A stretch of 64,000 bases of DNA. Origin: Centroberyx gerrardi (lineage: Eukaryota; Chordata; Actinopteri; Beryciformes; Berycidae). The translations under genes were made by a program, and so were the position numbers. The notes under the pieces are model-generated. The model was given only the letters and a program-made list of their open reading frames with translations, ran no database searches and was not told the DNA's origin. Shown piece by piece: positions 1 to 64,000 of the stretch. Each line of letters starts with the position of its first letter. The stretch's first letter is position 1. Where the stretch lies: NCBI RefSeq assembly GCF_048128805.1, contig NC_136004.1, forward strand, positions 24,991,333 through 25,055,332, given 5' to 3'.

Positions 1-1001
1 CATCTTATCTAAAGGTGAGCAAGCAAAAGGGGAAGTGGCTTATTGAGCGCTTGTTTCATTACGGACTTTAATTCGACGTAACACACAACATTGGCTCTTC
101 CATCTTCCTCAGGCTCTCCAAAGCCCCCTGACTTTCTTGAACTGTTGATACTAGTTAGTGTTAGTTTGCATTTTATGATTTCAGAAGTATCCAGATAAAC
201 ACAGTCGGCCTGTTTGATAGAGATAATATACTCAAGTGGAGTATGTTTTAGCGAGATAACAGCTGAGCTTTTTAGCGAGATAACGTCTAGATAACAACTG
301 TTAGCAGCTAGCTTTAGCCGTCAGTTAGGCTACCGGACGTCATGTGACGGACTACTATGGTAACCAGAGAATTTAGAATATGACATAAATGAAATTCAGC
401 ACCAGGGATGCAACCAGGCTACATAAAAGGTAAGTTTGTTTCATATTTTGACTGGGCAGTTAAGTTTAAACGTGTAGAAATAAAAGTAAAATAAAAGATG
501 AAAAGAAAGAGCAGGATTTATTTCCTCACCTCAGAGTGTTCCTATGTTGGATTCATGCCTACCTTTTCGGTCTTCGAACTGATTGTATGTCTATCTGCTT
601 TGGGCCGCGTGTTCTCTCTCTCTCCCACTCACTCCCTCTCAATCTCAGTCAGTCAGTCACTCACATGTTTATTTTTACACAAAATAAGAGATGCAAAAAT
701 TATTTTACTCCTCTGTGGTAGGGATGGTATGGATATGCTCATGCTCACAGGTCTGACCAAATCCAGTTTCAAAGTTGATAACAATACCACCAAAAATTAG
801 AATTTGGCAATGTTATTTCTAGGATAATGTTTGTCTAGGCGGATTTCCAAAGAGCCACTTGGAGACTCAAAATTGACACTTGGTAACCAAGTGACAAAAA
901 AAATCTGTTTTTATTTTTTATTTTTATTTTAGAGTGTGTTTCTTGTTACCTCTCCTAAACTATATACTCATCTTCATTTACCAGGAATCCTGCTTTAGGA
1001 A
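1..1001 (+). other. Upstream region and probable spliced 5' UTR of rfesd
   Basis: No coding region is supported here. A plausible 5' non-coding exon ends at 429, where AAAAG is followed by a strong GTAAGT donor. A matching acceptor (CCAG) at 981-984 would open the first coding exon 17 bases before the ATG. The short open frames at 498-800 fall within this putative intron and include a TC-rich stretch; nothing in them resembles a known protein. The transcription start was not located. Confidence 0.4.
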
Positions 1002-2369
1002 ATGCTCAACATGACTTCTGAGGAGAAGACTTCCCAGACCTCCTCTCCCTCTCCCCCTTCCTCCTCCTCACCTCCCCCTGCCTCACACTTCATAGGGAGG
1101 AAAGAGGACATAGTGCAGGCCCGGCGTGTGACCAAGCTGGTGAATGGATGCAGAGATATACTGGTCCTGTACCACCAGGGGGAGCTGCACGCTATGGACA
1201 TGCGCTGCTACCGTAAGCTGTGTGTGTGTGTGTGAGTGAGGGACTGTGTTTTTGGTCATGGTTATGTGCGTGATGGCTCTAATTAAAGCTCCAATTATAA
1301 ACACTGTCTTCATTTGCTTCCTGTTGGAACATTTTGGATAAATGTTAACATTCCTAATGCCATATTTTCTCTAAGTGTGGTGTAAATCTGCTTTTTGTGG
1401 TGGCCTTCTACTGCTAAATGAATTCAAAAGAAATATTGTTGAGTAGAATGACATTGATGTTTTTTCATTGTTTTTTGTTTGTTTGTTTTTGTGTGTGTGT
1501 GTTTTCCATTGGCAGATTCAGGTGGTCCGTTACAGCAAGGAGACATTGAGGTGAGATGGCTACTGTTTTCTCTATCAAAGGACTAGTTTACCAAAAAAAA
1601 GAAAGTTGTCAGTCATTATCCGACATCTATCCCAAAACTGGAATCAGTCTTGCACAAATCCATTTGGTTTAAGAGTTATTGAGAGTTTTTGAGTGTGAAA
1701 TTGTCGACGCTTCAGCATTGGAGCACCCTGTACTTTTGTGGTGTTAATTATAGCATTATGAAAAGAGCACAAAGTTTGAAACCAGGATACAATAAAATTA
1801 GGACCACTTTGTCATGGGCTACAGCATGAAAGACAAATGGAAATATTAATAAATCACATTTGTACAGTAAACAATGATTCTGACATATCAAAAGGCTAAG
1901 GACAAGCTCAAACAAACAAAAAGTGTGAGTGAAATACAGATGCATGGATACAGCAGTATCTTTGCAAAACACTGTGTAGAAAAGTGCTATACAAATGTAA
2001 TTCTACTCGCACTGAGACTACCACGATTACTTCTACTCTCTCTCATCTCTCATCATCTCCATCCTGTGCCGCTGTCAGGAGTTTGACGGGCGGATGTGCA
2101 TCGTGTGTCCCTGGCACAAGTACAAGATCACGCTGGCAGAAGGGGAGGGGCTTTACCAGGCGGTGGACAATCCCACGGCCAAACCGCTGAGAACACGCTG
2201 GCGCTCCAAGGGTGTCAAACAGAGGATCCACAGGGTCACGGAGGTCAACGGGGACGTGTACGTGACGCTGAACGACTGCGGCGAGTCCGTCGAGTCGGAC
2301 ACCTACCAGACCGAGAGATACAGGGACGTGTTGCTCAAGAATCAGCCAAAAACCAAGCCCAAGAAATAG
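1002..2369 (+). CDS. rfesd: Rieske [2Fe-2S] domain-containing protein, 3 exons, about 178 aa
   Basis: Exons 1002-1212, 1516-1550 and 2079-2369 join in phase to 537 nt (178 codons plus stop). The N-terminus is a low-complexity Ser/Pro stretch, followed by a Rieske fold. Both cluster-binding boxes are visible: CYHSGGPL, created exactly across the exon 1/2 junction, and CPWHKYKITL in exon 3. The two Cys and two His needed to hold a 2Fe-2S cluster are therefore present. Vertebrate RFESD is a small soluble Rieske protein whose partner and reaction are not firmly established, so an electron-transfer role is family inference. The exon 1 donor is directly followed by a GT microsatellite. The next gene, gtf2h3, is on the same strand about 1.9 kb downstream, with SINE and LINE debris between. 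Identity is high confidence; the use of the first ATG (1002) rather than the one at 1011 is not certain. Confidence 0.92.
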
Positions 2370-2383
2370 CCAGAGTTGTGTGA

Positions 2384-2554
2384 TAATTGTCATTTTCACC
2401 TTTATTAGACAGTTTTTTTTTAAGTTGAGAGAGACAGGAAAGAGTGGCAGAGAGAGGGGGATGACATGCGGCAAAGGTCCTGGACCGGATTCGATCCCAG
2501 GATGTCGTGTTTACATGGCACACGCCCCAGACCACTTAGGCACCAGGACGCCCC
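2384..2554 (-). mobile_element. tRNA-derived SINE, antisense to rfesd
   Basis: Read on the minus strand this starts near 2554 with a tRNA-like head. An A-box-like stretch lies at about 2533-2546 and a B-box match (GATCGAATC, fitting GWTCRANNC) at 2488-2496. A body rich in CTCTCTC then runs into an A-rich and TAATAAAGG tail near 2400. This is the layout of a fish tRNA-derived SINE. It begins only about 15 bases after the rfesd stop codon, so it probably forms part of that gene's 3' UTR in antisense orientation. The family name was not established. Confidence 0.75.
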
Positions 2555-2777
2555 ATGGCAGCTTTTCTTATAAAGTTTCAAGGCCACTTGTGATGTTTTT
2601 TTTGTCTTTCAGTGGGAATAGTGTCAAGGTGCCAAAGGACAAAGTTTAAATGATCTACTTGGTTGCAATGATCCATTTGTTAATTGTTCTGATTTGACTG
2701 TTAATCGGATTAATAAGAAGTCTGTGAGAATGTGCATTTAGCTACATTTATAAAATAACTGCCTGTAAGCTTCTTCT

Positions 2778-2896
2778 TTTTTTTTTAAAGATTATGTTTG
2801 GGCATTTTTCCTTTATTAGATAGTTGATAGTGAAGAGAGACAGGAAAGTCACGGTTACTGTATGTGCCTTAGACCACTGAGCCACCACCTGCCTAA
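2778..2896 (-). mobile_element. Truncated second copy of the same SINE type
   Basis: The stretch shares the CCTTTATTAGA tail, the GAGAGACAGGAAAG body motif and the ACCACTGAGCCACCA A-box-like head with the SINE at 2384-2554. The middle part with the B box is missing. It is an older, internally deleted copy in the same orientation. Confidence 0.6.
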
Positions 2897-3375
2897 GCTC
2901 TGAGAGTCAGTCTAGGATGTAGGAGGAAATATGTGACAAAAGAGTGTCTGTGTTTGGTAGCAGAACAATGGGATGAGGAGAAAATATGGGGCATTTCAAC
3001 AGTCTGGTCACAGGCAGAGGACATGTGCCCTTGATCAGTCCGCTTCATTCGGACATTCAGAGAAATCCTGAAATCTGGTCTCCTCAGCTATACGCTATTG
3101 TTTGGTGCTTTGCTCTATGATTGACATATTTCTGTGGTAGCAAGATCAAAAAACAGAACGATACTGCAGACATTGAGAAAATCGATAGTCATATGATGTA
3201 GCACTTCCAGCTATTTAACAATTAGAAAATTATTATAGGACATTTTCTTTGGATTTACAGTATTTTGTAAAGTAATGTGTATTCCTACAGAATATTAATG
3301 TTGATAATAGTAGTAATTCCATAATGTACTACAAATACACTGTTTATTTTGGTAGCAAAAAATGACTGAGCATTT

Positions 3376-3625
3376 TTATGTCCCGCCTCCATTGTACATG
3401 GTATGTGGGACGTTATTTTGTCATGGTGACATCTTTGTCTGTCTATCTGTCTGTCTGAGCACAATAACACCAGAACAATATATATCATAGAAACTTCTTA
3501 CTTACACCACAGGTTCACCCTATAGAGGAGATGATCTGATTAGATTTTGGAGCACCTTGCTGCAGAAATTAGCATATTAATTAGGGAAAAACTGATTTTA
3601 TTCAAACCACTATAACTCCTTATTG
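3376..3625 (+). repeat. Interspersed repeat with TCTG tract, copy 1
   Basis: The segment runs from TGTCCCGCCTCC through a GTCTGTCTATCTGTCTGTCTG tract to a conserved stretch around GGTTCACCCTATAGAG and ends near ACTATAACTCCTTA. A clearly related copy lies inverted at 16225-16455 in the rabgef1 gene. The family was not identified; the organisation suggests the 3' part of a non-LTR element or a derived short repeat. Confidence 0.6.
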
Positions 3626-3649
3626 CTTTAAGAAACGGAGTTCATATTA

Positions 3650-3870
3650 ATAATATTATAGGGAAATATCCAACAGGTATGTGTGATTATTGTCAGGAAC
3701 AGGAAACAGCTGAGCATGTTTCCAGAGGTGCTGGAGACTGGAGAACAACAATTTACAATGAAAACAGCGTTAAAATGAGCAGAGAATGCAAGGAATTGTA
3801 GGGTTTTGATTGGTTTCTTGAAGGATACATGTTTAGTGGAAAGAATTGAATTACTAGTAATGACATGATT
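3650..3870 (+). pseudogene. Fragment of a non-LTR retrotransposon C-terminus
   Basis: One plus-strand frame reads GKYPTGMCDYCQEQETAEHV, resembling the Cys-rich C-terminal segment that follows reverse transcriptase or RNase H in several non-LTR elements (pattern C..C...ET.EHV). The frame is then broken by stops. It lies directly after the interspersed repeat at 3376-3625 and may be part of the same decayed insertion. There is no intact gene. Confidence 0.4.
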
Positions 3871-4252
3871 AGTCATTTATGAAACCAGTAGATGGCAGTA
3901 ATACAACGAATACCGGTAAAGCTGACAAAAGGAAGAAGGGTCGCAGTCTGATGACGTACCAAGAGTGGTGCATCCATTCAAGTTCGTGTGCATCACTAGC
4001 ATCAGCAGCCGAACCGACTCTGTTGGCATGGTTAAATCTGGTGTTCATAAATTTCACCGAGCAGTTTTGACGAAGCTATATGTTGACAGGAGATCCAGAC
4101 TTTTGAAAAGCAGTCGCGCCCCTGCGGATGTTTTTGTGTAAAGTTTTGAAGCCATCAAAGATGGCAGCTGACAGATAGAAGATCAAGATCCTGGCTAACA
4201 ATAAAATCACCTTTCTGGGATCCTTCTTCATATTAAACATTATCCACTCGTC

Positions 4253-8255
<4,003 letters not shown>

Positions 8256-10037
8256 TTTGAGTTGGGATTAAACTAATATGCTGCATTTCCTATTTTTGAT
8301 AGTACTAAGTATACCATTTTTGTCTGGTATAGTAAACTAAGTTCAGTGTTATCCTGGATATGCCTTCGAGGCAGTAGGGCTAAATGAAAATGTTGGTTTG
8401 ACTGACACCGACTGCCTTTACATGCAGGCTGATAATCCAGTTATCTGGCTACTCTGCTCTTATTCCAAATTAACTGATCTCAAATTAATATCTCAAAATC
8501 TGACCTCATCTCTCCAAAACCCAGTTAATTCCAACCCGACTGAAATTTCATCCTTGTTGAAACAAGTGGGGTTTCCTCTGAATAATCCTGAGGATATTAA
8601 CATAATAATAACATAACATAATGTAAAAGCCTGCACACAAACTCTTTATCCTCATCACATTATTGCACTTCTGCGCAAGTGTTTTCTTCCTAAACTTTTC
8701 ATACTGATCTCAAATAAACACCGTAAAGGAAAACTGGTTATGATGTGCGATTATATTTCTCATATTATTTAATATAAACTGTAAGTGCATATCATAGTAC
8801 TTCAGTGGTGTTGGGTAAAGATAATCCACTTACAGCCTATATGTAAATGTAGTTACTGTTTTAGAAACAACACTGCAACTCTTGGCATTTTTTTGTAATG
8901 TGAATTTTTATATAATTAAATAATTTTCTTGAAATAAATTTGTATTATGTCCCTAATTATACAATATGTTTCAGGATACGTCTTCCACAGATCTTTTGTT
9001 GCTGTTCTGATAGGGAAGGCCTCAACAATGACATGTAGAGATGTAAATATATTACTTGTGTTAAGTTTTACACCAGAGTTTGTTACTCCTCAAGAAAATT
9101 ACTCAAGAGTTTGCTCAAAATGGGTGAAGTACTGAATTACTTGTGTATAAAAAACATGAAGGTTATGTTCACGTCCCAAAATCTAAGATTCCCCGATTTG
9201 GTGTGGCCCTTGCATAAAATTTGATGGGTCATTATCTGCCTGAGATTTGTTAATGGTCCCTTTTTAATGATGGCAACAAAGTTCCTATCAATATTTTTTA
9301 AAAGTCTTGAGTGACTTCTGTTACTGTAAGTAACATGTCATTGAACTCACTATTAACTAAAGGAGTAACTACTAAAAATAACAAGTAAACAAGTAAAAAT
9401 ACAGACTAAGTTAAAAAAAAATATATACACAGAACAGTACTTACGAACATACACTAAATGCCACTGTCTTAATAGAGTGAAGGTGAGCAATTTTGCAGCC
9501 AACTGTGATCAACAGTATTTTTTCATTATAGCCCATTGTCCACATGAAATTTGCCCCATTTCCCTTTCCCCATCCTGGCTGAGAGCAACATTGTTCATTA
9601 TCACTGGCTTCAAGCATCGCCCATGTACTTACTATGCATCAAAGCAAAACATTTACTGAAGCTGTCAAAAAAAGCAGATATGCCGATCAATCAGAGCCCT
9701 GTAGCCTACTGTGCTGTCTTAGAGTGCTGAACTGGCATGGTGACATAACCTCGCAGTGCCTTCCACTTGGTGTATTCAGTTGTTATCAACAATGAGTGAA
9801 TTCAGCATGACATCTATAACAGATGTAACTTTATTTTCAGACATCCCTCTGTGAGGATTACTCGTTTATGCCGAAAATATTTCAAATAGTGCTTTGGAAT
9901 AAGACATGAAAAAATGAGGCAGTTGGAAATTTATGTGCATTGTGTTTATAATCTAGTAATTTCTTTGAAACAATTAGCTATCCAGAGCTAAGACAGAATC
10001 AGTGTTCCACAGTTGAATCCTTGCAGTCTCATGATGA
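8256..10037. other. Intergenic: gtf2h3 3' UTR and space before convergent psmd9
   Basis: The gtf2h3 3' UTR probably ends shortly after AATAAA at 8713-8718. The rest is AT-rich with short unconvincing open frames (such as 8947-9135 and 9477-9659). psmd9 converges from the right, so its 3' UTR occupies the right-hand end. No repeat family or RNA gene was recognised. Confidence 0.5.
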
Positions 10038-12105
10038 TCATCTTGGGATGGGAACAATGTTGCATCTGAGAAAGAGGACAAGGATAGGATTGTGACGGGT
10101 GCAAATCAGTTTTTACCAATAGATAGCAACAGACAGATATATAAATCACAAATCATGCCCAACAAGGTGGATTGGCATTTAATGCTGGAACTACTTTAAA
10201 GCCATGAAATTATCAAACATTAATGCAAATCTATGCAGCCAAGCAAAACCAAGTTGTATCTACCCAAGACGTGGTATCATGTCAAAACAGCAAATTATAC
10301 ACTTCCAACATGTATTGAATGTTTCCTGTAAAATGACATTCTATTCCAGGACATAATTGACTACGCATTTGAAAATAGCTTCAGTACAAATGACTGACTC
10401 TGTGCCATAATGCATGGATGTCCTGAAGGCCTTGAAGGGTAAAATGTAACAAATTTGAATCACTCACAGTTAAAAACATGTTAGTGGTTGTATCAGTAGC
10501 ACTCACCCCAGCAGACCCCTCCCTGCCCATCGCTGTGGAGTCAGGCTCATCTGAGCTCGCTGGCTGCTTCGGATCACTGCCACACGTAATGGTTTCTGTA
10601 GAGTAGGAAAACATTATGATGCAGTTTACACTCTAAAATTAAAAATGTTATGAAGATCAAAATGTAACCAAGCTGTGGTTCACTCCAATAGCTTACCCCT
10701 TCACTATGTTGGACCACAGACGCAATATTCTGGAGGCTCTGGAAGTTCCCCGTGTTCACAGTCCCAAACTCGATGATTTCATCACCGACTCGAAGGCCCT
10801 GCGGAAAGAAACAACCAAACACTATACTTACAGGAGCAAAGACAGCTACTTTAACTTGACTTCATGTCACGTGAATGTACAAGAAAATCAAGTGTTCATG
10901 GTTTAGCATATCTGAAACGAATATCAGATACAAAGCCATAATTGACTCACAGCTCCACAGGCGGGGGAGCCTTGTGTCACAGCGTCCACTCGTGCAAAGG
11001 GAGGAGGCAGAGTGACTTGATGGTCCATGGCCTCTGCCTGGGCTTCTGCCTCATCCTGCTCACGCTTGGCTTTCTCTCGGGCGTGCAGCTTGTGCAAGGC
11101 TTCTTCTATCTCCACCATGATGGCCTTGTGATCATTCTGCAGGCCTGGTAAAATTGAAAGAGATAATCTACATAATAGGTTTAAAAAAAATGACAGTGGG
11201 TTGAATAAAACAATGAAAAGGTTGGTTTCCTGTGTATAAAAGATCTAATGTCACATCCAAGTGCCCACACAGTCACGATGAAGCTAGACAGTGTCGATGC
11301 GCATTCTGCTTTAAAATGAAAACGGGGGCATGGTTTTTGTATTGAAAATGTATCAGTGTGAACTTTTAACCTTACATAGCGGTGATTCACACAACAGTGG
11401 CGCCCCCTTCTAGAAAAATCTATAGATCAAATGAAAATTCATCATCTGGCCTCAGTGGTTACCCCAAACAAATGACGACACATAAAAATACCTGAATAAT
11501 CATAATAACCATAACACACATATCAATACCTGAATAACCATAATAACCACAACACATAATACCTGAATAACCATAACACACATATCAATACCTGAATAAC
11601 CATAATGACCGTTAACAGGCAAGTTATTGAAACTTGTACTGGCAGTAGGACGAATAACATATAATACCATATTTACCCTCTTCCCCTTGCTAAAGTATCA
11701 CATTTCTTACAAGAAATGTTGTGTCTTGCTGATCTGATCTGGTATAAGTTGACATCGTCTCGTGGATAGCCTTCTGCGTCCACCAAGGAACCTTCAACTC
11801 CAACGCCTTGCTGTGAAGAGAGGGACAATTCATGTTTACACACACAATATTACCTAAAACTGTTTATGAACGACAACTTCAAGTATCTACTTGACATGCT
11901 AGCTAAGACGGTTTAGCTAGCTTAGCGTTGCGCAGCTCTAACGTAACCGATATCTGACCGAGCAGCTCGGCTAACTTACATCTTCCAAGACGTCGTAATA
12001 TGCTTTTATCTGCTCTTCAATTTCGTCTTTCTTCTTAATAAGATTTCTAACGTCATCCATCGTTATTTCCGATTTCCCATCACTGTTTTCTTCTGTTAGC
12101 TTCAT
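10038..12105 (-). CDS. psmd9: 26S proteasome non-ATPase regulatory subunit 9 (assembly chaperone p27), 6 exons, 212 aa
   Basis: Minus-strand exons 11980-12105, 11711-11810, 10951-11144, 10697-10798, 10507-10595 and 10038-10065 join to 639 nt (212 codons plus stop). PSMD9 (yeast Nas2) is a chaperone that binds ATPase subunits during assembly of the 19S base and is not part of the finished proteasome. The N-terminal half is a charged coiled-coil helix (for example [20 protein letters not shown]). The C-terminal half is a PDZ domain with the [12 protein letters not shown] core. The last exon encodes only CNIVPIPR after the shared Gly codon. The start ATG is well defined and the length agrees with the roughly 223-aa human protein. 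In human the gene sits next to CFAP251, but here rabgef1 and a transposase ORF lie between the two. Confidence 0.95.
11485..11610. repeat. Short tandem repeat in psmd9 intron
   Basis: About four imperfect units containing ATACCTGAATAA(C/T)CATAA and ATAACACACATATCA follow each other head to tail. It is a small minisatellite in the intron between exons 2 and 3 of psmd9. No function is suggested. Confidence 0.7.
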
Positions 12106-13730
12106 GGCAGCTTAGTTGTGTGTTTACGTTCCATGTAAATTACAAGTACGAGTCGTGCAAAGGTTCAAAATACCGATAACGAGGAAGACTGATGTAACGG
12201 GTACAGCAGAGGAGCCCTGATGAAAGCCACATAGTGCAATAGAATAAGAGCACTTCATCTGAAAGTTTACTAAATCAGTGAAACAATTGACATTAATCAC
12301 ACAGGTACTTTAGGATTAGAAGTGTTGCGTTTAAAGTCCTTGTATTTCAGGCCAATGAGGGTCTCCAACTCCATTCATTAGGTTGCTACACTTGTTATTT
12401 TATCTTTAAAGTAAGATGCATTTGCAACAGGTAGATAAATGCATCAGAGAGAAGTGTAGATTGTTTCCCTTGACATTGTGGAAAAAGGTACATTCTTTAT
12501 ACCATTTACTCGAGAAAAGAACATAAGTTATAATTAAACAGCTTATCAAGCAACCATAAAAACCTATTGGATTACAACTCGCAAATCCGCTAAAACTGAG
12601 CTGTAGACTAAATGCCCCACAATGAATGATCTGGTCACAGATGACAAATGAAAAACACTGGCAGTATTAAATCATATAATTCAGTGATTTTAATATAGGC
12701 TAACATATGATACAATCATTGATCGTTACGTAAACTCCTTCATGGTCTTCAGAAACTTGAACTTCAGAAAGTTGTAAACAAAGCCTCTACAAAACACAAT
12801 CTTCAAAATATTGTGTTGCTACTATAGATGATCTGGTTCAATTAGTTAACAGACACAGTAGTTAGAATACATTAGAATTTTTTCTTGTCACTTCATCTTT
12901 GTACAACTACTGAAGGCAGTATGTTATTTACAATTACACACCGTTGAAAAACTTGACCAACTTGGCTAGACTAAAAAGACCCTCTGACTTGCAGTGGTCC
13001 AAGTTGATCACCTGACATTATTTTTTCCTCTAGCATATTTATTACATTTCACAGTAGTCTAGTTGTAGGCACAATTGTGTATGCTATTACAAAAAAGTGA
13101 ATATTAAATCAATAAACTAAAAGAGTTGGATGATAACCCTGGTACAGTAAGTGCTGTCTAACCTGAGTGCTTGAATATTACTTCTGAGCATTGTTTACTT
13201 TTTACTAGTAACTGTTAACAAACTGGCAGTAAATAACCTCTAAACAAAACTGGAATGTACAAGGAATTGCCTTTTTTCTCAGACAGCATACAAGTGCAAA
13301 TCTTTCTTATAACAGCAAATAATGTAGATTAATAATATGTACGTACTGAGTATTTTCAAATAAGTTCTGACCTGGGATTAGTGTAACATTTCTATGTCTT
13401 ACATTAGTCCTCCTATTCTTCGATGCTTTACACTCATGAGCTCTAACAAAGTCATTAAAAAGTCTGACGCTTTCCACACACTGTGATACCAAATGTGAAA
13501 ACAAACTTTCCTTTTAGTTTAACAACAGCTTGCTGTGGTCGCATTGTAAGTTGTGCAAACTTGACATTGAAATATAAATTTGTGTTTGTTTGGCATCTTC
13601 TCCATTAAATCTGTAGTTCCTCTGAAATACTACTTTTATATCCTATGCAATCTACTTAACTTGCTCTTGAGAATTACAAATAAAAAACGGCCAAGTACCA
13701 GATCAAACAACTGTCTTACTCTTCATATAG
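12106..13730. other. Intergenic: psmd9 promoter side and rabgef1 3' side
   Basis: The bases just right of 12105 hold the psmd9 5' UTR and promoter (minus strand). The remainder up to 13730 is likely the rabgef1 3' UTR plus AT-rich spacer. The small open frames at 13307-13504 and 13580-13795 have no recognisable features. No RNA gene or clear repeat was seen. Confidence 0.45.
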
Positions 13731-16666
13731 CTAACAGTCTGTGTCTCTTGGACAGTCATCTTGGTCCCGGAGCACCAGCACCGTCTGCTCTCTGACGTCA
13801 TCCTCCTGCAGCGCTGCATCATCAGATGAAGATGAATAACTTTGTGACAGCTCCGTCTGAGCCGTTATCTCCTTCTGTACCAGAGCAGACTGGGCTGTTG
13901 CCTCATCCACTTGTGTCTGGACTGCTTGCACCCACTGCTGTAGCTGCACCTTGAGAGCGCCCATCCCTTGGTCCAGCTTTTCCTGTCTTCCTTTTAGCTC
14001 TTCTAGCAGGTGCTGTGTGTCGCTGGCAATCTGCTGCCTCTCTTTTCCTGTCGGGGCAGAGGGAGCGCGTCGCCGCAGCATGTAGCCCTCAAACTCTTCT
14101 GGACTGAGGTTGAGCGCTGGTCCATCCAGCTTTTCAATGAAGGCCACAGCACAAGACTGAAAAAAAGAGGACAAAGACAGAGGGATAAGTAATATACAAA
14201 CCTCTTAACAAGGAATCCATTGGTGTTTGCTGGACCAGTACATGTTTCATTATAGATGCAATAAACTAACCAAATTTGTAAAATAGTAGCCGCTCTCTCC
14301 TGCCATCAGACTGTGAGGGAGACCAAAGCGAATCACATATTGCATGTTTGAGTGGAGTCGAGGCGGGTTGGCCTTAAGCACCACGTAAATCAGGCCAGAC
14401 AGGAAGTCATCAGCATTAGCCGGTTCACTGTTTGAGGTGGAGAGAGCTTCAAAGACGTGCTGACTGCATTTGGACACACATGCAAGTTTATCCTGGGGCG
14501 CTCGTTTGGCATCCATCTCAATTATGGCTGTTAAAACAAATGGTAGAACACAGGTGAAACATTAAAGGTCAGCATTAAGGCCATGGTGAAGATGTTTACA
14601 GCATGTGTGAAACTCATTACGTTATGAGAAATGAGTCTTGTGTCGGCTTAAGTACTGAATTAGTGCATCACCTGTTATTGCAGGCAGAAAGGGGTCACCT
14701 GCGACTGCTGTCTTTTTATCAGGAAAAGGTACACTCAGCATCTGCGGAGTGACCCAGTTTAAGGACCTGCAAAGTTTATAAGACATCAGTCAACAACAGA
14801 CAGGGATTTTGCTTAGAGGTTTACATTAAGAAATGGATTCAACGAATGAAGAGAAAATGTAATTTATATAAAAGTTACCGTATCCTCCTCTGGAGAGCCA
14901 GGTCCTTCTGTTCATCATCACAGCTGTCGTGGCAGAAAACCCATTTGTGCAAACGAGTCATAAGTAACTTCTCTATGTGCTCCATTATCTGAGAGACCTG
15001 AGCCTCAGAAAGACCTTGAATATAAAAAATAATAATTTGATATTTTAATGTTTGCAGAATGAAATGTGGACTGCCACAGGAGTGTTGAATTGGTCTATAC
15101 TCACTGCTAAAAAATTCAGCAATATTCTGGTAGAAATCTTGCACAAGATCAGACTGCTTCTGTACTTGTAGATCCTGTGAAATGATAATCTACAGTCAGA
15201 ACGGCTCAAAAATATCAAAGAGAATTTATGAGAATTGTAATGCGGTGGGATTATCATCTTAATGATGGTAAAAGAATAAAATATGAAATAGATAATTACA
15301 TGGTAAGCCTCCATAGTATTGAGGAAGGCTGTACAGCGGGACTGCAAGCGCTGGGAGGGAGGGCTCCGGAGTAGCTTTAGGAAACCAGTGAAGTCCCCAG
15401 GCTCCAGGCTCTGGTAGGCTTTTAAGGCATTTGCATGGCTTTCAGAAGGCTCTACAATGACAAAAAATATTCAAGATAGAGTAACAAACTGTGTTAAACT
15501 TAGTATCCATCCATATGTCAAGCATAAATATCCTAAGCCCCAACCTCTGTTGAAACACTGTTGCTTCCTTCACTGGATTTGTTATTAAAATAGCTGTTTT
15601 TCCTCTTTTCAATTAAGGATTTTTCCCCCTCACTTTTTCAACAATTTTGTGCTCTGCTTTGCCACAGTTGGTGGTAAAGTGGTTGATGAGGAATTCTGTC
15701 ACCAAGACAACAAACTCATTCCAAATGATGAAGCAAAACAAGTAGCCAATTCCATTTAACTGCTGCAAGCAACTTGTTGCAAAAAGATTAAATGTGTTAA
15801 TTAATTAATGTGATTAATGTGTCTGACTTGATGCAACCGAGGATACCGACTTTCTTAAGTACAGAGAGCAGAGCAAACTACCTTGACGTTTTGGAGGCGA
15901 TGGGCCACCCAAGAAAAGTCTCCTCATTGTGTTAATTCGACGACCCTTCTCCGTATTCTTCTTCTCCTCAAATTTGGAGAAGGTGAGAGGACTTCCATCG
16001 TTGCTTGGGCTACAGGGAATGACAACAGGCATAAAAACGTAAACCCTGTTTTAACAAGAGACACTTGAGCTGCCTATTGTCCCGCCATAATAACCATGAT
16101 ATATTAAACATAATCAGTTATGCTAATTAGATCATTGGATTAGACTGGGCTACTTAATGCATTAATTAGCAATTATTTCTATGTCAAAATGACATAACAC
16201 ATAGGTAGTATTAATGTGAACCCCTTATCTTAAAGCATTAAAGAGTTATAGTAGTTTTTCCTCATTAACATGCAAATTTATGAAGCAAGGTAGTCCAGGA
16301 TCTAATCAAATCATCTACTCTATAGGGGAACCTGTGGTGTAAGTCTGAAGTCTCTATCATATATTGTTCTTGAGTTGTTGTGTTTCCAAGAATGTGTTGA
16401 TCTACACACAGACAGACAGACGCCACCATGATGAGATAATGTCCCGCATATCATGTGCCATGGTGGCAGGATTAGAGTCAAAATGCCTATCATGACCTGG
16501 GTCTTTACCTCGCGTCCTGCCTCTGGGCTGCAGCTGCACGGTTTCTCTCTCTCCAGCACTTGGAGCAGAAGCCTTGCCATGCCGGGTTTCCATAATACCC
16601 ACAGGCGTTCTTGCAGAGCAGTTCCTGCTGAGAAACTCTGATCCCTCTTTGCTTGTCTGTCCACAT
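13731..16666 (-). CDS. rabgef1: Rab5 guanine nucleotide exchange factor (Rabex-5), 8 coding exons, 473 aa
   Basis: Minus-strand exons 16509-16666, 15882-16009, 15300-15451, 15105-15174, 14879-15014, 14672-14766, 14271-14527 and 13731-14156 join to 1,422 nt (473 codons plus stop). Rabex-5 activates Rab5 on early endosomes with Rabaptin-5 and binds ubiquitin. Exon 1 holds the A20-type zinc finger ([20 protein letters not shown]). The next exon carries the conserved [10 protein letters not shown] stretch. The VPS9 catalytic region covers the middle exons, with landmarks [11 protein letters not shown] and [20 protein letters not shown]. The last exon is acidic and Gln-rich, consistent with the C-terminal coiled coil that binds Rabaptin-5. 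The human protein is about 491 aa. The start ATG gives [18 protein letters not shown], aligning with the family's short leader. Upstream non-coding exons probably exist but were not placed. Confidence 0.95.
16225..16455 (-). repeat. Interspersed repeat with TCTG tract, copy 2 (inverted)
   Basis: On the minus strand this repeats the copy at 3376-3625: a TGTCCCGCAT-like head, an ATGGTGGCGTCTGTCTGTC tract, a GTTCCCCTATAGAG core and a tail toward ACTATAACTCTTTA. It lies in the first coding intron of rabgef1. The two copies are about 13 kb apart in opposite orientation and flank gtf2h3 and psmd9. Confidence 0.6.
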
Positions 16667-19443
16667 TGTAGAGCTCTGTCTCGGTCTCTCCTATTACTCC
16701 CACCTGTTTGGAAACAACACTCAAATTACAATCAGAGCAAAGAGGTGTGCAATAGCTTTTCAAAACAAAATTGCATGTCTGTCTCAAATAATCACTTCAC
16801 AAGTTAAAGCTTACATAAGTGGCAGCTGAAAATATGGCCATGGGCAACCAGTTTGCCCAGTGTTTTTGACTGCAGGGAACACAGGTGAAGGCTTCTCAAC
16901 ACTGCTACTGTACATAGCCTTCTGTTGTTGTATATATCATGATGTTTTAAACTGACTCATGTTGTTTATTGTGGTTACGTTGTTATTATTTATACAGACT
17001 TGCATACTGTTTTTGCCTCTTGGCCAGGTCGTCATTGTAAATGTGGATTGGTTAACTTTCTTGGTTAAATAAATAAACCTGGCTCTGCTCGGATTATGCA
17101 TAAAACTCGGTGCTGCAGTAAAGCATATTTGAACTAAGCTCTCCTCTGCAATGCTCTTTGACTGCACTGATGGTCGACTTTTTGTTGCCTTTACGTCTTT
17201 TGCACCGCCTGTATGTGACGATAGTCTACAGTTTGTATCTCCCACTAAACTCGTGCTGGGATTGGGAAACACATTTCTAGGGGATACAAATTTTGACACA
17301 CAACATCTCACGCGAGCAGAGGCAGTTGGTTGGATTTAATGCTTGCGAGCTAGGAAGTGACAGACTGTCAGCTGAGCGGATTGTCGAGAGGAGTGACCGC
17401 AAATAAGCTAAGTTAGCTAGTTAGCTGGCTAACTTAACGTTAACTTACTTAGCTTGTTTGCTGACGACGGACATTTGACATCTGCTTACCGCACAAACTA
17501 ATTCATTAGCAGGTTACATGAACAAAACGTATTACTTGTGTGGATAACAGTGCCGCTTGTAACACCGTGTCAACTTCCTCACCGGTCAGTCGGTGAATTC
17601 CTTATTCTTCATTCCTTAACAGTCACTTCTTTACCGGAGTCCTTATTCACTTTAACGTTACCGTGTTTGACCCTCCGCAGAAATCTAACTGTAATATCTA
17701 GAACCGAATTCCTTGACACTTCAAAGACTTTGATGTAGTTTTTGAGGGTGAAACAGAGTTGCCGAAAACGCGGCCATCAGCAGATCAGCTGCTTGTTTGA
17801 CGCAGCCGGTGACACCGGAAAAGCTTGCTGAGGGGGGACAACTAACTTAGCTGCATTTTTGAGAAAGGTTAATATAGAACCTCCTTGGGTATGTCAGGGT
17901 GCATTTAATGCTTTGCACTTCAACACAGTCTATCACATTTTTTAAATCGACAGGATCAGACAGCGCCTCTCAACTGCAGACAATCCAAAGTTTGGATTGG
18001 TTTTTGAGAAATGTGGTGTAATTTTATCACCTGTAGCTTCAGGTAGTAAGCTCCCCCTACAGTTTCCAAGGTTACACAAACAGGCTGTTGATGCATGGAA
18101 GTTGGCATTTAGCAATTATCTCCCTATACAAGTATCATATGGAATAACATGTGCTTCTCAGAAACAAGCTTATATTTATGAAGGAATGGTATGATAAGGG
18201 TATGATATTTGTTTCAGATTTGATAAACACTCATGGCGAGGTTATTGGTTAGGAGGATACAACAGAGTTGTGACCCTAAATCTTTCTTTTAAATGAAGCT
18301 AGGCCTTTCATTTTCAATGTCTGTCAAAAATAGAGTACCCTGACACGTTTCTGATACCCAGTAAAGTAAAAAAACGTTTTGAACACATTTTACTGGAAAT
18401 GAATGGTTTTGTTGAAAAGACAGTTAAGCCTTACAATCAATTTTCAACTTATCTTTATAATGTGTTTTTGCATGGAGGGCAGGGCAGGAGGTCGCCCAAC
18501 AGAATAACATTTTTAAAAGTATTTAAGGATCAGAAACATTATTTAATGTTTGTAAAATCAAAAGTCTTGAAGGATCAAGATAATTAATAAATGTATAATT
18601 TGTAGAGTGCATAACCTCCACAACTCTAGATGGCGATAGTGAGCTAGCACTGAGGTTCAGAGTCAGTGGGTGAGTGACATGCGGTGACATGGATATAATA
18701 CTTCCGTGTCGTTGTTTTTGTTGTTGTTGCATGGCTGCAGCCACATGATACTAGAGTGAAGACACTGGGGAGAAATTTTCGAGGGCTTCCCTGCCGAAAG
18801 GTTAGTGATGTTAAATTACATATTTGAGAAGACAAATGTCCAATTTCCCACGTTTACACAGATATCAAGACATTTAAAGACAACCAATTTGGAGCTTACA
18901 CCTCAACAAGAACACCCCGTAGACTGTATTTTTTGTAACTAGTCTCAGTGGAGAAGAGGCAGAGGAATACGTTTTTAGTCAACATCTATCGTATCATCTA
19001 TCTAAGTCGTGTAACAATGAGGGAAAAGGTTCAGGACGGCAACTTGATCCCTTCAGTCATCTGTGTTGGCCTATGTGTTTCATCAGCTGTGCGTGTGCCT
19101 AGTGTGGGATCTCCATCAACAGCCGTTTAGCAGTTTAAGTTTGTTTAATTGTTAGTGTGTGAAATAAAGTAATAAAAAAATCGCAGCCCCATGCATTTTA
19201 GATATCTCACATGTTAAATAAAATTTCAATCTGGTTAATCGTGCAGCCCTAATTCAAGATTGAGGAAAGTGTTAGGCTAGAGAAAATGAGAGACAGGGCT
19301 AGGAATTGTTGTCATGCTGCACTCTGTAAAGGTTAGGTGTATAGATATGTGTGTGTATGCATGCATGGTTATTTTTCTGCATATGCTATTAAACTGTTTG
19401 GTTACGGTTAATTCCCCGTTCCCACAGTACAGTTACCGGATTT
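16667..19443. other. Intergenic: rabgef1 5' region and unclassified spacer
   Basis: The rabgef1 promoter and 5' UTR should lie at the left, perhaps near 17340-17480, where the sequence is less AT-rich and contains GCTAGC-type stretches. From about 18000 to 19140 no gene model could be built. The region ends with the transposase ORF, which reads away on the plus strand. The open frames here (for example 16937-17311 minus and 17538-17738 plus) show no recognisable family. Confidence 0.4.
19150..19251. repeat. Solo end of a hAT-type element
   Basis: The stretch ends in GTTAATCGTGCAGCCCTA, a very common terminal sequence of fish hAT elements with a TAGGGCTGCA inverted repeat. No matching left end was found in the preceding 2 kb, so this is a truncated remnant. 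It lies about 190 bases upstream of the transposase ORF but is a different transposon type. Confidence 0.45.
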
Positions 19444-20694
19444 ATGCATTTGCAGATGCCTAACATCCGGCAGATGGCCAAGAGGGAGAGGAAGACGCAG
19501 CAGTGGGCCCCGGCAGCAATGGAGCAGGCCATCGAAGAGGTGCGGGCGGGCAGGTGCAGTGCCAGGCAGGCAGCCAAGGTCTTCAAGGTGCCCAAGTCCA
19601 GCCTGTGTGACAGACTCAGTGGAAAGGTGACTTCTGGCTGCCACATCGGCCGGAGCACCTACCTGTCCACTGAAGACGAGAATTCCCTGGTGGACTACTG
19701 GTTGTACTCCGCCAGCCACGGGTTTCCAGTGACGAAGCCACAGGTCCTGGCCCACGCTCTGGCCATCTACAACCTCCGCCACCCGGACGACCCAAAGACC
19801 ACCCTTGGCCAGACGTGGTGGATAAATTTCCGGGAGAGGCACCACCACCGCCTCGGGACCCTGGACGTCATTGACCGTGGTAAGGCGGCCTGCACCAAGA
19901 CGGGACCCATAGAAGACTACTTCCACCTGCTTTCCAAAATCATGGAGGAGCACGGGTTGAGGGAAAAACCCCGTCAGATTTACAGCTGTGACAAGACAGG
20001 GTTTCTGGTGGTTAACGTGTCCCGGGCGACAAAACATGCCAACAAGCTGGTTGAGGAAACGAGGGAGTGCATTACTGTCCTTGCCTGCTTCAATGCAGCT
20101 GGGGAGGACGTCCCCCCTTTTATCGTCTATAAGGGGACCTACCCAGTGGGACCATACAACAAGGAGGGCGTCCCCCACTCCCTCTATGGGAAGTCGCCGG
20201 CAGGACACTTGGACTCTACACTCTTTAGGAAATGGTTTGTCAAACATTTCCTGAAGTATGCCACACAGCAGCGCCCGCTGTTGCTCGTCTTGGACGGCCA
20301 CCAGTTACACCTGGATCCTGAGCTGGTCCGGGCCGCACAGAGGGAGGGAGTCTTCCTCCTGTGCCTGCCGCCTTGTACCTCTCACATCCTGCAGCCGCTG
20401 GATGTGAATTTCTTTGTACCCTTGAAGACAGATTTCGTCAGACTCATGGGACCTCTGTCTGTTGTTTCCAAGAAGGACTTTTCAGTGGTTTTCAGACACT
20501 CATACCAGAGGGTAAAGGATCGGCGGCGGGTGGAGGCAGGATTCAGGAACTGTGGTCTTTACCCTTTGGATCCCACGGCCGTTGACTGTTTGCAGGTCAA
20601 AGAGGACGCCTCTCCAGGCCCGCCTGCTGCTGCACCTTCACCCAGGCGTCCACCTGTTCCAGTCGAGGCCCCACTGCAATTATTTTCTCCTTAG
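19444..20694 (+). CDS. pogo-family (Tc1/mariner superfamily) DDE transposase, uninterrupted ORF, 416 aa
   Basis: One exon-like ORF, GC-rich against AT-rich flanks. Residues about 18-65 form a Pipsqueak-type helix-turn-helix (ARQAAKVFKVPKSSLCDRLSG). Residues about 70-145 resemble the CENP-B-type DNA-binding half. Residues about 170-350 are the DDE_1 catalytic domain, with Asp183 (SCDKTGF), Asp284 (LVLDGHQLHL) and Asp320 (QPLDVNFF), so the triad is complete with 35 residues between the last two. Other family marks include PPFIVYKG and a Pro-rich tail. Known members cut and paste DNA at TA sites; several were domesticated as host proteins (the CENP-B, Jerky, POGK and TIGD groups). No terminal inverted repeats or TA duplication were found by eye. 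It may be an old transposon with a preserved ORF or a domesticated gene. A TTTGCAG acceptor-like motif ends just before the second Met (19456), so a spliced start is possible. Confidence 0.85.
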   Translation: MHLQMPNIRQMAKRERKTQQWAPAAMEQAIEEVRAGRCSARQAAKVFKVPKSSLCDRLSGKVTSGCHIGRSTYLSTEDENSLVDYWLYSASHGFPVTKPQVLAHALAIYNLRHPDDPKTTLGQTWWINFRERHHHRLGTLDVIDRGKAACTKTGPIEDYFHLLSKIMEEHGLREKPRQIYSCDKTGFLVVNVSRATKHANKLVEETRECITVLACFNAAGEDVPPFIVYKGTYPVGPYNKEGVPHSLYGKSPAGHLDSTLFRKWFVKHFLKYATQQRPLLLVLDGHQLHLDPELVRAAQREGVFLLCLPPCTSHILQPLDVNFFVPLKTDFVRLMGPLSVVSKKDFSVVFRHSYQRVKDRRRVEAGFRNCGLYPLDPTAVDCLQVKEDASPGPPAAAPSPRRPPVPVEAPLQLFSP

Positions 20695-22243
20695 TTGGGT
20701 GTCATTTAACATTTTCAAATTTCATATCATTGTTCTTCCATGTGGTATGTTAATGGTTTTTTTTACTCCTCTCGCAAATATCTTCTACCCTTCCAATGTC
20801 ACAAGTTTTGAATCACTAGGAGACTACAAACACACTCAATAAGTCACTAGAAGTCCATTCATTTCCTATAGAGCTGAGCAACCAGGGAAACTTGTCTGAT
20901 GTGTGGATGGTGAACAAGCTTGTCGACCAAGAAAACTTGGCCACAGCTGAACATTGGCCGCCGAATCAGATTTCCACGCTTTCTTGTTTCTGTACCAATG
21001 TGATTTAGTTTCAGTGAGTAGTTTTAGTGGAAAATAGTCAATTTTTGATTAATACTACCCAATGAGTGCTTGCTAGCTAACTATATTAACTCGATTACAT
21101 CAAAGTGATGTAATGTTACCAAAGGCAATATCAAAGCAGCAAAAATACATGATTTGACTGTCAAAACTTTGTAGCTGCAGGAGACGACTACATAGATGCA
21201 ATCAGAGCCTCTCACACCGCCTTCAATAAGTCAGAATAGAGCCACTCATCAACCAGTTGCTCGCAGTGTGAACGCACATCAGTTGTCTAGTAAGTTAAAT
21301 ACGATGATTTGGTGCACTTTTTGGTGATGTCCACCTTCCTTTCTTGACAAATGCTTTATAGTGTACATTGTCTTTGTGTTCCTCTGCATTTCTACAAAAA
21401 TCCTATGTTCAAATAAAAAGTAATGGACGCATATTTGGCTTGCTTTTTTCTTTGATCTCTGTTTGGCAGGTGACACAATGTATTCAGAAAATTGACATTT
21501 GTGTAAAACACATGAAAATCCTAGTCAAAACTAGGTATACATTTTTTTAATAATGAAAAACAAAGCTGTATAGTTTTAGTCATTTTAAACATCAAAATAT
21601 TTAATTATACAGTGAGTATTAATAATGTATATAAAAATGTATGTCTACTTTTGAAATAGGCTGTATATGGCATCTTCTAAAGGTCTATATAACTACACAT
21701 ATATGGGTGAAAAGGACATTTTAGGAAAACAATTTTCTTTTCTTTTACTATTCTTTGTTTTCACTTTAGTACTAATCACAACGCTTCAAGGGTTCGTCAA
21801 TAAGGGCTTTATTTTGAAAAGTTTGACCGGAAGACGTATTTTTTTCTGGCTGACTTTACACGCGTCCTCCCCTCTGCCCAGCAACGGTAACTAGGCAACA
21901 AGATGCTTTGCAAAAGACGTGGAAGTGCTGGTTGAGGTTGATCCCATACATACCTAGCTAGATAGCTTTGTAAAATCTACTATTTTAATCGAACATTAGA
22001 ATTTAGCGCATTACGGAAGCGTTGATGCTGTATTAATGGTTTTTTGGTCAATTTAATATTTTAAACTGTTGTAACGTTACTTTTTACTCTTTTGCCATGC
22101 ATCTGGTTAGCGTTAGCCAGCAGTTAACTTAGCTAGCTAACATAGCGAACTTAGCATTGAAGCAGGGTAGTCAACTGAAGAGCAGCAGAATCAGAAACTG
22201 TGACATTAATCGGTCCAAAAGGTGAAGTGTGTGGTTAGTTATC
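20695..22243. other. Intergenic: after the transposase, up to cfap251
   Basis: The sequence is AT-rich without a supported gene. The right-hand 400 bases contain the probable cfap251 promoter and 5' UTR, including the half-site cluster listed separately. Inverted ends matching sequence upstream of the transposase ORF were not seen. The open frames at 21279-21476, 21368-21550 and 21667-21894 have no known features. Confidence 0.4.
21880..21899. promoter_or_regulatory. Cluster of three RGYAAC half-sites upstream of cfap251
   Basis: The run AGCAAC, GGTAAC, (TA), GGCAAC contains three RGYAAC motifs in direct orientation, about 345 bases before the cfap251 start codon. RGYAAC is the half-site of the X-box bound by RFX factors that drive ciliary genes. 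A classical X-box is an inverted pair, which is not present here, so an RFX role is inference. Confidence 0.35.
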
Positions 22244-25200
22244 ATGTCAGATGCTGGAGCTGAGAAAAATGAGCCATTGACAAGCCGTGAAGAGGAAGAG
22301 CAACAAGACACAGGCAGTGTGGAGGAGGGCAGGCATCCAGACAGCGATGAAGAGGAGCAGAGCAGTGAGGAGAGAGAGGAGAGTGTTGGAGGGAGGATTG
22401 GGGAAACGGAGACAGATCAGCCCAACATGACCGGGGATTCAGTCTCTAAAGTCTACACTGCAACCACAGAGACACTGTTGCCAAAGGAGAAGATAACTCA
22501 TGCTAGAGCACACGCATTGGTAAATAAGTATATCTTGTTATTGTCAGTTCAAGCTAAAATGTATGTGTAAATTTGTATCTTGACGCTGTACAGAGGTCCA
22601 GGAAAGAATTTCACCTCAAACAAAATGCCTATCATAGCAAGCTATATTTGGCCTTTCACTGGCTTGTGACTCAACTGTGAATTTGTTAATCGTCCAGACA
22701 CTGGAATGGGTCTTTGGGATGAATCACGTCCTTCCTGTCTTCAGTCTGCAGGACCACGATCAGCTAGTGATCCTGTATGCCGGCACCCATGTTGGTGTCA
22801 TATACAATCACACCTCAACCTCCCAGCACTTACTTCAGGTAAAAATCACCTTCAGCTTCAGTTTTTTGACTTGCTAAACCTGAGGAATCTGTAATTAGAG
22901 GGAGTTCCGATTGAAGTCAGTGCTATGGATAGTCTGCATAGTTCTGGATAATGATTGATAATCACAATGTGTGGGTGTCAATGTAGATTTTATATAGCCT
23001 ATACTCATCGTTAGAAATCATTCTCTGTAGGGTCATGGCAGCCCCATCACTTGTTTGTGTGTGAGTGAAGACAGACGCTGGCTCGTAACAGGAGACACAG
23101 GGCAGAAAAGCCTGGTTATCATCTGGGACTCCTACTCTGGGTAATGCTCGATTCTACATTCTACATTCTCAATTCGATGCTTTATTTATACATTTTTGTT
23201 CTTGATTCTAACCACACATATGACAAATGTTCCAGTATTCCTGTGCATACGATGTTTGATTGCCACCCTGAGGGGGGAGTCGTAGCTTTGGCGTTGTCAA
23301 AGGACAGCAAACATCTGGTGACTCTCGGGGCCGGAGAAGTTCAGGTGAGTGTGACAATATGGCTGGTCTAGACAGATTCACTGAAATACTTAAAACAGTG
23401 TAAACACCAAACAGTGTTGACATATTTTATTTCTGCTCTTGTCTTAGTTGCATAGTTTAGTCTATATTTGTGTACATAAACAATCAAGGAACAAAGTGAG
23501 TCAAGATTATGATCGGTGGTGTCATCAAGCAACACTTTTTGATCCTGCTACATTGATGATGAATAGAAGACAGACTTTGTGGACTCTGACAGTACTTACA
23601 GTGATTTTGAAGTGGGGTCCATACTTTTTCTCCGGAGCTGTTCACACCTCCATAAAATGAATCTTTTTTGAGTGTCACAGCACCAGCAAACACTGTGTGA
23701 CTGCATAGTTTCTTACATTTTACACGGGACAGTTCCAAAAAGTGTCTCTCATTCACAATATTGATTGAACTGTCCACTATCAAAGGGATAACATAGGTGA
23801 ATTCTATTGTAGAGTGGAATTAATGTTAAAATTATTTGAATGAAACTCACTTCAATTCAGTAAGCATTAAACAGTAAACATTATGTACTTTATACACTTC
23901 TCTCTTCATTACACACTTTTGTCTTTCTAGAGCAAAGCTTTTTAGAGTAAATTTTCAGTGTTGACATGTGAAATGCCTTACATACAGTATATGCTAGTTG
24001 ATAGTGACCAGAGTGATCTTTTCACAGCGTGTGTGTATTTGGGATTGGACAAATGGAACAGAAAAGCCTCTGTGGTTTTCTGAACTCAGTTCTAAACATG
24101 GTTTTCAAGTAAGTCATATTTTTATCTTAGTTTTACATTTAATTTTCATGTAAGTGTGTGGACATGGTGTCCGTGAGATGAAATGTTCTGATTTGAGTTT
24201 TTTTTCAGAATTACATCATTTTTAATCCAAATGATAGCACTCAGCTGCTCAGCAGCAGTGATAGCCAAGTGTTGTTTTACGAAAGGGTAAGTGCCACTGT
24301 TCTCTTCCCTTTCCTTTGTGGGCCTAATACAGTTGTTAAGTGTTTGTACAGAGTGCAATAATCAGCCATTCTATTTTCAGAGCCAGGGGAGTCTGGAATA
24401 CTTTGCCCCGAGCCTTGACAACAAGGTAGATATTCATCAAAATTTTATAGAAGATGTCATTGAATTGCCAGAGATGGTTTTGTCTTTTATGGCAATCAGT
24501 AATTTCATGATTAGTTTACTCTGTTCCATCTGCCCACCAGTGCATTGCAATGATGCAACCACCAATGGATTTGTTCTCATTAACTCACCCTCTTCACTGG
24601 TGTCTCTCCTGACCTTTCTCAGACTTTCAGCAGGGTTGTGGGCTCACTCAGCCAGTCGGTGTTTCACTGGAAGCCGCTCCAGGCCCTGACAGCCACTGCA
24701 GCAGGTAACCTTGTGCTGTGGGATATGATGAAAGACTCTGCTGCAAGCCACAGCCTCATCAGAAAGGCCATTAAGCTCGTCCCCCTCCAGAGAGATCCGA
24801 TCACTGTGCTCACCACAACTGACAGGTGTTCAGAGACAGAAATGTTCATAGTTAATGCATTGTATATGTACCATGTAAATATTGGTCTCTAATCTTTGCT
24901 TGTGTGTTCTTTAATTTCACAGCTGCATCGTAACAGGTGACACACAAGGCCATATAAAATTTTATGATGAAAACTTCAAGCTCCTCAGCTGGTACGGTGA
25001 ATTCAGCCTGGACGCTATTGCATCCATCTCCTTTTCCAAAGAGTGCGCATCCAGTTGTACACAGGGATACCTGGGGGACTGCACTCTGGAGGCCAAACCA
25101 TTCGTTATCAGGTATAAGAAATATACCATGTTATGTCGCCAGTATAAACTGGCAAAACTGTATCACACAGCAAAATAACCAACCCCAAAAAGTGCTTGTC

Positions 25201-28200
25201 ACCAAACTTACTAAGCTGACCCCTCTCTCTTCCTGCAGGAACTTTGTTGTGTCCACAGTCAGCTCAACAGTAGTACATGTGAATGCAGAGGGTGGCGTGC
25301 CTCAGATCCTGTTACATGAACATTGTGAGCCTCTGCATGCAGTGGCCTGCCATCCCAAACAGCCAGTTGTTGTCATGGGCAGCCACAGTGGCATTTTAAA
25401 GATGTGGGACTATAACAGCAAACTGACCATCACCAGCAGGGTCTTTGAGACAGAGAAGGAGATTCAGTATATCGCCTTTGACCCCCAAGGTAACCCTCCA
25501 TATGCTTCTGTTTGTCTTTGACGTTACAACAAACAAATGGCATTAATTTATCATTACATTCTGCAATGTAAGAGCCACTGTCTGTGTCTCTGAACAGGAT
25601 TTTACCTGGCTGTTGGCTTTGGCAGTGGAGCTCTCCACATACTGGATCCTTGTACTTTACAGGGCGATTCAGAAGAATGTTTCAGTTACACTCAAGACAG
25701 CATCCATCACATCGCTTTCTCCTTAGACTCCACTTATCTTGCCACTGCGGTGAGCAAATCCTTCTTATTTATTCTAGACTTCCGTCAATGTAATAGGTCT
25801 GAAATTAGTTACTGGCTTTATTTGCTTAGTTGATTTGTGTGACGGGTTCTGATTTTGTGAGACTGAGCAATATCTCCACAAAGATGCACATGCTGAAATC
25901 TGAGAAGATTTTGTTACAATAATACAGTGCAATAGAATTTAGTAACAACAGTATCGACAAGCTTTCTTGCAGTTCTGAAAAACTATTTGTTCAAACATGA
26001 GGTGTTTAGCAAACAAAGCTGAACAGACAGTGAATGTATGCCACAGTAATCAATACACTTGAAATTCAGATTGGGCTCAGATTGTGTCACATTAGGCACT
26101 TTGCAGGACTTGTTTAGGATTTAGAAAACGGGTTGTTGCTCTGATTGTAGATTGCAAAACTATAGCTATATACAAATAATATACTTTGTGAGTTTTCATA
26201 ACTTAAAGTATGACATATTTGATTTTTTGTCCTTGCTCTGATGCCACTGTCAGGATGCTGGGAAAGCAGTGACGGTGTTGCGCTTGCAGACCGATAATGG
26301 GTTGCTGCGCTGGAAGTATGTAGGCAGACACCACTCCCACTACAAGCCCGTCACAGACCTTCTGTTTGGGGTGCACCTGGACAGCACCCAGCCCAGACTG
26401 CTTTCTCTGGGTACGGACCGCAGACTGGTGAGTCCCCTTTAGGACTTTGTGGACTCTCTTATGCCTTTGTTCTTTATTCCAACTAGTCAGCACGCACCTA
26501 GTCTGACATTTCTGAATCTGTGTGTGTGTGGGACTGCGTAACAGGTGGAGTATGATCTGGACCACAGCGATAAGGACCAGCTGCTGATCTTAAGCTCAGA
26601 GCACATTGAGCAAAGCGCTGTGCCCACTTGCATGGCTTGGTACCCGCCCCTCACCACAGAGCAGTTTCTCCTCACTGCCTCGGACCAATACAAGATGAAG
26701 CTTTTCAACAGCACTACCAAGATGTGCAGGTCTGTCAAATGCTTCAACAAGATAATCATTTATGAGTAATGCAGTTCTCTGATTCTCGCCACTGTCAATA
26801 CTAGAAAAATTGATCTTGTGTATTTTTCACAGAAAGACTCTCCTTGGCCCAACATATGGCTCTCCAGTTGAGAAAATAGTGGTTCTTCCCATGTCTAAGG
26901 AACATGACACAAACTCTTACTACCTGGCGTACATCACAAAGGACAAGGTCGGTGTTTTTTTAACTAACCTGGTTCATATAGTTCGAATTGATTTGTTATT
27001 CAATTGCTCGATTATGGCTCAGTGTCGTGGTCAGTTGAGTATTTGTGAATTTAGTCAGATTGAATTTAATACATTGTAATTTTAATTGAAAATCAAAATA
27101 GAAGTAGTAACTTGAATTTCTATTGAATGAAATCCAAATTAAATTTCAGGGAAAATCAAACGATTCATTAGATTATGGCATCCACACCTAGAAAGCCTCT
27201 ATAGGTTAAGTCAGGGAAGTGTGAGGGAAATGTGCTAAAATAAATAAATGCTTTTTAATTTCCATAAATTAAGTTGTGCCTCCTTAAAGCAAAATGGTGA
27301 AATGTCAATATTAGGGATGGGACGATATGCTTATCTCACGATACGATTCGATACACGATATTGGTTTCACGATTCAATACAACCACGATACGATGTAATA
27401 AATAAAAGTTCATTGACAACAAAGTATGACTGTGCAGAATTATGTTTATATGTGAGCCACAAATCTTTCTAGCAATGGCATTGGCTTGCTAGAATGTAAA
27501 CAACAATGTAAAAATGTCATTACAAAGTGTATATAATCACTGGAGAGCTTGTGAAAATAATTATTGTCACATTTTTGTATTGCAATATATTGAATTTGGA
27601 TATATTGTCCCATCCCTAGTCAATATCAAAATGAGTTGGTGAACTGAACTGGAATTTTCAGTCATATGCACAACTCACTCCTGTATTGAGCCCGATGCTG
27701 TTCCACAAGACACAGTAATTCTGATTATTGATGTTATGAGTCAGAATGTTTTGTTTTTCTTCAAGGTGGGTCTCCAGGTTTTGCCCCTCGACGGAAACCC
27801 CTACAAATCCAGTGCCTTGATTTGCCATCCGACAGGCGTGTCTGCTGTGGCCTGCTCCTACGACGGTCGATTTGTTTTCACCGCCGGGGGATCCGACTCC
27901 ACCGTCTTATCGTGGGAGATTAGCCGAAAGTAAGGGTTAATGTACCAACCTGGGAAACAGAAGGCATGTACGGGCAGCTTACTCATGTTTTCTGCAGTTA
28001 ATAGTCTCTAAGTTGTTTTCTTGTTGTGAACACAGTGCTTTGGAGGCGGCAGCCACCCTGGGAGGAAAGGACCTGGTGCCCTTCTACACTCTTTTAGAGG
28101 GAGGGAGAGAAGGGGAGTTCTACAGAGTGAGTCAAAACTTTCTCCATCACATTTTGATCGCTATTAGTTTCATATTGGAACTGGTTTAATCCCATTCCCG

Positions 28201-30011
28201 AGAACAGCTGAGTCTGTTTTATTGAACAGCCACTAATTACTCCCATAGCTAGAAATTAGAAACATTTGTCCTATTTCCTAATCTGGTTATGGTTGTGCAT
28301 TAAGTGTTTGCATTTTGATTTAGTTTGTTTTCAGAATTAGTTTCTTAGTTTTAGATTTGTTTTTTTCAGAAATATTTGGTTTTACAGAGTTTAGTTTCAA
28401 TTTACATTTTAGTATTTCAGCGGCCAATGTGCTGATAGAACCTGATTTCTCTACACACTGACAGAGAATTACATTTGGACTGGTATAATATGTACCAGTT
28501 AGTTGATCTGATGTTTCCAGCAATTTATGTTGATTTCTGTTTTACTTCTATTTGTTTTGAAGGCAAAGATAATAGTTTCAGTTTTGTCACTTTGTCACTC
28601 TGTCAACTTTTCAGAGGCATTTCTGTTGGCAAAGCCTTTGATTCTGACCTTTTCTGCCTTTAGGAAATGGAGGACTTTTTCTATTACTGCCAACTACGTA
28701 ATCAAGGCATCGACTCCATGGAGGAGCGACAGGTGTCTACCAAAATTCCCCTGGCACAGGTGCCTTTTGTAATGAGGGCTCTAGGCTTCTTCCCTACGGA
28801 GCAAGAGGTACAGTGTGTATAAATGAAGTTGAAGATGTGCTTCTTTAGCGAATCTGTCAGCAGAGTCCTTTTATGTAACTTCATCTGACCATAAAAACAG
28901 ATTGTAGTCTAACTTTTCGCACCTCACTTATGTAATAATGACACTCAATACATTCACAGAATACCTACAAAAGTACATCATCGTAGTCAATGAATCTTCA
29001 TTTTATTTTCGCCAGCTAGAAGACATGCAGAATGAGGTCAAGTTCAGCAGGTATGCCGAAACTGGACAATACGTGACCAACATAAACCTGGAGGAGTTCA
29101 TCAAGCTGTACGTCAACCACCGGCCAGCCTTCGGCATCTCCAGCGACGAGCTCAGTCAGGCTTTTCACGTCCTGGGCGACTGCGATCGGACGGGAGAGCC
29201 TGCGCTGCAGAGACACCAACTGCTGGAGCTTCTTCAGGTCAGAGGTACGCTGCGAGCCAATAAGTCAGAACAGGCGTGATTTAGCTCAGTCTGCCTGTTT
29301 TCATGTGGGAGGCTGAATTTCTGTGACACGATGACCGCTTTTTAGTCAGATTAATCAGGATCTTCTATTCTCACGTCAGCATACAGCAGAGGTGTGACCA
29401 AGTCAACTTTGCTCGAGTCCCAAGTCAGTCTCAAGTCTAAATGTAGAACACCAAGTCAAGTCCAAGTCAAGTCCATGTCATTAATGTCAAGTCTCAAGTC
29501 TAAATGTAGAACACCAAGTCAAGTCAGAACATATCAAGACTCCAGTATCAATTTAATATCTTAAAGAAAACAAAATATCTAGGACTTTTCAATGCAATAT
29601 GGTTTTAATAGGATAAAAACTTGGTAAGAGCATCATGAAGTCAAAGTCAAGTCCGAAGTCACCAGAACCCAAGTCAAGTCTCAAGTCAAGTCTCAAGCAA
29701 TTAAAAATGTGACTTGAGTCTGACTCGAGTCCAAGTCATGTGACTCGAGTCCCCACCTCTGGCATACAGACCATATATTTCATTTTAAACTGCAACTGCA
29801 TCATTTCGATATGGTCTTCGACAGGGGAACACATGACCGAGGATGAGGTGGCGGAGTGTTTTACTACACTTTTAGGCCTCGGTGCAGAAGGCGAAAGATC
29901 TGGGCCTGACGCCAGTGGATTGGAAAGTATGTAAACAATCAGTAACAATAAAGTCATAACCTAAATATTTAGATGTTGAAATCCATCCATCACCTTTTGA
30001 TGTGTGTGTGT

Positions 30012-30043
<32 letters not shown>

Positions 30044-30167
30044 CTCAGAATATTTGCTGGAGAGTGCTATCCCAGATGAGATATCCATGGAGACATTTAC
30101 GAGTCACATCCTGGGCTTCCTGTCCTGTGCAGAGGAGGAGAGCAGCGAGTCGTCGCCTCCAGAGTGA
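22244..30167 (+). CDS. cfap251: Cilia- and flagella-associated protein 251 (WD-repeat protein 66), 20 exons, about 987 aa
   Basis: Exons 22244-22519, 22698-22838, 23031-23140, 23236-23344, 24028-24108, 24209-24286, 24381-24425, 24623-24825, 24923-25111, 25239-25489, 25598-25749, 26254-26427, 26545-26729, 26833-26947, 27766-27929, 28036-28126, 28664-28807, 29016-29244, 29825-29926 and 30043-30167 join to 2,964 nt. CFAP251 belongs to the calmodulin- and spoke-associated complex at the base of radial spoke 3 in motile axonemes; loss causes sperm flagellar defects in mammals. The N-terminus is a short acidic Glu-rich tail. The body is a series of WD repeats (for example [41 protein letters not shown]). 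The C-terminal 250 residues hold an EF-hand-like region ([19 protein letters not shown]) and end acidic. The human protein has a longer Glu-rich head. The last intron ends in a GT microsatellite directly at its acceptor. Confidence 0.95.
27312..27618. mobile_element. Non-autonomous hAT element (MITE), 307 bp
   Basis: It starts TAGGGATGGGACGATAT and ends ATATTGTCCCATCCCTA, so the ends form inverted repeats with one mismatch. A perfect 8-bp target duplication GTCAATAT lies at 27304-27311 and 27619-27626. Eight-base duplications are the hallmark of hAT transposition. It has no coding capacity. It sits in the cfap251 intron between exons 14 and 15. Confidence 0.92.
29387..29761. mobile_element. 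Non-autonomous hAT element with CAAGTC-rich interior, 375 bp
   Basis: The ends are CAGAGGTGTGACC and the inverted GTCCCCACCTCTG. A perfect 8-bp target duplication GCATACAG lies at 29379-29386 and 29762-29769. The interior is built of irregular repeats of CAAGTC/CTCAAGT. It lies in the cfap251 intron between exons 18 and 19. Confidence 0.9.
30001..30042 (+). repeat. GT microsatellite forming the last cfap251 splice acceptor
   Basis: About 20 GT dinucleotides with one interruption run directly into the AG that precedes exon 20. The acceptor therefore lacks an ordinary C/T-rich tract. Confidence 0.85.
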
Positions 30168-31706
30168 AGGAACGCTGATGCTCTGCTTCAGTCTCAGAGC
30201 TGACTTGTATTCATGAATAACTTTTCAGGTGTTTAAATAAATTTCAGGTGTTTCTTTTCATAATTTGCCATCATATATAAGTTGGCCAAAGAATGATGTA
30301 TGAGTGAAAAAAATCAATAAAGGGATTTAGTTGAACATGATGTTATTACCTGTAAGAAAAATGAATGGAACAAACAAATAAACAAAGAATAAATACATAC
30401 ATACAAGATAGATACATGGTGTGTATGGAAGTAGAACAAAATGGTTATTGTTTTTTTTAAAGAGGTGATCCAATTGGCATAGGCTATATATTATTTGTGC
30501 ACAACTAAACAAGTAAAATAAAATAACAGAGCTCTATAGTCTGTATAATTATTCTCCCCCTTAGCTTCATATGGGTAAACTGCCACATTGAAACGTTGTT
30601 CAACATTCCATATATTGTTATATATACATAATTTTTAGAGGTTTTGAACAAAAACTTTCATAATTGTTATAAATAATAAATAATTGTTACCCTATCACCA
30701 CTATATGCAAAAAAATATAGAGAATATAGCGGGTATCTTTTCTGTTTTTTTTTTACAGTCTGTGGGTTTTTCTGTTTAATTTTATAACAGAAGTCACTGG
30801 AGAAATTGGACATGAAAAGCTCAGACACAGGCTTATCACATCAAGTACTAGAAGGGCACTCGGAGAGCGCAGACCTCCGCCAAGGTTCGTGCTATTATTG
30901 CTTGTTCGTGAGTCGGATCCGGATCCGCTCCAAAAATTTAATGGGTTCTTCCTTGGCCCATGCTACACCCTTCCACGAAGTTTCATGAAAATCGGACCAG
31001 TAGTTTTTCCGTAATCCTGCTAACAGACAAACAAACAAGCGGCACCGAAAACAACCTCCTTGGCGGAGTTAACTATTCAAAGGAAGCCGTGGAATGTGGA
31101 TTCCTGAGACTGGGATACCCCGCCCCTCCTCCGCCCCTTCAGAAACATAATATAATATATAGAGAAATTGGGTCAATATGTTTACCGTTAAATTTCGTCA
31201 TTTGCATCACTGATATACAATTTTGACACTCGAGTCCACTTTGAGCTATTAACTTTTCTCCTTGTAAACAGGGGCAGGGTTGTGTGCGCTCGGTTCGAGA
31301 CGCGAGTCGCCCCGTCGTCGGGGTTATTTTGAGTTCTCGGGGTGGGTGTAGCTCTGACTCTGACCAATCAGCGACGCTTCCCAACACAGGAAGTTCCTGC
31401 TCTTTAGAGGTGCCTGCAGCCTACTTTTGTCAGCTGGTCTTTCCGATAGCTAACGTCAACTATCAAACAAGGCAGCAACAAGTTGAAGAGGGTTACTTAT
31501 TTCATAACAGTTTCGTTTTTAAATGAGCGAACCGAGGATTGTGAGTCGATGGCGCAAAGACGTCAAACTGTAACAAACCCGGACGTTAGCCGCAACTGCG
31601 TTTTCACACAGTTTAGCAAGCCTCATGAACGGGGGAGTTTTATTGCCTTAACGTTAGACAGATAGTTAGCTTGTTGGCTAACGTTAGCTATTTGTCTGGT
31701 AACGAC
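30168..31706. other. Intergenic: cfap251 3' UTR and mlxip promoter
   Basis: AATAAA at 30315-30320 is a likely cfap251 polyadenylation signal. A repeat copy at 30885-31075 is listed separately. From about 31240 to 31706 the sequence is richer in GC and CpG and likely holds the mlxip promoter and 5' UTR. The small open frames here are not supported as genes. Confidence 0.5.
30885..31075 (+). repeat. Interspersed repeat ending in an ACAA tract, copy 1
   Basis: It includes the conserved stretches GAGTCGGATCCGGATCCGCT, CCTTCCACGAAGTTTCATG and TTTTTCCGTAATCCTGCTAA, followed by ACAAACAAAC and CGGCACCGAAAAC. A second copy with very high identity lies at 49510-49702 in the same orientation. The short tandem ACAA end suggests the 3' end of an RTE-type LINE or a SINE that shares it; this was not tested. 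Confidence 0.7.
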
Positions 31707-34700
31707 ATGGCCACTAGAGAGATGCGACAGAAATATCGACGTACGCCGGTAAGCATAAAGCAGGAGCAGGACGACGACTCGGACGCGGAGGAGCCTCACC
31801 TGGGACTGAAGAAGCCGGACGGACGGGAATCCCAAATAATTCACAGCGGACACTTCATGGTGTCCTCGCCCCACATCGAGCACCCCCCTAAGAAAGGATA
31901 TGACTTCGACACTGTCAACAAACAGACCTGTCAGACGTATCATTTCGGGAAGATGAGCACATCGCACCTGTCCATAGATGCTTCGCTGACGAAACTTTTT
32001 GAGTGCATGACCCTTGCATACAGGTAAACACCTCGCAGTCCCTTCAAATGGGAAGCGTTAGCATTGCTTTCACTTTTGAGATTTTTTTTGTAATGGGTTA
32101 AAATTTCTCAGCCAGCTCCACCAGCTGACCAGAGTCTTCTATCCTTTCCAGTGTGCCCAGTACACGCCCAGAGTCAAGCATGGGACACATGGGTGTGAAA
32201 TTGTAGTCACGAGTCTCCATCTGATTTTCCTGTAGACCACTCATTCAACTCAAGTTAACCCCCGTGTTTTTTTTTTTTGGTTTTTTTTTTATCAACGTCC
32301 CACAGCCCTTTAAAACTCTTTATTAGCAACCATAAAACATTAGAGTCCCACCTCATGCTGTAGTGTGTTACACCTTTTAACCAACTTAATTCCTAATCAT
32401 TATCACAAGATATACACTTGTTTTCATAATTTACAATCTCTAGCCCACATTTAACTGAAATGATTCCAGTCGTTTCTAAGAAAAATAACCACAATCAATG
32501 TATTATTGTGAATATAGTGAAGACTAGAGGAAACTATGTTGATTTATTATCACAACCTGGCTGGGATGTGTCACGGTTTAGCCAGGATACTATTTTTGAA
32601 ACTGTGTCATATGTTGTATGGCTGCACATAATGACATCTGTTGATGCCAAGTTTAAATAAAACCCCTACCCTTCACTAAAAGTTGTGAACAATGATTTTT
32701 TTGTGTTCTGATATCTAGTGGAGGATGTCATGAAGCCTTATGGCAATCAGATAAAAGAAACCATATTTATGACAGCAAAAAGTTGTAAATTGGTCAGATT
32801 TACAAGGCAATTATGTTTTAAATATAATTGATAATGAACCAAGCATCAAAAGGTCAACCATATCAAAAACACTGGGCTTACATTACACTCAGTTCTCTGT
32901 TTATGGCTGTAGTGTAGTGAGGGTGAAAAGCCAGCTGTTGTCAGAGGATTCCCTCTCACTTGGACTGGGTAGGAAAACTATTTATAGAGCAGGGAGGCAC
33001 TACTACCACCTAGTAACTGTTCTCCTTTAATCATCCATCTTAAAACGTAAATTCATTTAGTACTGAATGCATGTGGGAACTTTACTCACACGAGAAGAAC
33101 ATTAGTGGATTTGCAGACCCCCCCCTCACCCACCCACCCACTTAAAACCACTGAATGCCACTAAATATTTTCTTTGGAAATAGCTTTTCGTATGCCCGAG
33201 GACAGTTGGGCCTGTATCAGAACACATTCACTATCGTCTCCTATAGCCAGAAAGAAGAGTGAAGAGTTTTCCCAAGGCGCTCCATAGAGAATTAACCTAA
33301 AAAGACAAAAAAAAAAAAGGCAGGAGAAGCCTGTGAGAAAACCTAGGACAACTTTCTGGGCATTGTGATACATTTTCTGGAATTGATAGCACCACTATAA
33401 TGCAAAGCTCGATTAGATGTTAAAGTTAAGACAGGCATCCTATGAGTCCACAAAGTGGAGGAGCTCCAGGCCGTTAACATGGCATGACATCACATACCGT
33501 AAACTTGACTCTCCGGTTTATAGCTTCGGAAGGGATTTGTTGATGTTCACAAATACTGAGTGGATCGTCCCAAGGCCACAGGAATATCATTATGTAAACA
33601 CTTAAATTGGGTGGTATTCCCCTTTTTAATCCTGAATCTGACGTAGCTACAGCAGCGCACACTGATGAATCCTCCTGATGTTGCCTTTACATTAGAACAG
33701 ACATCTGTCTTGTTCCCACATTGCTCTCTCTCACACACTCCTGAATTACACTGCCAAAGACAGAGATGTGCAAAAAATAAACGGTGTCAGATCAAACAAA
33801 TACTGGTTTTAGGCCAATAGTGAATGTAGTTCCTTTTTTTTCAGACTCCTATGGCCTTGGTGTCTGTTATTCAGTGCTTCCTCTACCTGGTCTTCTTCCA
33901 GTTTCTTCTCCCAATAAGGAAGTAATTAAAGTCCACTGTCCAAGGCCTTAACAATGATATATGTGAATTGCGTGACATCTTCCTCTAACAATAGACACAC
34001 TAAAAATTTATTTTTTTCCATTATCACACACCTTTTGCCATTGACAAGCTTTCTTTTTTGTGTAAATATGTTTTGCTTTCTCTTGGTTTACTTCCTCTTG
34101 TCAGCATACCACACTTTTAACTAGCATTGTGCTCGACCTTGGCAGATTCCTGCTTGTTTGCTTTGCTTTGCTTGCTTGTGCAGAGTTGGCACAATAGCTT
34201 GCTAGTGTTGGTCAAGTTGACCTGTACCTTGTTATTATGTCATGCACTTGGGTTTCTCGTGGAAGAATCCAGCTTTTCCCTGTTCCTATGGCAAGAGACA
34301 AATCACCCATGCAGTCATTAAAGGGAATTACCGGTCTCATTTAGTTACAGCCCATTTACTTCTGTCTGCCATTTGGCAATGCATGCCGTGTGTAATTAGA
34401 TTTTTAACATACTTGTTTTTTGGCATTTTTAAAATACAAACTTTTTCCCCACGGCGCAAGATCAGTCAGTGAGTCATCAGACACTTAACTAGGGCTGCAG
34501 CTATCGATTATTTTAGTAATCGAGTATTCTACCGATTATTCCATCGATTAATCGAGTAATCGGATAAGAAATACTTTTGCTTTATTAAAGAGCAATAGTA
34601 AATATACAAAAGAGAAAAGCTGTCCGCACGAAGCTGTCCATACGACACTGTGATTTACTGAAAACGAGGTGAAATAATTATTATTATTGATATTTATTAC

Positions 34701-37700
34701 TAGGCCTAAATATCATACAAGTTCATAAGACTGGCTAATGTACATTTATTTACTATGTTGAAGGGTTGCCCTACACCTGCTGACCCTACTCACTGCAATC
34801 AAACTAAACTGAATATACCTGCTGTATTGGACTGGTGCATTTTAGGCTCCAATTGCTACTTACACCACCTGATATTTTGCTTTCTGGGGTATTATATGCA
34901 TCACTGTGAGGGGAGTAGGTGTGTGTGTGGGGGGGGGGGGGTGTATGTGTGTGTGACTATCATAATAATAACATGAATGAAGCTCAGGCTTTCACAAATT
35001 GACTGCAGCATTTTATTTTCTGTGGTTATTTTCTTGAGCAAAACTTAGCTAACTTAGGGACATCATAACTAGCCACCATATTGATTTATGTTCTTAACTA
35101 GCCATTACATATAGCCATAATTAACGTGCATTCTTTACTGGCCTTCATCTCATCCCGTTTTAATATTAAGTGCTGACTCCGCCCACCCGGGCCAGTTTCG
35201 GCGTACGCCGGTAGCAATTACAAGTGGACCCTATCCTACAGTCCCTGCTCTCAGCGGAGGGAAGGAGCTACGCTGTGTGTGGGAAGCGCTGTGACCGTCA
35301 GACCTCTCTGGATTAGACAAGCAAGTAGAGAAAACCGGCATCAGCCGAACCAATTTATTGCCAAATGCTTTGGGATTCAACACATTAACATTGCTTCCCA
35401 TGGTCAGAAAAAGTCGGCAGATTTGTCGCTAGTCGCTTTTGAGAAATAAAGTCGCCAGGGGGGTCTGAAAAGTCGGCAAGTCTAGCGACAAAGTCGCCAA
35501 GTTGGCAACACTGGATCCGAAACTTTGGACACTTTCTGTCGTTTTCTCTGGCCTGTCTCTTCTCTTCGCCCCTCGCTATTTTCTCTCTCTTTCTCCAGCG
35601 CGTTGTGCAACAGTAATAATCATCCGTGCGAAACACTGAGCGTGTATATAGTTATATGGATTAAACGAAGCTTCGATGCAAAGAATTTGCATCGATGATT
35701 TTTAGTAATCGAGTTACTCGAGTTTCTCGAGGAATCGTTTCAGCCCTACACTTAACCTTATATACCAACAACCAAGATATACCGGCAGTGCTACAGTCTC
35801 ACTAATGTGTGTAAGCTGGGGGGATTTCACAGCATCTGTACTTGTTATGGATGTGACGGTAAAGTTTGTAACATGAAAACACTTCACTCAGGAACAACAG
35901 AAACTTTGACAAAACCAAACTAAGGCTTCATGTTTACTGTGATGCTTATCTAGCTCGGGCAACTTTCAAGTCTGTGGGAGTTTTTGATACTGTACAAGAA
36001 AGAATCAGCGTCTCTCACTTGAGAAATTATTTCACAACATGTTTTTTTCCCCTCTGTCTTTTCAGTGGTAAGTTAGTATCTCCCAAATGGAAGAACTTCA
36101 AAGGCCTGAAACTGCTGTGGAGAGACAAGATTCGTCTCAACAACGCAATCTGGAGAGCCTGGTATATGCAATGTAAGAGTTCGACCTTGCCTCATTTATT
36201 TTGTATCAATATCCTGGTAGTATATATATTACTGTCATGATGTAGCGTGTATATGTTAATACTCTGTGAGCTAATGAACAGTCAAACCGTGTCAAGAGCT
36301 GGTCCAAGTATCTGTTGTTGCCAAAATTCAGGCTTTAATCTTTGTCATTACACTAAATGTCATACTTTCAACACATGTATAAACTACAGCGACACAGATC
36401 CTGATACTATGTTTTTTGTGGTCTTCAAGCAACATATCATTGGCACAATCCTTGCAACTAGTTAGTAATGGTTTGTTTGTTTACATGCCATGAGCCACTT
36501 GTGGCCGTGACCAATGGGAGCTTCATGTCACAAAAATAAACAGCACTAACTGGGTCAAGTTCTTCATGAGCTGTGACTGTTGACCTGGAGTCATTCATGT
36601 TGTCAGCGGTGGCATTGCTACAGTTTGCATACATGATAGAAGAAATGTGATTTTTAGAATAGGTTCTCAAATGTGCAAATGAATAGAAAGAGGCAAAAAA
36701 AAAAACAGAATGGGGAAAAAAAACTCTGAATGTCAGCAGAGACTTTAATTCTCAGGGCAACTGATAGTAAAGCCTGACTGTTTTTGAATTAAGGTGGAGG
36801 TTTGTGAGATAAAAAGTGCAAATGTTCTGCCAAGACGAAATGCTGCTTTAACCACTGTTGTGGTCTTAAAACACTTAAAACACACAGAATATTATTGTTT
36901 TTTTTAACACCAGTCACCAATATGAAAGAATATGAATTGTGTATTCTCAGCTGTGGGTGATTTTGTTTTTTTCTACTTCTAGATGTGGAGAAAAGGGAGA
37001 ATCCTGTCTGTCACTTTGTGACTCCACTCGATGGCACTATGGACTCCGAGGTCCATCGTCCTGCAGAGGTAAGCATACGAGAATTAAGTAGTATGGGACT
37101 GGATTGGTATATAACCAGCAACACTGACTTCCAGATGTTTCTCTAGTAATCATATTTTTCCCTTTTTATCATTTTTTATTTGCGATCCCACTTCAGCTGA
37201 ATTATTTTGTCATTGCTAGTCCTATGTTTTCCCCACTCTGTTGCTCTGTTTTTATCTTTTTCTCGTCTCATTCTGTGTCCCGTGTGTTTAATTGTCGCTT
37301 GGTCTGTCCTTTCTCCGTCTCCCTCTGCCTTCCACAGGCCATTGCCACAGAGGGGAAGTACTGGAAGAGAAGAATTGAAATTGTCATAAGAGAGTATCAC
37401 AAGTGGAGAACATACTTCAAGAAGAGGGTAGCGTATTGTGCATAATTTAAAAAATATCTTAATGTTTCAGTTTGATTGTTTGATTCATCATAATTTATTG
37501 TATAAAAGATGCATCTATGTTGCACTTATAGACTCCTTTATAGTTACAGAAGCACAAGGATGACGACCTCTCAAGCTTGCTCAAGGTATGCAAAACAAAA
37601 TTCTATTATGCTAAACCTGTCAAAGTGCTAATAGTGTCAACATCTGCTTTACAAGGGTTAAAATAAGGATTTGGAACTAACCCAGGCTAACACAGTTACC

Positions 37701-40674
37701 TTCTTTGATATTTAAAGGATAAGGCTGGTGTTTTTTAATGCTTTGCTTACCGTCAACAAATCCTATGAAAATAACAAAATCAACAATGCGTTTGCTCTAC
37801 TCCCGTTACTTTCTGACTTCCCACGTACCGTTTTTAGCCTTCAACCCGGAAGTCATTGGCTCCAATTGTAAGCTAAAAACCTTGAAATACAGCTCACAAA
37901 GACATAGTTTCAATTTTAAAAATCGCTAACTGTTACCACGAAAAGTCAGACTGTTGTAGTTATTACCAAATCAAATTCAAATGGGAACAAATTCTTCATT
38001 ACGCCGGGGACTATTTTCGGTGCTACGGAACTACTTTCCTGAGATCGCAAAGTGTTTACAGCCGGCTTATTAAGTTGTTTGAGGAAAAAGTCGGCTGGCC
38101 CGGTGCATCGCGATGATGAAATATGTTGCCCAGAGCAACGGCATGGCTCTTTGAGGTGTTTTTAACCGTTTTTTTAATACAATGGAGTTCTATGGCTGCT
38201 GGGACATGGCTGCATTGGGCACCGGCTACATGGACGAGACTTGTTGGCAAAACAAAATCATTGCTGATTTTGTTATTTTCATAGGATTTGTTGACGGTAA
38301 GCAATGCATTAAAAAACACCAGCCTTATCCTTTAACATCAGAGTTTCCATTATATACATTTTGCAGCGGCGGCCCGCCACTGCAAAATTATTGCCGCCGC
38401 TGCTTCAGAATTTTATGAAATGTCATGAAGTCGTAATTACACGACTCTGCAGAGGGCTTTTAATTTGAAACGACGGATACAGAAGTGGCGACACGTGGCG
38501 ACACCCGGCCGAGGCGAGAGGGAGGGAGAGAAAGAAGAGAAAAAGAAAGAGAAGAGAGAGAAAGGTAGATTAAAAGGCTGCTTCACACATAGCGTTTTTT
38601 GATGTGGAAAAAGCGCTGCCTGGAGCGCTTTTTGTGAGGAGAAATAAAAAGCGGATCACGGCAACCTCACCTGATGTTAGCTGAGCAGCTGCTAGCTCAC
38701 TAACCAGCTGGTTAGCACTTCTAGCAGACAAAACAGTGTTGCGCAACAAGCAAAGGCTTACCAGATATAATCCATACTGCCTTTAAGATCGCTGTTGCGG
38801 TAACGGAAATTCACTTATTACAACTTCCAATTTCTCCACCGGCACTTTCACTTTCTCAATATTTGTTGTTGCTATGGGAAACGACCAGCATCTCTGTCAT
38901 CGTGATTGGTCGGCTGGGAAAAAGCGGTTCATGTCACCCAGCGCTTTTCTGAAAAGTTGGAACATTTCTCAACTAAAAAAAAAAAAAACATTTCTCAACT
39001 TTTGAAAGCGCTCAGCTCTGCCGGCTGCAGCGCTTTTCGGGAGCGGCCTTTTGTGTGCCTTGCGGCCGCTTCCCATTGCTTTTAATGAGAAAAGGACGGT
39101 GGCAGTTGGGGAAAAAACGCTGTGTGAACGCAGCCTTACTTCAATAAACTTCGGTAAAATAATTGCCAACGATGTTTATATAAGCAATGTATTAAAATAT
39201 TCCTGATTGCATTTTCAGACGAGTTTGTTAAAATATTTCTCCAAGAAGAGAAAGATGCCTGATGTCGATGAGGAAGATAGTCAGGTAACACTAAAGTGTG
39301 AGGCTACCTGACTATCTTCCTCATCGACATGGAGGGAGGGGCTCAGGGTTCTTAGCTATGCCCCGAAGTTTTGAAGGGAAAGAAATGCCTTCTGGTTCTA
39401 AAATATGTAACGTTAGTGGTGGCTACTACAATATTTTAATGTTCTTACTGGTTGCGTGATCAAATATTTGTGATGTGAGAGAATTATCTAACGTTACTCA
39501 TTCTCAAATGTAACCTTATTAGACAAGTAGACAGGCAGGAGTAGTGGAGGCGAGTGGAGCAGGAGAGCAGAGTGAAGAGAGTGGAGTATGTTCTAAAGTT
39601 TGTTTCGCAGTCAAGTGTCAATTTATTTTAGATTTTTTAATTACCTATTGATATTCACTCCGACCGCGCGCGCACCACCCAGGTACAACAAAACCCTTTC
39701 TCCCCGCTGCTAAAAAAAAAATCCTAGAACTGAACATTATTTGTATACTTTTTAATGCAACTAATTGCACCTAATTTCAGTTGTTACTGGGTATGTGTGT
39801 TTGCCTGTTACCAGATAAATATCATTTAAGATATTAATATGATTACGGTATGTGTTTGTTTAAAACTACTACATGAAGTGTGCAGCTGAGTTGTGTTGTC
39901 ATGGGATTGGAATTCTGTGTTGCTGCCGTCCTTTATTTTAGTGCCATCCCAATGTAATTCTGTGTTTTGTTTGATTTGTTGTAAACTTTTGTCTTTCCCT
40001 AACTTCTGTCACTCTGTACTCAACACTGCATGCTTTTGCGTCATTAACCGGCCTGCCTGTTGCATTTTGAACACTCGAAGGGGCCGGAGGAGCAGTTTTC
40101 ACTGTTTGGGGAAGTGTCTCCAGACATGCTCCGTGTCTCCTTTTGTCAGGACGAAGACACTGCTGCACGTCGCGTGCCTCGTAAGCATCATGACTCGCCT
40201 GTCCCCATGGAGATGGACCCGCTCTTTGACATGGATGTTCTGATGTCTGAGTTTTCAGACACGTTGTTCTCTACGTTGGCCTCGCACCAGCCCATAGCCT
40301 GGCCCAATCCAAGGGAGATTGGTGAGAATCATCAGCTGTCCATTTTATGCATTCCTAAACAAATTTTGAATATTTTCTTACTCATTTAAAACTCAATAAA
40401 CTGATTTGTATCCAAGCTACTACTTCTGTCTACTTTTAACTGGATCCAGCACCCCAAATTAAGGGTGCTCCGATCGATCGGCCACCGATCGTTAATCGAC
40501 AATTTGCGCCGCTAAAAGGGCGTCACCGGTCTGGCAGTTCTACCAGGTGTCTGAAAAAGACTATAAATTTGCAAAAATGTTAGGGAGAGACGAGTTGGGA
40601 AGAGATCCAAACAGAAGTAGTCTCTTTGTGCGGTCTGTCTCTCTCTCTCTCTCTCTCGCTCTCCCTCTGTGTCG

Positions 40675-40707
<33 letters not shown>

Positions 40708-43700
40708 TCGCGCTCTCTCGCTCTGTCTCGCTCACTCTCTCTCTCTCGCTCTCGCTCACTCTCTCTCTCTCTCGCTCTCTGTCTCGCTCGCTCACTCTCT
40801 GTCTCACCGGACCCGTCTGTTCGCCTCCCATTGCACACGCGGGCGTGAGGGATATTTTTTTTCCATGCCAAGAAGACGACCGGCTGAATTCCCAAAAAGA
40901 AGAACTAAAAGGGTTATTAACGTTATTCGGAATACAGCTGGGTTTCCGAGACTAGCAGATTAGCTGTATACAGGCTACTGTAGGTGCTAGTCAGTATCCA
41001 CTGAGTGGACTGAAAACGTTAATATTTACTTTTTAACTCTGACTCTGAATGTTTGCTCCCTCAATCCAGATTAATATTGAAAAATATTTTGTTATGTTGC
41101 AGTTTTTATAGTCTCTAAAGTTGGAGTAAATTGATAAAGGCCCATCTATTGGAATTGATTTTTGTTGCCTCAGTAGGCCTATATATAATTTATTATTGTA
41201 ACTAGGTGTGTTGTGCACATTTAGCTTTTATTCTAATTTTTATTTTATAAAATTGTATTTATTTTATTCCACAGGAAAGCTATATTTGTTAAGCTCTAAG
41301 CTGCTCCCAATAACCAAGCGTACTCTGCTATGGTTTAAGTTGTGTCTCTAAGAGAGAGAGTGGAATATGTTGCACATGTTGCCTGCCAATAAACAGTTGT
41401 CAATTCATGATACTTTCTCATCTCTTAATTTTAATACTTAATATACAGTGTTGTTAAGAATAGTGAAATAAATAAATAATGCTACATGATGAATAGAAGG
41501 CTTCAAATAGACCCCGTGATCGGTATCGGCCGATACTGCTTCCAGCGATCGGTGATCGGCCCCAAAAATCCTGATCAGAGCACCCTTACCCCAAATTATT
41601 TCTTTTCTCTTCAATTTTTTTGTCAACCACGCTTGCTAAATTAGTTAACATGTGAATACAAGTACTTCAGGGAGCTGGATCCAGACACTATCTATTTGTC
41701 AAAATGCTGTCATGTTTTCCCCCTGCCCTGCCTAGTAGCTGTGCCTCTCTGCCTTCCACAGCTCATGCAGGGAACGCGGACATGATCCAACCAGGACTGA
41801 TCCCCTTACAACCCAACCTAGACTTCATGGACTCCTTTGAACCGCTGCAAGGTAGCAATAAGTCACGACCTACAGTATATAGCTACAGTAGTACTGCGCA
41901 CACACTAATGGTGCACTCTTTTACAAGATCCAACCGCACATGTTCTAGTAACTCTACTACAGCAGTCTAACACTTAAAAAGTAGTGTGGTTTTACTAACC
42001 TCTAACTAACATAGACTCTTGTTCCAGACTTATTTCACAGCCTCCGTCAGCCCGTCTTCCCCTCTGTTTCCCCCACTGCATCATCTGTCACCTCTCTACC
42101 CAGCAGCAGCTCTCAGTCACAGGTAAACAGCAAAGCTTAGTCCCTAACTCACCCCACCATGATACAGAGGTTGTGCAAGCAGTGTTTGTTTTTTTCTGGA
42201 CATTAATCAAATTCAATTTCAGTTTGTGGGACAAATTATTAGAAATCACACCATGTCTTTTACCATTTTCAGGGTTAATTACACATAAACCTATGTACAG
42301 TGTCATTTTGTGAATGTTTTGCATTATTTTAACTATTTCAAAACAAAATAGGCCTATCCTAAAGACTAAATAGACATGCATTGTGCAACTGGCTGAATTG
42401 GGCAAATGGAAAGACAGAGGTGCTTGCACACATACTAATTCAGCTAATTAGACGAAGAAGTTTCTGTCCACACTGTCAAAGGCTTCCCCTTCTCATTAAA
42501 GGGTCAGGATTTAGGGTTAGTTACTTTAGGAAAATAATTGTTTGAAAAAGATACATTTTCTTCAGGTCAAATTTCCTTCCTTTCTCCAAAATGCAAACCA
42601 GTTATGAAAATGTAGGTAAACGGCAGCATCAATACTTGACAGACAGAAAAAACATAAAATGTATACATGTGTGTTATTAATTGATTCGTGTTTGCCTATA
42701 GTTACGTGCACATCGACCTCTGACATTATCATTGCTGACAAGTAAATAGGCTATAAAAAGGTTTTGGGATGTCCATTACAGTTGTGAAGCCTCATCTAGT
42801 TATGAGGTACCACAATCCTTTTAATAGACTTTAAAGACTTTAATCAGCTTGACCAGCCAAAAACAGGGAATTACTAGCTAATGTGAACTTTGCCTTACAC
42901 AGCTGCCGCTTTTCCTATATCATATTGCACTGGTATCAAAGGACTGTGTGTTTGTTCTGTTTTCCTTTTTTTTTTATCCCTTGCTAGGCCCAGTTACTGT
43001 CCTCCATGCACCTGTCAGCTGACCACATCTCCTCCCCCGGCCCCATGGCCAGTCAAACCAGTGGGACAGGCGGGGACGATTCTGCCTATGTGCAAAACTA
43101 CATGCCTCTCTTCTCTGGGCAGGTGACTTCCAGCGCTCAAGCAGGCGTTTCCTCAGTCTCTCAGTCCTTAGCCCATGCTCCGCTGGCACACTGCCTTCCA
43201 GGTCAAGGTATGGTGCCATCGCCCCTGGACGGTGCCTCAACACTGGATGAGAGTGGAGCGCCATCTGTGATTACACACACCGCTTCATCCACTGTCACGC
43301 CCAGCGACGCCGCCGCCACCTTTAGCCACGGCTCAGAGTACAGCTCCCTTTCCACACAACCTCCACCTCCACCATCCCACCTCCAGCCCCTGGCACCTTT
43401 GCCGGCCAACCCCCTCCAGCACCCTCAGACTTTTGCCCTGCCTCGCCCCATTCAGTCTTCCAGTACCAACAAAAACCGCCATGTGCAAAGGATTGTTCCT
43501 AACACCCTCCCCTCCCCTCACCTCATCCTCACAGGTCTGTTGTTTATCCCCAGATCAAGATATTTATTCTGTATCGAGAGAAATGTATTTTTGTTAGTTG
43601 TTTAGAAATGTAAATACTTGAAGGCTATTCAGATGTAGAGGTAAATATTGTTTGTTGTGGTACCGTACCAAGGCTGGCACCGCTGATAAAGAAACACCTA

Positions 43701-46700
43701 ATTGTCAAATAGTGTAAATGGGAATTTGTTTTCTTTGCACATTCCCCTGGGGAAAAAAATAGATTTACATATGTGTGTCACCACAAAGATCAGAGCATAG
43801 GGTCAGTGGAGCTGTGTCACTAACTGTTATTACCACAAGATAGCGCTCAAGCCTTTCTTTTTTCGTCTGCTAAACCACATGCAAAGAGGTGAAGGAAAAA
43901 TTCAGTATATATCAGGTAATGAGTCATCATTAGTTGGACACTCCTCCTGACTAATGATGTTTATTCCCTCAGCTCCTTTCCCAGGTCCCAATGCAGTGAT
44001 CGTTACACCCACATCTCTGAAAGGAGATGTGGTCCAAAACACAGGAGTGGTCATCGCTTCTTCTCGTCTTGGAGCGGTATGTTTTCAGCTGAGGCAATGC
44101 TGGCTTCATTGTTTTCTATTTTTTTTTAAGTATATTGGTTATTGAGTCACCATGGTTCTTGAAAAAATGAAAATTGACAATATAAATTATAACTTTGCAA
44201 CTTTGAGATCCCACCAAACTCAAGGTACGGGCTCATTTTGCTCTGATGTGTACAATTAATGCGAAGTGCTACCAACCATCTTTAGCTTTAAAATACATTT
44301 AAAATTCAACTACTAGTTGTCTCGAACCCAGTCAATTGTGTTAAGAGTTCATATTCGAATGCAGTGGTTCTCAACCAGTGGGTCACGACTCAAAAGTGGG
44401 CCACAGAGCCGTTCTAGTGGGTCGCAGATATTTTCCAGGGGAAAAAAAATCAGACTACATGAATTTCTGTTTGGTCACAGGATTTTGAAATGCGTCCAGT
44501 TGTAGCTTTTTAGCTATTTTTCCGGTTCTAGCTTCATGCACGACCAAAGTGCACTCGCATAACTTCAGAGCGTTGCAGCCGCCTTGCTCTATAAGCAGCT
44601 GGTCTTTAGCTAGCTGACAACACAATTCATGATATCCACAATGTCATCAGCTAGGTCTACAAGTTAACACAAGTATTAGCCCGAATATATTAAATATGTG
44701 TTTACTTGCATGGAAGACAGACAGGGTGAGAGACCTCTGTGTGTTGTATACAGTGAAGCACGAAACAAAGACGGCAGTTAGAAACTAAACAGTCAAGCCA
44801 CACACTCAACAAGTGTGTGGCATGACTTTTTTTAAATTTATTTATTTATTTTTTTAAAGAAACTTGCACAACCCGAAGACATCACAAAAAAAACATACCA
44901 ACTGCATGTACAATACAAGAACAGGCCCTTCATGCATCTTACTGTGTTGCACAATGTATTGTAAAATGAAAGAAAGCCCATACGCTGTCCAGTGACAGCG
45001 TGAGGAGGAGAACCCATGACATGTCAGATTTCATGAAACGACAGACTATGCATCTTATCAAGGCAAATGACTATTACATACTGCAACTTGCATGCGGAGG
45101 TTTGCTGGCTTCTGAGGGGTAAAGTGCTGTCATGCTTCCATGAACTGAACAGAAATTGCAGCTTTTCTCTCAGAAAACAACTCGCCTCTTGCTGATCTGT
45201 TTTACAGCGATATATGGCTGACACAGGCAGCTTATATTGTGGAATGTTTTTGAGCAGCTAAACATCTTGAATGTGTCTATGCAAGGAAGGGGACAATCCA
45301 TTTGAACAGGCAGATAAAATTGATGCATTCAAGAGAAAATTATTCGTTATTGTGGGAAAGTTGCGTTATGGAAGATTGCACGCTTCCCTGTGCTTGCTGC
45401 GAGGCACAACAGCTGGACACTGCACAGAAATACACTTAAGAAAATAATGAAGGCAAATCTTATGAAACTTCATCTACAACTACATCTTGGCAAGTTTTCA
45501 GACAAGACAACAAGTGGATCCGTTTGGAGTGGAGATTGAGAGCGGCACATTGACGAGCGACATGGAAAGCTCTCGTGTGACCGCTTATACTGCTGATATT
45601 CATATAGCTGCTCTGTTATTGTTCTGTGCTCCATTATTGTAAGTCCTGTGGTTGTAATGTTGTGTTAAATTGCTATAATGTGTCAATAATTACTATATTG
45701 TGTCAATAATTACTATTACTGACAGGCTAAATTGCACTGAATTCAGCAGAGATGTGTTTAGATCATTTTTTTACTGGATGTATTTTATTTGATTTCAGGG
45801 GTCTGCACCTCATTTCCTTTGCACTTCATGTTGCATGACATTTTCTTTGTACCACAATGGAAAAAAAAAAATTAGGCTAAATAAATAAATGAAAGATGAT
45901 GATTGATGTTTTGCTGTGTGTAATGGTGGTTTGGGTCACTGGTTGAGAACCACTTTTCAAAGAAATAGAAACAAAGAGTGAATCATTTCGACACCACAGT
46001 TAGTACTCTAACTGGTCTGATTCTGGATTTGGGCCTTCCCATATTTCTTATGTATTTACTTTCTACATTTTGTCTCTCAGCCTCCTGGATTTCATATCGT
46101 GTCTCAGACGCACAAGTCTCCCCAGCCGATTGTCCCCAAAGAAAAGACTTATTCTTCCAGCCGCAAGAACCAGAAACCCTCCTCTAGTGTTGGTGAGACA
46201 TTTTCCAAATAATTTTTTCCAGTTATTTGTCCACATGCACACACATGACATGATGCTGTCCATCTTGAAAATACAAAACACTAGGAGTTATAGAGAAACA
46301 CAAATGCATATCATTTATGGTGTGTTTTAAGACATACTACTACTTTCTGAGCTTGGAATTATAATCTTCTACCTGAGTTTATCGAGTTATCTACATATTC
46401 AGGATCGTTGAATGTTACTTTATGCTTGTGGTGTTGTATTTTTTTTAAAAGAACCTTAAAAAAAAAAAAAAAAAATTAAAACAACTGAAAGTACATAAGT
46501 TTTGCCTGCTTGTATGTCAAAGTTTTGATGCTCATTGAGCTGCACTCAGATAGAACCTCATAATTCCAAGCTCACGACTTGTTAAATATGTATTTTGTAT
46601 ATCATATCAGTGCACAATCGGCAAGGTTCAGGTCAAGGGTCACCGTGTGGGTCAGATCAAGTCCCGAGTCCCCAGTCGCCCCTCAGCAGCAGCAGTGGCG

Positions 46701-49700
46701 GCAGCAGTAACGCCCTGGCAAAGAATGAGCCAAACCAGGTGTGTGTGTGTGTGTGTGTTTGTGTTCACGTATTTAAGTGTATTTTAACGTAACACATTTG
46801 CATTTGTGATCTCTGCATCTTTGTGAACATTTTATTATTTTCTTGGTATACAGGGCTTTCACAGGCTTTGGAAATCCTTGAAAATTTTTGAATGAAACGA
46901 CAATTTAAAAGTTAATGAATATAGATGGAAAGCCTTGAAAGCACTTGAATTTGATCTGGAAAAAAAAAAAAGAAATGCATCCCTTGAATTTGATGCCTGG
47001 GCAAATGTGTAACCCTCTTTATAATATCGGTGCTATTGTTCCTTTTCTAAACACTCTAACATCTGACCCGGTCTCAATAAGCTTCTACATGTTGTCTGTT
47101 GTGTGACAGAGCCGGAGGGTGACCCACATATCTGCTGAGCAGAAGAGACGATTCAACATAAACATTGGCTTTAAAACACTCTGCAACCTGGTTCCCACCC
47201 TCAAGTCCCAGTCAAACGTAAGGCTTCATACTTGTCTTTCCTTTATATACTTTCTGTGGGAAAAGTAATGGGAAGCTGAAGTGAAATTGGTTGTTTTTTT
47301 TGTGGTTTGAATTGCTGTTTAAAGTATAAAAGGGTTGTGTCTGTAAAGGTATAGGGTTGTCCAAATTCAATAAAACAAGGAAACATTAAAAATTAAATAT
47401 CCAGCTTCATAAAACATCCATACAGATTCAGAAATTACTTTGGTGTGGCTGTAATCTTTACTTTTTTGGTTCATAGTTATCCTCCATGAGTTTAGAGTGC
47501 AAATAACATGTCAGTTTACTACCCCTGTGATTACTACACATATAATACTGGATATCTGCATTGCCTTCTCCAGTCCAACCATATTTATTAACTGTGCTCA
47601 TTCAGATCAGTAATGCAGCCACACTGCAGAAGACAGTCGAGCACATCGGGAAGCTCCAGCAGGAGAGGCAGCAGATGCTGGAGGAGGCCAAGAGACTGCG
47701 AGAGGAGATCGAGGAGCTCAACACCTCCATAAAGTGCGTTACTGCATCATATTTCTCTCCACTCTCTTCTGATGCACAGCCATGTATCATATCATGTCTC
47801 AACTCATGTCACATTTTATGCCACTGCTTAACCACAGCTTGTGTCAGGAGCAGCTCCCTGCCACAGGGGTGCCCATCACACGCCATCGCTTTGACCACAT
47901 GCGAGACAAGTTCGACGAATACGTGAAGAGCCGCACTCTTCAAAACTGGAAGTTCTGGATTGTATCCTTTTTAATCCAAGCGCTCTTGTAAACAACTCTT
48001 TATATATTAATGATACAGATTATACTGCAAGATCACATTTGGCCCTGATTTGGGAAGCTCATGTCTTTCGGGGTTCTTTAGAAGCTTTTCTTTAGATCAG
48101 ATTGCGAGATTAGATCCTCTTGCCGTGCGAAGCTTGCACCAGAATGTAAAAGTTACACAACTGAAACATTGTAAAGCTTAGAGTAAGCAGTCTGTATCAC
48201 TTTTGAAATGTTTGGTGTTTGGACACAAAAATGTTATACTATTAATGCACTTCAACTATTTTACCCGACAAACTGCATTTTAGAATGGAAAAGTACTTGG
48301 TTTGTTACTTGGTCCTGACCCAGGACATGGCCTGAAGCAAATCCAGCTATCAACAATGATTCAGTAGCCATGTATTTGTTATCATCAGCACTAATTATCT
48401 TTTACAGCCTTATATACACAGTAGATTCCTCAAGCAGTATCCAGTTACGTCAGGTCAGACCAGGGACTGTATTTTCAAAAACTTCCCATGGTAGAGGTGT
48501 TCATCATAGTCTATAATAGATTTTAGTCATTGCACATTTTTCAGTAAAGGCAAATCTCAAGGGAAAATAGAAAACAAAAGCAACAGCAGTTACAACAGTC
48601 AGGGGCTGCCTCAGGTGGTCAGGCAAGTTGCATTTGTCTCACCCCGCTGCGTAATCGACCCTTGACCGTCCGCTCCAGTTCAGCATCATTATCAAGCCTC
48701 TGTTTGAATCGTTCAATGGGATGGTGTCGACTACAAGCAAAGCAGAGCTGTGTCAGACCACGCTGCAGTGGCTCGACCGTCACTGCTCCCTTCCTGTGCT
48801 CAGACCGAGTAAGTAAAAACCTCTCCTTCTTAGACATGCACACACACACACACACACACAGACAACTTACCACGCCAGTTCACCTCTGCTATAGTTGTAA
48901 CTCTAATGAAATAGGCATCAATATATGGAACAAGTGCAACACAGCAGGGAAATTTTGCTACATGCATAAGTGTTAGATCACTACTGTACAGAAATCACTT
49001 ACGCCAGACTTTTCTCTTTACTTATCTATCACTAATCTACACCTTTTCTTTCCTTTCTCCTATTCTGGTGTAGTGGAACCATGACGAGAGGAAATTTAAA
49101 CACGCATCACAAATGCTTTCCTGAAAATAATACATCTCTGGAATCCCTCGAAGGAGGGAACAGTGTTGATCAGTCTTTCCGACTAGTGTTTTGTCCTCCC
49201 ACTTGTTCTTAATAATATGCCTTTGTTCCTGTGTCGGTCTGCCTCTAACAACTCTGCCATAGAAGGGATGTGACGATATATAATGTGACGTCAGAGATTT
49301 CTATCATGCACTCACTGATTAGCAGCCTACTGGAAGTTGAATCTGTGATGCTGCAGAAAATTGCAAACGGCATTAACAAGCTTATCACTCCAGCTTTTTC
49401 AGTCCAGGGTTGTGCAGTGCACACACAAGGATAAATTATAAGCCCTGTAGCTTCAAAATAATAGGTTTTTACAGATTTACTTTACTTTATTGCCACATCA
49501 ACTAGACAGTTGTTATTATTGCTTGTTCATGAGTCGGATCCGGATCCGCTCCAAAATTTAATGGGTTCTTCCTTGGCCCATGTTACACCCTTCCACGAAG
49601 TTTCATGAAAATCGGGCCAGTAGTTTTTCCGTAATCCTGCTAACAGACAGACAAACAAACAAACAAACGGCACCGAAAACATAACCTCCTTGGCAGAGGT

Positions 49701-50209
49701 AATAACACAAGATAACACAACAAAACAGACTCAACAAGCCAGCAAACAAACAATAACAAACATCAACAAAACAAGACACACTAAAGGGTAATGGATAATA
49801 AGTAAGAGAGCAAACATCAGATACAAATACAGTGATTTTAAAAAAGCAAAATGAAAATTACAATTCATGGACAAAATTTAAGTTAAAATCCAGTACAATG
49901 TAGTAGGCTGGAAAAAAGTGACTGGTGCATTGGAGAGAGACTAGATCTCAGCTGAAGTGCTTTAAGTCATTCAGAAAACAGTTGCATAGGTGCTTTTTCT
50001 GAACCTAGAGGTGCGGGTCTGTAGTGACCGAAGTCTTGTAAAATAGTCAGGTCACGGCTGACATACTGTGGTTAATTTGTTTTTCAGTGGTGCTCAGTAC
50101 CCTTCGCCAGCTAAGCACAAGCACATCCATTCTTAATGACCCGTCCCTGCTGCCTGAAGAAGCCATCCAGGCGGTCACAGACACCCACGAGCCTTGTGGA
50201 GACTTGTAG
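31707..50209 (+). CDS. mlxip: MLX-interacting protein (MondoA), bHLH-Zip glucose-sensing factor, 18 exons, about 878 aa
   Basis: Exons 31707-32023, 36066-36172, 36983-37068, 37338-37427, 37544-37585, 39219-39284, 40081-40321, 41762-41851, 42028-42122, 42988-43534, 43973-44076, 46081-46192, 46611-46738, 47110-47217, 47606-47733, 47838-47961, 48679-48808 and 50088-50209 join to 2,637 nt (878 codons plus stop; human about 919 aa). MondoA pairs with MLX, rests at the mitochondrial surface and cytoplasm, and on glucose-6-phosphate binding enters the nucleus to activate TXNIP and other targets through carbohydrate response elements. The Mondo conserved regions are in exons 1-5 (SGHFMVSSPHIEHPPKKGYD; LTKLFECMTLAYSGKLVSPK; WRDKIRLNNAIWRAWYMQY). 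Activation segment DPLFDMDVLMSEFSDTLFST is in exon 7. The bHLH-Zip is in exons 14-15 (RRVTHISAEQKRRFNINIGF) and the C-terminal dimerisation/cytoplasmic-retention domain in exons 16-17. Intron 1 is 4 kb. The exon 6 donor lies in a perfect hairpin. Confidence 0.96.
34490..35748. mobile_element. Non-autonomous hAT element, 1,259 bp, in mlxip intron 1
   Basis: The left end TAGGGCTGCAGCTATCGATT and right end AATCGTTTCAGCCCTA are inverted relatives. A perfect 8-bp target duplication CACTTAAC lies at 34482-34489 and 35749-35756. Subterminal regions are packed with TAATCGAG/ATCGAT motifs on both sides. No transposase frame was recognised. Confidence 0.9.
34917..34955 (+). repeat. Poly-G and GT simple repeat
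   Basis: A GTGTGTGTGG run is followed by about 11 G and then further GTATGTGTGTGTG. It lies inside the hAT element at 34490-35748. Confidence 0.8.
37716..38331. mobile_element. MITE with about 68-bp terminal inverted repeats, TTAA flanks, 616 bp
   Basis: The left arm 37716-37783 and right arm 38264-38331 are inverted copies with about two mismatches, starting AGGATAAGGCTGGTG. TTAA is present on both sides (37712-37715 and 38332-38335). This fits a piggyBac-like duplication, but a TA duplication (mariner-like) fits the same bases. There is no coding capacity. It sits in mlxip intron 5. Confidence 0.85.
38574..39138. mobile_element. Inverted-repeat element of unknown type, about 565 bp
   Basis: The left end AAGGCTGCTTCACACATAGC is matched by the inverted right end GCTGTGTGAACGCAGCCTT with a few differences. 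AAAGCGCT-type motifs recur inside, and a CATTTCTCAACT segment is duplicated around an A-run near 38960-39000. No clear target duplication was found. It lies in mlxip intron 5 directly right of the TTAA element. Confidence 0.55.
39262..39330 (+). repeat. 26-bp perfect inverted repeat across the mlxip exon 6 splice donor
   Basis: Bases 39262-39287 are perfectly complementary to 39305-39330, with a 17-base loop. The left arm is the last 23 bases of exon 6 plus the first three intron bases (GTA). In the pre-mRNA the 5' splice site would be inside a long stem. The loop itself contains a small ACACT/AGTGT pair. Confidence 0.95.
40460..41588. mobile_element. Non-autonomous hAT element, 1,129 bp, in mlxip intron 7
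   Basis: The ends are TAAGGGTGCTCCGATCG and the inverted TGATCAGAGCACCCTTA. A perfect 8-bp target duplication CCCCAAAT lies at 40452-40459 and 41589-41596. GATCGG motifs are concentrated near both ends. A long CT-rich microsatellite lies inside. No transposase frame was found. Confidence 0.92.
40636..40805 (+). repeat. Interrupted CT/GT microsatellite
   Basis: About 170 bases of CTCTCT broken by CG, with a GTGTGTGTGTGTGTGTGTCG block in the middle. It produces spurious open frames rich in Ser-Leu on the plus strand and Glu-Arg on the minus strand. Confidence 0.9.
44362..45955. mobile_element. Decayed hAT element with transposase remnants, 1,594 bp, in mlxip intron 11
   Basis: The ends CAGTGGTTCTCAACCAGTG and the inverted CACTGGTTGAGAACCACTT are inverted repeats. 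The flanks TTCGAATG (44354-44361) and TTCAAAGA (45956-45963) match at six of eight bases, a degraded target duplication. Around 45313-45400 a broken plus-strand frame reads KIDAFKRKLFVIVGKLRYG, resembling the middle part of ZBED5/SCAND3-type hAT transposases. Stops and frame changes show it is dead. Confidence 0.7.
46349..46573. mobile_element. Small inverted-repeat (MITE-like) element in mlxip intron 12
   Basis: GAGCTTGGAATTAT at 46349-46362 is inverted exactly at 46560-46573. The similarity continues inward with mismatches (TTCTACCTGAGT against TTCTATCTGAGT). The A-rich middle includes an 18-base A run. Target duplication is unclear. Confidence 0.5.
49510..49702 (+). repeat. Interspersed repeat ending in an ACAA tract, copy 2
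   Basis: Near-identical to 30885-31075 in the same orientation, with a longer ACAAACAAACAAAC tract. It lies in the last mlxip intron. The high similarity of the copies suggests recent amplification of this family. Confidence 0.7.
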
Positions 50210-52720
50210 CCTTGCTCTCAGGGGAGGTGAGGTGTCCTGGACGCCGCCGCCGCCGCATCAGGTCGTGATGAATCTTGTAAAAGCAATCGTCAAAGATGAT
50301 GTATCACTGGTTTACCTTACAGCCATTCAACAAAGTTACTCTGTACGTCTTCCACGCATCCATTACTTCCCTCAAAAATGCAAGCTATGTATGGCTCTCT
50401 TTCACTTTATTCACCTCACAGCGATGTATTTGTACTACTGTGTAGAATGGTCATTACTTTGTCCTCTTGTACATTGATTCTTAAGAGTCATACACACAGA
50501 GAACCCTGCCTTCAACATTGCTTTTATCATGATTTCTAAAAAAAAAAAAAAAAGCAGCTTTTATCACACAATATATTTTAATGACAACGGCACTACCTAT
50601 TGCTTTAACTTGCTTTAAATACTTTATTGGAAGGTGGTACTTGTGGTTTGCTTTTAGAACAAAAATATGTTTAAATGGGAGTGTTTTTTTGTTTTTTTTT
50701 ATGCAAAGATACAACGTGAGCATTGTGTTTAAAAGGGAAATATTAAGTGCTTGTTCATTTTATGTTCTCAAGATGTATACAGTCTGTAGGGACGGAGCTC
50801 GTTTTCACAAGAAGAGATGAATGTAGGATTCGTTAAGATTAGCTAGCAATATGGTTTGTGTTCTTTGGAGGCTCTGAAACCGTAAACTTCACCCTAGAAT
50901 CAAAGCGATCACTTGAGAACGTGGTAAAGTTGATCGCTCATGGGCTTGTCTATACCTAATCAATGCCAGGAAGACGTGCCCTGTCTGCCTTCTATGAACC
51001 ATACTTTGTTTCCCTCATTTACTCAGGTGAATGCAATATTTTGGCAGTTAATGGTAGTAGTATTTCCGGTGATTCTCTGTCCATTTTGAACATACTGTAT
51101 GTTCCTTCATATTGTGCTTGCTCTGCCCGTTTCTTTTGGGCTAAACTGTGCAAATTGTATGAGAAAGCAATCATCTTGGGTCACAGCATCATGGATATAT
51201 AACGCTTGGAGCCTTCACCAAGCCACATAACCGAAATATCAATATAGATGTATATACATGTACAGTGTTACAAGAGCTTAGCTGAATGCACAGTAGCCGT
51301 AGCTTCCTTTCTTGTTCCTTCTTGTTCACTCAGGGCTGCGCTGGTGAGCGTAATTATTCTTTTCCATTTAATGAACAAAACAAATCAAGTCGGGATCCTT
51401 TTTGAGGCAAGACGCATCGGCTGTAACAGTACAGGTTATATATCACACGGTTTGATTTTCCAATGTTTTCCATAATTACGTTACACTAATTTGTGATGTG
51501 TGCTAATGACAGACCGATACTAGCCTGAGAAGACTAGCTGTCTATTGGTCTGGAACTTTGTTTATATTGAAAGACACAGTACATTTGAAACAGGTCAAAA
51601 GCCATATCAAAGAGTAGTTTATTTACCTGTCCATTCAGCTCCTCGTTTTGTTTTATTTTTGTGTTATTTACTGCAAATATGACAAAGCACTGTTGAAGGC
51701 TTAAGAATTGGACACGGTTTAGCTTGTTTAGGGTTAGGCATAGGCATGGTCAAATAAAGTGTTGCGTCCAATTCTTGCTAACGCGTTTAGTTGTTTGTGG
51801 TTCAGCACTCCTCAGGCAGTCTTTAATGGAGCTGGTGCCTTGTGTTACTCTTTATTTATTTCTTTTCTGCAGAACAACTGAGTTTACTATGAGTTTCACT
51901 GTAGCAAAAAGTACCTTTTGATAGTGATGGTTTTGTTTTCATTTGATGAATTTGCAGGCTTTAGTGTGTAATCTTTCATTATTGATTGCAGGTACCTTTT
52001 CAAAGGAGTTTTACTTTTCTAGAAGATAATAATTTTATCACTGAAGATTTACCTGTCCATGTATTATTGTTACAATAAGACTAGGATGGAAAGTCAGCAA
52101 AATTCAGCCCTTGTAGCCTACATACAATGCTACTCAAATATTTTTGTGGCAAGTGTAAAGTTTGTGAAGTTTATCGTAAAGGTTTTACTACTACTTTAAG
52201 CAAATGAAAAATTCTAAATGCACGTATGAATGTCATGGTTGTATTTTCATCTTTTGTTTGCCATGCTCTAATGTGTGGTAAAAGGTTTTGTGTTCTGTCT
52301 TTTCAAATAAGCATCATGACATTTAACTTATAAAACAAAGTCCCTCCTTCAGCTACAGCTTGGCATTTGTGTGGTGATTTTACTCATCTCTTTTCCAGTG
52401 ATTTTAAAATGTTAGTCATGCGAAAACCCAAGTTGACTTTCCTCACAGGTAAATGTTTCACGTTTTCAAGAAGAGGTTTTTGTATGAGTATTGGATGATG
52501 TACAATATAGCATTGCAGGTTGGATCTGCCCATGTTGGGTCTCCCCAAATTTAGTATTGTACATATTTCCTTTGTGTTGAGAAGTAAAGATATTTTCTTA
52601 TGCTGTATCTGGGTGTTTTTGTTGTCTTCCAAAGTTTGCTCCTGTCTTCAGCCAGCAAGTTTTAAAATGCCTCTCATGAGTCTGAATCACAAAATAAAAG
52701 CAATGATTCTGATCAACTTT
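50210..52720 (+). other. Long 3' UTR of mlxip
   Basis: After the stop at 50207-50209 there is no further coding exon for about 2.5 kb. AATAAA occurs at 51753-51758 and at 52693-52698; the second is the likely distal signal because the next gene converges from 52952. MondoA transcripts in vertebrates are known for long 3' UTRs. The end point is an estimate. Confidence 0.5.
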
Positions 52721-52951
52721 TTGATATTGATATTTTTATTTCTTAAAAGTTCATTTTGAATAAATATTACTTGGTTATCAGACACTGATAACAGTTGCAT
52801 GACATCTGCAAAGCAACCTCCAGAATGAGTTTATATTAATATCCAGGTAACACAGTTACATTGAATTATGACTTGGCACTCCAAATGTGCAATAATTTAA
52901 AACACATGCCCTATAAAATTTATAAATACAGTATTCATGCCATACAGTAAA

Positions 52952-55588
52952 TCAAAGGTTATGTTTTCCCAGCCATTTTACAAAGAGCTGCAGCAGACAC
53001 TTGACATAACGAGGGTTGTCAACGTCATTATTAAAGCTGGGGGCGTTGCAGTCTGTACAGGTGATGTTATCGTGACCGGACATCAGCCCCCCCAGATCGA
53101 TGCTGTACTGGCCGATGACACTGATGTTTTCTGGCATTCCCTGGGTCTTGCTGGATACCTGGGTCATGTGGCAGCAGAAGGTGGCGAGGTGCTGGGCCGT
53201 GAGGAGCTGCTGCGGCTGCGGCTCCTGCAGCCCGGTCCGCTCCATCACGTTCATGTCCACGCAGGAGTTGGTCGGCACCACCGCAGGGTTACTCTGCCAG
53301 ACGGGACAGAAGACAAACAGCTGGTCATAATTAACACCCGGCACCAGTGCAAAGCTTTGTGCATTGATTGCTTTGTGCACACTACTGACATTTATCATCT
53401 AACATGGGGAAATCCCAAATGGAGGCCTGTAGGCTGTCTGCCCAGGCGGATGCACAATACAGCATCATGTAAATCCACATAAGCTGTTTTAATTGGCGGA
53501 TACCCTTACAAAAAAAGTCACGTGAAAACCCACATGTCAGTGCTTTTTGGACACATGTTGGGTTTTTCTTTGTGGTAGGTGAGGCTGTGTAGAATAGGTA
53601 GGCTGTTATGTCTTGTCTCTAAAATCTGCTTTTCCTGATGTTTGTCCCATATTCTGTTCTATGGCTGATTGTTCATCAGTTAGATCTAGGGTTAGGGTTA
53701 GGCTCATTCTCTGTAAAGTCCTTTGAGACATGCATGTGATTAAGGGCTATAAATAAACAAAGCTGAACTAGGGATTTTAATGATTAATCGACGATCGATT
53801 AATCACCGTTAATAATTTGATCGATCAAGCATATATTAATCGATAATGTACGTCATGGGCTATTTCTCATTTTTTTCGGAAATGATTTACCGCCACAAGG
53901 GCGCAATTTAACTTTCGCCGCCTATACAGAGGAAGAAGAAAGCCAAGCAAGCGGGCGGAAGCATTACACCCGAAAAGACAACAGTGTTCATTGTAAACAT
54001 CGTAATACAAAGTTGAAATACAGCACCTCTACAAGCACAATGAAAGAGAATGCATTCCCCCGGCTGGTGAAGTTGGCGCGACACTATTTGTGCCTCCCAG
54101 CGGATGGACTGACTGTCACCAGGCTGCGCACTGGACTCATCCCTATACATAAATCCCTAATACATAAACTGTGGCAGCGCCACAATATCGGCACGGCCGG
54201 CACAACATAATCTAATTATCTAATGTGCGCATCACGTCATGTCTGTCATTTGGCGATGCAGTAGCTCTGTACTCAACCTGACAGTCCGTCTCCCGTTCTG
54301 AAAACGTTCGTAAAAAAATATAAAATTCCACAGTTTCTCCTAACTCGCATGTGTTGTAACGGTAAAGAGTAACTTGATACTTTTCAGTCGGACAATTCTA
54401 ACGCTGCTCAACACTCAGAAAGTTAACATGAGTGCAGTGCAGAGACTTCATTGCATATTCCACCAGCTGGGTTCCGTTGGACACAATGTAAAGACAATTT
54501 AAAATAACGAACCCTAAAGAAAGTACATTTTCAGCCTGTGGGAAATACTGACGTCCGTTGTCAGGGGTCCTGACTCTTTTGAATTATGCTTGGTTGAGTA
54601 ACTTGTTGAGTAGGCCTAAAGACAGGTGTAAAAACATGTATTTTGTATTTTCTATGTCATGACTGTAGAGGCTCATGCACACCTTCAGTTTCTTGTAGAC
54701 AGGTGCGGAGGAAATGTCCATAGGCAAGAGAAGAGATAATTCCCGCACACTGTCTTTTTACTTGCAAAAAACTTTATTACTGATACAACGTTTCGGTCCT
54801 TAGACCTTCATCAGGTAAAACTGAGGAACAAAGAACATTCCAGACAGATATAGCCAACACCTCCTCAGGTGAGGCCAATCAGGGACCATGAGCTGTCAGG
54901 CAATCAGTCCCACAGCATTTAGCCAATCAGAAGGCACAACCCACCATCAAAAATGACATTTCACAATCTATGATGGACGGCAACTACACTATTTTCTATG
55001 TCAAGAGCTGTTTTTTTACATAATGATTAATCGATTAATTAGTCATTAACATGACCGACGATCGATTAAGGAAATTTCTGAAAATTTGCATCCCTAACCT
55101 GAACTTTAAAAAAAAGTCACGTTGTATTCTGACATCACATATGTTTTTACTTCAGATGTGAAAATTTTAACGTGAACATTTTTTCAGGTTTTAGCCTGCC
55201 AGATATGACAATACTTGTTTCACATGTGAAACCCTAATTTCACATGCAGAGAGAGAGTTCACAGGTGAAAATGTCATTTTCACATATAGGAGAAAGGGAA
55301 ATTTCACATGTCCACATAGGCTATATGAAAACCTACATGTGTCCAAAAAGCATATGTGCTTTGAATTCACATGCGGGTTTTCACATGCGGCTAAGGTTAT
55401 ATTAATCAAAACATAGCTCACCAGATGGGTCAGAGTGTCCTCTGTCAGCTTCTGAATCTCCGAAATCATTATTTTCTCCCGGCCATATGTTGTGCGTGTG
55501 TTTGTAATAAACCCACTGGCTGGTTGGGCAGCAAGGAAGGCCAGGAGGATGAAGACTGCTGAATGAAAAAACACAGATTAGATTTGTT

Positions 55589-55626
<38 letters not shown>

Positions 55627-55773
55627 TAATCACCAGCCATCATCACTCAAGAGGTATTGAGCAACTGTTTGCCTGCAGAAGTTCAAAAGTTGTCTCTCTC
55701 TCTCTCTGTCTAAGACAAGAACAGCCAGACTCTCAAATCAGACTTCAAGATGCTTACCAGCACGCAGATCCAT
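52952..55773 (-). CDS. Secreted four-helix cytokine, IL-6 superfamily (LIF/M17/IL-31-like), 3 exons, about 164 aa
   Basis: Minus-strand exons 55758-55773, 55422-55558 and 52952-53293 join to 495 nt (164 codons plus stop). Exon 1 encodes only MDLRA. Exon 2 completes a signal peptide (AVFILLAFLAAQPASG) and one helix-like stretch (EKIMISEIQKLTEDTLTHL). Exon 3 encodes the rest, with six Cys (NSC, FCCH, ITCTDC, YVKC), two N-glycosylation sites (NIS, NIT) and a final LLQLFVKWL helix. A very short first exon, a second ending after helix A and a long third is the LIF/OSM layout. The C-x-x-C then Cys-Leu-Leu spacing also recalls LIF and fish M17. The gene sits tail to tail with mlxip, where mammals have IL31, also an IL-6-family cytokine of 164 aa. 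The exact member is not settled. Such ligands act through gp130-type receptors and JAK/STAT. The exon 3 acceptor is chosen for its long pyrimidine tract and phase. A hAT element fills part of intron 2. Confidence 0.75.
53769..55096. mobile_element. hAT element with transposase C-terminus remnant, 1,328 bp
   Basis: The left end TAGGGATTTTAATGATTAAT and right end TTTCTGAAAATTTGCATCCCTA form short inverted repeats (TAGGGAT/ATCCCTA) with ATCGATTAAT motifs inside both. The flanks AGCTGAAC (53761-53768) and ACCTGAAC (55097-55104) agree at seven of eight bases. At 54049-54150 a plus-strand frame reads AFPRLVKLARHYLCLPA, matching the dimerisation region at the end of hAT transposases. A segment around 54730-54950 with CAACGTTTCGGTCCTTAGA looks like a separate nested repeat. 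It lies in intron 2 of the cytokine gene. Confidence 0.75.
55591..55623. repeat. CA microsatellite
   Basis: About 16 CA units in the first intron of the cytokine gene, roughly 30 bases upstream of the exon 2 acceptor in transcript orientation. Confidence 0.95.
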
Positions 55774-57289
55774 GACAAGTGACAGAGTATTGATTGATTA
55801 ACAGCGTGAAAATTAGGTCAGCAGGAGACTCTCTGATGTGACACTTTCTCATATCCATCTTTCAAGGGGATCAAGTTTATTATACTCTCAGATAAAGATC
55901 AACATCTGAATATTTTCCTCTGCGTCTCAAAGTGCTGAGGCATTAGTAATAGCTAATAGCTGTCATAGAAAAACATTCATGGCTCAAGTTTACTTTTTGG
56001 GGATTTCCTTCTAAAAAAACCAAGAGGAGCGTTTAAGGAGATGTGATGTCACTGTCAGCTGATGTAATTTGTGGGATTTCTTAGATAGCAGTGTGCCTTC
56101 AGTAATAACACAAAGTCAGCCAAAAGTTCAAATATGCCTAAAACAAAAAAATGAGTATACTTTGAATATCAATATTATATGTACTCAAGAAAGCACGCTT
56201 CAGTAAACACACTGAGAATATAATTAATGGTACTCTTACCCATCAGTTTTGGACCTGCCCAAAATTAAAACCCATTCTGGACTCTTGTATTTGATTAAAG
56301 CCTTTAACAAAACTATAGTGCTTGATCCATTACAGGTTATCTTTGGTTCGGTTATAGATAATCCCTTCATCAACAAGTAGGAAGGGCAAGCTACTGTATC
56401 TCTCTCTGTTCTCTGTTGGTCAGACTCCTTCTCTTCCCCCTCATGCCATCCATGGCTTATGGATCTTGGGAATGTACAATATGATATCTAATGTACTATA
56501 TGGAGAGATTCAGATTAAATTCTAATGGAAGGATACCTGTATCAAAGCTGAACCACAGACTGTCTCCCCATGCACCTGAAAAATATAATTTGTGTATTAT
56601 CTCTAAATGGTACATCCACTCGCTCTGTATTTTACAATGGCTGTCATCACTAATAATTCCTCGTGTTGATTTTTTTTCTGTTGATTTCGGGGTTTTTTAT
56701 AACGTTAATCTAAGACATTCCCTATTCTTCATCTAGTTACTTCTATCTGAAGTTTTTCTGTAATTACTGTCTATTAGTTTTGTTTGCTATTCTTGAAAAC
56801 AATAACCAGAGTGATAAAAAAAAAAGAATATCATTAAATAACAGTCTACAACTTTGTTGATATAGCCTGACACAAAATGATAAATGTTGTCAAGGGAAGA
56901 TGCCCCCTACTTCATTAGATTATATTCAAATCAGACTTACTTTCTTACTTAGCTCAACATAAATGTTACATTGTGGCGGACTCTATAGACATTATTCACC
57001 ATAATCTGTGGTTTGGGTATGTTTAACACACACAGTTATATTGTGTGCTTCTCAGGGTTAAGGAGACACGGTCCCTTTAAGAAAGTCTGGTTTTCTGAGT
57101 CTGACGTCAGCTCGACATACGTTGTGTTTTTGAGCGCCACGTAAATTGTCTTGCTCTGTGGTTAAAATAAATGACACACGAGTTGGTGTAGTCAACTAGA
57201 GAAGTTTCAACTTTCCTGCCACTTCTGCAACATCAACATAAGAAAATAATCTTTGTTTTCATTACTTTTACTTTATTACTTTTCAAACC
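55774..57289. other. Intergenic: cytokine promoter side and spacer before the LTR element
   Basis: The first 200 bases or so on the left should hold the cytokine promoter (minus strand). A LINE fragment at 56225-56560 is listed separately. No other gene or RNA was recognised. Confidence 0.4.
56225..56560 (+). pseudogene. Remnant of an L1-like LINE ORF2 C-terminus
   Basis: A plus-strand frame interrupted by stops reads GTLTHQFWTCPKLKPI, the pattern found near the C-terminus of L1/Tx1-type ORF2 proteins (G-T-hydrophobic-H-x-F-W-x-C-P). Further on, MYYMERFRLNSNGRI resembles the terminal helix. It is a dead fragment. Confidence 0.5.
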
Positions 57290-57294
57290 GAGAG
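57290..57294. other. Target site duplication, left copy
   Basis: GAGAG directly precedes the TG of the left LTR and is repeated at 63945-63949 directly after the right LTR. A 5-bp duplication is usual for Ty3/Gypsy integrases. Confidence 0.9.
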
Positions 57295-58321
57295 TGTCAC
57301 GGGGATGCCCGATGCCCTATATTAACATACACCGCCAAACATTACCTGCATTAACTTTCATTTCTTTACCATAGATTACATCTTGGCGCCACTAAGAGAT
57401 GTTAGTTAAGTGTTACTGTGTTTTGGTTTTGATTGTTAGATTCTCGCATTTTCATTGTAGTCTGTGTCTCACTGCAGTGTTCCAGCCATACTGGGAGGCC
57501 TACCGGCATTGGCGTTATTTAACATTCCCGCCTGCATTGACGCAATTCCGCAATCTTTATACATTATATAATTAATTCAAAAGTTAAATAAAGAAGCGAA
57601 GACATTTCATTATTTATCATGTTTAATGAAACAGTTTGCAGATTACTCTTACCCCGTGTATTTTTTCTTCTCCTGCACTTGGCAGTTCCAGTTTTAGACC
57701 CAGAGTGCGAAACTGAGGCGGAGGGGTCCAACCTCATTTGTAGAGAGGGGTGGCAGTGGAATGTGCCAAGTGTGGTTGAGATAGGGGGCGTCCAAATTGA
57801 TAAAAGTATACATCTATATTTTTATGCATCAGACTGATGATAGGGTCATTGCAATTTATTATGTGTGTCACATAGTTATATCAATGTAATAATAATTGTA
57901 TTGAATCAGACCCTTGATGTATTGTTGCATTAATTGAAGACTCATTATGTTTTGTCTTCATAGGAGGGGCTTAGAGTATATAGGAGGCCAGCACCCATGG
58001 GTGCCCGCTCACTCTGCCTCGCTCCAGCCAGGAATTGGGACCAGGACTGCTGGCCTAATAGCATAGGGCCCACGTCAGGGGCTTAGCCTATGTTTTGGTT
58101 TATAGCTTAGTTCTGCCTTTGTTATTTTTGTTGTTTTCTTGATTCATTATCTATTTCTTTATTTTTCTTTTCAAAACATTTTGAGTATTTTCCATTTTTG
58201 TGTGTTTTTTTACAGCTCATCTTGTAAATACACCTGGTTTCTCCACAATAAATCCCACGTGGTGGTATTGAAGCCTGCCTCAGCCTGTGCCTTCCTCTTC
58301 TACCCACTCGCCATCCTAACA
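57295..58321 (+). repeat. 5' LTR, 1,027 bp
   Basis: It begins TGTCACGGGG and ends CATCCTAACA, giving the usual TG...CA boundaries. A TATATA box at 57977-57982 and AATAAA at 58247-58252 suggest U3 up to about 58000 and a polyadenylation site near the end. U3 contains a 72-codon open frame at 57619-57837, listed separately. Confidence 0.95.
57619..57837 (+). CDS. Small ORF inside the 5' LTR U3, 72 aa, unknown
   Basis: The frame opens with ATG and a hydrophobic stretch (VCRLLLPRVFFLLLHLAVPV) that could act as a signal peptide. A segment with two Cys and WQWNVPSV follows, then a stop. It is repeated in the 3' LTR with one amino-acid change (Arg to Cys near residue 14). Identity between LTRs is expected from recent insertion and does not itself prove selection. 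No family was recognised. Confidence 0.3.
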   Translation: MFNETVCRLLLPRVFFLLLHLAVPVLDPECETEAEGSNLICREGWQWNVPSVVEIGGVQIDKSIHLYFYASD

Positions 58322-58323
58322 CT

Positions 58324-58336
58324 TGGTGTCAGAAGT
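58324..58336 (+). other. Primer binding site, tRNA-Leu-like
   Basis: TGGTGTCAGAAGT begins two bases after the LTR. It is complementary to the 3' end of vertebrate tRNA-Leu ending in ACTTCTGACACCA, as recalled from family knowledge. It would prime minus-strand synthesis. Confidence 0.8.
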
Positions 58337-58352
58337 AACGGGTCTTGTTGGG

Positions 58353-61300
58353 ATGCCTCCGAAGAAGAATCAGCAGCAGCAGCAGATGGGGCCAGAGGCT
58401 GACGATGGAGCGGCTGGGGGTCCACTGGAAGAAGGCCTCCATTCCACCGTCAACACAGAGGTCGCTGCTGAGTCTACCCTCACAACCCTGGCAAGAATGT
58501 TTGAAAGTTTTATGCATCTCCAAATGGAGAGGGACAAGAGGCAAGACAAAGAGGCTGCAAAGCAGGAGCAGAAATTCAGTGTGCTTAACCACCAGATTAC
58601 TCAGCTCCAGTTGGACCTAGAGTCGGCGAGGGCTGGTCGGCCTACTCCACGGACAGGAACTGTGCCAGCTGGGGAACCCAAATTGGTGAGGCTAGAAGAC
58701 ACTGATGATATTGAACATTTCCTGACTACATTTGAGCGTCTGGCAGCAGTCTACAACTGGCCAGGTCAAGAGTGGGCTATCCGCCTCATCCCGCTGTTGA
58801 CTGGTAGGGCCAGGAGTGCCTTTGTTGCCATGGACGCCACCCAAGCTGTGAACTATGAGATGTTGAAAGATGCAGTGTTGAGAAAGTATGAAATCAACAG
58901 AGATACGTACCGTCAGCGGTTCCGCTCCCTTGATGCCCCGCTCGAAGAGTCTCCTCAGGAACTGTACACCCGCCTCAAAGACTTATTCTGCAAATGGGTG
59001 GAGTATGAGGCCTGCACCAAGGAGCAACTGATGGAGAAGCTGGTCCTGGAACAGTATCTCAGAGTGTTGTTCCCGGAAGTGAGAGCCTGGGTCAGAGAAC
59101 ACAACCCAGGGACTGCCGCAGATGCTGCCAAGCTGGTTGACACATACGTGACTGCTCACCGAGGACCAGGGGCCTATCGCTACGCAGGACAACTACGACA
59201 AGCCAGGGGTGAGTCTGTTGGGTTGGGGAAAGGTGGTGGTTCGCAGAAGTACTCTCCCAGTCAGCCCAGGTTCACCAAGCCCCTAGTGGTAGAATCCTCC
59301 AAGTATAGGTCTCAGTCAGGCAGTATGTCTCAGTCAGACAGTAAGGCTGAAGTTGTCTGTTATAACTGTGGGGAAGTGGGTCATACTCGTCCAGTCTGTC
59401 CTGTCAAAAAGCCTAACGCTACCAGTTTGTGCTATGTCCCCAGACCTGAGGTCATTTCTCTCTCTGAGTCTCCTGAGCCACTAACAGCTACTGTTTTGTT
59501 AAATGGCAAGCCTTTGTCTGCACTATTAGACACAGGCTGTGGACAGACACTTGTCCAGGCTGAATTCATCGCCAGGCAGACATGGAATATGGAAGAGACA
59601 GTGCCAGTTATCTGTGTTCATGGGCATAGTGTAGATGTCCCTACTGCTGAAGTCTACATCGAGGTTCACAACCAACCTTACCTGATGAAAGTTGGGGTAG
59701 CCACTGAGTTACCATATCCTATTTTGTTGGGAACAGATCTGCCTATCTTGCTAGACTTGATCCAAGACACAAAAAGGCGGTTGTGTGGAGTTGTGACACG
59801 GTCTAAGGCAAGGCAGGGCACCATTCCACCAGTCCCACAGGAAACAGTCTCAGCTGAGGTAGATCCTGTAGTACAGCTCATTACCCCTGTCTTCATTCAG
59901 CCAACTCCTGTCATGCCTGTCCCTGCTTCTGTGACCACTGCAACACCAGAGGCAGAGGTTAGTGATAGTCAAGTTGCTGATATGCTTGTTGCTGATGAGT
60001 CAGTTGCCCATGCACCAGCTACCAATCCAGACACGTTGCAGTTTTTGCCATTTTATGAGGAGGAGGTAGATGGGATGCCCACAGTCACACAAGAAGACAG
60101 GTGGACCAGACGTAGAGAGCAAGTGGGGGAAACAATAGCTGAGTCAGTTGACCAGTCAGACCAAGAAGTCGAGGCTCCAGAGCTATCTGCTGCAGATGTC
60201 CCTTTCCCTGTTGACCTGGCCCAAAAGCAGAGAGAAGATCCCAGCCTGATGGAGTGTTTTAGGCAGGCAGAGGAGGTCACTGGTGGCAGTACTCTTAAGG
60301 ACTGTTTTGTGCTGGAGAATGGACTGTTGTATAGACAGTCAGAATATGGCAAGCAGCTTGTCCTCCCACAGGTGTGTAGAGGGGAAGTGCTGAGGGTAGG
60401 CCATACAATCCCTTGGGCTGGCCATTTAGCCTTCATGAAAACATATATGCGCGTAGCCAGGAGATTTTATTGGCCAGGAATGTATACTGAAGTCAAGGAG
60501 TACATTAAAACATGCCCAGAATGCCAGCTCACTGCAGGAAAGCAGACAGCCCCTGTACCTCTCATCCCACTCCCTGTCATTAGCACTCCGTTTGAGCGTA
60601 TCGGTGTAGACATTGTTGGCCCAGTGGAGAGAAGCCAGTCAGGCAACAAGTTTATTCTGGTAATTTGTGATTACGCTACCAGATATCCAGAAGCTTTTCC
60701 CTTGAGAGAGGTGACTGCTAAGCAGATAGCAACAGCAATGCTAAGGTTTTTCTCCCAGGTAGGCATCCCCAAGGAGGTGCTCACAGACCAGGGCCCAAAT
60801 TTCATGAGTCGAACACTCTCCCAAGTTTATCAGCTGTTAGGGATAAAAAGAGTGAGAACCACCCCTTACCACCCTCAGACTGATGGCTTGGTCGAGCGTT
60901 TTAATCAAACCCTCAAAGGCATGCTGAGGAAGTTTGTTTCAGACACTGGCAAAGACTGGGACAAGTGGCTGCCGTTCTTGCTTTTTGCATATCGTGAGGT
61001 TCCACAAAGCTCTACTGGTTTTTCACCCTTTGAGCTCCTTTATGCCCATCAGGTCAGAGGTCCCCTGGATGTGCTGAGAGAGACCTGGGAGGAGTCGGAC
61101 AAGCCCCAGAGCATGAACATCATTTCCTATGTCCTGAAAATGAGAGAGCGGCTCATGAACACCACAGCCATGGCCACAGGGAACCTGCTGAAATCGCAAG
61201 CAAGACAAAAAGAGTGGTATGATCGTTCAGCCCGGAAGAGGAGCTTGGAACCTGGTGAGGAAGTCCTGTTGCTTTTGCCAACGTCAGACCACAAGCTGTT

Positions 61301-62948
61301 GGCTAAGTGGCAGGGCCCTTATCAGGTCAAGCAGAAGATGGGTCCAGTGACCTACCAGGTATACATACCGGACCGAAAGAAGCCCCTTCAGACCTTCCAC
61401 ATTAACATGCTGAAGAAATGGCACCCTCGCAATGTCCCTGCAGCGCCTGCAGTCCATGCTCTCTTCATTCGCGCTGTACAGGAAGAGGAGGAGCCTGTGG
61501 AACAGTATCTGCCTTGTCAAGAGGAGGGTAAGAGACTTGATTTAGACCATCTAGCAGATGAGAGGAGAAAAGAGCTCCTTCAGATCTTACCACTTCACCT
61601 CTTTGTTGAGTCCCCAGGCAAAACCAGTGTTATGTACCATCACATCACCCTGAAGGATCCAACACCCCTCCGGCAGCCAGTGTACAGAGTCCCGCTGGAG
61701 ATGATGAGAGAGCTGGGGGTGATCGAGCCTTCCTCCAGTGAGTGGAGCAGCCCAATCATCCTTGTCCCTAAGAAGGATGGCACACTGAGGTTCTGCCTGG
61801 ACTTCAGGAAAGTCAATGGGGTCAGTAAGTTCGACCTGTATCCCATGCCCAGGGTGGATAACCTGGTGGAGAGGCTGGGCAGCGCCAGCTTCATCAGTAC
61901 CCTTGACCTGTGTAAAGGCTACTGGCAGGTTCCCCTTACTGAGGAGAGCAAAGAAATCACAGCCTTCAGAACCCCCTTTGGTCATTTTCAGTTCACTGTC
62001 CTACCATTTGGTCTTCACGGGGCTCCAGCAACATTTCAGAAAATGATGGACAAAATCCTGGGGGGCACTGAATCCTTCGCTGCAGCATACCTAGATGACA
62101 TTGTCGTGTACAGTGGTAGCTGGGAGGAACACCTGTGTCATCTAAAGGAGGTGTTGTCACGCATCAAAGAAGCTGGACTGACAATTCGCCCTGACAAGTG
62201 CTCCCTGGCAAGAGAGGAGGTCCAGTACCTAGGATTTGTGCTGGGAAAAGGTATGATCCGGCCTCAAGTGGGGAAAGTGGAAGCTATCAGGTCAGCTGAA
62301 CGCCCCAGGACCAAGTCCCAAGTAAAGTCCTTTATGGGCCTTGTTGGTTGGTACAGCCGTTTCATCCCCAACTTGTCAGCACAGGCAGTGGCCCTGTCGA
62401 ACCTCACCAAAAAGAACCAGCCCAACAAGGTGCGGTGGACCAAGGATTGTGAGGAAGCATTTCAACGCTTAAAAAATTGTCTGTGCACTGAACCACTTCT
62501 TAAGAGCCCTGACTTCAACCAGACCTTTACGGTTCAAACAGATGCCTCTGAGTTTGGAATTGGAGCGGGACTGTTGCAGGGAGAACCAGAGAACCTCCAG
62601 CCGGTTGCCTACATAAGCAGAAAGCTTAAACCACATGAACTTAGGTACTCAGTTGTGGAGAAAGAATGCCTGGCCATCAAGTGGTCCCTGGACTCTCTAC
62701 GATATTACCTGCTGGGAAGACTGTTCTTCCTAGAGACTGACCACCGGGCATTGTCATGGCTGAAGACCATGAAAGATACCAACTCCAGGATCACAAGGTG
62801 GTTCCTTGCCTTGCAACCCTTCGACTTTGAGGTGCGGTACAGGAAGGGTAAGGAGAACTGTACTGCTGACTATCTCTCCAGGACGCCACAAGTGTCGTCT
62901 CCAGAAGGGGGGGGGAATGTCACGGGGATGCCCGATGCCCTATATTAA
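58353..62948 (+). CDS. Gag-Pol polyprotein, single ORF, 1,531 aa: Gag-PR-IN-RT-RNaseH
   Basis: The first ATG after the primer site gives MPPKKNQQQQQ. Gag occupies roughly residues 1-350, with a coiled-coil-like start, a retrotransposon gag core (about 110-270) and a CCHC knuckle from residue 336 (CYNCGEVGHTRPVC). An aspartic protease motif LLDTGC has its Asp at 393. Integrase follows: an HHCC zinc region (CPECQ), Asp753 (GVDIVGP), Asp812 (LTDQGPNF) and Glu848 (GLVERFNQ), a DD35E triad, then a GPY/F-like module (WQGPYQV). Reverse transcriptase comes after, with YLDD at 1246-1249, and RNase H last (QTDAS, Asp1397; TDHRALSWL). No stop or frameshift interrupts it, and gag and pol are in one frame. 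The stop lies 31 bases inside the 3' LTR. An in-frame TTG start further upstream is less likely than this ATG. Confidence 0.95.
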   Translation: MPPKKNQQQQQMGPEADDGAAGGPLEEGLHSTVNTEVAAESTLTTLARMFESFMHLQMERDKRQDKEAAKQEQKFSVLNHQITQLQLDLESARAGRPTPRTGTVPAGEPKLVRLEDTDDIEHFLTTFERLAAVYNWPGQEWAIRLIPLLTGRARSAFVAMDATQAVNYEMLKDAVLRKYEINRDTYRQRFRSLDAPLEESPQELYTRLKDLFCKWVEYEACTKEQLMEKLVLEQYLRVLFPEVRAWVREHNPGTAADAAKLVDTYVTAHRGPGAYRYAGQLRQARGESVGLGKGGGSQKYSPSQPRFTKPLVVESSKYRSQSGSMSQSDSKAEVVCYNCGEVGHTRPVCPVKKPNATSLCYVPRPEVISLSESPEPLTATVLLNGKPLSALLDTGCGQTLVQAEFIARQTWNMEETVPVICVHGHSVDVPTAEVYIEVHNQPYLMKVGVATELPYPILLGTDLPILLDLIQDTKRRLCGVVTRSKARQGTIPPVPQETVSAEVDPVVQLITPVFIQPTPVMPVPASVTTATPEAEVSDSQVADMLVADESVAHAPATNPDTLQFLPFYEEEVDGMPTVTQEDRWTRRREQVGETIAESVDQSDQEVEAPELSAADVPFPVDLAQKQREDPSLMECFRQAEEVTGGSTLKDCFVLENGLLYRQSEYGKQLVLPQVCRGEVLRVGHTIPWAGHLAFMKTYMRVARRFYWPGMYTEVKEYIKTCPECQLTAGKQTAPVPLIPLPVISTPFERIGVDIVGPVERSQSGNKFILVICDYATRYPEAFPLREVTAKQIATAMLRFFSQVGIPKEVLTDQGPNFMSRTLSQVYQLLGIKRVRTTPYHPQTDGLVERFNQTLKGMLRKFVSDTGKDWDKWLPFLLFAYREVPQSSTGFSPFELLYAHQVRGPLDVLRETWEESDKPQSMNIISYVLKMRERLMNTTAMATGNLLKSQARQKEWYDRSARKRSLEPGEEVLLLLPTSDHKLLAKWQGPYQVKQKMGPVTYQVYIPDRKKPLQTFHINMLKKWHPRNVPAAPAVHALFIRAVQEEEEPVEQYLPCQEEGKRLDLDHLADERRKELLQILPLHLFVESPGKTSVMYHHITLKDPTPLRQPVYRVPLEMMRELGVIEPSSSEWSSPIILVPKKDGTLRFCLDFRKVNGVSKFDLYPMPRVDNLVERLGSASFISTLDLCKGYWQVPLTEESKEITAFRTPFGHFQFTVLPFGLHGAPATFQKMMDKILGGTESFAAAYLDDIVVYSGSWEEHLCHLKEVLSRIKEAGLTIRPDKCSLAREEVQYLGFVLGKGMIRPQVGKVEAIRSAERPRTKSQVKSFMGLVGWYSRFIPNLSAQAVALSNLTKKNQPNKVRWTKDCEEAFQRLKNCLCTEPLLKSPDFNQTFTVQTDASEFGIGAGLLQGEPENLQPVAYISRKLKPHELRYSVVEKECLAIKWSLDSLRYYLLGRLFFLETDHRALSWLKTMKDTNSRITRWFLALQPFDFEVRYRKGKENCTADYLSRTPQVSSPEGGGNVTGMPDALY
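62903..62917 (+). other. Polypurine tract
   Basis: AGAAGGGGGGGGGAA ends exactly where the 3' LTR begins, the position required for the plus-strand primer. It overlaps the end of the pol reading frame. Confidence 0.9.
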
Positions 62949-63944
62949 CATACACCGCCAAACATTACCTGCATTAACTTTCATTTCTTTACCATAGATT
63001 ACATCTTGGCGCCACTAAGAGATGTTAGTTAAGTGTTACTGTGTTTTGGTTTTGATTGTTAGATTCTCGCATTTTCATTGTAGTCTGTGTCTCACTGCAG
63101 TGTTCCAGCCATACTGGGAGGCCTACCGGCATTGGCGTTATTTAACATTCCCGCCTGCATTGACGCAATTCCGCAATCTTTATACATTATATAATTAATT
63201 CAAAAGTTAAATAAAGAAGCGGAGACATTTCATTATTTATCATGTTTAATGAAACAGTTTGCAGATTACTCTTACCCTGTGTATTTTTTCTTCTCCTGCA
63301 CTTGGCAGTTCCAGTTTTAGACCCAGAGTGCGAAACTGAGGCGGAGGGGTCCAACCTCATTTGTAGAGAGGGGTGGCAGTGGAATGTGCCAAGTGTGGTT
63401 GAGATAGGGGGTGTCCAAATTGATAAAAGTATACATCTATATTTTTATGCATCAGACTGATGATAGGGTCATTGCAATTTATTATGTGTGTCACATAGTT
63501 ATATCAATGTAATAATAATTGTATTGAATCAGACCCTTGATGTATTGTTGCATTAATTGAAGACTCATTATGTTTTGTCTTCATAGGAGGGGCTTAGAGT
63601 ATATAGGAGGCCAGCACCCATGGGTGCCCGCTCACTCTGCCTCGCTCCAGCCAGGAATTGGGACCAGGACTGCTGGCCTAATAGCATAGGGCCCACGTCA
63701 GGGGCTTAGCCTATGTTTTGATTTATAGCTTAGTTCTGCCTTTGTTATTTTTGTTGTTTTCTTGATTCATTATCTATTTCTTTATTTTTCTTTTCAAAAC
63801 ATTTTGAGTATTTTCCATTTTTGTGTTTTTTTTTACAACTCATCTTGTAAATACACCTGGTTTCTCCACAATAAATCCCACGTGGTGGTATTGAAGCCTG
63901 CCTCAGCCTGTGCCTTCCTCTTCTACCCACTCGCCATCCTAACA
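62918..63944 (+). repeat. 3' LTR, 1,027 bp
   Basis: Same boundaries and length as the 5' LTR; six substitutions distinguish them. TATATA is at 63600-63605 and AATAAA at 63870-63875. The last 31 bases of the gag-pol ORF lie within its left end. Confidence 0.95.
63242..63460 (+). CDS. Small ORF inside the 3' LTR U3, 72 aa, unknown
   Basis: Copy of the frame at 57619-57837 with one residue changed and one silent change. Here it lies downstream of pol within the full-length transcript, a position used by accessory genes in some retroelements. Coding status is unproven. Confidence 0.3.
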   Translation: MFNETVCRLLLPCVFFLLLHLAVPVLDPECETEAEGSNLICREGWQWNVPSVVEIGGVQIDKSIHLYFYASD

Positions 63945-64000
63945 GAGAGATCTAATTAATTAATTGAGCAAGGCCCTTAACCCCAACTGCTCCAGTGGAG
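63945..64000. other. Right target duplication and start of flanking DNA
   Basis: GAGAG (63945-63949) completes the target duplication. The following GAGCAAGGCCCTTAACCCC stretch resembles a repeat common in fish genomes, but too little is present to classify it. Confidence 0.4.

Follow-up and report, generated by a model that had tools for sequence, protein, structure and literature searches.

A probable LIF-type cytokine gene and its likely diverged neighbour in the mlxip-clip1 interval of a beryciform fish, where mammals have IL31

IL-31 is an accepted member of the IL-6 family, and its receptor consists of IL31RA plus OSMR. In LIF, CNTF and OSM, the helix-D FxxK site has a receptor role (LIFR binding); CNTF carries the FxxK...G helix-D pattern too, and LIF has the residues QG after its phase-0 intron. 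Several genes of the family lie among ohnologous neighbours, IL31 with BCL7A, SETD1B and ORAI1, CTF1 with BCL7C, SETD1A and ORAI3, CLCF1 with TBC1D10C, and LIF/OSM with TBC1D10A. NF2 and UQCR10 are further neighbours of human LIF/OSM.

IL-31 drives itch, according to one report (PMC10971254). One source describes the cytokine as reported from mammals only (PMC13203501) and another lists it as “unknown in fish” (PMC4929537). A further source places an annotated il31ra next to il6st in gar, striped catfish and cavefish, and gives the gene as missing from there in two groupers and a puffer (PMC9222667). For the horse, the published gene order around IL31 is PSMD9, WDR66, BCL7A, MLXIP, IL31, LRRC43, B3GNT4, DIABLO and CLIP1 (PMC6402180). 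Among the matches listed in our literature search there was no fish IL-31 and no cytokine beside mlxip; subscription work, notably on the trout IL-6 family, lay outside its scope. The mammal-only reports and the il31ra pattern in fish, as these sources present them, make an IL-31 link of the gene pair described below worth testing.

The window, the whole stretch of 64,000 nucleotides of Centroberyx gerrardi that was analysed, contains a gene (gene A) that the original prediction had described as a three-exon gene lying tail to tail with mlxip, its product having a signal-like start, two sequons and six Cys. This description is confirmed from the spliced ORF, which lies on the minus strand, encodes 164 aa and is interrupted by two GT-AG introns of phases 1 and 0 (positions are those of the window):

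55758..55773, minus strand: gene A exon 1, 16 nt, encoding MDLRA plus one base, phase 1; donor GTAAGC
55422..55558, minus strand: gene A exon 2, 137 nt, signal peptide and putative helix A, ending in phase 0; acceptor TTCATTCAG, donor GTGAGC
52952..53293, minus strand: gene A exon 3, including the stop, putative AB loop and helices B-D; acceptor CTGGCAG
52735..52740, minus strand: candidate poly-A signal AATAAA of gene A, by pattern only

Of seven donor candidates listed in the 2 kb upstream of exon 2, the exon 1 donor is the best (6/7). Exon 3 carries all six Cys (residues 62, 91, 92, 130, 133 and 150) as well as both N-glycosylation sequons (residues 107 and 127), and the N-terminus is signal-like as judged by eye. 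Gene A is intact and encodes a small secreted glycoprotein. It also has the exon plan of LIF-type genes that had been proposed for it, with a tiny first exon and phases 1 and 0; the fuller order of short first exon, phase-1 intron, helix A in exon 2, phase-0 intron and helices B-D in exon 3 is found as well, the helices being predicted ones. Intron 2, in phase 0 after putative helix A, is placed as in the M17 gene of this fish (RIY before it, KATQG after it) and, by eye, as in clcf1 (DTY, then LSYLG). The proposed LIF/M17-like Cys pattern held in part: a CxxC is present, as is a Cys where putative helix D begins, and gene A has none of the Cys that LIF and M17 carry before helix A.

The codon score is weak coding support for gene A: of 363 noncoding ORFs, 0.6% scored at least as high as exon 2 and 0.8% at least as high as exon 3, alternative frames within these exons matched or exceeded the values, and the exons of the known gene M17, used as a control, did no better than 4% and 30% of the noncoding null. 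The hexamer AATAAA at 52693 (plus strand) and 52735 (minus strand) is compatible with two convergent genes, in a window where it occurs 128 times against 69 expected. When the 164-aa product was searched against the 778.9-Mb assembly of the same fish, no second copy was found, the matches being its own exons 2 and 3 and two chance matches (E 2.8 and 8.5). In a helix-moment test, which is weak in general, exon 3 contained three of the best four amphipathic stretches and exon 2 the remaining one, a score equalled in 1.7% of 300 shuffles. An AlphaFold model of exon 3 alone, made from the single sequence without an alignment, had a mean pLDDT of 36 and was disregarded. By eye, intron 2 also holds an apparent DNA transposon (about 53770-55105) with TAGGGAT-type inverted ends and a short transposase-like ORF (53821-54210).

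The chromosomal neighbourhood of gene A can be compared with that of mammalian IL31 through the following features of the window:

10384..11244 (approximate), minus strand: psmd9, partial, named by eye; PDZ_6 E 0.0021, below the cut-off
22226..29276 (approximate), plus strand: cfap251 (wdr66), named by eye; a flank gene of the mammalian IL31 block
31629..50206 (approximate), plus strand: mlxip, from ORFs and from C-terminal exons placed by eye; convergent with gene A
57292..63214, plus strand: LTR retrotransposon between gene A and a second gene, B (see below), given as the outer limits of identical 300-nt direct repeats

The gene that we take to be mlxip, and the end of its last coding exon near 50206, were read by eye against MLXIP; because mlxip, on the plus strand, stops there, it and gene A are convergent. 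Two mlxip ORFs and two cfap251 ORFs gave no Pfam family above cut-off. A VPS9-domain gene (VPS9 E 1.8e-24) also lies to the left of gene A, and between it and cfap251 there is, by eye, an open 433-codon frame of a pogo/jerky-type transposase (19393-20691, plus strand). The 100 kb to the right of the window contain clip1 (CAP_GLY E 5.6e-25, with a 95% match to a CAP-Gly stretch), and the right flank further includes a gene with a PSP domain (6.3e-13) that we take to be zcchc8, rsrc2 (named by eye), kntc1 (Rod_C E 2.6e-25) and a GPCR that we take to be HCAR-like (7tm_1 E 3.8e-41). Genes that flank IL31 in the mammalian 12q24.31 block, several of them named by eye in the fish, also delimit the fish interval at either end, and the synteny proves stronger than first claimed, with psmd9, cfap251 and mlxip on one side and clip1, zcchc8, rsrc2 and kntc1 on the other. 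A tblastn search with the human protein found no diablo in the window or the right flank; the gene is on contig C6 (G000:C6:23981358-23983310), and the interval has therefore been rearranged. No bcl7a, lrrc43 or b3gnt4 was noticed among the longer ORFs listed, a search that short exons would escape. The LTR retrotransposon, which has a long gag-pol-like ORF (58320-62948), looks young.

Gene B lies about 9.6 kb beyond gene A on the same strand, just right of the window, and two of its exons were placed:

G000:C8:25057674-25057813 (L011:2342-2481), minus strand: gene B exon 2, 140 nt, ending in phase 0
G000:C8:25056708-25057091 (L011:1376-1759), minus strand: gene B exon 3

A 16-nt first-exon candidate (MPFTQ) was dropped, 0.82 such being expected by chance. 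Exon 3 opens with ESQG, the QG following the phase-0 intron as in the KATQG of M17. Helix D of gene B begins FNRKEMGYRIL, the FxxK...G pattern of LIF, OSM and M17, its FxxK (FNRK) is correctly placed in the family alignment, and this helix resembles that of CNTF. The local alignment of gene B with LIF is collinear from helix A to helix D (z 3.3 with BLOSUM62, 2.6 with BLOSUM45); Smith-Waterman z values were 3.1/4.0 against OSM and 2.1/2.3 against CLCF1, and at chance against the M17 of the same fish (0.4/0.3). In global alignment of exon 3, the score against LIF was equalled by 0/500 and 3/3000 shuffles, and those against OSM, CLCF1 and M17 by 31, 44 and 160 of 3000, the M17 score being weak. 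None of 192 unrelated ORFs of 100-160 aa equalled gene B against LIF (best 42 versus 56). On a four-sequence profile of LIF, OSM, CLCF1 and M17, gene B scored 13.6 bits, reached by 0/300 and 0/3000 of its own shuffles (maximum 7.4), a score to be read beside the 16.3 bits obtained by one of 300 IL-31 shuffles. When 264 kb were searched in six frames, exon 3 of gene B in unspliced form reached only E 0.11, ranking below an mlxip coiled-coil (E 0.014) and not far from unrelated ORFs (0.25-0.33). Pfam named no family for gene B, and against IL-31 it was at chance in both local and global alignment. A genome search returned gene B only, with no further copies. Genome searches with Pfam CNTF and with human CNTF gave no match, a null of no weight for the question of gene B being CNTF. 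Overall, a LIF-type cytokine gene probably occupies the IL31 interval in this fish.

For gene A, sequence kinship to LIF, OSM, CLCF1, M17 or IL-31, which the original prediction had called weak, was not detectable by local or global alignment, profile or Pfam. Smith-Waterman alignment with all seven comparators gave no similarity (z -1.2 to 0.7), global alignment of exon 3 gave z -0.6 to 0.9, and the score of -0.6 on the LIF/OSM/CLCF1/M17 profile was as high in 128/300 and 1354/3000 shuffles. Genes A and B show no relation to each other in either local or global alignment. Pfam gave no family for gene A, only a chance bacterial match (E 0.16), its best matches among PDB sequences were those expected by chance, and one scan of viral contigs with exon 3 found no homologues. 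As a control, two IL-31 sequences were themselves at chance against LIF (z -1.5 to 1.2, local and global), and IL-31, although an accepted family member, was at chance against OSM too (local and global); human IL-31 gave a marginal signal against CLCF1 (z 2.6/3.0 local, 2.0 global). On the LIF/OSM/CLCF1/M17 profile the two IL-31 sequences were equalled by 21/300 and 8/300 shuffles, slightly better than gene A, so that the control is an imperfect excuse. The IL31 profile PF15209 found nothing real in the genome (best E 2.97) and matched neither gene A nor gene B, while human IL-31, the control, was matched at 2.5e-57.

Other members of the family lie elsewhere in this genome. The best genome match of Pfam LIF_OSM was on contig C2 (20.7 bits, E 0.17, below the curated cut-off), and the gene found there (L005), once spliced, was over the cut-off for Pfam CNTF (E 2.7e-5) and just under it for LIF_OSM (E 1.4e-4, 22.5 bits versus 23). 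Its exon 3 alone brought up OSM, CLCF1 and LIF among 10 PDB sequences (E 0.56-1.1), beside a potassium channel, and the gene is clearly related to LIF, OSM and CLCF1 in pairwise comparison (z 7.4 to 9.5). On these similarities it is taken as the M17 of this fish. By eye, it lies about 6 kb from coiled-coil exons resembling a TAO kinase gene; NF2 and UQCR10 were not found in the 100 kb around it (G000:C2:15822666-15922665). A human CLCF1 query located clcf1 on contig C16 (54% identity over residues 58-165), where a pattern search nearby found no first exon. Gene A as CLCF1 is ruled out by this separate clcf1, and, with M17 on C2 and clcf1 on C16, gene A is an additional gene. Pfam PRF had no genuine match in this genome (best E 1.73), and human IL31RA gave 16 matches, the best on C2 (E 2.3e-6, 36% over about 99 aa).

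We regard gene A as rather probably a four-helix cytokine that belongs to the LIF/CNTF branch of the IL-6 family and has diverged strongly; it stands in tandem with the LIF-type gene B, whose diverged neighbour it most likely is. Sequence comparison, taken by itself, would neither place gene A in the family nor pick A or B as the IL-31 orthologue. A small secreted protein unrelated to cytokines, placed beside gene B by chance, would agree with the lack of detectable similarity to gene B or the tested family members and with best Pfam and PDB matches at chance level; it would leave unexplained the M17/clcf1 exon plan, the cytokine length and the position on the same strand beside a LIF-type gene, and IL-31 is likewise at chance against LIF and OSM, which together make such a protein rather unlikely. 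A chance ORF, or a gene in decay, is quite improbable as an account of gene A: the codon score fails to single out the right frame and no orthologue was seen, but the three exons have good splice sites and together form a single stop-free frame that opens with a signal-like sequence, and their codon scores are in the top 1% of noncoding ORFs. An identity with fish M17 (LIF), or with a genome-duplication copy of it, could appeal to the Cys resemblance only and is hardly credible, as gene A has no similarity to M17 (z 0.7/0.4) and the M17 gene sits on contig C2, a location that excludes gene A as M17 itself.

The pair A and B fills the MLXIP-CLIP1 interval where mammals have IL31. The fold, receptors and function of gene A are inferred. 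Both products would be secreted ligands of gp130/LIFR/OSMR-type receptors, signalling via JAK-STAT. The FxxK site in helix D would let B bind a LIFR- or OSMR-like chain, and A, which lacks FxxK and has a different Cys set, may use a changed receptor pair. How the two genes came to the interval bears on the origin of IL-31. The bony-vertebrate ancestor might tentatively be given a LIF-type cytokine at MLXIP-CLIP1, of which IL-31 would be the mammalian descendant and A and B the fish co-orthologues, a reading that we hold possible but doubtful. The A/B pair and IL31 may share descent, as judged from position alone, and this becomes somewhat less probable because il31ra is described as missing from its usual place in three teleosts (PMC9222667). 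The two genes might instead be lineage-specific newcomers, a LIF-type gene having duplicated and transposed into mlxip-clip1 in ray-finned fish while mammalian IL31 arrived independently. Neither gene matches IL-31, and diablo, which is beside mammalian IL31, is on contig C6 here, both in agreement with such arrivals; but two independent arrivals of IL-6-family genes in one interval are less economical than one old resident, and genome searches with A or B yield no close source copy, so that neither is a recent copy. We consider separate arrivals unlikely. Were the shared-descent account true, IL-31 would be the fourth whole-genome-duplication sister of LIF/OSM, CTF1 and CLCF1 rather than a mammalian novelty, and fish il31ra would gain its missing ligand. 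With a cytokine pair at the IL31 position there is a definite candidate for the ligand, and the origin of IL-31 can be put to a direct test; an old origin can be tested through the pair, which is not in itself a proof.

Gene A combines features of several known systems. With LIF, OSM and M17 (PF01291) it has in common the three-exon plan and the phase-0 intron after helix A, as well as a CxxC after putative helix C; it differs in lacking both FxxK and a Cys before helix A, and its sequence has no detectable similarity to theirs. Gene B stands nearer to these genes through its QG after the intron, its FxxK and its collinear alignment with LIF. The CLCF1/CNTF/cardiotrophin branch differs from gene A in that no similarity to CLCF1 is found, and shares with it the tiny first exon, whose MDLRA start is presumably identical to the first five residues of human CLCF1. 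IL-31 differs in number, with two genes at the fish interval versus one in mammals. Like IL-31, gene A encodes a small secreted protein, of 164 aa, which we take to be the length of the human IL-31 precursor as well; by eye, both seem to have one Cys in the AB loop and another where helix D begins, and both seem to have a short CD loop that bears a sequon after helix C. Finally, gene A shares with IL-31 the interval itself, next to MLXIP and before CLIP1.
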